Assembly: GCF_018446385.1 (NCBI RefSeq)
Contig: NC_055991.1
Coordinates: forward strand, 102,159,712 to 102,223,711
Reading direction: 5' to 3'
Source of the DNA: Zingiber officinale
Taxonomy: Eukaryota; Streptophyta; Magnoliopsida; Zingiberales; Zingiberaceae
Length of the DNA stretch: 64,000 nucleotides
Within the stretch, counting starts at the first letter, position 1. The number at the start of each line of letters is the position of its first letter. The position numbers and the translations under genes were made by a program. This document shows positions 1 to 64,000 of this stretch, piece after piece. The notes below the pieces were generated by a model that worked only from the letters and a program-made list of their open reading frames with translations, was not told the origin of the DNA and made no database searches.

Positions 1-2693
1 CCTAGCCGTGTCGTCGCCACTCCGACCCAGAACCGCCGGTGTCCGAGCCCTAGCGCCGGCCGCTCCTTCTCTTCTTCCTTTCCGAGCCGCACTGGATGGC
101 GCCACCACTTGAGGCCGAAGGAAGCAGCGTCGCCTTGATTTTTCTGCCCTGGCGCCGGCTGCCACCCCCCCTGTGCCTGCCGACGCTGCCACTTATTCCC
201 GAGCCACAGACTCCGCATAGACCGCCGCCTGCTTCGGTCGATCTCCGCCGGAAATCGAGTATCTGAACTCTAGATTGGGTTTCTGTGCACCGTCCGAAGC
301 TTCCCTTCTTGTGTCTCTGCTTGACAGTGCCGAAGACAACACAGCGTTGTGCCCTAGCCGGATCTTGGAGGTAAGTATGGTTGGTATTAGGTTAATAGGG
401 ATTTAATTCTATACTGTGTTGAATCCCGAATCTGATTTTGATCTTCACTCATGACCTCACCTTTGATCCGAACAGGGTATAGGAATTCCAAATGAGGATA
501 AGACTTGTTGTGGGGTTTTTCTTGGATCTGGCAGTCACTGCTTCCAGCAAACTCTTTGATTTCCAATAGCAAGAACGACTGTGGAATTTGAGGTAAGGGA
601 AACACATTTCTTTTTGTGGCTGGATTGAAGTTGTGAGTGGATTTCTAGGTTGATTTATGATGTTCTTTGGATCTGGGCTGTGAGGAAGAGTTTCTAGCCA
701 AGCATTGTGCGTTGTGGGAAAATTTTAGCAAGGTCTCGGCTGAAGAATTTGGAATCTGTTGAGGTGAGTTTGGGAAGATGAATTGGATGATTTCGATGGT
801 CTGAGCTATTGGCATTACTTCTGTTATGTAAGCATAGGGTTAATTATATTAAATCCTGTGTAGATCTTATATGGTGACTTCCTTTGCAGACCTTGTTGGA
901 GAGAGAGCACTAACCGCTGTGATCTTCCTTTTGTTTGATCCAGAGGTAAGACTTAATGAATACAATCAAATATGTTGGTTGACTTTGATTGATGGTGTAA
1001 TTAGGGTTAATGAAACTAACCCTAGATGGTTGATGGATTAGGAATTTGTTTAGCTATTTGTTTATATTTAGCTAAATTGTAGGATTTATCACAGGACCTT
1101 GACGCGAGACGAGTTTCTCGACGTCCGGATTTGGACTGATTGGACCTTTCTTATTGGAGGCGGGTACATTTGACTTATTGTCTTTGATATGCTTAGTAAT
1201 TAAATTAACAAGATGCATTAATTGTGTTTCTTACTTGTTTCGGTTAATCACTGCCCAATACATGCTACCTGTTGATTGATTGTTTGTTTACATCTTGTAT
1301 GGATATGTACCTGATTCCACATGCTCATGGGTAGTGATATAACCATATTTTACCATGTCAGGACCTAGGTTTGATACCTTATATGATCAGATACCTTGAT
1401 ATGATTCATTCGCTTTGGTGCACATTATGATATGTCCAGAGATTGGTTTAGTATATTACCATGTTTAGTGACATGCACCATTCGCATGATTGCATGCTGA
1501 GTGATTGATTGCTCCTTTATTGTCGAGCACATTGCCAGTTTCATCACTGTTCGGTGCTCCGTTGTGACGCTCGTTGGTAGCGGGACACAGCGTGGTAGCA
1601 CGTCAGTTTGACTCTTCCGGTGCTCCGTTGATCCGCTCATGGGTAGTGTGACGCAGCGTGTAGCACGTTAGAGATTCCTCTCCGTCATAGCGTACCGGGA
1701 GATGAGAGCATTGCGCTCCCCCATTTATGATTTGGGGTAGGAGTACGTATGTACTCCGACAGCATCCCGTCCACTCGATCACTCATCAGGAGTAGTGTTG
1801 CAGAGTGCACGGTTGTCACAGCCCTACCCACTCGGTCCCACTGTTGTTGTGAGTCGGCTGACTGGCGTCAGGGGTGACCATGACATTGGCATCATATGCA
1901 TGATGCATTTACTGTTTGTGTTTGTGTTTGTTGCACTTATATGCTGCACATTGCTTGGATGCCTTGATTGACATGCATACAGGTCTTCTATACCTTTCGG
2001 ACTGTTTGTCCTTTTACCGGGTCCTGGTTAGTACAGATTCTCTCCTGTCTTCTTCGGTTTGTAGTTACCTTTATCTTTATCAGGAGACTGTACGCATGAT
2101 TAGTGCTAGGTGTTATTTCTTTACTTTGCATATCAATTGTACCTGCTGAGTGTTGGACTCACCCCGCCTCCATTGTTGTTATTTTCAGGTTGATGCTGTC
2201 AGGAGGGAGTTCCAGTCGCTAGTCCCCACTGCACGTAGTGCTACTCCTCTGCTGGTTTTTGAGTTGTTGTTTTACTTTAGCTTTTCGCTATCAGACTTTG
2301 TTTTAGTTTTGTTTTGGACTTATATATGGATATTGTATGGAATCTTTCCGTTGGGTGGACGTTTAGTATGATTTGGATTTACTCTACTACATGCCTGCCT
2401 GGACGGCAGAAGAGGTAAGAAAAAAATCGGATTTGGGCTTTACGAGTGTAGTTGAGTAGGGTTGATTTCGAGTCAGAGTATTTCTATGTTGTTTATTTTA
2501 TTAACTGCGTGGTTGTGACAGCCAGAGGTTGAATACATATATAAACTGCGTGGTGATTGATTTTATTTACTGTTATTATTCCAGCCGCCTGTGGTTGAGG
2601 TATATGAGATGTAGAAAAGTTTCAGATTGTCCACCATACAGGGGAGATGCTGCCGAAATTTTCTCGGACAGGGACTCCTCTGGGGGCGTGACA
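1..2693 (+). repeat. Gy1 5' LTR (partial)
   Basis: Position 1 corresponds to 7826 of the complete 3' copy, so about 395 bp are missing on the left. It ends in GGGGGCGTGACA directly before the primer site. It contains a strong splice donor (GAG|GTAAGTATGG, GT at 371), more donor-like sites at about 594, 765 and 952, and a stem TGAGT/ACTCA (2147-2161) followed by a pyrimidine tract and CAG ending at 2188. Confidence 0.92.
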
Positions 2694-2699
2694 ATTTAG

Positions 2700-2872
2700 T
2701 GGTATCAGAGCACAGGTATACGATCTTTTGTTTTCGTATTTTTGATGTTTGGGATAACCTGATACCAATTTATTTACTTGGTATCAGAGCGCCAAGTTTG
2801 GCGATACTGGTTGGATTTTTTGTATTTTGGATTTTCGAGATTTATCTGATACCAATTTATTGGTATCAGAGC
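2700..2872 (+). promoter_or_regulatory. Primer binding site, present three times
   Basis: TGGTATCAGAGC, the tRNA-iMet-type primer site of plant LTR elements, lies six bases after the LTR at 2700-2711. It is repeated exactly at 2779-2790 and 2861-2872. The second and third copies are each preceded by GATACCAATTTAT, which can pair with the TGGTATC that follows. Only the first is in the normal position. Confidence 0.85.
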
Positions 2873-5839
2873 GGGTTATGATACCTGCTTTTGGTGTTTT
2901 GGAGATTTATCGGATACTTGTTGTTAGTATTCTGGATATTTGGGTTAGCCAGGTTTGCGAGTCAAACTGGGCATTTTCGGATTTTCGATATGGTTATGTT
3001 TCGGATTTCCGTTTCGGATTTATTTGGATTTCCGGCGATGTTTTTTCGTTCGGAGTTTGAGGTCAAAGGTTGGGGACAGGACAGCGACAGAACATCTCCA
3101 GATAGCAAATAGGTATGATGTTTATTTTATGATAGTTATGACATGTATTAGCACTTTATCTTTAGTACCTGTCTGGTTGTTGTAGTCATATTACATGTGA
3201 TGGGTTAGCCACTGATCTGGGTCGACCCTCATAGAGATCAAGGATTATAGTCTCTGGTGATTTTTCATATCATACCATCAGTAGTTTTAGCTTATGTTAC
3301 TACTACTAGGAGATGGAGGCACATATCAGCCTCTGCTATCGTTAGCTGGGTAATGGATGATACCTATATATTCCTGTGGACTTAGCTAGTAGAGTTTTTA
3401 TACTCGTATCTTTTGGATATTAGGGTATCCGATACGATGAAAATTGGTCATTGGAGAGTTATCATGTTTGATCATTGTTGAGAATGATTTGGGGTTGAGG
3501 GATATTGGAAGATCAGATATTGTGATGTGTTGATTTCTAATGATTTAAGAGAGTAAATGTTATGTGGTTGTTTGATGATCCATTATTAGATATTTGTTTT
3601 GATGATCTATTAGTGGATAACTATTTTGATGATTTATATTTGGGTTGTCATTGATGGTGACATAGTGAGTGTCATTTATAATATTCACAGGTTTGATGAT
3701 TATGGTTGGTGATCAGATTATAAATTGGGTGCTAGAGAGTTTATGGTTGAGTGTGCCTATGAGATTTTAATAATCTGGTTAGTTGTGGTTAGTTAAAAGG
3801 ATGATAAAATGGATAATTGCTTCCTCTGATATTGGACTTCGTGGATAAATAATGATTTGATGTTTTGAATGCTAACTTGCCCTCATGGGGAGTAGAGACT
3901 GATTCATCTGATATTATGTGGGCTGATATTTTTTGAGGATGAAAATGAGAGTGTCTTGATGTTCCTAAATATTGACTTTTTCTTTTGGGTTGTACACATT
4001 TATACATATGATATTATGTGGTTGGATATACCTTAGTTGCTTGTAGAGGATTGCCATATTCTATTTTTAGAGGTTCGAACCTTTAGGTTATTTGTGCTTA
4101 GTTATGTATCTAGAGCACATTTGAGTACATGTTTTGTACTGACGTGAAAATGACTGATTTAGCCATATATCATTATCGGCTTGGATAGGTTATAAAGGAT
4201 CGATGTATCCTATTCCATGAAGATTTTGACCGTGAATTGTATATACCTGGTGGGATAACTTAGAGGGTGCTTTGGGATATGCGACCCCGCTGATGTAAGA
4301 AAGTGTAGAGCTAATTGCTTAACACTTATGGGATGCAATAGTTACTAGTGTATACTGGGAGAGTACATTTGGATTTATGATGATAAAATTTTCCCCATTA
4401 GATATAGTCTTGGTAGTGTATGACATTGACTGGCAATGTTATACCACGGTGTGTATATTTTTCTTGTCCGATACCAGTTCCTTTGAACCTAGAGCAGGGT
4501 TGTTACTGGATGATTAGACTGCTTTATTTTTGGGTTGCCTTTGATTGATGTATTCATGCTTGATACATATGCATGAATTTTGTTTAGATATACCGGTAAC
4601 CCATGAGTGTTGGTAGCATAAGGTTGGTCTCTTTGGTTGAGCTGGTATGCTGATTTTGCATGTATATCATGATTGTTTTGGGTTGTAGGAGTCCTGTGGT
4701 AGACTGTCCATTTGCAAGTAGTATATGTATCCATGTTCTGATATGGTTTGAAGGTTCCTTGTGGATCATAGATATGTAGTTGGGTGTATGTATCCGGAGG
4801 TATTATTGAAGATATCTTGTTGATTAAATCCGAGATGTGGTATAAGTACATCGGTGGTGTTTTGGATGGAGGCATTTTGTCGATTTAATCTGAGTTGTGA
4901 TATGTACATATGTGTTTGGTGTGGTATATAAGGTATCTTTTTGATTATGTTTGATATGTGAGTGCACCTGGGTTTAGTATGTTTTATTGGAAGCATATGT
5001 CGGTTATATGATATGTTATGTGAGTGCTGTTTGAGGTGTATTATTGATTTTACCGATGTTGATTTTGCACACGTGTTCGGTATGTATTGTTGGATGTATC
5101 ATACTGAATATACCTGAGATGTGAGTATGTTTGGTGTATAATAATTGGAGGATTTTGTTGATCATACATATGTTGTGTGAGCATGTGTGCTAGGTGTATA
5201 CATTGGTAGCAGTATGATGATTTTACTTATGCTGAATGCAGGATGTGGAGTGTCTGCATTATGTCATTGTTGGACTTACCCATCAACTAATTCTCCTATC
5301 AGTGGATGACCCACTAGGATGCTGATAGAGTTGATGATGGATTTGATTAGTTTACTAGGTTGTTATAGCCTAGGTTAACCATAGTGATTTGTGGTAGAGA
5401 GATCTTGTATAGTCTTTAGCTGGATAGTTAGGTGCCTTGGTGCACTTATATATTGTTTTATGGTGGGGCGTTGCTCCCACATATTACGAATTGCTGGTAG
5501 CGGAGCATAGCTCCTATATTTATTGCAGATACCTATTTCAGATTATTTGTGGTGGAGCGTAGCTCCCACATATTGAGGATTTCTTGTGGTAGAGCGTTGC
5601 TCCCACATATGTGATGTTTCCTGTGATGGAGCGTTGCTCTCACACTGGAGGATTTATTCTTTGGTGATTTATGTTATGGATGATCAGATTTTCGACTTAT
5701 TATCAGAGATCTTATGGATAGGAATATCTGTGATACGGACATTTTGTGTCTTGGGTTTTGCCATATAGGCTTACAGTGCCTTAGATGTATTTAGTGCCTA
5801 ATGATCCTGGTTTGTCGAGGATGTTTGGATAGGTTTCCA
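2873..5839 (+). other. Gy1 internal region, no recognisable coding
   Basis: Three kilobases of T/G-rich sequence with no reading frame of useful length and no gag or protease I can recognise. Short stretches (for example 3110-3260 and 4140-4260) align by eye with the corresponding part of Gy2 (27680-27850 and 28240-28370), so the region is shared by both non-autonomous elements. It is probably a decayed gag/protease/RT-N-terminus or a replacement sequence. Confidence 0.6.
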
Positions 5840-7330
5840 TTGTCTTTGTGGACGATGTTGTGATCTAATTCGGATCCGCGGTGAGTCACGCACATCACCC
5901 TTGCATAGATCTAGAGATGTTTCGATGAGAACATCTATATGTGATTGTCAGTAGTGCTGATTTGGATTGTCTTTTGTTATGATGTTTGGGACACACGGTC
6001 ACCAGTAGGAGTGTACCGTGGTTCCACAGGAGATAGAGGTTGTTACGGTTGGGAGCAGCCGAAATCAGTGTAGGAGATCCGCAGTCTTTTGTGACCCGCA
6101 GGATATTACAGACCTTTCGTCGAGGGTTTCTCCGCATAGCTATGCTACTTTCACGCGTGACCATGAAAGGCGTGAAGTTTACTTGGACTGAGGATTGCAA
6201 GACCAGCTTCTAGTAGCTGAAGCGGAGACTAGTGTCGGCTTTGATTTTTGGTTTTTACCTTCGAAAGAGGACGAATTTGTCCTCTACACCGACGCGTCTC
6301 TACAGGGTATGAGTGTTGTTCTGGTGCAGCACGGTAGAGTATTCTTATATGCTTCTCGATAGTTGAGGGAGCCTGAGAAGAAAATACTCAGTTCACGATC
6401 TGGAGTTGGCCGCTATTATTTTTGCCCTGAAGATTTGGCGGCAGTACCTGTATGATATTACATTGAGATTCTCACTGACCATCGGAGACTCAAATATCTG
6501 TTCACTCAGAAGGAACATAATCTTCGACTGAGGAGATAGATGGAGTTCCTGAAGTATTATGATTGTACCATTAGCTATCACCTGGGAAAAGCTAATGTGG
6601 TTACCGATGCACTTAGCTAGAGGTCCAGAGGGACTTTAGCTTGCCACCGAGTTGTGGTCACAGATTTGATTCATGATTTCTCTAAGTTAGACATTGAGAA
6701 ACAGGGACAGACAGAGTAGGGTATTCTTGCTACCATAGTTGCTCAGTCGTCGATCAGGATGAGAATCCGAGAGGCCCAGTTGTTGGGACCTCATAGAGCT
6801 CAGCGAGGCAGAGTGGTCTTTACTATCGGACGGACGATGTCAGGGGCACAAGACTGCCAGAAGAGTTATGCTGACTGGAGTCGGAGACTCTTAGAGTTCT
6901 TCATTTGCGACCATGTATTTCTGCGAGTTTTACCCACGAAAGGGGTGAAGAGATTTGATCTCAGAGGTAAGCCAGCTCCGTGATACATTGGACCTTTCCA
7001 GATCTCGGAAAGGATTGGAGCAGTAGCTTACTGGTTGGCACTATCGCCGTCCTTGGCAGGCGTTCGCGTCGTATTCCACGTATCTATACTGAGGAGATAC
7101 ATACCCAATCCGATACAGGTGTTGATAGATAATCTCAGTTCCCTTTAGTTTGACGTCACCTAAGAGGAGGTTCCGGTTTGGATTTTTGACCGGAAAGAGC
7201 GTCAGTTGCGGAACAAGACTATTTGGCTGGTTAAGTCGGATGACAGCATCATTCTGACGAGGAGGCTATTTGGGAGCTCGAGGATACGATCCGAGCTCGA
7301 TATCCCCATCTTTTCACTTGAGGTATGTGA
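5840..7330 (+). pseudogene. Gy1 pol remnant: RT, RNase H and integrase C-terminus
   Basis: Translated by eye with frame changes, the segment begins at the RT catalytic box (VFVDDVVI, 5842-5865). It continues through the RT thumb and then RNase H (FVLYTDASLQG near 6276; LTDHRRLKYLFTQKEHNLR near 6470; ISYHLGKANVVTDALS near 6570). The next recognisable part is the integrase C-terminus (DHVFLRVLPTKGVKRF near 6910; YIGPFQISERIGAVAYWLAL near 6985), followed by the tail with DRKERQLRNKT near 7190. The integrase zinc finger and DDE core are missing: the deletion joins RIREAQL directly to QKSYADWSRR around 6780-6880. Several in-frame stops make it non-functional. Gypsy assignment is firm, clade assignment less so. 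Confidence 0.88.
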
Positions 7331-7418
7331 TTTATTTACCGTTCAGCATTTATACTCTATATATGTTGTTAGTACTTGCTGATGGTAGATAACGAAATTT
7401 GGGGACCAAATTTTTATT

Positions 7419-7430
7419 AGTGGGGGAGAA
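7419..7430 (+). other. Polypurine tract of Gy1
   Basis: AGTGGGGGAGAA lies immediately before the TGTAAAATACC start of the 3' LTR. Gy2 has the same tract, and its context GGGGACCAAATTTTTAT is also shared. Confidence 0.88.
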
Positions 7431-10400
7431 TGTAAAATACCAGAAAATAGGCGAATATTAATAAGGAAATTTTCTGGAATTTTAGGACATTTTTCGGGAA
7501 TTTTTCGGAGCTCGTATGGACGAGTTAACGGGGACAAGAACGGGGCCCGGGAAAGCCTGTTTAGGCTACCCCATTTAGGCGAGGAAAAGTTATTTATTTT
7601 CTTTTCCTTTTTATTTGTTTTTCTTTTCTCTTTTATTCCTCTCCCCGACGCCGTTCATTTCTTCTCCCCCGACGCCGAGCCGCAACCTCTCCTTGCCCTA
7701 ACCGCCGGCCGCGGTGCTTTTCTCCTCTTCTCCTCTCCTCTGCCGCCACCACAGCCGACGCCAAGCATCGGCCACAAAAGCTCCAGCGACTGCCTTTGTG
7801 CCCTAGCGTCGGCTCGCCGCCGAGCCCTAGCCGTGTCGTCGCCACTCCGACCCAGAACCGCCGGTGTCCGAGCCCTAGCGCCGGCCGCTCCTTCTCTTCT
7901 TCCTTTCCGAGCCGCACTGGACGGCGCCACCACTTGAGGCCGAAGGAAGCAGCGTCGCCTTGATTTTTCTGCCCTGGCGCCGGCTGCCACCCCCCCTGTG
8001 CCTGCCGACGCTGCCACTTATTCCCGAGCCACAGACTCCGCGTAGACCGCCGCCTGCTTCGGTCGATCTCCGCCGGAAATTGAGTATCTGAACTCTAGAT
8101 TGGGTTTCTGTGCACCGTCCGAAGCTTCCCTTCTTGTGTCTCTACTTGACAGTGCCGAAGACAACACAGCGTTGTGCCCTAGCCGGATCTTGGAGGTAAG
8201 TATGGTTGGTATTAGGTTAATAGGGATTTAATTCTATACTGTGTTGAATCCCGAATCTGATTTTGATCTTCACTCATGACCTCACCTTTGATCCGAACAG
8301 GGTATAGGAATTCCAAATGAGGATAAGACTTGTTGTGGGGTTTTTCTTGGATCTGGCAGTCACTGCTTCCAGCAAACTCTTAGATTTCCAATAGCAAGAA
8401 CGACTGTGGAATTTGAGGTAAGGGAAGCACATTTCTTTTTGTGGCTGGATTGAAGTTGTGAGTGGATTTCTAGGTTGATTTATGATGTTCTTTGGATCTG
8501 GGCTGTGAGGAAGAGTTTCTAGCCAAGCATTGTGCGTTGTGGGAAAATTTTAGCAAGGTCTCGGCTGAAGAATTTGGAATATGTTGAGGTGAGTTTGGGA
8601 AGATGAATTGGATGATTTCGATGGTCTGAGCTATTGGCATTACTTCTGTTATGTAAGCATAGGGTTAATTATATTAAATCCTATGTAGATCTTATATGGT
8701 GACTTCCTTTGCAGACCTTGTTGGAGAGAGAGCACTAACCGCTGTGATCTTCCTTTTGTTTGATCCAGAGGTAAGACTTAATGAATACAATCAAATATGT
8801 TGGTTGACTTTGATTGATGGTGTAATTAGGGTTAATGAAACTAACCCTAGATGGTTGATGGATTAGGAATTTGTTTAGCTATTTGTTTATATTTAGCTAA
8901 ATTGTAGGATTTATCACAGGACCTTGACGCGAGACGAGTTTCTCGACGTCCGGATTTGGACTGATTGGACCTTTCTTATTGGAGGCGGGTACATTTGACT
9001 TATTGTCTTTGATATGCTTAGTAATTAAATTAACAAGATGCATTAATTGTGTTTCTTACTTGTTTCGGTTAATCACTGCCCAATACATGCTACCTGTTGA
9101 TTGATTGTTTGTTTACATCTTGTATGGATATGTACCTGATTCCACATGCTCATGGGTAGTGATATAACCATATTTTACCATGTCAGGACCTAGGTTTGAT
9201 ACCTTATATGATCAGATACCTTGATATGATTCATTCGCTTTGGTGCACATTATGATATGTCCAGAGATTGGTTTAGTATATTACCATGTTTAGTGACATG
9301 CACCATTCGCATGATTGCATGCTGAGTGATTGATTGCTCCTTTATTGTCGAGCACATTGCCGTTTCATCGGTGCTCGTTGTGGCCTTCGTTGGTAGCGGG
9401 ACCGCGTGGTAGCACGTCGGTTTGACTCTTCCTGCTCGTTGATCCGCTCATGGGTAGTGTGACGCAGTGTAGCACGTTAGAGATTCCTCTCCGTCATAGC
9501 GGGAGATGAGAGCATTGCGCTCCCCATTTATGATTTGGGGTAGAGTATGCGTATGTACTCGACAAAGATCCGTCCACTCGATCACCATCGAGTAGTGTTG
9601 CGAGTGCACGGTTGTCACCTACCCACTCGGTCCAACTGCTGATGTGATCTGGCGTCGGGGTGACCATGACATTGGCATCATATGCATGATGCATTTACTG
9701 TTTGTGTTTGTGTTTGTTGCACTTATATGCTGCACATTGCTTGGATGCCTTGATTGACATGCATACAGGTCTTCTATACCTTTCGGACTGTTTGTCCTTT
9801 TACCGGGTCCTGGTTAGTACAGATTCTCTCCTGTCTTCTTCGGTTTGTAGTTACCTTTATCTTTATCAGGAGACTGTACGCATGATTAGTGCTAGGTGTT
9901 ATTTCTTTACTTTGCATATCAATTGTACCTGCTGAGTGTTGGACTCACCCCGCCTCCATTGTTGTTATTTTCAGGTTGATGCTGTCAGGAGGGAGTTCCA
10001 GTCGCTAGTCCCCACTGCACGTAGTGCTACTCCTCTGCTGGTTTTTGAGTTGTTGTTTTACTTTAGCTTTTCGCTATCAGACTTTGTTTTAGTTTTGTTT
10101 TGGACTTATATATGGATATTGTATGGAATCTTTCCGTTGGGTGGACGTTTAGTATGATTTGGATTTACTCTACTACATGCCTGCCTGGACGGCAGAAGAG
10201 GTAAGAAAAAAATCGGATTTGGGCTTTACGAGTGTAGTTGAGTAGGGTTGATTTCGAGTCAGAGTATTTCTATGTTGTTTATTTTATTAACTGCGTGGTT
10301 GTGACAGCCAGAGGCTGAATACATATATAAACTGCGTGGTGATTGATTTTATTTACTGTTATTATTCCAGCCGCCTGTGGCTGAGGTATATGAGATGTAG

Positions 10401-10479
10401 AAAAGTTTCAGATTGTCCACCATACAGGGGAGATGCTGCCGAAATTTTCTCGGACAGGGACTCCTCTGGGGGCGTGACA
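7431..10479 (+). repeat. Gy1 3' LTR (complete, 3049 bp)
   Basis: Runs from TGTAAAATACC to GGCGTGACA. An AT-rich promoter-like stretch near 7580-7630 is followed by a C/T-rich leader-like segment (7630-8190) and a donor GAG|GTAAGT (GT at 8196). The TGAGT/ACTCA stem is at 9933-9947 and the CAG acceptor ends at 9974. It matches 1-2693 almost base for base except at 9360-9660, where many small deletions cluster. Confidence 0.92.
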
Positions 10480-13246
10480 GAAATCGTCGGCCAAGAGAGG
10501 GTAAAGGCGAGCCCTAGCCGTCTCTCGTGGATGTCCAGTGCCTTCTCGTCATCGGATCTTGGATCAGGGAGGTCCACTTCACTGGATTCCAGTTCCTCCT
10601 TCTCATTAGTGTTGATTGGCTGCTGATCCTAGAGTGGATGGACTGCCGAAGCATAATTTGGTGTAAGATTGCTGGTGATCCACGGTTCCGACGATCCAGT
10701 TGCAATAGTGAATTCCTCCGGTCATGTTCCACCAGTGGTCACGGTTAATTTGGGTGAGTTTGTTTGAGTTAAGCCATGATTGTAAATCCTAATTTAATTT
10801 GGCAGTGTTGATTAGGGTAGTGGCAATTTTTGTGCATGATAGGTGTTTGATGGAATGCCTTAAGCTTCTTGTTTCCTCTGTTTATACCGGACCATCTGCA
10901 AATGGGTGGGGAAGCTCCATTTTTCTCCACAGTAAACTTTGGATTTCTTCATCAAAAGGGTGTGAATCTATTTTGGATCAAGGTAAGATAAGTATGGAGT
11001 TTTTAGTTGCATTTATGTGATAGATGGATGCATAAGGATTTATATTATATTATGTTGGGGATAAGGAGATGTTATGGATGATTGGATTTGATTAGTGTAT
11101 ATTGATTTTAGAAGATGTCCATGATTAAATTGGTTAACTCATGAGTAGGACAGAAGTGAAGAATTGTGGATTTAGTTAAACCTAACTGGATTAAAGCATT
11201 AGGTTAATTATTTCGAGATTGAGGAATTATTTAGCTATTTGCTACCTATGTAATTAGCTAAATATATTATGTGATCACAGGACTTTCGAGGCGAGCGTAT
11301 CGACGTGAGGTTGGTTTATCTGACACGGTCGACAAATAAAGGCGGGTATTTCTTCCTTAGCTTCTATGTAGATTTTCTTGTACTTAGTGCTTGGTTATTA
11401 TTGGATGAATTAGGCTACTTTATCTTATATCATGATCGGTTGCTGTTTTTCCTGCATGATACTTATACTTGACCCTTGTGATGATCTATTTAATTCATAT
11501 ACAGTCTCCACTCTTGATATCTACTCTGTTGTGATTACACGTGTAGAGTATGTCTTATAGGGATTGTCGGGTTGTTGGTATTCTCATGCTGATTGGGTAT
11601 ATGATGTGGACTGTACATACGTGAGTATGTGTTATAGGAGTCATCTTGTTGACCGTGCATTTGCATGTTGTATGCACACACGCATTTGTCATGTACTTTT
11701 GGAGGAGTTGTGTTGATTGTATGTTTGGAGTATATACACATGTCTGTTGTGTTTTTACTGGAGGATACATGTTGATTGTACTTATATTTTGTGTACGTGT
11801 GTCTGGTGGGATTATTAGAGATTTTTAGTTGATTATACATGTGTAGTTGTGTACATATGTTTGGGGGGATACGTGGAGGTATCATGATGATTATACTCAT
11901 GTTGGAGGTATTTATGAGGTTTGGTGTTGTTGCATGGATGATGATTATATATATATATATATATCATGTTCATCATTCATTGCATCTGATGACCATTGCC
12001 TCCCTTGTGGTGAGAGAGTCGTCAGTTGGTTTGGTGTAGCGTCGCACACTCGGCAACTCATGGGTAGTGGTAGCTGGAGCAGTTGCCGCTCGCCCTGTCG
12101 TGCCACCCGGTCACGAGGTTTAGTGAGATCCGGCATTGTGAGCAGTCAGGGACCCTGATGCTATGTAGCTAGATAGCTATTAGCGGACTGTCCGCCTCGA
12201 CCATTATATAGTGGGCTGGAGGGTAGTACAGTCGTCACAGACCCAAGCCTCTCGGCCATACAGGGGTCGTGGTATCTGGAGAGGTGGCGGGGGTGGCCAT
12301 GGAGCATGCATGTACTTTTGCATATGATGCGCGGTGCATCTGGGGGATATCTACATACATGCCTAGTAGATACTAGTTGCATGTGATTGTGACTTGTTGC
12401 ATTTGTTTGAGATATGATTGTTGCATTTGGTTGCCATGCTGCATACATGTCATTTATTTTACATGTATATGCAGTCGTATCTATATTGCACAGGTGTCAC
12501 GGGTATATCTGTTGCAGATCCGGTGAGTTTATTGATCATTGTACCATGTGTCGATTCCAGATTGGGTATGTATCTGTCATTATGTTAGTTGTGGTTTGTA
12601 TAGTTTATATGTCAGGTTATTATGTCAGATATGTTTAGGTGCATTGATTATGATAGTATGATCATGTTCTTTATTCCCTACTGAGACTGTATACTTGTGA
12701 TCTCCATGTTTGTTTATGGACCATGCACTATCTTTTCTATTACCCGCTGAGTTACCTATACTCACCACCGCATGTATACATTTATGTTTTCAGGTAGCTT
12801 GTAGATGGTTGGTGTCGCTCGGAGTATCCTGTCTGTCGGGTCCTACGTCACATCCGAAGATCGTGCTTGTTTCCTTTTGTATATTCCTTTCTTATTTTTG
12901 GCATTGTATTTGTGTATATCCATGTGGCTATCTTATGGTTTTGGTGTTGTATTTTTGTTTAAGCCGTGCCGGCATGCATTGTATTTATTTGGTTTGTGTG
13001 GGCTTTCCTTCATTTTTCCGTTGTGTTTTAGTACAGCCGTGTGGGCTGTTTTATATATAACTGCATGGTTGTGATTGTTTCATTCCAGCCGAGTGGGCTG
13101 TTATTATAACTGCGTGGTTGTGTATATAAATATTCCAGCCGCATATGGCTGATGTATTTTGCTTGTATGGATGCTTCTGATTGTCACCGGTATAGGAGAG
13201 ATGCTGTCGGATTTTTGTCTGGCAGAGACTCCTTTGGGGAGTGACA
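10480..13246 (+). repeat. Gy3: gypsy LTR, left part removed by Gy1 insertion
   Basis: From about 11280 on this aligns with the Gy2 LTR: shared AAGGCGGGTATTTCTTCC, TATGTAGATTTTCTT, the ACTGTCCGCCTCGACCA block, the stem TGAGT/ACTCA (12748-12764) with CAG ending at 12793, and the end AGTGACA. It begins abruptly at the Gy1 boundary and ends at 13246 inside the Athila ORF, so it is a solo LTR or the 3' LTR of an element continuing left of the window. Candidate right TSD TAAGG (13247-13251). A (TA)n run lies near 11948-11963. Confidence 0.8.
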
Positions 13247-13772
13247 TAAGGAGCTCTAGAAGTATGAGGGTTAAAATGAGATTGTTCAGAGATTTGTTGC
13301 CAAAAGTGTGAATTTTCAAATTTAGGCAAAATTGTACACACATCATTTTTAGGCAAATCATAATAACTATTAAAATCACTCAATGTCCATTCGTAATCTT
13401 CATTTAATAAATGAAATTTAACTTCCCCCCACCTTGTATATTGTCAACTGTTATAGAACTTAAAATTTCAAAGACGATTCTAGGATAAGTTGGGTATTTC
13501 ATATTCATCAATCCACTCCAACCTATTCTTTCAAATAACCAATAAATATCATCTCTAAACCCTAATGTATCCAAAGTTGCATCATCCAAAAATTTAGTAC
13601 TCAAGAGAGAACGTTTACATAAAGGAAAATATCGAAGTTGTTGTTCTTTGCTAGAAAAGATAATGCCAAAGTTGTTAGAAATATCTTTGAAACAAGAGTT
13701 TCTTTCTTTTGTAGCAAACATCTTTCCTTTCCCTTTACTTGTTGATGAAGCATCCTTGATTACATTTGACAT
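13247..13772 (-). pseudogene. Athila ORF1 / env-position ORF, truncated
   Basis: Starts with ATG at 13772 (MSNVIKDASSTSKGKGK). The first ~120 codons show the ATHILA ORF-1 pattern: a basic Ser/Lys N-terminus, RYFPLCKRSLLSTKFLDD, LDTLGFRDDIYWLFERIGW, then YPTYPRIVFEILSSI. A frameshift or stop near 13404 is followed in another frame by NEDYEWTLSDFNSYYDLPK, continuing the family pattern, and the ORF is then cut by Gy3 at 13247. It lies downstream of integrase, the position of the env-like gene in Athila elements. Function in the family is unknown; I recognise the pattern from memory and have no database match. Confidence 0.72.
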
Positions 13773-13889
13773 GGTGGAAGCTAGAGAGAGATTGAACTTT
13801 TAAGGGAGAATGAAAGAAATAAATTAGAGGAAGTAGTTTAGAACCCTAGGGAGGAAGAAGTGAGAAAGAATAAAGAAGAAGAAGAAAGT

Positions 13890-14515
13890 GTGAGGCAAGC
13901 ACGGCCGTGTGACACACACACCCCCGTGCCCTAGATCTTAAAAAACTAGGTTGGGGCATGCTTCTTCCCTCACACTGTAGTGTCTAGATTTTCAGCATGG
14001 CTGTGTTAGTTTACACGAGCCTTGCATTTTCCTTTTCAGCTTAAAACACATGGTCGTGTGTGGTACACAGGTAGTGTATTCTCCTCGAAAATTTTTACCC
14101 GATCGTGTCAGTGAACAGGGCAGTACAGGTTCCTTCTCGGATTCTTTTGCACGGTCGTGTATAGTACATGGCCTAATTCCTTTTCTTCTTTAGCTAGCCT
14201 TAAACGGCCGTGTATGAGACACGACCGAGTCATTCTCCTTCTCGGGGATTCCTGCACGACCATGTTGATTGGCACGGGCAATGCAACCTTCTTCTCTGGA
14301 TTTCTCACATGGTCGTGTGTGATACACGGCCAAACACTTCGCCTCATCTAGAATCATCACACGACTGTGCGTGGTACATGGTCGAGCACCTCTCTTTCTT
14401 GGGTAATTTCACACGGACCGTGTGAGTCACACGGACCGTGTGAGTCACACGGTCGAGTGCTCCTTCTCCTCTGTAAACTTTACACGGCCGTGTCTAGTAC
14501 ACGGCCGAGCTCTAT
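13890..14515 (-). repeat. Array of ACACGGCCGTGT palindromic boxes
   Basis: At least a dozen boxes of the form ACACGGYCGTGT occur, often paired with a second ACACGGCCGAG-type box 5-10 bp away (for example 13899-13910, 14401-14455, 14481-14510). CG-to-TG/CA variants such as ACATGGTCGTGT are common. The same boxes are found in the H LTR at 59900-60000. The segment has no coding potential. Confidence 0.82.
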
Positions 14516-14800
14516 TTAGCTCAACATGGATGATTTTACTCCTTTCCGACTTCTCCAATGCTTCCATGCCCATGAAATAATCATAGAAGCTCATGGAAAC
14601 AAGATTACAACCTGGAAACAAAAGTAATCAACAAAATTAAAAAGCCCTAACTAATAAAAAGTAAAAATTGAACTGAAACTACTAAAGAAACCCTTGAGTT
14701 ACCTCCTAAGAAGCACTTGTTTAAGGTCATTAGCTCGACCGATCTCATTAATCTGGAGGACGAGGTTCAGAAAAGTATAATTTTTGTTTCTCTTCCAAAT

Positions 14801-15489
14801 TCATGCCATGTACATATCTTTTAAGACGTAAGGATAAACCCTTTTAACTTTGAAAGGGACCATCCATCGTGACTTAAGTTTTCCTAGAAAAAGTTTTAAT
14901 CTTGAATTGAATAATAAAACTAAATCTCCCTCTTTAAAATCTTTGCGTAAAATATGTTGATCATGCCATTTCTTTGTTCTTTCTTTATAAGATCGAGTAT
15001 GTTCATAAGCATCCATCCTTAATTCATAGAGCTCATTTAACTGAAGTTTTCTTTTCTCTCTTGCTATCCTGAGATCCATATTAAGTTTTGTAATTGGCCA
15101 ATAAGCTTTATGTTCCAATTCAACTGGAAGATTACATGACTTTCCATAGACCAACCGAAATGGAGGCATACCAATGGTAGTTTTGTAAGCAGTACGATAT
15201 GCCCATAAAGCATCATCTAACTTCAATGAACAATCATTTCGTGAAGTAGAGACTATTTTCTCTAGTATAGCTTTAATTTCACGATTTGAGATCTCAACTT
15301 GCCCATTAGTCTGTGGATGGTAAGGTGTTGCTACTTTGTGACTTACTCCATATTTCTTGAGTAAGTTTTCGAACTATTTCTCTATAAAATGTGACCCCCA
15401 TCACTAATGACTTCCTTGGGTACGCCAAATCATGGAAAGATTGTTTTTTTAAACAATTTGATGATTGTTTTTGCATCACTTGTAGGAGA
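14801..15489 (-). pseudogene. Athila integrase, second half of core and C-terminus
   Basis: Continues the integrase interrupted by F: after TSDAKTIIKLFKK come FGVPKEVISDGG (second catalytic Asp), a frameshifted stretch still readable as YHPQTNGQ and [12 protein letters not shown] (catalytic Glu), then the clean frame [21 protein letters not shown] and [18 protein letters not shown]. The C-terminal part has [12 protein letters not shown] and the [11 protein letters not shown] motif. These are hallmark Athila/Tat integrase strings. At least one frameshift near 15380-15420 makes it inactive. Confidence 0.9.
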
Positions 15490-18400
15490 TGTAATACCCA
15501 CTAAGCTTGTAAGATAAATATATGAATGTGGAATTTTGCCTTAGAAAATAATAGGAAGTGAGTTGAACCAAAAAGGAAATAAAAAGAAATAAAAATAGGG
15601 AGAGGTCAAGGATTGAACCTTGAACCTCTTATATTATATTTCATAGAATTAATGGGTAATAACCAGTTGGGATAGGAATAATATGTTGATAACAAAGGAG
15701 GGAAACTCATGATAAAGGTAAGAGTAAAAGCTAGCCAAAAGAAAACAAGAAAGGAGCAAGAGAAAGACAACTTGTCTTCCTCCCTTTCTCTCCTTCTTCC
15801 TCTTTGGTTTTGCCAAAAATTTAAAGAGGGATTAAGGGGATTCATTCCCCCTTATTTCACCATGAATGATGAGGATAAATAAATAAATAAAAATAAAAAT
15901 AAAATAGAAAAAAAAAGGCTAAGGGAGAAGGAAAGCAAAAACTAAGTTTGCTACCTCTTCCCCCTTAACATAAAAGAGAATATGTAAAGGGAAAATTCTA
16001 TTTTCTCTCATTTTTCTCATTCTCTCCTCTCCCTCACCGAAACCTCAGTTCCCCCTCTCCTCCATCTTCGGCCCCAAAGCCAAGTTTTCCCCTAAGAAAG
16101 CCTAAGAAACAAGGAGGACTTAGCAAAGGAATCAAGGGAAAGGAACTAGAAGAAGAGACTACTTCTTCTTCACCATACCTTAGATCCACAAGCGAAAAGG
16201 ATGTCAGCTTCCCCTCACCTGTGGTACAAGGCGTTTTAAGTGTTTTTTTTCAGACTTTATGAAGATTTTAAAACCTAGAAACAAGTTTTGAGAAAATTCG
16301 GCCAAGAAGAACTTTCAAAAATCTAATGATGTTTAAACTAGTCTTCACTACATGATAGATTTTTCTATGCTATGTAGAGGGGTTCTTCTTCTTGCTTTTA
16401 TACCTATATGATGCTTGATCAGAGGAGTACTGAACCCTAGAATTTTGGCCAAAAATATTCTTAAGAGGCTAGGGAAATTTATTGTTTTACCCACTAGTAC
16501 AAGGTTCTCCCTATGAAATATTAAGGATCATGTATTAGTTTTCTTCCTTAGAAGATATTTGAAACTAAAAGAAAACCCACTCATATGATTCGGTCAAGAA
16601 AGGGTTTAGGGTTAGGAAGACCTTTAAATTTAAATAACCATGCTCATGTGATAGAATACAAAGATCTTAAAGGATTTGTATGCTTGAATATTGCTAGAAT
16701 TTCATGAACTCCTTCTTAGGGTTTTTCGGCCATGATGAGATGGATAGCTTAGAAAAGATTAAACAAAATTTTAATATGCTCAAGACCTCTGTGTTGTTTA
16801 GATATGAAAGTTTTTCAATGCCCTCATGCTTAATTAGGGTGTAGAAAAATTAGTTGCATGACATATAACATGTATGACTACAAGGGGTCCTAGCTTATTC
16901 ATGAACCAATTTGTATATATGTTTCTTAGTAACTTTTGCCATGAAACTTACTTAGGTTTTTCATGCTTTAGGCCACTTAAGAACCTAGCTAAAGAATGGT
17001 AGGTTTCGGCCATGAGAAAAAAAAATAAAAGAAAAAGAGAAAAAGAAACTTAGAAAGCTTAAGACACAATTCATATGTATACTTATTATGCTTGTCTTTA
17101 CATATGCTATGAAACTTGTATGACTTCATATGTTTTAATGTTATTTGAAGCAAGTTTAAACACTGATGAGTTTCGGCCAAGTAGGGTTTAAATGACCTAG
17201 AGGCCTTAGAATTTAAACCAAAGGTGTTAAAATGCTTCTTATGAAAATATGATAACCTATTGCTTGTGTCACATGCTTGTATAATTTTTCCATGACCTAA
17301 ATGGACCATTGTAAGTCTCGGCCATGAAGGTTTAGATGCCCTAGGGACCCTAGGACTTAAATTAAATATGATCATGTCACTCTACATGAAATATGATAAG
17401 TAGAAAGCCAAGGTTCAATTGCTATATGTTGTTTTATGACCTAAAATGATGCTAGGGTATGTTTCGGTCATAACTATTGTTTGATGCCTTGTATGAATTT
17501 ATACATAAGGTTAGTCCAAGTTCACATGCTTGTATGCTTGTTTGTAGCCCTAATGAGAACTTGTTAAATTTCGGTCATGACATATGTTAAGGGCTTAAAG
17601 AACTTAGGAACTAATTCAAATGTGTCAAATGTGTTTACCTTGTTCCTTGGTAAAAATGTTATAAATATGATTTAAAGTTGTCCATGCTTTTATGTCATAT
17701 GGAACCTTGTTTCACACCTTAAGGTTTTGGCCACATGAAATTAGGGACTTGAAGAACTTAGAAACTAAGTTAATCATGTTTATAATGCTTCCTATGAAAA
17801 TGTTATGATAATTTAGGTGCCATATGCTTGGATGTTGTGTTTAACCTAAATTAAGCTCTAAAGGGGTTTCGGCCACAAGGGTTTAGGAAGCTTAGAACCA
17901 AGATGAATATGATACCATGTTTCCTATGATAGGATAATCACAAGATACACCCTTATGCTTAATATGTATGCTTGTGATTTATGACTTATGATATGATATG
18001 CATGCTTTTATGATATGATATGCTTTGTGCTAAAAATATGCATGCTTATGTTATGATATGTGTTTAAATTATGCATGCTTTAATGCTATGTTTAGTGCTT
18101 AAAATATGCATGCTTTCATGATATGCTATGTGGTTAAATCATGCATGCTTGATGATATGCTTTATGCTTAAGATATGCATGTTTTTATGATCTATGCCTA
18201 AGTGATGCATATTGTTATGACATGATGTATGCCTAAGTGATGCATGCCTTTATGATGTGATGTATGCCTAAGTGATGCATACCTTTATGACATGATGTAT
18301 GCCTAAGTGATGCATACCTTATGATATGATGTATGCCTAAGTGATGCATACTTTTATGACATGATGTATGCCTAAGTGATGCATACCTTTATGATATGAT

Positions 18401-19576
18401 GTGTGCCTAAGTGATGCATGCTTTTATGATACATGATATGTATGACATGTACTTTACTTTATGTGTGAGTGGCTTGTACCAAGGGTGGGCTCCATAAGCG
18501 CCCCGGGGACTAAGGACCTCGTTAGGGATGGGCTCCTAAGTGCCCCTAGGACTAAGGGCCTAGTATGTTTGCCTCGTAGGGTTCAAGACTTGCTACCTTG
18601 GACCTACAAGGTTGCGCGCAATATGTAAGTGGTACATAGCCGGGATCCCCCTTATGTTGAGATTACTTTCAAGTATATATATGTAAAAGAAAATGGTTTT
18701 AAAGATCATGAGACATACACATGTTTTTCGGATACATGTTTTCCAAAATCATATTGCATACACCTTATGATTATGCTATGTTTCATGCTATGCTCTTGAT
18801 TATGATATGCCATGATAAGGTATGATAATGTTATGTTCATGCTATACCTTATAGACATGTTTCGGCCATGGATATGTTGATGCTTGATATATAGATTTCG
18901 GCCATGGATATGATGATGCCTTGATGTACATGTTCGGCCATAGTTATGATGCTTTGATATACATGTTTCGGCCATGCTTTGATATACCATGATACTTGGT
19001 CGTTATGCCATGTCTCGCTATGTTTTATGCAATGCACTAGGTATATGTTTCGGCCATGATGATGTTTGATATGCCATGACTAGTGGTGATTATATTATGA
19101 TGCATGATATGCTTGAATAGAATGCTAGGTTATGCCATGATTAGTTGAGATTATGACTTGTTGATACATTCTTTGATTATATGTTGATTTTTGGCTTTAG
19201 TGAGTAGGAAAGGAACTTACTGAGCCATGAGTGCTCACAGCTTACTTTCCTTGTACCACAGATAAAGGAAAAAGCTGGATGAGCTAAAGGAGCAGCAGGA
19301 GGGGCAACGAAGATGTGTGTGGCGGTGGCTAGGCAACTAATTAAGAACCTGCTTTAAAACCTTTAAGAACTATGCTTTGGTTTTGTGAAATGTAATACAC
19401 TATTGGTGACTTGATGTTAAGTTTTTATTGATTTTGTTATCATGTTATGAAACCATGTTAGTGTAGTTGGGTTTGAAATAAGTTAAGAAAAATAATTTTT
19501 AAGTCTTCCGCTGTAATACGTATGTAGAGTATCGTAGCCCCGTCCCTTAGGGTTAGCAGGGAGGGCGGGCGTTACA
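15490..19576 (+). mobile_element. F: solo gypsy-type LTR, 4087 bp
   Basis: Starts TGTAATACCC, ends GGGCGTTACA, and is flanked by the 5-bp TSD GGAGA (15485-15489 and 19577-19581). It interrupts the Athila integrase between VEAIASP and TSDAK. There is no PBS, coding region or second LTR, so it is a solo LTR left by LTR-LTR recombination. It shares the TGAGC/GCTCA stem (19221-19237) plus CAG (ending 19261) with the other gypsy LTRs, and an early GGTCAAGGATTGAACCTTGA block with LTR G at the window end. Confidence 0.88.
16730..19060 (+). repeat. Tandem repeats inside LTR F
   Basis: Two repeat classes. A 35-bp unit (TGCATACCTTTATGACATG...ATGCCTAAGTGA) is repeated about six times at 18207-18440, with looser copies from about 17990. 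A longer degenerate unit carrying TTTCGGCCATG recurs about every 150-300 bp from 16730 to 17880, and every ~60 bp at 18858-19060. No coding potential. Confidence 0.85.
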
Positions 19577-20064
19577 GGAGAAGCTATAGCCTCCACCCAT
19601 TTTGACACATAATCCACCGCCACTAAAATAAACTTATTTTCATATGAAAAAGGAAATGGTCCCATGAAATCTATTCCCCATACATCAAATAGTTCAACTT
19701 CAAGAATGTAATTTAGTGGCATTGATCACAAGATTGCACAAATTCTCTTGTATCTTTGAATAGAGTAGACCAGTAAAACCCTGCCTGTAAAATTTTTACA
19801 GATGTCTTTGAACATCCCAAATGTCCTCCATATGATGAAGAATGACAATAAAACAAAATATCCTTTACCTCATTCTCTGGTACACATCTTCTATAGATCA
19901 CATCTCTACATTTTTTGTAAAGAAGCGATTCATCCCAAATATAATTTTTAACATCCGAAAGAAATTTTTTCTTTTGTTGTCTAGAGAAGTTTGGGGGAAG
20001 AACTCCACTTGCTAGATAATTTACAAAATCTGCAAACCAAGGTGTCTTTACACATGTCAATACC
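19577..20064 (-). pseudogene. Athila integrase, zinc finger and start of core
   Basis: Directly continues the RNase H end across insertion E (EHLMVL then TCVKTPWFADFVNYL). The H2C2 zinc finger is complete: YCHSSSYGGH and, 35 residues on, CDQC. A stop and roughly ten lost codons follow (19713-19725). The core then resumes with [18 protein letters not shown], carrying the first catalytic Asp, and runs to VEAIASP where F is inserted. Confidence 0.92.
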
Positions 20065-20329
20065 TGTAACGACCCAACTCCTGGGTACTAGGCTGTGAGC
20101 CGGATCGCTACATTAACTACTGAAACTACTGTGTCGTACTGTGCGGAAAACTGGGTAAAATAAAATTTCACTAACTGACTCTGTTAATCTGACAACTGAT
20201 GCACCCATGCGGTTATAAGGAAGGATTCAAGACCCTTTCCGGTTGGTGTACATGTGCTAAGGAGGATTCTTGACCTCCCATCTGAGCTAGGAACTCAAAC
20301 TAACTTCCCAGCTAGCTGCTGATCGATCC

Positions 20330-20640
20330 ACGGATCGATCAAGCTTACTACGATTCTATGCCCTGCTGGATCGGTCTGCGGACCGATTCAACAGAGGCTG
20401 GATCGGTCGGAAGGACCGATCCAGGCACCTGGAGACGCTGGGATGCCCTCTGTTCGATGCTGGATCGGTCGTCTGACCGATCCAGGCACCTGGAAATCTC
20501 CTCCGAGACTACTGTATCGAGCTGGATCGGTCGGCTGACCGATCCAGGAGGATACAGTAGCATACTGTATCTCGCTGGATCGGTCGGCTGACCGATCCAG
20601 TGGAACAGCTCAGACCCTGATCGGTCTGGGGACCGATCAG
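20330..20640. repeat. Array of GGATCGGTC/GACCGATCC hairpins
   Basis: Six to seven inverted repeats, each GGATCGGTC, a 3-5 bp loop and GACCGATCC (clear copies at about 20369, 20400, 20461, 20522 and 20575, the last GATCGGTC/GACCGATC near 20617), with spacings of about 30-60 bp. Loops vary (TGCG, GGAAG, GTCT, GGCT) while stems are conserved. Confidence 0.88.
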
Positions 20641-21816
20641 TGTCTGATTTCACTCGAGAGTTCTGATTTCAGCACTTTGGCGTGCCAAATCATCACACAA
20701 CAGTTCTAAAACAATGGAGATACATTCTAGCATATAAGTACTAATGTTCTAAACGTGATAAGCTAAACAAGACATAGTTACTAAGCTAGAACAATTAGTA
20801 ACAAGACTAAGTATGAAACTAGACATGTTAAGTGCTAAAACTGAAATAAAAGTGTATAGATCCCAAGGATCTTTATTCCAGACCCCTTGCACACACACAT
20901 CATCGTAGCATCACCCTCCAGCCTCCGCTAATCCACTTTTCTTTTACCGGTATCTGCAGTATAAGAAAAGTAGTATATGTAAGCCAATAAGCTTAGTAAG
21001 AAACCATCTACCTCACAAAAGCATGCATACGATGCAAATATGATTTTAAATCATGCTGTTTGAAAAATATACTGAATATGCAAGCATGGCATGACATGGT
21101 ATCACACAAAGCATGGCATAACATATAAACTGAGCATGCTCTAAACTGATCATGGCATACTTATAAACTGAGCATGCAACTGAACTAGTCAAGCATATAT
21201 CTAAATCTGTACACAAACTCAAATAAAGTAAACTAAACCTGAACTGAACTGAAAGCTAAATTAGTGTTCTCATCACTGGTTTCAAATTTGAAATCTATAC
21301 ATATAATAGATGAAAATACTAAACATGCTGTTGGGCCCTGGCAACTGTACTTACTGTGCGCGCATCCCTACGAGACCCGGGATTGCAAGTTCCGAATCCA
21401 GTAGGGTTACTAGGTTATCTGAACCTAGGGACGACTGTGGGAGTGCAGCCCATGGATATCTGATCCAAGTACAGTGCCAACTGAATAAAAGTAAAATACT
21501 GAATACTGTTTTATTTTACTTTGCTGTTCTAGGTTATCTGAACCTAGAGCTAGGTTATCTGAACCTAGAGGCTACTGTGGGAGCCTACCCAATGGATATC
21601 TGATCCATATAGCTATGATAACTGATAAATAACTGAATAAAAAAATGTTTCTAATATATTTTACATGCTGTTAGGACGCCTATTGGTGCATCCTTCTGAA
21701 CTGGGCATTCTACCGAATGCTTAGTGTGCACTAAAAGCACACCCTAAAACTGAAAACTGTAAAATTACTGAACTAACGCCAAAACTAACAAGCGAGAGCA
21801 ATTGAGATGTGCATTC

Positions 21817-23010
21817 ACCTAAGTTTTGATAATGGCAAAGGATTCAAAGTTAAGGTGCTTTGTTATCTGACAGCTTTTGCTCAGTGTTTCAGGAAAGTCC
21901 TAACTGCGGTTAGGCAAGGTAAAACCCTAGCGGGTGGTAACCCTAGGTCATAGGGGGTGGTAACCCTATGCGGAAAGTCTTGGCAGGTCGATGGCTTCAG
22001 GCAAAAGTCCTAGGGGGTGGTAACCCTAGGTGGAAAGTCCTGGTGTCGCGAACCAGGTGAAAGTCTGAACTAGCCGGTGATACGGATGTTCAGCAGAAAG
22101 TCCGGAAGCATCGAGTGCTGAGCAAAAGTCCAGTCAATCTGGAGGATCGTACTGGCAACAGGTAAATCTCCTGAGTGGAGTAGGTGAGGACGCGTTCCCC
22201 GTAGAGGGAACAGTAGGCGTCGGGTCGACCTAGGGTTTCCGAGAGGAAACCTGAAGTCAGACCCGGACAGTTCGAATGCTGTCAAAACTTTTATCATTCA
22301 TTATGTTTCTGTGCTAACTTTGTTTTGCAGGGTATGTGTTTGGGACTAACACATTTTGCAGGAACAAAGGAGCAAGTTACAACTCGGATGAACAGTGTCC
22401 GAGGCGCCTCCATGGAGCTTGGAGGCGCCTCGGGTGCGAGCCATGAAATCAAGGCGCCTTGAACCGGAGGTTGAAGGCGCCTTGGATAGGCTGAAGGCGC
22501 CTTGAACTAGATAGAGTTCGACCAGGTCCGTGCTGATCCACGCGGGTGACTCGGCTCGTTCAAGGCGCCTTGGTGAACAGTATAAGGCGCCTTGAACCCC
22601 CTTTATAAGGGGTCTCGACCAGCAGCTTCAAGACACAACTTCCAAGCTTCCATTCTGCTGTGTTCTGCTCAAGTGCTGCTTCCGAAGTGCTGTTGCAACA
22701 TTCCGACGACCCGAAGCTCAGATTTCTTTTCTACTACTGTTGTCGGTATAATTTTAATTGCAGTTACATTTCGTAATTAATCTGTAATATTCATACGAAA
22801 TTATAGTTGTTGCCCACGGAAAGCGATCAAGGATCGCGGGCCTTCGAGTAGGAGTCGACCTAGGCTCCGAACGAAGTAAACCACTGTGTTCTTGTGTTTG
22901 TTTCCTTTATTCCGCTGCTTTAATTACTCTACGAACGTTTTACGATTCCGATAATCGAACAAATAGCCACGAGCGCTATTCACCCCCCTCTAGCGCGTCT
23001 CGATCCAACA
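21817..23010 (+). repeat. Copia A 5' LTR, first ~29 bp missing
   Basis: Homology with the 3' LTR begins at ACCTAAGTTTTGATAATGG; the expected TGTTGGTGCGGGAAGC start is replaced by E sequence. It ends CGATCCAACA just before the PBS. It contains the chain of short stem-loops described for B (here about 21890-22275), the GGCGCC boxes and a TATA box. Confidence 0.9.
22400..22608 (+). promoter_or_regulatory. Copia LTR promoter: GGCGCC palindromes and TATA
   Basis: A hairpin (CGAGGCGCCTCCA, loop, TGGAGGCGCCTCG) at 22400-22432 is followed by AAGGCGCCTT boxes up to 22593, then CCCCCTTTATAAGGGG with the TATA at about 22602-22608. The same layout is in B and in the 3' LTR of A, with different box numbers. 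Confidence 0.7.
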
Positions 23011-23012
23011 AT

Positions 23013-23024
23013 TGGTATCAGAGC
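23013..23024 (+). other. Copia A primer binding site
   Basis: TGGTATCAGAGC two bases after the LTR end, the usual tRNA-iMet-type site. Confidence 0.92.
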
Positions 23025-23272
23025 GGGGTCGTTTTGAATTGGTGCAACCACCTTTCAAAACAAATTTTTCGCAGTTTTTTTTCGTTTTCGGAGTCGAATT
23101 AGAATTTAGCCTTATAGCTATATTCTAATTTTTGTTTCCCTCGAATCGACTTTTGCTCGAAGTAGGTGCAACACCACTCGAGTTCGTTTTTATTATTCTT
23201 TATTCCAGCACTACTAATCCAAGACTTAGTCTTGGAACATATTCTGTTGTTTTCTTTTGTTACATATTATAA

Positions 23273-23832
23273 ATGGCCCAACAAGAGGGTTTCAGCACTG
23301 TACGTCCCCCGCTATTCTCCGGAGAGGATTTTGGCTACTGGAAGGGAAGAATGGAAACGTATCTAAAGATACAATTCGAAACGTGGATGATCATAAAGAC
23401 GGGACTGAAACTGCCAATCGATGACGACGGCAAAACTACACCCTGCGAGAAGTGGGACGCTTCTCTAATAAAAAAGGTGGAAGCCGACGCCAAAGCTACC
23501 TGCACCCTCCAGTGTGGTCTTACCAAGGAAGAACTCAACAGAGTTGGCCCATTCTCCTCTGCAAAGGAGCTCTGGGAAAAGCTCATCGAACTCCATGAAG
23601 GCACTGACGACACTAAGGTAAGTAAAAGAGATCTTTTACTTAATAAATTATATAATCTAAAAATGCAGGAAGGCGAAACGGCGAGTTCTCTTCACGCGAG
23701 AATACAAGACATCCTTAACTCTCTTCACGGAATTGGCCAGAAGATAGAAAATCGGGACGTAATAAGGTATGCCCTAAACTCGTTTCCAAGGAATACATTG
23801 TGGGCATCAATGGTAGATGCCTACAAAGTTTC
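23273..23832 (+). pseudogene. Copia A gag, N-terminal part, cut by Gy2
   Basis: ATG at 23273 (MAQQEGFSTVRPPLFSGEDF). It matches residues 1-187 of the intact gag of B with few changes, including the copia gag core YWKGRMETYLKIQFETW, ELWEKLIELHEGT and ALNSFPRNTLWASMVDAYK. The frame runs into the Gy2 LTR at 23833 and stops eight codons later, so any product would be a truncated capsid-like protein with an LTR-encoded tail. The rest of gag resumes at 34746. Confidence 0.93.
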
Positions 23833-26800
23833 TGTAAGATACCGTAAAAGTAAATAAATATTATTGGACGGAAAATCTTATTGGATTTTTCAGGAATTTT
23901 TAGAAATTTTCTGGGAATTTTTCGGAGCTCGTACGGAGGGTTTGAGGGGATCGAACAGCGGGCACGGCTAAAGCCTGTTTGGAATACCCAATTAAAGTGG
24001 GATTTGATTGAGGAATTAACTTAGGTTTTAATTACCTAAACCTAAGTTTATAATCCCTAAATTTCCGACTCATCCTCCTCAACCCCGAGCCTTTCTCCTC
24101 TTCTCCCTCACGCACTACCCTCTCCGGCGATTTCTTCCCAGCGACGCCGAGCACGCCACCGCCCGCCGGTGTAACCTCGGCCGAGCCTCCCTCTCCCTCT
24201 CCCTCTTCCTCTCGGGGAGTGGAATCTTTCCCCTATCTCACGATTGATCCACCGCTGGCCCTCGAATCTGAGCGGAGCAACGGCGATTTCGTCAAGGAGG
24301 TCCATCAGTTCTTCCTCTCCACCAGATCTCGGTTCTTTGGCTTCGTCGGCATGGATCTGTCACGATCCTCCTCTTGATTTCCTCCGCCCGAGCCCTAGCG
24401 CCGTTGATTCTGATCAACCCACCGCCGGTCAAGAGGAAGAGGATCTAAACCCTAGATTCAATCCCTCGTTACCTCACCTATGTGTGCGGCTTTAATCACT
24501 GGAGCCCCTGTTCCAGACGAGGATCTGTTGAATCTTGATGTTATCTACATTGGCGTTGGCCACCTGTTGCAAGGAATTGTGGCCGGGCAGTGAACCATTG
24601 GAGATGGGGTTGTTGACATGGAATCAAGGTAGGCTTCATTCATAATCATAAAGATTCAAAGTTCTTGCCTAATTGGTCTCAATTGTGATGTTCTTCTTGT
24701 TTTAGAATAGAGAAAGGCATGGATTGTGGACTTTTCCCGTTGCCATTCACTGTCTCTTCACTTCTAGTAGCTGTGGAGGTCTCGGTTGAAGAGGTGGGGA
24801 TCAATTTAGGTGAGTTTCCTTTGGTGATGTATCTCTAGATCCTTCTATTATTGCTCTGCTCTATCAGTGTTATTAATGGATATTAGATCATGTTTAGATT
24901 AGAGCACATGGAAGCATGTAGAGGGATTCGTTGTAGTTGGATGCTCTTGTGTTGGATTAATTGATGACTGGTAGGTTATGTTTGGAAAGATTGAAGGAGT
25001 TATAAGGAGATTTGATTAGTGATAGATTAGTGAGAATTAAGGAAATCAATTGAGATGTAGGTTGATAAGGATTGGTATTGTATTATGATGGAGATTTCAT
25101 GATCTGGGTTTGTTTGGATAAATGGTGATTAGTGGTTTAGAAGGATTTATGATGAGTTTGAACTAGTGTTTGATTGATGATGATTTATGTGAATTGGATT
25201 TAAGACGTGTTAATTGTGAGATAGGATTGATTCATTTGTGTGTTTGGAGATTAGTGTGCATTTTGTTGATGTATTGGTTGTTGATGACGATGTTAGGTTG
25301 TTGTGGATTTATGATGGAGATTTAATTTTATGATAGGTTATTGTGGGTGGATTTCATTATGTGGTGGACTGGTATTTAAGAGATGGATTTGTTATTGGAA
25401 TTAAATAATGTGTTGATTTGGAGGATTAGTCAGAGATCAGTTTTGATTGGAGTGATCCTATTGGGTTAGGGATTTTATTTAGCTATTTAATTCATATAAA
25501 TTTAGCTAAATGAAATATAAATATATTGATCGCAGGACTTGGATTCGGGACGAGCGTCTCGACACGGGATTACTTGGCACGATCTACACTTTAAGGCGGG
25601 TATTTCTTCCTTTACCTCTATGTAGATTTTCTTATACTTAGTGCATGGTTGTTATCCGATGGATTAGACTGCTTTACCTTATATCATATCTGTTTATTGA
25701 CTTCCTGCTAGAGACTTATGCTTGATCTTTGAGGTGTTCCATTTAATTCATATACAGTCTCAACTCTTGATATCTACTCTATGGTGATTACACGTGTAGA
25801 GTATGTCTTGTAGGGATTGTCGGGTGACTGGTATTATCATGCTGATTGGGTATATGATGTGGACTGTACATAGGTGGGTATGTGTATAGGAGTCATCGGG
25901 TTGACCGTGCATTTACATGTGGTGTGTATATCCGTATTTGTTATGTACTTTTGGAGGAGTGTGTTGATTGCATGTCTGTGGTTTATACACGTGTCCGATG
26001 TGTTTTCATTGGAGGATACATGTTGATTGTATATGTGGGGTTGTCCATGTATGTCTGATATGTTCATTGGGGATTATTGGTTGATTATACATGTGTAGTT
26101 GTATACATATGTTTGGTGGGATATGTGGAGGTATCATGATGATTGTACTCATGTTGGAGGTATTTATGAGGTTTGGGATTGTTGCATGGATGATGATTAT
26201 ATATATATATCATGTTCATCATTCATTGCATCTGATGACCATTATCTCCCTTGTGGTTGAGAGAGTCATCAGTTGGTTTGGTTTAGCACTGCACACTCGG
26301 CCACTCATGGGTAGTGGTAGTTGGAGCAGTTGCTGCTAGTCCTGTCGTGCCACCCGGTCACGAGGTTTAGTGAGATCCGGCGTTGTGAGCAGTCAGGGAC
26401 CCTGATGCTATGTAGTTAGATAGCTACTAGCGGACTGTCCGCCTCGACCACTATATAGTGGGCTGGAGGGTAGTACAGTCGTCACAGACCCAAGCCTCTC
26501 GGCCATACAGGGGTCGTGGTGTCTGGAGAGGTGGCGGGGGTGACCATGGAGCATGCATGCACTTTTGCATTTGATGCGCGGTGCATCTGCATTTGCATAC
26601 ATGCCTAGTAGATACTAGCTGCATGTGATTGTCGTTGTTGCACTTGATTGAGATATGGTTGTTGCATTTGGTTGCCATGCTGCATACATGTCATTTATTT
26701 TACATGTATATGCAGTCGTACTTATATTGCACAGGTGTCACGGGTATATCTGTTGCAGATTCAGTGAGTTTATTGATCTTTGTACCTTACGTCGATTCCG

Positions 26801-27475
26801 GATTGGGTATGTATCTGTCCTTATGTTAGTTGTGGTTTGTACAGTTTATATGTCAGGTTATTATGTCAGGTATGTTCAGATGCATTGATTATGATAGTAT
26901 GACCATGTTCTTTATTCCCTACTGAGACTGTATACTTGTGATCTCCATGTTTTATGTATAGACCATGCACTATCTTTTCTATTACCCGCTGAGTTACCTA
27001 TACTCACCACCGCATGTATATATTTATGTTTTCAGGTAGATGGTTGGAGTGTCGCTCGGAGTATCCTGTCTGCCGGGTCCTACGTCACATCCGAAGATCG
27101 TGCTTGTTTCCTTTGTATATTCTTTTCTTATCTTTGGCATTGTATTTGGGTTTAGCCATGTGGCTATCTTATTCTTTTGGTGTTGTATTTGTGGTTAAGC
27201 CGTGCCGGCATGCATTGTATCTATTTGTCTTGTGTGGGCTTTCTGTTTTCGTTTTTCCGTTGTGTTGGTGTGGGCTGTTTTATATATAACTGCGTGGTTG
27301 TGATTGTTTCATTCCAGCCGTGTGGGCTGTTATTATAACTGCGTGGTTGTGTATATAAATATTCCAGCCGCATGTGGCTGATGTATTTTGCTTGTAGTGA
27401 TGCTTCAGATTGTCACCGGTACAGGGGAGGTTCTGCCGGATTTTTGTCTGACAGGAACTCCTTTGGGGCGTGACA
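23833..27475 (+). repeat. Gy2 5' LTR (3643 bp)
   Basis: Runs from TGTAAGATACCG to GGGGCGTGACA. A C/T-rich leader-like part is at 24060-24500, the stem TGAGT/ACTCA at 26990-27006, and CAG ends at 27035. The (TA)n run near 26200 and the 26290-26560 block are shared with Gy3. Confidence 0.94.
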
Positions 27476-27481
27476 ATTTAG

Positions 27482-27565
27482 TGGTATCAGAGCGGGTACG
27501 ATGCTTGCTTTGTTTTTGTTTTAGATTTTTGAGATTTATCTGATACCAATTTTTGGTATCAGAGT
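27482..27565 (+). promoter_or_regulatory. Gy2 primer site and a second PBS-like copy
   Basis: TGGTATCAGAGC at 27482-27493 sits six bases after the LTR. A near copy, TGGTATCAGAGT, follows at 27554-27565, preceded by GATACCAATTTT. This is the same duplication pattern as in Gy1. Confidence 0.85.
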
Positions 27566-29719
27566 AGGTACGATGCCTATTATTCGTGTTTTGGATTTCG
27601 TGATTCGGTTTTCTTGATGTGACTTTTCGGGTTTTTGGACCAGGCAGCAGCAGGACATCTCCAGGCCATAGGAGGTATGTTTGCATATTGTTATCATGCA
27701 TTTCTGTTGGTGTATGTATTGTTGCTCATATAGTTATGACATGTGTTAGTACTTTTGTTAGTACTTGCCTATTTGTTTGTACCATACATTTCATGTGTAG
27801 GGTCAATCACTGATCACGGTTGACCTACTGGAGATCAAGGATTTACAGTCTCAGGGGATTTCCTCATATCATACTACTAGTTGGTTGAGAGTTAGAGTCT
27901 CATACTAGTCTTGGTTACTATTAGCTAGATGGTGGATGATATCTGTATACCCATGTTGACTCAGTTAGTAGAGTACCGGTTTACTCCTGTTGATGATTGA
28001 TTTACTTGGTTGACTTGTGTAGTTATGGTTTGACTGATTTACCCTTGTTGACTTGGGTAGTGGTGGATCGATTTTACCTTAGTTGCTTTTGACGAGGATT
28101 GAGTTATCCTTATTAGATCAGTTAGTTGACGATCGATTTATTTAGCGGTTCGATCATTAGGCTATCGTCATACTCTATTTTTAGAGATTCTGATATTTGG
28201 GGTTACTTGTGCTTGGTTAGATATTTGGGAGATACATTTGAGTACATGACTCGTACCGGTGTAGAAAGGACTGAGTTGGCCGTATACCATTATCGGCTTA
28301 GTCAGTCTATAGAGGATCGATGTATCCTATTCTATGGGGACTTTGACTATGGATTGTCTGTACCTGGTTGGGGGGCTTAGAAGGTACATTCAGATAGGAT
28401 ACCGTACGGTGTGGGAAAGTGTAAAGCTACCTTCTTAACACTTATGAGATATATCCATTACTAGGGTGTATGAGTTGGAGAGTACATTTGGATATATGAT
28501 TTGTACTGGTGTAGGAGAGTTGAAGTTAGCTACTTAACCTTTACGTGACCCGGTACCACGTGAAGGAAGAAGCAGGGAATGCTTTTTAGAAATCAGGTCA
28601 CCACTTAGTGATTTCCTTGAGGTGTTTGGAGAGAGAGTAGTTCTCTACTTCTTTCGTCAGCACGATGGATTTTAAGGTGATGACTAGTAAACTCATCTAA
28701 CGTTGCTCCATGGGAGATCCTGACTCATAGAGATGTCGGATGTAGTTAGATATCCTTGATGTACCTAGTGATCTACGACCTGTAATGATACGGAGGTAGT
28801 GGTATTGGTTGAGTAATACCTAGGAGGTCCGACCGTAACTAGGTATAGTTTCAGATGATGATCTTTGAGGGGTAGAGCGTCGATTGACGAATATTTTGAT
28901 CAACTATTCAGTTGTAGCATTCCTCTATCTTTGTGTTCATTGCTCGATACTGGAGGTTTCTGAACCTCAGGGTGGAGCAATCACAGTAGGATGGGGTACA
29001 AGACAATGATTAGACGACTCAGCTAATATTGTCTTTATCAGGTGGCTCAAGACCTTAACCATGTGATCATTTTACCAGATCTTGTAGTCTATATCTCAGT
29101 TTAGAGGGTTCGACCTTGTATCGATATTTGTCGAGGGACATTTATAGGATGATTATGAGGGTTGTAGAGATATCTTCTTGATGGGTAGACTCTTAGTCAG
29201 GAGATTGTGTGACCCTTTGATGTTGGATTGACAGTCATTTACTATGGATATTTGATTATCAGAAAGGATGAGGTGACGAGATTTGATAGACTTTTTAGAT
29301 ACATTTAGTTTGTTGGCAGTAGGTGTTGAGGGTTGGATGCTTTCGTTTTTCTCTATCATTGTTTAGGAGACTATGTAGTATGATTGATTGATGTTGAGGA
29401 TGATTGGAGTTTGGGGGATATTGTGAGATCTTGTGTGGTGATATGTTATCTTTTGATGATCTATTAGTGGATATTTGATTTGATGATCTATTGTTTAGTA
29501 TTTGATGTTGATAGACGTGAGGAGTAGCACTTATATGATATTTATGGATTTGGTGATTTATAGTTGGTGATCAGATTACAGACTTGTTGTTGATGATCTT
29601 ATGGTTGAGTAAGCCTGTGGTACGTACAATATGAGTCCTTGGTGTTACCATTTAGGCATACCGTGCCTAGATGTTTACATGGACTCCGTGTACTTGGTAT
29701 TCTTAGGGTTTGGATCAGT
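27566..29719 (+). other. Gy2 internal region without recognisable coding
   Basis: No useful reading frame and no gag or protease motif that I can see. Partial similarity to Gy1 2873-5839 shows it is inherited family sequence rather than random filler. Confidence 0.6.
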
Positions 29720-30890
29720 TTTTATTGTCTTTATTGGCGATGTTGTGATCTATTCCCGATCTGAGGTGGATCACGTACACTAGCTTCGCATAGTTCTAGA
29801 GATGTTTCGACGGGAACATCTATATGTGCAGTTAGTAGTACGTATTGTGATTGTCTTCTGCGAGATTTCTGGGACGCGTTATCTTTAGTAGAGAGATATT
29901 AGTGGATCCATGGGAATTAGAAGTTGTTACCAGTTGGAAGTAGTCATAGTTTATACCAGAGACTCGCAGCTTCCTTTAGTTTGGCTGGATATTACTAGAG
30001 ATTGATTGAGGGTTTTCTCTAGCATTGATATGTCGTTGACCGGATTGTCTAGGAAGAGTATGGAATTTTCCTGGATAGATGTTTATGAGATCAGTTTAGA
30101 TAACTACATCGTCTTAGTTATGCTTTCTAGTGTAGACGGATTTGTACTCTACACAGATGTATCGTATCTGGGAGATGGTGTAGTTCCGACGTGGTATGAG
30201 CAGAGCGGTCTCATATCAGTAGTTAGAATTCTCATGAAATGAGAATTTGATTTTTATTTTCATGAGAGATTATGTGTGTTTCCGAGTCACTTCTTATCCG
30301 AGAGGAGTTACTATAGGAAACACATTAATCTGGATTTGCGATACATTCGGGTGACATCTGATGTATGGAGATTTGGAGCGTTCTTATTGGTGGATTTTCA
30401 TGAAGGAAGACATCGTGGATTTTGTAGCTTGATGTCTAGCGTGTCAGCACGTAGAGGCTGAATATCAGAGACTAGCAGGATTATCTTCGTTGTTTTGGAT
30501 GCTAGAGTAGAGTGGGGAGCATGTTTTGACAGATTTGTCGTGGGATTATCCAGGACATTGAGATGATATGATGCCTTAGTTAATCATTGTTGGTTGACTA
30601 GTTGTCTCTTTAGCTATCGATTTGTAGGATAGATTCTTTTGGATTGAGTAGCAGGAGTATACTCTAGAGGGATTTCCAGACTGGATGATGTATCTCTGAG
30701 TATTATTTTGGATGGAGATCAGTGATTTCATGTCATGATTTTGATTATGTTTACAGCAGACTTTGGATTAGGAGTTTCACTTTAGTATAGATTTTCATCT
30801 CAAACTGATGGATAATTTGAGCGATCTATATAGGTGTTGGAGGATTTATTGATAGTGGATTTTAGATTCTTGGGGTGTTTGATTTATCCA
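29720..30890 (+). pseudogene. Gy2 pol remnants: RT, RNase H, integrase core
   Basis: Reading through stops and frame changes: RT from the catalytic region (DVVIYSRSEVDHVH near 29731, MFRREHLYVQL near 29800); an RNase H fragment (GFVLYTDVSYLGDGV near 30139); and integrase-core remnants near 30480-30870 (RISRLDD, SIILDGDQ, SSQTDG and VLEDLL match the order VREIVRLHG, SIISDRDPRF, HPQTDGQ, VLEDLLR of the family). All domains are interrupted and no active enzyme is possible. Unlike Gy1, part of the integrase core survives. Confidence 0.78.
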
Positions 30891-31077
30891 CAGTTGGTTA
30901 GGTAACCGTGTGGGAATAACAGAAGTAGGGTGAGCTCATGACTCACAGAGTCATCCTTTAGGGTTGGAGATTGGTTCATGATATTTGGATGGAGTGGTAT
31001 ATGAGGAGGTTGATTGGTGGTTACTTTGGATGAGGATCCCTAAGTTGACCAGTAAATTTGGGGACCAAATTTTTATG

Positions 31078-31089
31078 AGTGGGGGAGAA
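31078..31089 (+). other. Gy2 polypurine tract
   Basis: AGTGGGGGAGAA directly before the 3' LTR, identical to the Gy1 tract. Confidence 0.9.
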
Positions 31090-34000
31090 TGTAAGATACC
31101 GTAAAAGTAAATAAATATTATTGGACGGAAAATCTTATTGGATTTTTCAGGAATTTTTAGAAATTTTCTGGGAATTTTTCGGAGCTCGTACGGAGGGTTT
31201 GAGGGGATCGAACAGCGGGCACGGCTAAAGCCTGTTTGGAATACCCAATTAAAGTGGGATTTGATTGAGGAATTAACTTAGGTTTTAATTACCTAAACCT
31301 AAGTTTATAATCCCTAAATTTCCGACTCATCCTCCTCAACCCCGAGCCTTTCTCCTCTTCTCCCTCACGCACTACCCTCTCCGGCGATTTCTTCCCAGCG
31401 ACGCCGAGCACGCCACCGTCCGCCGGTGTAACCTCGGCCGAGCCTCCCTCTCCCTCTCCCTCTTCCTCTCGAGGAGTGGAATCTTTCCCCTATCTCACGA
31501 TTGATCCACCGCTGGCCCTCGAATCTGAGCGGAGCAACGGCGATTTCGTCAAGGAGGTCCATCAGTTCTTCCTCTCCACCAGATCTCGGTTCTTTGGCTT
31601 CGTCGGCATGGATCTGTCACGATCCTCCTCTTGATTTCCTCCGCCCGAGCCCTAGCGCCGTTGATTCTGATCAACCCACCGCCGGTCAAGAGGAAGAGGA
31701 TCTAAACCCTAGATTCAATCCCTCGTTACCTCACCTATGTGTGCGGCTTTAATCACTGGAGCCCCTGTTCCAGACGAGGATCTGTTGAATCTTGATGTTA
31801 TCTACATTGGCGTTGGCCACCTGTTGCAAGGAATTGTGGCCGGGCAGTGAACCATTGGAGATGGGGTTGTTGACATGGAATCAAGGTAGGCTTCATTCAT
31901 AATCATAAAGATTCAAAGTTCTTGCCTAATTGGTCTCAATTGTGATGTTCTTCTTGTTTTAGAATAGAGAAAGGCATGGATTGTGGACTTTTCCCGTTGC
32001 CATTCACTGTCTCTTCACTTCTAGTAGCTGTGGAGGTCTCGGTTGAAGAGGTGGGGATCAATTTAGGTGAGTTTCCTTTGGTGATGTATCTCTAGATCCT
32101 TCTATTATTGCTCTGCTCTATCAGTGTTATTAATGGATATTAGATCATGTTTAGATTAGAGCACATGGAAGCATGTAGAGGGATTCGTTGTAGTTGGATG
32201 CTCTTGTGTTGGATTAATTGATGACTGGTAGGTTATGTTTGGAAAGATTGAAGGAGTTATAAGGAGATTTGATTAGTGATAGATTAGTGAGAATTAAGGA
32301 AATCAATTGAGATGTAGGTTGATAAGGATTGGTATTGTATTATGATGGAGATTTCATGATCTGGGTTTGTTTGGATAAATGGTGATTAGTGGTTTAGAAG
32401 GATTTATGATGAGTTTGAACTAGTGTTTGATTGATGATGATTTATGTGAATTGAATTTAAGACGTGTTAATTGTGAGATAGGATTGATTCATTTGTGTGT
32501 TTGGAGATTAGTGTGCATTTTGTTGATGTATTGGTTGTTGATGACGATGTTAGGTTGTTGTGGATTTATGATGGAGATTTAATTTTATGATAGGTTATTG
32601 TGGGTGGATTTCATTATGTGGTGGACTGGTATTTAAGAGATGGATTTGTTATTGGAATTAAATAATGTGTTGATTTGGAGGATTAGTCAGAGATCAGTTT
32701 TGATTGGAGTGATCCTATTGGGTTTGGGATTTTATTTAGCTATTTAATTCATATAAATTTAGCTAAATGAAATATAAATATATTGATCGCAGGACTTGGA
32801 TTCGGGACGAGCGTCTCGACACGGGATTACTTGGCACGATCTACACTTTAAGGCGGGTATTTCTTCCTTTACCTCTATGTAGATTTTCTTATACTTAGTG
32901 CATGGTTGTTATCCGATGGATTAGACTGCTTTACCTTATATCATATCTGTTTATTGACTTCCTGCTAGAGACTTATGCTTGATCTTTGAGGTGTTCCATT
33001 TAATTCATATACAGTCTCAACTCTTGATATCTACTCTATGGTGATTACACGTGTAGAGTATGTCTTGTAGGGATTGTCGGGTGACTGGTATTATCATGCT
33101 GATTGGGTATATGATGTGGACTGTACATAGGTGGGTATGTGTATAGGAGTCATCGGGTTGACCGTGCATTTACATGTGGTGTGTATATCCGTATTTGTTA
33201 TGTACTTTTGGAGGAGTGTGTTGATTGCACGTCTGTGGTTTATACACGTGTCCGATGTGTTTTCATTGGAGGATACATGTTGATTGTATATGTGGGGTTG
33301 TCCATGTATGTCTGATATGTTCATTGGGGATTATTGGTTGATTATACATGTGTAGTTGTATACATATGTTTGGTGGGATATGTGGAGGTATCATGACGAT
33401 TATACTCATGTTGGAGGTATTTATGAGGTTTGGGATTGTTGCATGGATGATGATTATATATATATATCATGTTCATCATTCATTGCATCTGATGACCATT
33501 GTCTCCCTTGTGGTGAGAGAGTCATCAGTTGGTTTGGTTTAGCACCGCCCACTCGGCCACTCATGGGTAGTGGTAGTTGGAGCAGTTGCTGCTAGTCCTG
33601 TCGTGCCACCCGGTCACGAGGTTTAGTGAGATCCGGCGTTGTGAGCAGTCAGGGACCCTGATGCTATGTAGTTAGATAGCTACTAGCGGACTGTCCGCCT
33701 CGACCACTATATAGTGGGCTGGAGGGTAGTACAGTCGTCACAGACCCAAGCCTCTCGGCCATACAGGGGTCGTGGTGTTCGGAGAGGTGGCGGGGGTGAC
33801 CATGGAGCATGCATGCACTTTTGCATATGATGCATGGTGCATATATTTGCATACATGCCTAGTAGATACTAGTTGCATGTGATTGTCGTTGTTGCACTTG
33901 ATTGAGATATGGTTGTTGCATTTGGTTGCCATGCTGCATACATGTCATTTATTTTACATGTATATGCAGTCGTACTTATATTGCACAGGTGTCACGGGTA

Positions 34001-34745
34001 TATCTGTTGCAGATTCGGTGAGTTTATTGATCTTTGTACCTTACGTCGATTCCGGATTGGGTATGTATCTGTCCTTATGTTAGTTGTGGTTTGTACAGTT
34101 TATATGTCAGGTTATTATGTCAGGTATGTTCAGATGCATTGATTATGATAGTATGACCATGTTCTTTATTCCCTACTGAGACTGTATACTTGTGATCTCC
34201 ATGTTTTATGTATAGACCATGCACTATCTTTTCTATTACCCGCTGAGTTACCTATACTCACCACCGCATGTATATATTTATGTTTTCAGGTAGATGGTTG
34301 GAGTGTCGCTCGGAGTATCCTGTCTGCCGGGTCCTACGTCACATCCGAAGATCGTGCTTGTTTCCTTTGTATATTCTTTTCTTATCTTTGGCATTGTATT
34401 TGGGTTTAGCCATGTGGCTATCTTATTCTTTTGGTGTTGTATTTGTGGTTAAGCCGTGCCGGCATGCATTGTATCTATTTGTCTTGTGTGGGCTTTCTGT
34501 TTTCGTTTTTCCGCTGTGTTGGTTTTTAGTACAGCCGTGTGGGCTGTTTTATATATAACTGCGTGGTTGTGATTGTTTCATTCCAGCCGTGTGGGCTGTT
34601 ATTATAACTGCGTGGTTGTGTATATAAATATTCCAGCCGCATGTGGCTGATGTATTTTGCTTGTAGTGATGCTTCAGATTGTCACCGGTACAGGGGAGGT
34701 TCTGCCGGATTTTTGTCTGACAGGAACTCCTTTGGGGGCGTGACA
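31090..34745 (+). repeat. Gy2 3' LTR (3656 bp)
   Basis: Copy of 23833-27475. The main difference is TTTTTAGTACAGCC present near 34526 but absent at the matching place in the 5' LTR. The stem TGAGT/ACTCA is at 34244-34260 and CAG ends at 34289. Confidence 0.94.
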
Positions 34746-35848
34746 GTTTCCAAGGATTTATCTTCTTTAAAACTAGATGAACTTTTTAGTGAATTTGAAC
34801 TTCATGAGCAGACTAATGCACAGCCAACCGAGAAAGGTATTGCGTTGGTTGCAGGTACAAGCCGAACCCGGGAACCGAGACCATGATGGAGAACCGAACC
34901 AGCATCGGAAGCTGAACCAGACTCTGAAAATGAAGAAGGTGACATTACAATCGAGCTGGTAAACCTTGTGAAGAAGCTCTACAAGACGAAAGGATTCGAC
35001 AAAAGAGATCTAAAGAAGGCAGTAAAATCAAAGGAAGGCCCACAAAATACAAAGATGAAGTTTGAAGTTACATGCTACGGGTGTAACCAAAAAGGGCACA
35101 TCAAATCCAACTGCCCTAACCTGAAGGAGGTCAAAAAGCAAAGAAGGAAAAAGGTCCTTAAGGCAACATGGGACGAATCTTCATCGGAGGACGACGACGA
35201 CGAGCTCGAACAAACGAGTCTACTCGCATTAATGGCCCGGGACCAAGTCGTCGAATACGGATGCGAGAGCGAGTCTGAGGCAGAGTCCGAGCAAAGCCAC
35301 GGATCCGTATCCGTTTCCGAAGGACCAGACCCTGCTGTAAGTATCTCCCGGTTGAACATTTTAGTTAGCTATTTATTGCGCAAATTAGCTAAGTCAAACA
35401 TGAAAGTTAAGTCACTTCTAAAGGAAGTAAGTGTCCTTAAAGAAGTGACACTAAACCCTCACCTGACCAGAGTCAGACTGAATTTCCAACTCAAGTTCAA
35501 AAACTTGAGGAAGAAAATTCAAGTCTAACAAATCAGGTTAAAGATTTAGAAAATACCTTAGAACGGTTTACTTTGGGCTCCAAGAATTTGGACTTGATTC
35601 TTGGGACACAAAGAGCCGTCTACAACAGAACTGGGCTGGGATACAAAAGTAAATATAGATCTTATTTATCATTAATAAACCAACAAAGTATTAAATCAGT
35701 CCAAGCATGGGTCTCCAAGTCTAACTTGGTCAATCAAGTTGGACTAGGCCAATACTGGGTTCCGAAGAATCAAATATACTACCTCGATAGACCATATCGA
35801 GGCCATGATCCAGGGGGAGCAAAAAAAAAAACAATCCTAAAAATTTAA
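34746..35848 (+). pseudogene. Copia A gag, C-terminal part
   Basis: Resumes the gag frame at the TSD (VSKDLSSLKLDELFSEFELH). A CGA-to-TGA stop follows TREPRP near 34884. The CCHC zinc knuckle CYGCNQKGHIKSNC is intact (about 35073-35114), followed by the acidic Ser/Asp/Glu stretch. A two-base loss near 35448 shifts the frame after LLKEVSVLKEV. The terminal part (NQVGLGQYWVPKNQIYYLD) is open again from 35573 to 35848. Compared with B, three separate lesions (Gy2 insertion, stop, frameshift) inactivate this gag. Confidence 0.92.
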
Positions 35849-36977
35849 ATTCAAAATTCGAAATTAAAATTAAAAATTAAATTCAAAATTCGAAAAAAAT
35901 TAAAAATAAAATTCGAAATTGAAATTAAAAATTAAAGTTAAATTCAAAATTTGAAATTAAAATTAAAAATTAAATTCTAAATTGAAATTAAAGTTAAATT
36001 CAAAATTAGAAATTAAAATTAAAAAAATTAAATTCAAAATTCGAAATTAAAATTAAAAATTAAATTCAAAATTCGAAATTAAAATTAAAAATTCAAAATT
36101 CGAAATTAAAATTAAAAAATTAGATTCGAAATTGAAATTTAAAATTAAAGTATAAATTCAAAACTCAAGATTAAAATCAACTTCAAAATTAAGTTATAAA
36201 TTCAAGATTCGAAATTAAATTAAAATAAAGATGGAGGATCCAGACTCGCTGGCACCCCCAACTAAACTACCCGGCAGGGTAACTGAACCTAATCTACCCG
36301 AAATGGGTAAAACAAGAGTAGATTACTCGGCAGGGTAATTAAGGTTAGATTAAAACGGACTAAGGTTAACTTGAACCACAGTACTGGTTAAGTTTTTGGA
36401 TGATAGTACGTTAGGGAAGCTTGGGCATCGCATGTCTAGGAAGATATGGCTTCGACCTGGTGCATTTGGCCAAGTGGAACTGACCGAAGCTACCCTTAAA
36501 TGGATCCTGACTAGTTAGACCAAGGATTGGTATTAAGTTCAATGGGTAGGACTATTTGGAAAACCTCGAAGGCATGGTTACTTTAATGAGCTCCTTGTGA
36601 CTCACCATAGCCCAGAAGTTTATCCAAAGAATGCTTACTTGGTGAACCCAAAGCCAAATCTGAATCTAACACAAAGTTATACCAAACTCCTGAATTCAAC
36701 AATAAATCATCTCACATCAATCATAGGATTCCCTGATTGAAAATTTAGATCGGGTGAGATGACTAAGTAATAAAATTCATTTGAAAATTCCTTTCAAAAT
36801 CATTTCAAAATTATTTTCAAAACTCAAAATTATTTTAAAACTCAATTTCAAAACTCAATTTCAAAATTACTTTAAAACTCAATTTCAAAATTATCCTTAA
36901 AACTCAATTTCAAAATTTATCTCTAACAAGTTTACTTCAATTTAACTATCGTGAAATCCATTAAAACAATTCAACCA
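35849..36977 (+). other. Copia A gag-pol spacer with AT-rich repeat
   Basis: No reading frame links gag and pol for 1.1 kb. 35849-36225 is an expanded low-complexity array of AAATTCAAAATTCGAAATTAA-like units (only about 70 bp of it in B). 36235-36760 is a conserved non-coding block shared with B (47020-47560, including CCCGGCAGGGTAA). 36775-36925 is a second repeat of AAAACTCAATTTCAAAATTA units. Confidence 0.85.
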
Positions 36978-39900
36978 CTTCCTATGTAGGAATTGGATCA
37001 ATGGATGTTGGATAGTGGCTGCTCCAGACACATGACTGGAGATAAATTGAAGTTTACTAAATTCACGTACAAGAACTTAGGATCGGTTGCATTCGGTAAC
37101 GATGGTCAACTTAAGGTAATCGGAAGAGGTAATATCGAACTCAACTCCGATTTTATTATTCGAAAAGTCCTTTTAGTTGAAAATTTCAAGTTTAATTTAC
37201 TAAGTATAAGCCAATTGTGTGATAGCGGATACTTAGTAACTTTTGACAAAACCAAGTGTTTAGTTAAAAACATTGAAAATCCTGAAATCTTACTTAAAGG
37301 ACTTAGGATAAATAATATGTATTCAATTAATCTACCGACATCCTCAACAAAGTGTTTTCTAACACAAGAAGAGGAAACTGATTTGTGGCACAGAAGATTG
37401 TGTCACACTCACACTAGACTCATTTCAAAAATGAGTCATAATGGTCTAGTTAGAGGTTTGCCCAAATTAAAATTTATTGAAAACTCAATCTGTAATGCTT
37501 GTCAACAAGGAAAACAAACCAAGTCAACCCACAAGTCAACCAATCTAGAAAGAACTAACACTTTACTTGAGCTCCTTCACCTTGACCTATTTGATTCACA
37601 TGGAGCCAAGTCACTAAACAAAAACCAGTATTGTTTAGTGATAATTGATGACTACTCTAGGTTCACATGGGTAAAATTTCTAAAAACAAAAGATGAAACC
37701 TATGAAATATTCAGTAATTTTTGCAAATTAGTAGAAAATGAAAAAGACACTAAAATTAAACGAATAAGAAGTGATCATGGGGGAGAATTTGAAAATCATA
37801 GGTTTACCCAACTTTTTAAAATAAATGGATATCAACATGAATTTTCATGTCCTAGAACCCCAACAAAATGGTCTAGTGGAACGTAAAAATAGAACACTAC
37901 AAGAAGCCGCTAGAACCATGCTAAATGAATATAATTTAAATCACCAATTTTGGGCTGAAGCAATAAATACTGCAAATCATATTCAAAACAGAATCTTGAT
38001 CAACAAATTTCACAAGAAAACTCCTTATGAACTATATTATCATAAAATTCCTAACTTAAATTATTTAAAAGTATTTGGATGTAAAGTTCACATTTTAAAT
38101 ACTAAAGATTATTTAAGAAAATTCACACCCAAATCTAACAAAGGAATATTTTAGGATACTCCTCAAACAGTCGAGCCTATAGAGTCTACAATCAAAACAC
38201 CCTAAAAGTTGAAGAAACAACTAATATAATATTTGATGAAGAAAATAATCTACCAAATATAAATGAGAATGGTGATATTGATCCAAGAAATATAGAAGAT
38301 GATGAAATTCAACCAAATCTTAATAAACCAGAGGAACCAGCCCCTGACCCACTTATAAGACCAACTAGGGCCAGTACCTCTCACCCATCTGATCAAATTT
38401 TGGGTGATCCAAACCTAGGAGTCAGAACTAGATCCTCCTATAGAATCCACAGTCAGATTGCCCTAATTTCTAAAATCGAACCAAAAACAATAGAAGAAGC
38501 ACTACCTGACCCGGACTGGATCATAGCTATGCAGGAAGAGTTAGCCCAATTTGAGAGAAATCAAGTCTGGGAACTTGTATCTAAACCCTCAAATAAATCA
38601 ATAATCGATACAAAATGGGTATTTAGAAACAAGCTAGATGATCAAGGCGAAATAATTAGAAATAAGGCTAGGCTTGTAGCTAAAGGATTTAGCCAAGTTG
38701 AAGGTTTGGACTATGATGAAACCTATGCCCCAGTAGCTAGACTCGAATCCATTAGAATGTTGTTAGCCTATGCAGCAAACAAAGGATTTAAACTATACCA
38801 AATGGATGTCAAGTCAGCATTCTTAAATGGATTTATTAAGGAGGAAGTATATGTAAGCCAACCCCCAGGATTTGAGGACTTAGGATATCCTAATCATGTA
38901 TTTAAGTTAAAAAAAGGCCTTGTACGGACTTAAACAAGCCCCTAGGGCATGGTATGAACGATTATCAAATCACTTAATATCCAAAGGTTTCAACCAAGGT
39001 CAAATAGATCCAACTTTATTTGTAAAAACTGTAGAAAAAGACATCTTCATAGCTCAAATCTATGTTGATGATATAATTTTTGGATCAAATAACTCTAAAT
39101 TTTTAAAAGAATTTATTAGATTAATGGAAAATGAATTTGAAATGAGTATGGTTGGTGAACTTAATTTTTTCTTAGGCTTACAAATAAAACAAACTAAAGA
39201 TGAAATATACATTTATCAAACTAAATATGCAAAGGAATGAATTAAAAAATTCTGCATGGAAAATTCAAAAATAATAAATACTCCAATGGCAACCAACATT
39301 AACATAGACTCTGACCCTGAAGGAAAACCAGTAGATCCAAAGTACTATAGGAGTGCCATAGGAAGCTTGCTTTACCTAACTGCAAGCCGACCCGACATAT
39401 TATTTGCGGTTGGAATGTGCGCAAGATACCAATCTTGTGCAAAAGAGTCACATTTAACCTATGTTAAAAGAATACTTAGGTACATTAAAGGTACTCTAAA
39501 TATAGGACTCTGGTACCCTAGAACTTGCACCTTTGACCTTCTTGGCTATTCTGACTCGGATTACGCCGGATGCAAGTTAGATAGAAAAAGCACAAGTGGT
39601 AGTTGTCAATTTCTAGGACAATGCCTAGTAAGTTGGTCAAGTAGAAAGCAACATTGTGTTGCTTTATCTACCACTGAAGCTGAATATATAGCCTTAGGTG
39701 AATGCACATCTCAATTGCTTTGGATGATGCACACTCTTAAAGACTATCAACTGAACTATCATAACACAAAAATCTCAATTGATAATATAAGTTCCATATA
39801 TTTAACAAAAAACCCAATTCATCACTCAAGGACTAAACATATAGAAGTGAAGCACCATTTTGTAAGGGATCATGTAGCTAAGGGTGATATTATACTCAAC

Positions 39901-40005
39901 TATGTTGAGTCAAAATCCAATCTAGCTGACATCTTCACAAAACCCTTACCTGAACTTGAGTTCAGCTCACTTAGAAGACAAATAGGAATGTGTTGGGTAG
40001 AATAG
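36978..40005 (+). pseudogene. Copia A pol: protease, integrase, RT, RNase H
   Basis: Domain order is copia type. Protease-like start (MLDSGCSRHMTG, 37005); GAG-pre-integrase (LWHRRLCHTHTRL, CNACQQGKQTKS); integrase core (HLDLFDSHG, IIDDYSRFTWVKFL, RSDHGGEF, QQNGLVERKNRTLQ); linker; RT ([38 protein letters not shown] with the split at KQAPRAWYERL, catalytic YVDDIIFGS near 39061); RNase H (GYSDSDYAGCKLDRKSTSG, ALSTTEAEYIAL) and the C-terminus HIEVKHHFVRDHV. Breaks by eye: one-base frameshifts near 37860, 38150 and 38915, and a TGA at about 39238. A TAG at about 36985 precedes the protease frame, so pol was not simply fused to gag. Confidence 0.95.
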
Positions 40006-41295
40006 ACAATGTTTTTTAAATTAGTTATCATTTGCTTTTAAAATTCTAGGAAAAACAGTTTTCAAAACTCCAATTTTGTTAGATTTTTAAAATTTGGATT
40101 TAGCTTAGGTTTTCCCCTAGATATCATGTACCCCCAGATTAAAGCCAGAGCATCTCACAATCACCTAGGTATACCTTGCTTGTGTTTGACAAACTTAGAA
40201 TGGCGTGAGATGCATAGGGTATTGCCTAGACTCAGGAATGCTTATATTTGTGCATCGATATGAGTCTGGGCGTTAAACACATCATAAATAATAATCAAGT
40301 CAAGTCTTCCAGCTCTAGCCAACTCTAACTGGACCAAATGGACTTAATTTGACTAACCATGTGAAAGCTACTGCCCTCTAGGCAATCAGCAAGTAGCTAA
40401 AGGTTAGACAATTGGGAAAAGTGTGTTTCAATTTTTTTTAAGCATGATTGTACTTTAAGGTTCTAATCAAATTACCTTACCTGATTATTTTAAGGCTCTG
40501 ATACTTAATCAAATTAAACTCAATAATTTAATTTGACTCATGCTTGGACTAGAAACCAAACTACTGCTACTCCCTCTGTCCTAAAACTAAATAGTTTTTT
40601 TTTTAATATCAAATTTTCTTCAAAATAAGTATTCAAAACTTAATTATAGTTTTTCAAAACACTTATCCATGTAAGTGAGTATTCAAATACTTTCAAATCT
40701 AGTCACCTTTTTATAACATTTTAAAGTTATTGTTTTTCAAATGACCTCATATTTTATAACTTCTAAGCAAATCCTTTTATTGAAAATTCAAATACTCATA
40801 TTTTCAAACTTAGTTAATTTTAAGACTATTTTAACTAGACTTAGTTAGATTGTACTCTAAACTTAGCTATTTGGCAAAATATTTTTTCAATACAAATCAT
40901 TTCGAAGCTGAATATATAGCTAAGTATTTTCAAATTTGGCAAATTCCAAAATTCAAAAAGCTAAGTCGTTTTTGCTAAGAAGAAAATTTATCTTTTTCCC
41001 TCTTTGAAAATTTTCCTTCAGAAAAATACAAATCTACTTTCAAACTGGTTTATTTTTGATATATGGCAAAGGGGGAGAGTAGGTAAATTAAAGTTAAAGG
41101 AAAATTCAAAGTATTTAATAAAAGGAGGGCTTTTATTAAGGGGGAGTCTAATATTACAAAGTTAAAAGTTTCCAGCTTAACTGTTATTGCATTTGAAGTT
41201 TATTTACTTAAGCTTGGTTAACTTTATGCAGTTATTACATATGTTGTTTTTCTTAACTTTGAATTACGTGTTGCCATAATCAAAAAGGGGGAGAT
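40006..41295 (+). other. Copia A 3' non-coding region and polypurine tract
   Basis: Non-coding sequence between pol and the 3' LTR, shared with B from the TAGGAAAAACAGTTTTCAAAA block onward (compare 40047 and 49484). AAAAAGGGGGAGAT at 41282-41295 is the polypurine tract. No gene seen. Confidence 0.85.
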
Positions 41296-42488
41296 TGTTG
41301 GTGCGGGAAGCATCCGACGATCGAACCTAAGTTTTGATAATGGCAAAGGATTCAAAGTTAAGGTGCTTTGTTATCTGACAGCTTTTGCTGAGTGTTTCAG
41401 GAAAGTCCTAACTGCGGTTAGGCAAGGTAAAACCCTAGGGGGTGGTAACCCTAGGTCATAGGGGGTGGTAACCCTATGCGGAAAGTCTTGGCAGGTCGAT
41501 GGTTTCAGGCAAAAGTCCTAGGGGGTGGTAACCCTAGGTGGAAAGTCCTGTTGTCGCGAACCAGGTGAAAGTCTGAACTGGCCGGTGAAGCGGATGTTCA
41601 GCAGAAAGTCCGGAAGCATCGAGTGCTGAGCAAAAGTCCAGTCGATCTGGAGGATCGTACTGGCAACAGGTAAATCTCCTGAGTGGAGTAGGTGAGGACG
41701 CGTTCCCCGTAGAGGGAACAGTAGGCGTCGGGTCGACCTAGGGTTTTCGGGAGGAAACCTGAAGTCAGACCCGGACAGTTCGAATGCTGTCAAAACTTTT
41801 ATCATTCATTATGTTTCATTGCTAACTTTGTTTTGCAGGGTATGTGTTTGGGACTAACACATTTTGCAGGAACAAAGGAGCAAGTTACAACTCGGATGAA
41901 CAGTGTCCGAGGCGCCTCCATGGAGCTTGGAGGCGCCTCGGGTGCGAGCCAGGAAAAGGCAGCAGACTGGAGGCGCCTTGAATGGAGTTCAAGGCGCCTT
42001 GGACCGGAGGTTGAAGGCGCCTTGAACCAGATAGAGTTCGACCAGGTCCGTGCTGATCCACGCGGGTGACTCGGCTCGTTCAAGGCGCTTTGTTGAACAG
42101 TATAAGGTGCCTTGAACCCCCTTTATAAGGGGTCTCGACCAGCAGCTTCAAAACACAACTTCCAAGCTTCCATTCTGCTGTGTTCTGCTCAAGTGCTGCT
42201 TCCGAAGTGCTGTTGCAACATTCCGACGACCCGAAGCTCAGATTTCTTTTCTACTACTGTTGTCGGTATAATTTTAATTGCAGTTACATTTCGTAATTAA
42301 TCTGTAATATTCATACGAAATTATAGTTGTTGCCCACGGAAAGCGATCAAGGATCGCGGGCCTTCGAGTAGGAGTCGACCTAGGCTCCGAACGAAGTAAA
42401 CCACTGTGTTCTTGTGTTTGTTTCCTTTATTCCGCTGCTTTAATTACTCTACGAACGTTTTACGATTCCGATAATCGAACAAATAGCC
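41296..42488 (+). repeat. Copia A 3' LTR, 3' end missing
   Basis: Starts TGTTGGTGCGGGAAGC after the purine tract and follows the 5' LTR to CAAATAGCC. The expected last ~40 bp (CTCTAGCGCGTCTCGATCCAACA) are replaced by the TRIM junction at 42489. Confidence 0.9.
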
Positions 42489-42496
42489 CTCCGGTT

Positions 42497-43046
42497 AAAC
42501 CATGAGGGCTTAGGCCCAAAGTGGACAATATCATGTCATTGTGAAGATATCTAAATTCTTTTCGATCCTACAATTGGTATCAGAGCCCGGACTGCCAGAA
42601 GGTTTAACCGCCGACTGTGCACAAGAGCTATGGTCTGATTGAGCCATGTGGGTACAATATTGACCTCGAACAAAGAAAGTGGGGGCTCCTATGTTCGGAT
42701 CAAGAGGACCAGACACCAGGCAGGAAGTCCTAGTTGCGACTAGGCAAGGAAGTCCTAGTAGGTCGGGTGGACCGAGGGGCAGGAAGACCTGGTGGGTCGA
42801 GGATCGGACGTGGGAAGCCTATAGTCCTTTGTTTGAGGGGGGGGGGGATTGTTGGGGTTGCATGGTTGCAAACATAGTCCCATATTGGAAACACATGGGA
42901 AAGATCATGGGTTTATAAGAGAAAAGATATCTCCATTGGCATGAGGCCTTTTGGGGAGAGCCCAAGAACAAAACCATGAGGGCTTAGGCCCAAAGTGGAC
43001 AATATCATGTCATTGTGAAGATATCTAAATTCTTTTCGATCCTACA
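42497..43046 (+). mobile_element. TRIM-like miniature retrotransposon, 5' LTR truncated
   Basis: A 3' LTR of 197 bp (42850-43046, TGTTGGGG...CCTACA) repeats its last ~75 bp at 42497-42572. That copy is followed by a primer site TGGTATCAGAGC (42575-42586), a 260-bp non-coding interior and a purine tract with an 11-G run (42835-42848). Size, PBS, PPT and lack of coding fit a terminal-repeat retrotransposon in miniature. It lacks about 120 bp of 5' LTR and shows no clean TSD. Confidence 0.85.
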
Positions 43047-43813
43047 AATCGAGACGCGCTAGAGGGAAGGAGGTTGCACCAATTCAAAACGACCCCGCTC
43101 TGATACCAATTGTTGGATCGAGACGCGCTAGAGGGGGGGGGGGTGAAGAGCGCTCGTGGCTATTTGTTCGATTATCGGAATCGTAAAACGTTCGTAGAGT
43201 AATTAAAGCAACGAAATAAAGGAAACAAACACAAGAACACAGTGGTTTACTTCGTTCGGAGCCTAGGTCGACTCCTACTCGAAGGCCCGCGATCCTTGAT
43301 CGCTTTCCGTGGGCAACAACTATAATTTTGTATGAATATTACAGATTAATTATGAAATGTAACTGCAATTAAAATTATACCGACAACATTAGTAGAAAAT
43401 AAATCTGAGCTTTGGGTCGTCGGAATGTTGCAACAGCACTTCGGAAGCAGCACTTGAGCAGAACACAGCAGAATGGAAGCTTGGAAGTTGTTATTTTGAA
43501 GCTGCTGGTCGAGACCCCTTATAAAGGGGGTTCAAGGCGCCTTATACTGTTCACCAAGGCGCCTTGAATGAGCCGAGTCACCCGCGTGGATCAGCACGGA
43601 CCTGGTCGAACTCTATATGGTTCAAGGCGCCTTCAGCCTATCCAAGGCGCCTTCAACCTCCGGTCCAAGGCGCCTTGGACTCGATTCAAGGCGCCTCCAG
43701 TCTGTTGCGCTGGCCTTTTCCTGGCTCGCACCCGAGGCGCCTCCAAGCTCCATGGAGGCACCTCGGCACTGTTCATCCGAGGTCTTTTTCCCACTTTGGT
43801 CCCTGCAAGATAT
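43047..43813 (-). repeat. Copia C fragment: LTR 3' part, PBS and leader, inverted
   Basis: On the minus strand this is the family LTR from the GGCGCC boxes to its end (boundary 43111), the primer site (43097-43108) and about 25 bp of leader. A second stray copy of the LTR terminus (CTCTAGCGCGTCTCGAT) lies next to the TRIM. The rest of this LTR is at 51675-52098, separated by element B. Confidence 0.88.
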
Positions 43814-43924
43814 TGTTGGTGCGGGAAGCATCCGACGATCGAACCTAAGTTTTGATAATGGCAAAGGATTCAAAGTTAAGGTGCTTTGTCATCTGACAGC
43901 TTTTGCTGAGTGTTTCAGGAAAGT

Positions 43925-44276
43925 CCTAACTGCGGTTAGGCAAGGTAAAACCCTAGGGGGTGGTAACCCTAGGTCATAGGGGGTGGTAACCCTATGCGGA
44001 AAGTCTTGGTAGGTCGATGGCTTCAGGCAAAAGTCCTAGGGGGTGGTAACCCTAGGTGGAAAGTCCTGGTGTCGCGAACCAGGTGAAAGTCTGAACTGGC
44101 CGGTGAAGCGGATGTTCAGCAGAAAGTCCGGGAGCATCGAGTGCCGAGCAAAAGTCTAGTCGATCTGGAGGATCGTACTAGCAACAGGTAAAATCTCCTG
44201 AGAGGAGTAGGTGAGGACGCGTTCCCCGTAGAGGGAACAGTAGGCGTCGGGTCGACCTAGGGTTTCCGGTAGGAAA
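43925..44276. repeat. Chain of eleven short inverted repeats in the LTR U3
   Basis: Successive perfect stems: CCTAAC/GTTAGG (43925), CCTAGGG/CCCTAGG (43952), CATAGGG/CCCTATG (43975), CCTAGGG/CCCTAGG (44035), CCTGGT/ACCAGG (44065), CTGAAC/GTTCAG (about 44090), CGATC/GATCG (44161), CTCCT/AGGAG (44195), GTTCCC/GGGAAC (44221), GGTCGACC (44250), TTTCC/GGAAA (44263). Many are separated by the direct repeat GAAAGTC or AAAAGTC. Three share the loop GGTGGTAA. Confidence 0.8.
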
Positions 44277-44404
44277 TCCGAAGTCAGACTGTCATAATTT
44301 CATATTCATACTGTTATGTTGTGTTTACTTTGTGTTGCAGGTATCTTTGGATTAACATACTTGCAGGTACCAAAAACACAAAGAAGGACTCGGATGAACA
44401 GTGT

Positions 44405-44653
44405 CCGAGGCGCCTCCATGGAGCTTGGAGGCGCCTCGGGTGCGAGCCAGGAAAAGGCCAGCGCAGCAGACTGGAGGCGCCTTGGATGGAGTTCAAGGCG
44501 CCTTGAACCGAAGGTTGGAGGCGCCTTGGATAGGCTGAAGGCGCCTTAAACCAGATAGAGTTCGACCAGGTCCGTGCTGATCCACGCGGGTGACTCGGCT
44601 CGTTCAAGGCGCCTTGGTGAACAGTGTAAGGCGCCTTGAACCCCCTTTATAAG
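44405..44653 (+). promoter_or_regulatory. Copia B LTR promoter: GGCGCC boxes and TATA
   Basis: Boxes GAGGCGCCTC and AAGGCGCCTT recur eight times between 44405 and 44637, ending 8-10 bp before CTTTATAAG. The 3' LTR repeats this at 51035-51283. Transcription is expected to start about 30 bp after the TATA. Confidence 0.7.
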
Positions 44654-45046
44654 GGGTCTCGACCAGCAGCTTCAAACATCAAGCTTTCAAGTGATTCCAG
44701 TGCTGCGTGCTGCTCAAAACAACGTTTCGAAGTGCTGCTACTTGTGACCGACGACCAGGAGCGCCGAATCTTCATTTCTTTGTCGTCGGTATACTTATTT
44801 ATAGTTGTTTATTGTACTTCAACTTGTAATTCATATCGAGATTATAGTTGTTGCCCACCGGAAGCGATAAAGGATCGCAGGCCTTCGAGTAGGAGTCGCC
44901 TTAGGCTCCGAACGAAGTAAATCCACTGTGTCTCTGTGTTTGTTTCTTTATTCCGCTGCGTATTTTACTCCGATAATTTTACGAATCGAACAATTTAGCT
45001 GCGAGCGCTATTCACCCCCCCTCTAGCGCGATCTCGATCCAACAAT

Positions 45047-45058
45047 TGGTATCAGAGC
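45047..45058 (+). other. Copia B primer binding site
   Basis: TGGTATCAGAGC two bases after the LTR. Confidence 0.93.
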
Positions 45059-45306
45059 GGGGTCGTTTTGAATTGGTGCAACCACCTTTCAAAACAAATT
45101 TTTCGCAGTTTTTTTTCGTTTTCGGAGTCCAATTAGAACTTAGCCTTATAGCTATATTCTAATTTTTGTGTCCCTCGAATCGACTTTTTGCTCGAAGTAG
45201 GTGCAACACCACTCGAGTTCGTTTTTATTATCCTTTAATCTCGCACTACTAATCCAAGACTCAGTCTTGGAATAGATTTTGTTATTTTTGTACTTTTAGA
45301 TCTAAA

Positions 45307-46968
45307 ATGGCCCAACAAGAAGGATATAGCACCGTTCGTCCCCCACTATTTTCCGGAGAAGACTTCGGGTATTGGAAGGGGCGAATGGAGATATATCTGA
45401 AGATCCAGTTCGAAACCTGGATGATCATCAAAACTGGAATGGAACTGCCAACTGGTATCGACGGTAAGCCTACACCCTGTGAAAATTGGGAGCCAGCATT
45501 TATCAAAAGGGTGGAAGCTGACGCAAAAGCCACCTGCACCATCCAATGTGGTCTTACCAAAGAAGAGCTCAACAGAGTCGGTCCATTCTCCTCCGCAAAA
45601 GAACTCTGGGAAAAGCTCATCGAACTCCACGAAGGCACTGACGACACCAAGGTAAGTAAAAGAGATCTTTTACTTAATAAATTATATAATCTAAAAATGC
45701 AGGAAGGCGAAACGGCAAGCTCTCTTCACGCAAGAATACAAGACATCCTTAACTCTCTTCACGGAATTGGCCAGAAGATAGAAAATAGGGACGTAATAAG
45801 GTATGCCCTAAACTCGTTTCCAAGGAATACATTGTGGGCATCAATGGTAGATGCCTACAAAGTTTCCAAGGATTTATCTTCTTTAAAACTAGATGAACTT
45901 TTTAGTGAATTTGAACTTCATGAGCAGACTAATGCACAGCCTACCGAGAAAGGTATTGCGTTGGTTGCAGGTACAAGCCGAACCCGGGAACCGAGACCTC
46001 GACGGAGAACCGAACCAGCATCGGAAGCTGAACCAGACTCTGATGATGAAGAAGGTGACATTACAACCGAGCTGGTAAATCTCGTGAAGAAGCTCTACAA
46101 GACGAAAGGATTCGACAAAAGAGATCTAAAGAAGGTAGTGAAATCAAAGGAAGGCCCACAAAATACAAAGATGAAGTTTGGAGTTACATGCTACGGGTGT
46201 AACCAAAAAGGGCACATCAAAACCAACTGCCCTAACCTGAAGGAGGTCAAAAAGCAAAGAAGGAAAAAGGTCCTTAAGGCAACATGGGACGAATCTTCAT
46301 CGGAGGACGACGACGACGAGCTCGAACAAACGAGTCTACTTGCATTAATGGCCCGGGACCAAGTCGTCGAATCCGGATGCGAGAGCGAGTCTGAGGCAGA
46401 GTCCGAGCAAAGCCACGGATCCGTATCCGTTTCCGAAGGACCAGACCCCGCTGTAAGTATCTCCCGGTTGAACATTTTAGTTAGCTATTTATTGCGCAAA
46501 TTAGCTAAATCAAATCTGAAAGTTAAGTCACTTCTAAAGGAAGTCAGTGTTCTTAAAGAAGTGGCTAACACCAAACCCTTACCTGACCAGAGTCAGACTG
46601 AATTTCCGACTCAAGTTCAAAAACTTGAGGAAGAAAATTCAAGTCTAACAAATCGGGTTAAAGATTTAGAAAATACCTTAGAACGGTTTACTTTGGGCTC
46701 CAAGAATTTGGACTTGATTCTTGGGACACAAAGAGCCATTTACAACAGAACTGGGCTGGGTTACAAAAGTAAATATAAATCTTATATATCATTAATAAAC
46801 AAACAAAGTCATAAAACAGTCCAAGCATGGGTCTCCAAGTCTAACTTGGTTAATCAAGTTGGACTTGGACAATACTGGGTTCCAAAGGATCAAATATACT
46901 ACCTCGATAGACCATATCGAGGCCATGATCCAGGGGGAGCAAAAAGAAAAACAATCCTAAGAATTTAA
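45307..46968 (+). CDS. gag: Copia B gag polyprotein, intact, 553 aa
   Basis: Capsid/nucleocapsid protein of a Ty1/copia element; it packages element RNA in cytoplasmic particles. The ATG at 45307 (MAQQEGYSTVRPPLFSGEDF) is the first in frame after the PBS leader. Residues ~10-200 are the copia gag core (YWKGRMEIYLKIQFETW, ELWEKLIELHEGTDDTKVSK, LHARIQDILNSLHGIGQ). A CCHC zinc knuckle CYGCNQKGHIKTNC is at about 296-309. A Glu/Asp/Ser-rich stretch (~325-385), a Leu/Lys helical segment likely to form coiled coil (~395-470) and a conserved end (NQVGLGQYWVPKDQIYYLD) follow. No frame lesions, unlike the homologue in A, which suggests recent selection or very recent birth. It ends before any protease, and no pol follows. 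Confidence 0.95.
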   Translation: MAQQEGYSTVRPPLFSGEDFGYWKGRMEIYLKIQFETWMIIKTGMELPTGIDGKPTPCENWEPAFIKRVEADAKATCTIQCGLTKEELNRVGPFSSAKELWEKLIELHEGTDDTKVSKRDLLLNKLYNLKMQEGETASSLHARIQDILNSLHGIGQKIENRDVIRYALNSFPRNTLWASMVDAYKVSKDLSSLKLDELFSEFELHEQTNAQPTEKGIALVAGTSRTREPRPRRRTEPASEAEPDSDDEEGDITTELVNLVKKLYKTKGFDKRDLKKVVKSKEGPQNTKMKFGVTCYGCNQKGHIKTNCPNLKEVKKQRRKKVLKATWDESSSEDDDDELEQTSLLALMARDQVVESGCESESEAESEQSHGSVSVSEGPDPAVSISRLNILVSYLLRKLAKSNLKVKSLLKEVSVLKEVANTKPLPDQSQTEFPTQVQKLEEENSSLTNRVKDLENTLERFTLGSKNLDLILGTQRAIYNRTGLGYKSKYKSYISLINKQSHKTVQAWVSKSNLVNQVGLGQYWVPKDQIYYLDRPYRGHDPGGAKRKTILRI

Positions 46969-47740
46969 AATTTAAATTCAAAATTGAAAATTAAAATTCA
47001 AAGATAAAACTCAAAATAAAGATGAGGGATCCAGACTCGCTGGCACCCCCAAACTAACCTACCCGGCAGGGTAACTGAACCTAATCTACCCGAAATGGGT
47101 AAAACAAGAGTAGATTACCCGGCAGGGTAATTAAGGTTAGATTAAAACGGACTAAGGTTAACTTGAACCACAGTACTGGTGAAATTTTTGGATGATAGTA
47201 CGTTAGGGAAGCTTGGGCATCGCATGTCTAGGAAGATATGGCTTCAACCTGGTGCATTTGGCCAAGTGGAACTGACCGAAGCTACCCTTAAATGAATCCC
47301 GACTAGTTAGACCAAGGATTGGTATTAAGTTCAATGGGTAGGACTATTTGGAAAACCTCGAAGGCATGGTTACTTTAATGAGCTCCTTGTGACTCACCAT
47401 AGCTCAGAAGTTTATCCAAAGAATGCTTACTTGTTGAACCCAAGGCCAAACCTAAATCTAACACAAGTTAAACCAAAATCCTGAATTCAACAATAAATCA
47501 TCTCACATCAATCATAAGATTCCCTGATTGAAAACTTAGATCGGGTGAGATGACTAAGTTTTAAAAAAACTCAATTTCAAAATTATTTTAAAAAAAAAAA
47601 AAAAAACTTAATTTCAAAATTATTTTAAAAACTTAATTTCAAAATTATTTTAAAACTTAATTTCAAAATTATTTTAAAAAAAAAAAAAAAAAAAAAAACT
47701 TAATTTCAAAATTATTTTTAAAAAAAAAATCTTTAAATTT

Positions 47741-47776
<36 letters not shown>
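46969..47776 (+). other. Copia B spacer with long A-runs
   Basis: Non-coding block shared with the gag-pol spacer of A (47020-47560), then AACTTAATTTCAAAATTATTTT units interrupted by runs of 15-27 A (47590-47776). The last A-run abuts the acquired segment. Confidence 0.85.
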
Positions 47777-47779
<3 letters not shown>

Positions 47780-48061
47780 CTGGGAGCTTATCAAAGGCGC
47801 CTCCCATCAAAAGGAGGCGCCCTAGCAAGCGGCGGGAAGATTCCCGCCGCTTCGTCTTAAGGCGCCTCGGATCAACCCAAGGCGCCTCCAATCGGTTATA
47901 GAAGGCGCCTTAGTCCTTGTTTTAAGGCGCCTTCAACCGTTTATATCAAAACAAACAGAAGCTCTTCTGCTCGTTTTCTGCCGACGCCGAGCACGCAAAA
48001 CTCGTGCATTTTCTTCCCAACTAAGGCGCCTTCAACCATTTTTTTCCCTCTCTACGTGACA
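47777..48061 (+). promoter_or_regulatory. Promoter-like leader of the acquired gene
   Basis: Seven or so GGCGCC boxes (first 47796-47801, last about 48025), with GGCGCCTCC/GGAGGCGCC forming a hairpin (47796-47821). A perfect GCGGCGGGAA-GA-TTCCCGCCGC palindrome lies at 47829-47850, whose arms match the E2F-type WTTSSCSS pattern. AAGGCGCCTTCAACCGTTTATAT (about 47924-47946) matches the box-plus-TATA layout of the host LTR. The leader then runs to the ATG at 48062. Confidence 0.6.
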
Positions 48062-49368
48062 ATGCCTCCTAGGTATAATCCTAATCCCTTCCGATCAAAG
48101 TTTTACTTAAAATTTTTGTTTATTTCTGTCAATTTTTGGTAAAAATCGTTCAAAATAGGAAACGCCGACATGTTGATCTTAATCCAGCTAGAATTCCATC
48201 AGCAGATATCAGATTCCCAACTATTCATCTTAGGGATACCTTTGCTAATTACGTCTTTGAACCTATCAAACCAAGATATGTAAATAAGACTTTTTATACC
48301 CAGTATTGTCAACCAACTATCCAAATGATAGAGCACTATCAACTGGATCAAGTAGTTTACTGCACCGATACAGTAAACCAGGAGTTGTGTGCACAGTTTT
48401 ATCACAATCTTGAGAGGATTGATGATAATAGGTACAGCACTAGAGTTTCTGGCGTAGACATTGAGCTTACTCCCACTCTACTACGCACCACCTTAGGACT
48501 TAGGGGTTCTGAGTCTACCTTTCTATGCTACCCCAGTAGGGATCTACCATTTGGCGATCCTTACTCCCACATTACGTTAGATACTATCTATACGTATTTC
48601 CTCGGGGGAGCGAGACCTGCTGACTTGACTGAGGTCAGGTCAGTTACTCTTCGCATTCAGGACTACATGATGTATAGGGTCCTGACAGCATGTATTCTGC
48701 CGATCTCATCTCGGGATGTCCCGAAGATGAGATCTTCACACTCATTTTTCTTGTACGCCCTATGTCATCGATTGGATATCGATATTGCCCTGCATATGTT
48801 CCAGAACATTATCTGTGCATCTGGGACAGTTACCTCCAAGATAGTCCACATGCCCTATTGTCATATTCTGACACGCTTCTTTTCGACTATAGAGGGTATA
48901 GACGTGACCAGAGGAACAGTCATTCCTCTCACTATATATGATGAGCTAGGATCCCGTAGTTGTAGACTAGCCAGTGCCGATATCACAGCTGATGGAGTTC
49001 TAGCATGGATAGGTCGACCACAGCAGGCAGCTGCCCCTATTGCTCCGGCAGCCGAGGATTTACCAGGCGAGGGAGAGGAGTGGGCTGATTTCTTAGCTGA
49101 GGATCTTTTCGCGGATCCCTCCCCGTCTGCCAGACCATCCACCTCAGCTGGACCTTCGACCTCTTCCTCACTCTCCGTTGAGGACAGACTTGCTCGACTC
49201 GAGGTTGAGTCCATCCAGACACGACGGATAGTTCTCTCGATTCGATCCGAGATGGCTGCTGGATTTACGTCCCTTCGTGACGAGATACGACGGCTAGGTC
49301 AGCCAGCACCTGAGCAGCCCCATGATCCTCCAGCTAGTTCTCCTCGAGCAGATGATCCTTCTATTTGA
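48062..49368 (+). CDS. Acquired two-exon gene, putative plant transposon protein-like, 406 aa predicted
   Basis: Seen: an open frame from 48136 has no ATG start, but ATGCCTCCTAG (48062-48072) joined to 48159 by removing an 86-nt AU-rich GT...AG segment gives MPPRKRRHVDL in frame, with AG|GTATAA and AATAG|GA junctions. The predicted protein has a basic start, then a region (~20-270) with FYHNLERIDDNRYSTRVSG, LRTTLGLRG, MYRVLTACILPIS and MPYCHILTRFFSTIEGI. This order resembles the plant 'putative plant transposon protein' family and, more distantly, Athila ORF1. An Ala/Pro/Ser/acidic linker (~275-335) and a heptad-rich segment (VEDRLARLEVESIQTRRI, ~340-385) follow. No enzyme motif is seen. It occupies the place of pol in element B. 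Family assignment is by pattern memory; the function is unknown. Confidence 0.72.
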
Positions 49369-50440
49369 TATGACTCTGTTATGCAGTATTCTGTGGATTA
49401 TTGTCACACTTGTTTAGACTTCCTTATTCTGTCCATATACTTATTTGCATGATTATCTAAGTTTACTTATCACTCATTTAAATGCTAGGGAAAACAGTTT
49501 TCAAAATTCCAATTTTTTTTAGATTTCTAAAAATTTGGATTTAACTTAAGTTTTCCCTTAGAAATCATGTTCCCCTAGATTAAAGCCAGAGCATCTCACA
49601 AACACCTAGGACTACCTTGCTTGTGTTTGAACAACTTAGAATGGCGTGAGATGCATAGGGTACAGCCTGGACTCAGGAATGCTTATATTTGTGCATCAAT
49701 ATGAGTCTGGGCGTTAAACACATCATAAATATTAATCAAGTCAAGTCTTCCAGCTCTAGACAAATCTAACTGGACCAAAAGGACTTAATTTGACTAACCA
49801 TGTGAAAGCTACTGCCCTCTAGGCAATCAGCAAGTAGCTAAAGGTTAGACAGTTGGAAAAAGTGTGTTTCAATTTAAGCATAATTATACTTTACGGTTCT
49901 AATCAAATTACTTTACCGGATCATTTTAGGGCTCTGATACTTAATCAAATTAAACTTAATAATTTGACTCATGCTTGGACTGAAAACAAACTCCTACTAA
50001 TTCCCCTGTCCTAAAACTGAATATTTGGCTAATTTTCTTCAAAATGAGTATTCAAAACTCATTTACAGTTTTTTTAACCATGTAATTGAATATTCAACTA
50101 TTTTGAAAATATTTTATAACTTAAGTAGTTTTGCTAAGAAGAAAACTTATCTTTTCCCTCTTTGAAAATTTTCCCTATCTACTATCAAACTGGTTTATTT
50201 TTGATATATGGCAAAGGGGGAGAGTAGGTAATTAAAGTTAAAAGGAAAATTCAAAGTATTTAATAAAAGGAGTTTTTTTTTTAAGGGGGAGCCTAATATT
50301 ACAAAGTTAAAAGTTTCCAGCTTAACTGTTATTGCATTTGAAGTTTATTTACTTAAGCTTGGTTAACTTAATGCATTTATTACATATCTTATTTTTCTTA
50401 ACTTTGAATTACGTGTTGCCATAATCAAAAAGGGGGAGAT
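49369..50440 (+). other. Copia B 3' non-coding region and polypurine tract
   Basis: 49369-49483 belongs to the acquired segment (3' UTR-like, no match in A). From about 49484 the sequence follows A's 3' region. The purine tract AAAAAGGGGGAGAT is at 50427-50440. No gene seen. Confidence 0.85.
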
Positions 50441-51674
50441 TGTTGGTGCGGGAAGCATCCGACGATCGAACCTAAGTTTTGATAATGGCAAAGGATTCAA
50501 AGTTAAGGTGCTTTGTCATCTGACAGCTTTTGCTGAGTGTTTCAGGAAAGTCCTAACTGCGGTTAGGCAAGGTAAAACCCTAGGGGGTGGTAACCCTAGG
50601 TCATAGGGGGTGGTAACCCTATGCGGAAAGTCTTGGTAGGTCGATGGCTTCAGGCAAAAGTCCTAGGGGGTGGTAACCCTAGGTGGAAAGTCCTGGTGTC
50701 GCGAACCAGGTGAAAGTCTGAACTGGCCGGTGAAGCGGATGTTCAGCAGAAAGTCCGGGAGCATCGAGTGCCGAGCAAAAGTCTAGTCGATCTGGAGGAT
50801 CGTAAATCTCCTGAGAGGAGTAGGTGAGGACGCGTTCCCCGTAGAGGGAACAGTAGGCGTCGGGTCGACCTAGGGTTTCCGGTAGGAAATCCGAAGTCAG
50901 ACCCGGACAGTCCGGAGACTGTCATAATTTCATATTCATACTGTTATGTTGTGTTTACTTTGTGTTGCAGGTATCTTTGGATTAACATACTTGCAGGTAC
51001 CAAAAACACAAAGAAGGACTCGGATGAACAGTGTCCGAGGCGCCTCCATGGAGCTTGGAGGCGCCTCGGGTGCGAGCCAGGAAAAGGCCAGCGCAGCAGA
51101 CTGGAGGCGCCTTGGATGGAGTTCAAGGCGCCTTGAACCGAAGGTTGGAGGCGCCTTGGATAGGCTGAAGGCGCCTTAAACCAGATAGAGTTCGACCAGG
51201 TCCGTGCTGATCCACGCGGGTGACTCGGCTCGTTCAAGGCGCCTTGGTGAACAGTGTAAGGCGCCTTGAACCCCCTTTATAAGGGGTCTCGACCAGCAGC
51301 TTCAAACATCAAGCTTTCAAGTGATTCCAGTGCTGCGTGCTGCTCAAAACAACGTTTCGAAGTGCTGCTACTTGTGACCGACGACCAGGAGCGCCGAATC
51401 TTCATTTCTTTGTCGTCGGTATACTTATTTATAGTTGTTTATTGTACTTCAACTTGTAATTCATATCGAGATTATAGTTGTTGCCCACCGGAAGCGATAA
51501 AGGATCGCGGGCCTTCGAGTAGGAGTCGCCTTAGGCTCCGAACGAAGTAAATCCACTGTGTCTCTGTGTTTGTTTCTTTATTCCGCTGCGTATTTTACTC
51601 CGATAATTTTACGAATCGAACAATTTAGCTGCGAGCGCTATTCACCCCCCCTCTAGCGCGATCTCGATCCAACA
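50441..51674 (+). repeat. Copia B 3' LTR (1234 bp)
   Basis: Almost identical to 43814-45044; it lacks CTAGCAACAGGTAA near 50803 and keeps the 17 bp lost from the 5' copy. Confidence 0.95.
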
Positions 51675-52098
51675 GATATGTTAATCCCAAAAATATCCTG
51701 CAGCACAAAGTTAGCACAAAACAGTGATATAAGTATTGAAATATTTGACAGTCTCTGGACTGTCCGAGTCTGACTTCAGGTTTTCCACCGGAAATCCTAG
51801 GTCGACCCGACGCCTATTGTTCCCTCTACGGGGAACGCGTCCTCACCTACTCCACTCAGGAGATTTACCTGTTGCCAGTACGATCCTCTAGATCGACTGG
51901 ACTTTTGCTCGACACTCGATGCTTCCGGACTTTCTGCTGAACATCCGCTTCACCGGCCAGTTCAGACTTTCACCTGGTTCGCAACACCAGGACTTTCCAC
52001 CTAGGGTTACCACCCCCTAGGACTTTTGCCTGAAGCCATCGACCTGCCAAGACTTTCCGCATAGGGTTACCACCCCCTATGACCTAGGGTTACCACCC
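51675..52098 (-). repeat. Copia C fragment: LTR 5' part, inverted
   Basis: Reverse complement of the family LTR from the first GGTGGTAACCCTAGG stem-loop to GGGATTAACATAT, where it meets the TSD GATAT and element B. It joins 43813 when B is removed. The first ~135 bp of this LTR are missing at 52098. Confidence 0.9.
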
Positions 52099-52181
52099 TT
52101 CTTACTACTACTACACTCTAAGGATGACCGTTACTTGACTACTAACTCTACTTAGAGTGTAGTAGTAGTAAGAAGGGTGGT
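52092..52181. repeat. Perfect 31-bp inverted repeat at the end of E
   Basis: Arms 52092-52122 and 52151-52181 are exact reverse complements separated by 28 bp. The last seven bases of the outer stem (ACCACCC) belong to the copia C LTR junction on one side and to the terminal GGTCGTTACA of E on the other. Confidence 0.95.
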
Positions 52182-52193
52182 CGTTACAATACC

Positions 52194-53738
52194 ATTAAGT
52201 GTTCATCTGGAAAAATATCATCAATAGGTACATCATACTCTACATTCTTTTCTCCATTTTGCCATACTCGAGATAAATGATCCGCTACTACATTCTCTGC
52301 CCCTTTCTTATCTCTGATCTCCACATTGAATTCCTGAAGAAGTAAGATCCATCTAATAAGTCGTGGTTTAGCATCCTTCTTATTCAATAAATATCGAATG
52401 GCTACATGATCAGTATAAACTATCACTTTTGAGCCTACTAGATAACATCTGAACTTATCAAATGCAAAAACTACTGCTAGGAATTCTTTTTCTATAGTAG
52501 AATAGTTTATTTGGGTTGCATCTAGTGTCTTGCTTGCATAGTGAATTGTATGTGAAATCTTGTTATTCCTTTGCCCTAAAACTGCTCCTACTGCAAAATG
52601 ACTGGCATCACACATAATCTCAAATGGAAGCCCCCTATCTGGTGCTTGGATTACTGGAGCTGAGATAAGGGCACTTTTAATCTTTTTGAAAGCCTCCATA
52701 CAATCATCATCAAAACATAACTCAACATCTTTATTCAACAAATCTGTAAGTGACTTAGAAATATTTGAGAAATCCTTAATGAAGCGCCTATAAAATCCAG
52801 CATGCCCTAAAAAACTCCTTACTCCTTTCACATTAATTGGCAGGGGTAACTTTTCTATTACTTCCACTTTGGCTTGATCTACTTCAATCCTATGCTCTAA
52901 TATCTTGTGTCCCAAAATAATTCCTTCTTTAACCAAAAGTGACATTTTTCCCAATTTAGCACCAAGTTAACATCTTCACACCTTTGAAGAACTATAGAAA
53001 GATTTAGTAAACAAGTATCGAAATCATTTCCATAAATTGAGAAATCATCCATAAATACCTCCATGATTTTCTCTATTAAATCTGAAAAGATTGCCATCAT
53101 GCACCTTTGAAATGTGGTTGGAGCATTACAAAGTCTAAATGACATTCGACGATAAGCAAAAGTTTAATAAGGACATGTAAAAGTAGTCTTCTCTTGATCT
53201 TGAGGGTGAATTGGAATTTGGAAAAATCCTGAATAAGCATCCAAATAACAAAAATATGAATGCTTTGCTAATCTTTCAAACATCTCATCAATAAATGGTA
53301 AGGGAAAATGATCCTTCCTAGTTTCTTTATTTAATTTTTTGTAGTCAATATACATTCGCCATCCTGTGACTGTTCGTGTTGGAACTAATTTATTATTTTC
53401 ATTTCTGATTATAGTCATTCTTTCTTTCTTTGGAACTACATGCACTGGACTCATCCATTCACTATCTGAAATATGATAAATAATAACAGCATCAAGAAGC
53501 TTAAGCACTTCTCTCTTTACTACCTCTTTCAAATTTGGGTTCAACCTCCTTTGATGTTCAGTTGAATTTTTATATCCTTCTTCAAGTAAGATTCTATGCA
53601 TGCAAAGAGGAGGACTAATTCCTTTAATATCATCAATAGTGTACCCAATGGCTTTTCTATGCAAACTTAACTCCTTAAGCAATCTTTGTGTTTCTTGCTC
53701 GGTTAAATTTGCATTGATTATAACTGGAAAAGTGAAAT
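52194..53738 (-). pseudogene. Athila RT and RNase H
   Basis: Read on the minus strand from TFPVIINANLTEQETQ: AIGYTIDDIKGISPPLCMH, WMSPVHVVPKK, TVTGWRMYIDYKKLN, FPLPFIDEMFERLA, YLDAYSGFFQIPI, then RLCNAPTTFQRCM and the catalytic box VFMDDFSIYG (about 53048-53080). RNase H shows [49 protein letters not shown] and ADHLSRVWQ. Lesions: TAA after CPY near 53163 and a one-base loss near 52930. The end HLMVL joins the integrase at 20064 across insertion E. These strings are diagnostic of Athila/Tat gypsy elements. Confidence 0.95.
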
Positions 53739-54666
53739 TGTAGGTGCAGTGGAGGCTGGCAAGAGGGGGGTGAATTGCCTGAAAAAATAAGTATACCCTC
53801 CTCAAAATTTTCAACTCAAAATAAAAGCAACTATAATAAGAAAAAAACAAAAAGGAACCAGAAATAAACCAGAGACTTGGGAGTTAACTTGGTTACAACC
53901 AAGAAGGTTGTTAATCCAGGGTGATGAAAAGCGCGCACTAAGAAAGTCTCCTTTACTGTTGGCGGAGAAGCCTTTTTACACACTGAGAGAGCTCACAAGC
54001 TGCTAGGAATTGATTACAGAGTTGAATACTGAATTGATATTTAATTCCTAGCTCCAGGGGCCTTTATATAGCCTCTAGAAAATCTATCTCGAAGGTCTAA
54101 GGTGCCTCCAATAGATGTCCAAGGTGCCTCCAACGAGTGTGTGGATAAAACTTTATCCGAAAGATAAATGGCCAGTTTGGCCAGGTCCGAGGCGCCTTCA
54201 ATTGGCATTGAAGGTGCCTTCAATTGGCATTGAAGGTGCCTTCAATTGGCATTGAAGGTGCCTTCAATGCCTAATGAAGGCACCTCTATCAGTTCAGTGA
54301 CTCCAGCTACTCTTTTTCGTTTGCTTCCGAAGCTCCGTACTTTTGGGTGATTCCGACCAACCGGAATAGGGCTCACTCGAACCCAATTCCCGGCCTTCTC
54401 CTCGAGCAGGCTTCCATCCCGATTTAATGTCCCTCGAATGTCGTGCACATTCTTCTCGCCCACCGGTGTACTCTTCTGCAGCTCTCTCGTCCTTTGGACG
54501 CACCGAACCCATCGGCTCCCTTCCCGTGCCGCCCTTCTCGCTAGCTGCGTCTTCCGCTCGACTTCCTGCGCTCCTAAGCTCCTGCACACTCAGGCACAGG
54601 GATCAAACATAAAGCTGGACCTAACCAACTTGGTTGATCACATCAAAACACCCACGGGGTCCAACA
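53739..54666 (-). repeat. Copia D 3' LTR (928 bp) with 22-bp tandem repeat
   Basis: TGTAGGTGCAG to GGGTCCAACA in plus orientation. On the minus strand, GGCGCC/GGTGCC boxes (54291-54099) precede the TATA (54070-54062). Four 22-bp units, AAGGTGCCTTCAATTGGCATTG and variants, lie at 54189-54276. Confidence 0.88.
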
Positions 54667-55345
54667 ATCTCCCCCTTTTTGATGTGCATCAACCCAATTT
54701 CAAGTTAGGGTCAAAATAGACAAACAGTAATTTAACGAAAATTACTAAACTAACATTTTTAAGCATAAATTTGTAATTAAATTAAATTGCAATTATTTAA
54801 TTAAGAGTTAAACATAATTTTTCAAAAATATTTTTAAACCTCAGAGTTTTGAAAAAAAATAAAAAATTCTCTCCCCCTAAACTTGTACCTTTCTCTCCCC
54901 CTTTGATCACAACAAAAATAAGGTAATAATAAGAGAATATTTATTTAAAAAATATTTACTAAAATTTTAAGTTAGAAAAATTTCTGAGGAAGATAAACTT
55001 TTCCAAAAACTTCTAAGTAAAAAATGAATTTTTAGAGTTTTCTAGAATTTTTTTTAAAGTAAACTGAATTTATAGAATTTTTCTAAAATAATTTCTAAGT
55101 AAAAATGAATTTTTAGAATTTTCCAAAAATATTTGAAAAACTTTCACAGCATTATTTAATTCTAGTTTTAATTCTTTTTCAGAAAGTTAACTAAACATTT
55201 TATTTCAATATTTCATCTTCCTGGTCGTGGTGAGGCACTAGGCCTTCTTGGTTATTGGTGCAACAACCACTTCCTTAGACAAAATCTCATAAAGAAATTT
55301 TAACGTTTAATTTTACTTCTGAAAGCCTTAATTTTTTTTAAAAAA
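54667..55345 (-). other. Copia D 3' internal non-coding region
   Basis: Purine tract, then AT-rich sequence with no recognisable coding up to the gag stop. Confidence 0.7.
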
Positions 55346-56770
55346 TTAATTTAGCACAGATTTTAGAACCCAATAGAGGTTCCTTCCTACTGGGTTAATC
55401 AAATACTTAGGGGGTACATAGTTTTTGGGAATTTTTCTAAGTCGACCTTGATGATGTTTAACATACCAGTTTAATTTTTCATAAATTTTAAGTTTTGATT
55501 TTTGAAAAACATTTGTTTTTAAACATGCATCAGATTTCAATTTTTCAATTTCTAATTTTAAATTATCATATTCTGATTTCAATTTATCTAAGATTCTATT
55601 TAAGTTAGCATTCTCTTTTTCTAATTTAAATAAATCATTAGAAAGAGACTTGATAAACTGAAAAGATTGAGTAGGGGTTAGATTGCGCACCTGACTTACC
55701 TGACTTGGTGATGCTCCCCCTTCATCGTAGCTTTCTTCCTCTGATGTTCCTCCCCCTTCATCTAGGCTCATCTCTGAGCTTGACTCTTCTTCCAACTGAT
55801 GGTTAGCCATTAACGCTAACCCCGAGAAGGCTTCGACGTCTGATTCGGAAGAAGACGAATCTGACCAAGTGGCCTTCAGGTTCTTCTGTTTGGAGGAAGA
55901 TTGTCACTTTTCCTTTATTCTTTCCTTTTTCTTCAATTTTGGGCAGTCATCTTTGATGTGCCCTTCTTCGTTGTAGTTGTAGCAACGAACCGTTCTTCTC
56001 TTTCGCTCATGCCTCTTTGTTTGCGATCTAAATTTATTAGAATTGAAAAACTTATTGAAACGCTTTACCAGTAGTGTCGCTTCTGATTGGTCGATCGAGG
56101 CTTCGGAGTCAGAATCGTTTGTTCTTGCCTAATAAGGCAATGTTCTGACTTGCTTTCTCCACTTCATTGGGCTCTGCAATCCAAGATTCGTGAAGTTCAA
56201 AAATAGAAAACAAATTTTCTAAAGTACTTACTTCGAAGTCCTTAGAGATGTAGTACGCATCTACTAAGCAGGCCCACTCTGGAGTTCTAGGGAAGGCGTT
56301 GAGCGCGTACTGGATCGAGTCCCGGTTCGTTACTTCTTCTCTAAGGTTGCTTAATTGAGTGATTAGCTCCTTAATCCTTACTTGGAGTTGTGCTACCTTC
56401 TCGCCTTGGTTCATCCGGATGTTCGTAATTTGAGTCTGGAGGATATCGCGTCTTGCAAGCTTTGCTTCGGATGTACCTTCGTGAAGCTCCAGGAATTTTT
56501 CCCAGACGTCTTTCGCGGAGTCGTAGCTTCTGATTCGACTTACCTCTTGTGGTGGCAACACGCTAAGCAGGTGGAACTCTGCCTTTTCGTTGGCGACAAA
56601 CTCGGCTTGCTCCTTCTTGCTCCACTGAGGCTCTTCTTTGTCTTTCAGAACTTCAAAACCATATTTCATAGTTAGTAAAATATCGAAGTCAGTTTTAATA
56701 CCTCCATCCGGCATTTCCATGTCACGAAGTCTCCGTCGAAATTCGGGGGATGAATATTTGCTCCGGCCAT
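55346..56770 (-). pseudogene. Copia D gag, broken
   Basis: The likely true start is ATG at 56770 (MAGANIHPPNFDGDFVTW). A frame change near 56690-56710 leads to LKTDFDILLTMKYGFEVL, EKFLELHEGTSEAKLARRD and YALNAFPRTPEWACLVDAYY. The zinc knuckle (about 55984-55943) reads CYNYNEEGHIKDDC: the second Cys of CCHC is Tyr. After further breaks (55811-56108) the C-terminal frame (55810-55346) has an acidic Ser/Glu region and a heptad-rich Leu/Lys segment, ending in the RNLYWVLK-type tail seen in related gags. Non-functional as it stands. Confidence 0.87.
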
Positions 56771-56822
56771 CGTCTTGATCATTGTGCTTCAGTCGCCAGT
56801 TAGTCCTTCTGAGGCAGTCTAA

Positions 56823-56833
56823 CTCTGATGCCA
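56823..56833 (-). other. Copia D primer binding site
   Basis: Minus strand TGGCATCAGAG, one base different from the usual TGGTATCAGAG, two bases inside the 5' LTR (right side). Confidence 0.8.
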
Positions 56834-56835
56834 AT

Positions 56836-57539
56836 TGTATGTGCAGCGGAGGCCGTCAAGAGGGGAGGGAATTGCCTAAAAAAATAAAGTATACCCTCCT
56901 CGGAATTTTCAACTCAAAATAAAAGCAACTATAATAAGAATAAAACAAAAAGGAACTAGAAATAAACCAGAGACTCGGGAGTTAACCTGGTTACAACCAA
57001 GAAGGTTGTTAATCCAGGGTGATGAAAAGCACGCACTAAGAAAGTCTCCTTTACTATTGGCGGAGAAGTCTTTTTACACAGTGAGAAAGCTCACAAGCTG
57101 CTAGGAATTGATTACAGAGTTGAATACTAAATTGATATTTAATTCCTAGCTCCAGGGGCCTTTATATAGCCTCTGGAAAATCTATCTTGAAGGTCTGTGG
57201 CGCCTCCAATAGAGGTCGGCAAACCGGAATAGGGCTCACCCGAACCCAATTCCTGGCCTTCTCCTCGAGCAGGCTTCCATCCTGGCTTAATGTCCCTCGA
57301 ACTCCATGCACATTCTTCTCGCACACCGATGTACTCTTTCGTATCTCTCTCATCCTTCGGGCACACCGAACCCGTCGGCTCCCTTCCCGTGCCATCCTTC
57401 TCGCTAGCTGCGTCTTTCGCTCGACTTCCTGCGCTCCTAAGCTCCTGCACACTCAGACACAAGGATCAAACACAAAGCAGGACCTAACCGACTTGGTTGA
57501 TCACATCAAAACACCCATGGGGTTCAACAAGAATTTGGT
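56836..57539 (-). repeat. Copia D 5' LTR (704 bp)
   Basis: Matches the left LTR but has lost about 240 bp containing nearly all GGCGCC/GGTGCC boxes; a single GGCGCC remains near 57190. The TATA is kept (57159-57169). Confidence 0.86.
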
Positions 57540-58700
57540 CCAAGGAATGCATATTTGAGGCTGGGTGGCAATGGCTTTAACTCAAGCTGTGGTGGCATCA
57601 TTTCTCATAAAGTTAAGTCTTGCTCTAACAACTTTATTTCCTCTTTTGGATATACTTCTTCTAGAATCTCCTTGGTTTCCAATACCATCTCTTTATTTTG
57701 CTTACAAATATATTTGTAAACATTCAGACATTCTGCCTCTTCAATATGTTCATTTGAAGACATCCCTTTTCCAATCATTTTTTATAGAGATTCACAACAC
57801 CAAGGAAATAAATTTTGAAAATCTTTTTAATTCAAAGTGATGCCTCCTTCAAACTCATTTATACATTCTTCTTTTTCTCTATCTCCACATAGACTAAGTG
57901 AGAGAGTCGTTAGATTTTGCCCTAACCAATCATTAATGTTTGATGTTATCCTGCAGATTATCTCATATGCTTCATCCAAGCTTCTTTTCATGAAAGATCT
58001 TTTAGATGCTAAATCTAACTGACTCTTATTTTTGAAAGAAAGTCCAACATAGAATAAATGTACAATTAACCATTTCTCGATACCATGATGTGGACATGAA
58101 TGCAAAAGAGATAAATATCTCTCCCAGGCTTGATGTAATTCCTCCCCATCAAGTTGCTTGAAGTTTAAATTTTGATTTCTCAAATATATGGTCTTTTGTG
58201 GTGAAAAATATTTGTTCAAAAATTTCTGCTCTAACTCATCCCATGTTCTGATACTCTAAGGTTGCAAAGTATTAAACCATCTCTTCACAGCATCCTTAAG
58301 ACTGAAAGGAAAAAATGAATAATCATATAGCATTAGATGGAACCTCCTCATATTTCACTGTATTACAATATCTGTGGAACTCTATGAGATGTGAATAAGG
58401 GTTCTCCATCTTTAACCCTCCAAATTGATCCTGCTAAATTTTTGAGATAAAGGATGGTCTAAGCATAAAATTTCTTGCTTGAATTTCTGGATTAACAATT
58501 GGTCCTAATTCTAGGACAGACTTTGCAGCTCCATAATCTTTTAATGATCTGAATGCTATATTTGAGTGCTATTGTTATTCATATTATCTTTGCAAGATTT
58601 TTCTTCTATGAAAGGTTCTATCAATTTCAGGATCAAGAGGAAATAAATCTCCTGCAAAGTTAGATCTTCGCATACAAGAACAGAATGCAAAGAATTTGAT
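57540..58700 (-). pseudogene. Athila gag, truncated
   Basis: The N-terminal part with stops reads DLFPLDPEIDRTFH, NPEIQARNFMLRPSFIS and QFGGLKMENPYSHLIEFHRYC (58690-58380). The retrotransposon gag core is KDAVKRWFNTLQP, TWDELEQKFLNKYF, LDGEELHQAWERYLSLLHSC and PHHGIEKWLIVHLFYVGL (58300-58030), ending SLDEAYEIICRITSN. After 57830 the frame is broken, and the next recognisable part (KEMVLETKEILEEVY, LELKPLPPSLKYAFLG; 57720-57545) already belongs to the region just before RT. The zinc knuckle and protease are missing, so about 1 kb was deleted. Confidence 0.9.
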
Positions 58701-58840
58701 TCACAAAAAAAGAATAAAGAATGCAAAGAAAAATTTTAGAACAGAATTAGAAAGCTAACTACAATTTAGATGTAAGAAAAGAACAGAAAAGAAAAGTTTA
58801 GTCGACCTCAAATGATAATCTCTAATATTATAGATGCAGT

Positions 58841-58857
58841 CCATGGCAATGGTGTCA
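58841..58857 (-). other. Athila primer binding site, decayed
   Basis: Minus strand TGACACCATTGCCATGG follows CAAGTTTT. It is the tRNA-Asp-type TGGCGCCGTTGCCGGGG site with four or five changes, mostly G-to-A, as expected from methylation decay. Confidence 0.75.
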
Positions 58858-58863
58858 AAAACT

Positions 58864-60026
58864 TGTTATGCACCGCAAGTGTACGATTACGTTGTCAGTA
58901 ATAAAAGAATATCGAATCCACAAAGACTGGTTATAACCACTAAAGATGTCTCAAAGCGAATTAGTTAAACAATTGATCAAAGAATTATATGATCTAAGTA
59001 CCATTTAGAAAACAGAAATAAAAAGTAAATGCAAAAAACTAGGTTTAATGAAGGTTCTAGGAGTTTTGGTTTCTTTGTGATACTCATCAATGTAATACGA
59101 TCTACCAATCCTTATCCTCAATTGCAATATATTTGTAAGAAGTCACCGGTTATTCCTACAGAAAACACCAGTCAAGGAACTCTTATCTACACCCTAAACA
59201 ATCAAATAGTTATGACTCCTATGAAGTCCGTTAATGGGGTAGCCCTATCATAACGCCTCTTGGTCATACAACATAGAAATGCATCACTAATCAATTTACA
59301 TCAAGATATAGAATTCAGTTCATCTATCTATCCCACTTCTTTGTAGGTTCTTGCTTCACCCTTCAAGATGATTCCCTAAATGTCCGTTAACGGGGCATCC
59401 CTGTCACGATGCCCCTCGGCCGTACAATCTAGAGAATTACTCTACAAGATTCCACAAGAAATACAAACAATCAGTCAAGAATGGTAATTAGATTCAAAAC
59501 ACAACAATCCTCTCAAGATTGAATTGATATAAAATATAACAATGTCATTGAAACAAGAAGATAGCAAATCTTTGAAATCTTACATCAGTTCACATCACAA
59601 ATACTCACTCCATCCTAGAACAAGGAGATTTACTCCATAATACAAAAGAAAATAACCGAAGACAAGAAGATCGTAAACATTTCGATCCAAATCAAGATGA
59701 TAGAAAAGAAATGCTTATCTAAAGATGATGAGTGATCTTTGGAACCAATCCTTGCTACCGACGTCGAATCTTGGATGGAAAAATCTCTTGATCGCCGGCA
59801 AGATGTGGAAGAAGGCCTAAAGAATTGGATCTCCCCAAAGGGAGAGCCTCCCCCTTTCAAAGAGGAGAAAGCCCTTTATATAGAAGAGGGTGTTTGGGCG
59901 CCACACGGCCCGTGGCATGATCTTGTGAATCTCACACGACCTTGCCTACTTCCTTCTCAACCAGGGTCACATGGTCGTGTGACTCTCACACGGCCATGAC
60001 ATGCCTTGTCTTGGCTAGCTTGCACG
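58864..60026 (-). repeat. Athila H 5' LTR, cut by copia I
   Basis: In plus orientation it begins TGTTATGCACCGCAAGTGTACG, the typical Athila LTR end next to the PBS. It contains the TATA (CTATATAAAGGG on the minus strand, 59883-59872) and, just upstream on that strand, ACACGGCCGTG-type boxes (59902-60000). It continues without a visible end to the copia I insertion at 60027. Confidence 0.82.
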
Positions 60027-61864
60027 TGTTAGTTAGAGCCCTAGAGCCAATCATTTGATGATTGTTGTATGGAGTACTCATTGTATCATATTCTTATATA
60101 TAAAGGCATTTGGTTTTTTTTGTTATTATGCTTACTTGTATTGGTGCCAAATAAACTAAGTATAATAACGTCCTTGAGTAGAGGGTTCTTACCTATATCA
60201 ATCGGTTAGTTGAACCGATAGTGAGATGATATAGGGAACACTACTCTTAATCATTCCTAGTCGAGTATTAACATTCAGGGACAATGTTAATGCAATGAGA
60301 CTAGAATGTAGGTCAACTCGATGACTTGATCTCACAAGTCATGGATATAGAGATATCAAGTTGACACATGGGTATACATTAGAGAATGTATACTGAATGA
60401 CCCACCATGAGAAAGTATCATGGATCGTTATATGAGTGTCATATACTTTCTCATGTGACTATTAGTATGACTACTAGTCCTTAGACCTGAAATCACCATG
60501 GTTCCCTACATAAGGAGTTATGTACTTTGGTTTCGTCAAACGTCACCCGTAACTGGGTGGACTATAAAGGCGACTACTGGGTATGTAACAAATTATGCGG
60601 AGGGATGTGAGTGATGTAGATGGAATCTATCCCTCCTATATGACGGGAGAGACATCGGTATTCCTGATAGAGTGAGACCACGAAGTGCATGGCCATGCCC
60701 AAATGAGTCAATATGAGATATTGAGCTCATTTGATTTAGTGAGTCTACTTGGAGTTCAGGATTTAGATTGATCAGAGGATGACACGGACTATGCCTCATA
60801 TTGATCAATCTGGATGTCAAGGATAGAAGGACACTTGTCATATTTTGTGAGGAGTCACAATTAGTAGTCACAAGGTGATGTTGGATCTCAACATTCTTAT
60901 AGCTTGGGTAGTAATGATGTGTTGCTAGATACCGCTCATTACTTATGCTTCTAAATGGGTTTAGGAGCATTGTCAATGTTATAAGAACCTATAGGGTCAC
61001 ACACAAAGGATAATTAGATGGAGATTAGGTTCATATGATTAACCAAGAGATTAGATTCATGTGATGAATCAAATTGGATTAAGAGTAATCCTAATTGGGC
61101 TAATTGAGTTGGACTCAATTTGATTCATGTGTTCAATGAGTCTAATTTAGATTATGACTCATTGAATCAATTTAATTAAATGAATTAGATTCATTATATT
61201 AAATTGGCTTGAATCAAATGGTTGGATTTGATCAACCATGGGAGTTATAATGTCAAGTTTGACTTGACTTGAGAGGAAGAGGAAAAGTCAAGTTTGACTT
61301 GACTATATGCCACCTCATTTGTGAGTTGGCATTAAGTGGCCAATAATGGTGTTACACATCATCATGTTTAGCACATGTGTCTGCCACCTCATGAAGGTTA
61401 CAAATCTCCTCTTTAATGGCCACATTAAATGAGAAAGGAGGTTACAAACCTTAGAGTGGCCGGCCACTTATGGGGGAATGAATGTGTTGATTTTTCATTC
61501 AAGCCAATTCATTCCATCTTCTTCCTCATCTTCTCTTCTTGCTCTCCCTCTCCTCCTCTTTGTCGTGACTGATCTAAGGTGCTAGCACACCTTTGTTTGG
61601 TCTTCTCCACCAAGTTTGTTCGTGTGGATACTTCTAGAGGATCGTACGCTTGACGATCTCGAGATCCGGCGAACCGTTGGACGAGCGGGATTGCGAATGG
61701 CTTCGCTACAAAGGTATAAGATTTTCTCCTAGTGTATATCTAGGCTTTAGTAAACTCGTACATGAAATTTTTGTTTTATAAACTTCGCACGGATCCGGTG
61801 GCATGGGAGATTCGGGGTTTCCGCAACGCGAAAAAGCAGTTTTTACTGCCCGAAAATCCCAACA
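60027..61864 (+). repeat. Copia I 5' LTR (1838 bp)
   Basis: TGTTAGTTAGAGCC to AAAATCCCAACA, ending directly before GTGGTATCAGAGCC. TATA-like TTATATATAAAGG near 60093-60105. No palindromic box array. No partner LTR in the window, so the left boundary rests on the TG start and loss of Athila LTR character. Confidence 0.75.
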
Positions 61865-61865
61865 G

Positions 61866-61877
61866 TGGTATCAGAGC
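61866..61877 (+). other. Copia I primer binding site
   Basis: TGGTATCAGAGC one base after the LTR. Confidence 0.92.
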
Positions 61878-63331
61878 CACATGCGAAGTCTTGTATGAGT
61901 TTAATTTGTATTTTTAATAAAAATATCAGTTCTGTAACTTTCTGTAATTTTATGGTTTTTAGGATTTTTATGGGTATTTTTCTCATAGAAGCGAAGCACA
62001 AGTGTTTCGACACTTGTAGGCTTCGACTACCGAGAAGATTTTTCCGAAACGGCAAGGTTTCGCCCCAAAACATTTTGTGACAGCGGGATAAGGTGCTGTA
62101 GGATCGCTAAGGAACACTCACGATGGTTATATCGTGGGTAGGGGTAATGCCCCTGGCCCCGCAAGGGGATTCGTTCCGCGATTGCGCCCGAAAACCCGCT
62201 AAACGGGACCGCCGGGAATTTTACTCATAAAAATTGTAAAACTTGTAGTAAAAATTACAGAAAATTATAGAAAATACATAATTTAGAATTATGTATTATT
62301 TTGAGATACTCATGGCCCAAAATACCCAAATTCGATTTGAAAATTGTGTTGTAATTCATATTACGGCCTGCGCGCCGTCATTTGTGTTGTGTGTGCTGTA
62401 TACTTGATACGCGACCTGTGAGTCGTGCCTTTCTCTATTTATTCTTGTTGTAAATTAGTTTAGAATCGAATGTAACTCGAGTTTCAAAAATTGTAATGTA
62501 CAAAATTGGAGCGGTGGAAGGTCCACTCGAGACGGAGTTACGAGGAGGGCGCGAGCAACACAAGGTGGTCAAAGGGAGGAGCTTGGAGAAGCTGTTGACC
62601 CTAGGTTGACCATCCGATCTTCTCATTGGCTTGAGAAGATCATAGTAGGGCCATGACTAATCACAAATAGTATAATTAATTGCTTGTGTGTGTGTATTTG
62701 ATGCATGCTAGTAAAGTAGTTAATTAGTGCCTTAACGATTAGATTAGATCTAAATCGTGTACAAGATGCACCCTACGATTAGATTAGATCTCAATCGCGT
62801 CAACTCTAAAATGCCTACCATGCCGTGATACCTATCACTACCTCGATCACATGTGTTGTTGAATCTGCCAAAGTAGAGCAACACATATTATCTTGGTAGG
62901 GTACGGAGGGACAATCTTGGTCCCGCCTATCAACGCATGGGTAAGTAGAGACTCAATTTGATTGAGTACAACTAGTTAAATCGAGTTTAACTGTAGGCAT
63001 TCTTCCAACGGTTGGAAAGATAGGACATAAATCACATTTATATTAATTCTTGGGCGTATTAGCCAAAGCTAACTCAAGTTTTAATATAACTGCGGATAAT
63101 GATCCTATAAACAAGAGTTGCATAGAGATGTAATTGATAATTAGTTACCTACCGATCATACTAAGTCTTGGGAGATTTAACCAAAGCTAACTCAAGGATT
63201 AGTATGATGTGGATCTTGTCCCACATGAATTATAGAATTCAGTGGGAGCATCATTTAATTAAAGGCCTAATTAAATGATTACTAGAATATGATGTTTATT
63301 TATTTTCTGCATTTTTATGTTGTAGATAACC
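61878..63331 (+). other. Copia I leader, non-coding
   Basis: 1.45 kb with no reading frame of note. TTTTCTGCATTTTTATGTTGTAG directly before ATAACCATG (63332) looks like a 3' splice site, so a leader intron is possible. Confidence 0.6.
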
Positions 63332-63706
63332 ATGACGTCAAACACGAACACTTTCTCTCTGCGTTCTGTCCTTGATAAGGACAAGCTCAACGGAGCAAAT
63401 TTCCTGGAATGGTACAGGAATTTGAGAATAGTTCTCACCCAGGAACGTAAACTGTACGTTCTGGAGCAGCCCATTCCGGAGGCTCCTCCTGTCAATGCCA
63501 CGCGAGCTGATAAAGATGCTTATAAGAAGCATCAAGATGATGCCTTAGATGTGTCCTGTCTTATGCTCGCGACCATGAACTCTGAGCTTCAGAAGCAACA
63601 CGAGTTAATGGGCGCTTTTGATATGGTTGAACATCTTCGTCAACTATATCAAGGACAAGCGCGACACAAGAGATTTGAGACCTCAAGGGCACTATTTGTA
63701 ACACCC
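63332..63706 (+). pseudogene. Copia I gag, N-terminal 125 codons, cut by LTR G
   Basis: ATG at 63332 (MTSNTNTFSLRSVLDKDK). Pattern of copia gag polyproteins: LNGANFLEWYRNLRIVL, ERKLYVLEQPIPEAPP, SCLMLATMNSELQKQHE, DMVEHLRQLYQGQARHKRF. It is open up to SRALF, where TGTAACACCC of LTR G starts. The frame stops six codons into the LTR. Confidence 0.9.
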
Positions 63707-64000
63707 ACAAATTTCTTAAGCTAATTATGTGAAGATTTTCTCATAGAATAAAAAGATAAGATAGAACCAAAAATATATATATGAAAAGGAATTGGTCAAG
63801 GATTGAACCTTGAACCTTTTTAAGCTAAGGATTATGGATTGACCACTAGGCCATCATAAATTATTGTTAAATAGAGAATGAAAATTGTAGATAAAGATAG
63901 AAGTATGATTAAGAGAAGGAAGCAAGAAAACATCAAGTAGCTTTCTTCCTCCTTCTCATGATTAAGAAGGAAGCTAGCAAAAGACAAGTTGTCTTTTCCT
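63707..64000 (+). repeat. G: gypsy-type LTR start, truncated by window end
   Basis: TGTAACACCCAC inside copia I gag. It shares TTGGTCAAGGATTGAACCTT, the CTAGC...AAAGACAA block and CTTGTCTTCCT-like end with LTR F (15490-15790), so it is a diverged member of the same LTR group. Candidate left TSD CTATT (63702-63706). Confidence 0.75.
63795..63860 (-). other. tRNA-like relic inside LTR G
   Basis: On the minus strand TGGCCTAGTGG (63853-63843) matches the A box of tRNA genes. About 35 nt on, AGGTTCAATCC (63809-63799) matches the B box. The remaining tRNA stems do not fold cleanly by eye, so this is a relic or SINE-like head, not a tRNA gene. LTR F keeps only the B-box part (near 15602-15628). Confidence 0.5.

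What the first reader, a model, noticed from the sequence alone, without database searches (positions are those of the whole stretch)
47777..49483. A copia retrotransposon carries an acquired gene in place of pol
Elements A and B share LTRs, PBS, gag, the spacer block and the 3' region. Between matching points (A about 36978-40046, B 47777-49483) A has PR-IN-RT-RNase H while B has a 1.7 kb segment with its own promoter-like leader and a 406-aa predicted gene of the plant 'putative plant transposon protein'/Athila ORF1 type. Gag in B is intact and the LTRs are nearly identical, so this chimera has moved recently. A gag-plus-foreign-gene element that borrows pol could be a gene-carrying retrotransposon lineage; the gene may serve the element (for example RNA or DNA binding) rather than being a passenger.
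Basis: partly seen in the sequence, partly recalled or inferred. Interest (0 to 1): 0.9.

Follow-up and report, generated by a model that had tools for sequence, protein, structure and literature searches.

The report
Polymerase-less half of a plant retrotransposon
A family of plant jumping genes comes in two matching versions, one carrying the copying enzymes and one carrying a different, conserved gene instead, and the second version seems to move by borrowing the enzymes of the first.

Summary
B (43814-51674) is a complete copia-type element: LTRs differing by 1 substitution in 1217 aligned bases, TSD GATAT, intact gag, no pol, and a 406-aa gene with one intron where element A has pol. It is a family: 30 genome places were fetched, 0 of 30 show pol; five of five copies with both LTRs complete have TSDs, all different. 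Patterns give about 166 such genes against 2731 pol ends. The gene is under purifying selection (dN/dS 0.11), as is gag. One inspected copy, and three more by pattern, lack exactly the intron, so spliced RNA was reverse transcribed. Gag and ORF lineages occur in all four combinations, and ORF copy L038 matches pol-bearing A at 97-99% outside the slot: the forms recombine.

Homologous genes lie just downstream of pol in related copia families (3 of 3 fetched; 72 of the 150 best PF20167 hits by coordinates). So B most likely lost pol and kept, or took from kin, the lineage's third gene, which A lacks. I read A and B as complementary halves of one system. The gene's leader and both forms' LTRs share spaced RAGGCGCCTY palindromes, suggesting, unproven, a trans-acting regulator.

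The parts
43809..43813 (.). left TSD of B, GATAT
43814..45044 (+). 5' LTR of B (TGTTGG...CCAACA), 8 GGCGCC palindromes
45047..45058 (+). PBS TGGTATCAGAGC (initiator-Met tRNA type, name recalled)
45307..46968 (+). gag of B, 553 aa, open; gag evolves under purifying selection
46969..47776 (+). A+T-rich spacer with variable tandem repeats; its first part is shared with A (36171-36902)
47777..48062 (+). leader/promoter-like region of the third gene: 7 GGCGCC sites spaced 20,45,20,23,22,99; TATATC at 47942
48063..48073 (+). exon 1, ATGCCTCCTAG
48074..48157 (+). intron GT...AG, 84 nt; exactly absent in L004, and the spliced junction matches at three further places
48158..49368 (+). exon 2; third gene, 406 aa in all; basic N-terminus, PF20167-type domain, acidic stretch, possible coiled coil (my reading)
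49464..50436 (+). 3' internal region shared with A (40021-41290)
50426..50440 (+). polypurine tract CAAAAAGGGGGAGAT
50441..51674 (+). 3' LTR of B, 8 GGCGCC palindromes
51675..51679 (.). right TSD of B, GATAT
21817..42488 (+). element A (pol form, damaged; holds a nested element at 23833-34749)
37005..40005 (+). pol of A (protease motif, integrase, RT, RNase H; frame broken)

Best explanation
B is the gag-plus-third-gene half of a two-form copia retrotransposon; A is the gag-plus-pol half. The ancestor most likely had gag, pol and a PF20167 gene between pol and the 3' LTR, as related copia families here still do. B lost pol (or took the gene from such a relative), A lost the third gene. B RNA is transcribed from its LTR, packaged with Gag, and copied and integrated by Pol supplied in trans by A-type elements through shared LTR, PBS and PPT. 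During reverse transcription the two RNAs recombine, so cassettes move between backbones. The third gene has its own leader and one intron; genomic RNA usually keeps the intron. Its product, basic at the N-terminus, with an acidic stretch and a likely coiled coil, is under selection and is proposed to act in the nucleus on RAGGCGCCTY arrays in its own leader and in the LTRs of both forms. Shown: architecture, TSDs, pattern counts, selection, recombination, intron loss, pol-gene order in relatives. Inferred: trans-mobilisation by A, direction of loss, expression. Hypothesis only: DNA binding and regulation.
For: TSDs in 5 of 5 copies whose two LTRs were complete in the cut, all different. At 30 of 30 fetched places leader and spacer repeat precede the gene, at 29 of 30 the 3' region follows (L025 not), pol at 0 of 30; the 16 wider cuts of 16 of these places agree. 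A-type: pol runs straight into the 3' region in A, in L047 (the one pol hit fetched with its downstream side) and in the 40 scored of 6233 candidates. Counts within 1 mismatch: 2731 pol ends, 162 intron-bearing and 4 intronless third genes, backward-read controls 0. dN/dS 0.110 between ORF lineages; 18 synonymous to 5 nonsynonymous near-fixed differences, P 8e-8. Gag and ORF lineages in all four combinations; L038 versus A 97.4-99.2% in eight segments outside the slot, two of them only partly covered. Pol then PF20167 gene in 3 of 3 fetched relatives and in 72 of 150 top PF20167 hits, 0 in another arrangement within 5 kb.
Against: No experiment shows that A mobilises B. Pol ends outnumber third genes about 16 to 1, so A may not need the third gene and the relation may be one-sided. 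The 40 copies are the best-scoring ones, which favours the uninterrupted junction. No gag-pol-third-gene copy of this very family was seen, so loss of pol in place versus transfer from a relative is undecided. 78 of the 150 PF20167 hits had no partner in the capped RNase H list; their surroundings are unknown. B's protein scores below the Pfam cut-off. By stops and frame-changing gaps only 8 of 17 copies have a fully open gag. The link between palindromes and protein is untested, and the palindromes could serve a host factor.
Confidence: 0.7

Rival explanations
1. One reading: a foreign (host or Athila-type) gene was transduced into a copia element and replaced pol, making a gene-carrying lineage.
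For: Same slot, own leader and intron; an ATHILA ORF-1 type match (PF03078, E 1e-4) lies elsewhere in the window.
Against: Homologues of the gene lie just after pol in related copia families, so the lineage carries it.
Confidence: 0.08
2. B's ancestor was A-like without the gene, and took the third gene from a different gag-pol-gene copia family by template switching, losing pol in the same event.
For: Recombination between forms is plain here; no full-length ancestor of the family was seen.
Against: B's gene is not clearly nearer to one sampled relative: identities B-L049 39%, B-L048 32%, L048-L049 35%.
Confidence: 0.25
3. B copies are ordinary deletion derivatives without function; the selection seen in the gene was exerted while it sat in an unsampled autonomous element.
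For: Non-autonomous copies are common in plants (passages of PMC5738225 and PMC9744471).
Against: 30 of 30 places share the pol-less order, copies of both ORF lineages share the 5' junction (five copies), dS between lineages is 0.11, dN/dS within them still 0.16 and 0.22, and B inserted very recently.
Confidence: 0.12
4. The cassette is a later insertion of another mobile element into B.
For: A 6-bp ATCACT occurs near both junctions in B, which is within chance.
Against: The same junctions recur at loci with different TSDs.
Confidence: 0.01

Closest known systems
Semi-autonomous gag-bearing LTR elements: RLG_Sabrina_SA and RLG_WHAM with RLG_Wilma, RLG_Quinta with RLG_Cereba, RLC_Giselle with RLC_Inga
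   Same: Lack RT and IN, keep gag, are matched to an autonomous partner by PBS and other shared motifs; recombination around gag in Quinta (passages of PMC9744471 and PMC5738225, abstract and passages of PMC11302176)
   Different: B carries a further, selected gene that the pol-bearing partner lacks, on a nearly identical backbone, with exchange of the slot. PMC9744471 does mention Sabrina variants with unique coding segments.
Additional sense ORFs downstream of pol (aORF-3S; Athila, Bagy2 and others)
   Same: The gene family sits in that position in related copia families here; Transposase_32 was reported in a 3' additional ORF of a sunflower Athila (passages of PMC11728184 and PMC7264820)
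   Different: Copia rather than gypsy; in B the gene follows the gag spacer directly; no transmembrane segment found in B
Bs1 of maize (transduced host gene)
   Same: An LTR element carrying a non-element gene (passages of PMC7264820 and PMC13317346; that Bs1 lacks pol is recalled)
   Different: Here the gene has relatives inside retrotransposons, and there are many copies
VANC anti-silencing proteins of VANDAL transposons
   Same: Transposon protein plus repeated short motif in non-coding parts of the element (passages of PMC5735166)
   Different: Sequence relation not tested; binding here is hypothesis

Membership tests
Semi-autonomous LTR retrotransposon | intact gag, no RT/IN | tested here: met
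   Met by B. In the family 14 of 17 copies have no stop in the gag frame and 8 of 17 neither stops nor frame-changing gaps
Semi-autonomous LTR retrotransposon | LTR, PBS and PPT shared with a pol-bearing element of the same genome | tested here: met
   activity of the partner was not measured
Semi-autonomous LTR retrotransposon | mobilised in trans by the partner | not testable with these tools
   needs expression or cDNA data
Transduced host gene (Bs1-like) | gene derives from a host locus | tested here: inconclusive
   Three relatives looked at lie in copia elements after pol; no host locus was sought as such, and 78 of 150 PF20167 hits have unknown surroundings
3' sense additional ORF (aORF-3S) | sense ORF between pol and 3' LTR | tested here: met
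   Met by relatives L048 and L049 (PPT and LTR start seen) and, as to pol, L052; in B itself pol is absent
env-like ORF | transmembrane segment | tested here: not met
   highest 19-residue hydropathy 1.13 in B (usual limit about 1.6, recalled); L048 reaches 1.73, L049 1.56
Pfam PF20167 Transposase_32 | score above curated cut-off | tested here: inconclusive
   B 40.6 of 45 bits; homologues L048 and L049 54 and 58 bits, 32 and 39% identical to B over about 280 residues
VANC-like sequence-specific regulator | protein binds the repeated motif and relieves silencing | not testable with these tools
   only the motif arrays were examined

The most novel reading that the evidence does not exclude
A two-part (bipartite) LTR retrotransposon: one form carries gag and pol, the other gag and a selected regulator gene, on one exchangeable backbone, with the regulator acting in trans through RAGGCGCCTY operator-like arrays spaced by about two helical turns in its own promoter and in the LTRs of both forms, much as multipartite viruses share genes between segments.
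Probability: 0.25. Interest if true: 0.85.

Novelty: new variant of a known kind. Interest (0 to 1): 0.62.

Why it matters
Gag-bearing partners of autonomous retrotransposons are known, but here the enzyme-less form keeps, under selection, a gene that the enzyme-bearing form lacks, and the two forms swap that slot on one backbone. That makes the unknown function of plant retrotransposon 'extra' genes testable with natural with/without pairs, gives a marked intron that reports reverse transcription of spliced RNA, and points to a concrete DNA motif as a possible target.

Tried and rejected
Homologues in the 5.8-billion protein set: none at E<=1e-3. IMG/VR loci for ORF and gag: none confirmed. 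PDB by sequence: one match at E 0.78, of no use. Structure prediction never ran (queue full). Own TSD or TIR of the cassette: considered by eye, rejected because the junctions recur at independent insertions. Leader as a copy of the LTR array: weak, partly inverted BLAST matches; of six registers compared, same order gave P 0.055, two others 0.022 and 0.026, three 0.27-0.34, so not settled. One search used a wrong codon phase for the ORF; its ORF values are void and one search replaces them (its gag values stand). L015 was left out of the dN/dS set (frameshift; 29 of 30 used). The automatic LTR pairing of L035 joined two neighbouring LTRs, gave no TSD and was not counted. Ten paper searches listed no description of this arrangement; seven papers were opened, as passages, one also as abstract.

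Full report
Observation. A self-comparison of the window shows that the element at 43814-51674 (B) and the damaged element at 21817-42488 (A) share LTRs, the stretch after the 5' LTR, gag, a spacer and the 3' internal region, and differ between spacer and 3' region. A has copia protease motif, integrase, RT and RNase H there (RNase H by my reading, no Pfam hit); B has 1.7 kb with one long gene. B is complete: TGTTGG...CCAACA ends, PBS TGGTATCAGAGC at 45047, polypurine tract before 50441, 5-bp TSD GATAT, one substitution between LTRs over 1217 aligned bases (0.03 My at 1.3e-8 per site and year).

The gene. The reading frame opens upstream of 48325 and joins, across a GT-AG intron 48074-48157, to an 11-base first exon at 48063. 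One of 30 fetched copies, L004, lacks exactly that stretch. A whole-genome pattern search for the spliced junction finds 4 places with at most one mismatch, L004's among them; two of the four share one and the same mismatch, so they may not be independent, and only L004 was read. The intron's 3' end with exon 2 is found 162 times at the same tolerance; controls were 0 in both. So the intron is real, spliced RNA has been reverse transcribed, and most transmitted RNA kept it. Pfam finds PF20167 (Transposase_32) at E 3e-10, 40.6 bits, cut-off 45. The protein has a basic start (MPPRKRR), a strongly acidic stretch at about 281-340 and no strongly hydrophobic 19-residue stretch; the coiled coil is my reading of the C-terminus.

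A family. The own-genome search (3.09 Gb, 211 contigs) had 3793 first-look candidates for the gene and scored the best 40, all full length at 96-100%. Thirty places were cut with 1.5 kb on each side, and 16 of the same places again with up to 10 kb. Of the 30, 25 have the second exon free of stops and frameshifts. Leader and spacer repeat are present in 30 of 30, the unique part of the spacer in 17 of 30 (elsewhere the repeat array is longer than the cut), the 3' region in 29 of 30 and pol in 0 of 30; in the wider cuts leader, spacer and 3' region are present in 16 of 16 and pol in 0 of 16. Among the wider cuts and B, five pairs of complete LTRs bounding the element could be measured; all five have TSDs, all different (GATAT, CTCAG, CTCCT, CAATG, AAAAT), LTR distances 0.0008-0.020.

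Selection. Pairwise Nei-Gojobori values over exon 2: dS 0.112 and dN 0.012 between the two ORF lineages (ratio 0.110; 72 pairs), ratios 0.156 and 0.220 within them; gag 0.130 between its two lineages (66 pairs) (one search gives 0.117, 0.166, 0.227 on 29 copies). Of 23 differences near fixation (at least 85% in each group) between ORF lineages 18 are synonymous (P 8e-8 against the site fraction, 3e-5 against a lenient 35%). Copies were chosen by DNA similarity, not by coding state. Gag is less well kept: 14 of 17 copies have no stop in frame and 8 of 17 neither stops nor frame-changing gaps.

Recombination. The 5' third of gag splits the 17 copies into two lineages that do not follow the ORF lineages: B, L032, L033 / L039, L045, L046 / L031, L034, L035, L036, L044 / L037, L038, L040-L043 fill all four combinations. 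L043 is cut at its 5' end and its place is uncertain; the four combinations stand without it. Against B the first 550 bases of gag are 97-99% identical in one group and 87-89% in the other (L043 95% over the 56% present), the rest of gag 96-98% in all. Outside the slot, pol-bearing A and ORF-bearing L038 are 97.4-99.2% identical in each of eight segments (gaps left out, two segments only 47 and 61% covered), and L038 is nearer to A than to B in each. The slot content has therefore changed on one backbone.

Where the gene comes from. PF20167 has 7315 first-look candidates in the genome; the 150 scored all exceed the cut-off. Three were looked at: L048 with L050 upstream, L049 with L051 upstream, and L052. 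In 3 of 3 a copia RNase H region (76-81% identical to A's) ends about 1.2-1.5 kb before the gene, and in L048 and L049 a purine-rich tract and a TGTTG LTR start follow (L052's cut ends with the gene). The proteins of L048 and L049 are 32 and 39% identical to B's over about 280 residues. By coordinates, 72 of the 150 top PF20167 hits have a hit of L050's RNase H 1.3-4.0 kb upstream on the same strand and none has one in another arrangement within 5 kb. The RNase H list held only the best 150 of 98939 candidates, so 72 is a floor, and the other 78 hits are of unknown surroundings. Hence the gene is a third gene of this copia lineage. In contrast A-type elements run from pol directly into the 3' region: in A, in L047 (the one pol hit whose downstream side was fetched), and in the 40 scored of 6233 candidates for that junction (a best-scoring list favours this outcome). 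Of the 21 third-gene places on contigs C1 and C2 none lies within 92 kb of the 93 exact pol ends there (pol ends with a mismatch were not listed). So, as far as seen, the two genes are apart within the A/B family.

Numbers. 2731 pol ends against 166 third genes at one mismatch. The patterns differ in length and place, so the ratio is rough.

A possible target. GGCGCC occurs 49 times in the window, 42 of them in the LTRs, LTR fragment and leader of these elements, 41 of those as RAGGCGCCTY; none in B's gag, ORF and 3' region or A's pol. Dinucleotide shuffles of three such segments give 0.2-0.3 on average, at most 3 in 500, against 7 or 8 seen. Leaders of 17 of 17 copies keep 6 or 7. In the 11 other copies for which at least 1.0 kb of one LTR could be read, 10 have 7 or 8 and L046 has 6; in 5 the cut ended before the array or no LTR start was matched. 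Spacings are 21,46,21,23,20,68,22 in the LTR and 20,45,20,23,22,99 in the leader. Common origin of leader and LTR array is not shown. A host factor is an equally simple reader of the motif, so regulation by the third-gene product remains a hypothesis.

Assessment. As a kind it is a semi-autonomous LTR element with a twist: the enzyme-less partner holds a selected gene that the enzyme-bearing partner lacks.

Noticed in passing
23833-34749: A's gag is interrupted by a nested element of about 10.9 kb with direct terminal repeats of about 3.66 kb (99% identical) and GTTTC on both sides.
   Followed up: partly
13404-13796, minus strand: ATHILA ORF-1 type match (PF03078, E 1e-4); upstream on the same strand, 14801-15373, a frame that I read as gypsy integrase though Pfam gave no hit. 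If so, a similar third-gene position in an Athila-like element.
   Followed up: no
46969-47776 and 35849-36989: About 0.8-1.1 kb A+T-rich spacer with tandem repeats of variable copy number between the gag stop and the next gene; pol of the A form lies behind it as a separate frame.
   Followed up: no
47827-47852: Inverted pair GGCGGGAA/TTCCCGCC in B's leader, resembling E2F sites (recalled); 7 of 17 copies lack one or both halves.
   Followed up: partly
43067-43817: Inverted fragment of the same LTR family directly before B.
   Followed up: no
G000:C7:43970036 and C7:43979305, and like pairs: Some PF20167 hits lie 9.15-9.27 kb apart in tandem on one strand, as if neighbouring elements share an LTR; three RNase H hits at C14:58.04 Mb are 5.2 kb apart.
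   Followed up: no
1-2693 and 7826-10479: Direct repeats of 2.7 kb, 97.6% identical, probably LTRs of another element.
   Followed up: no
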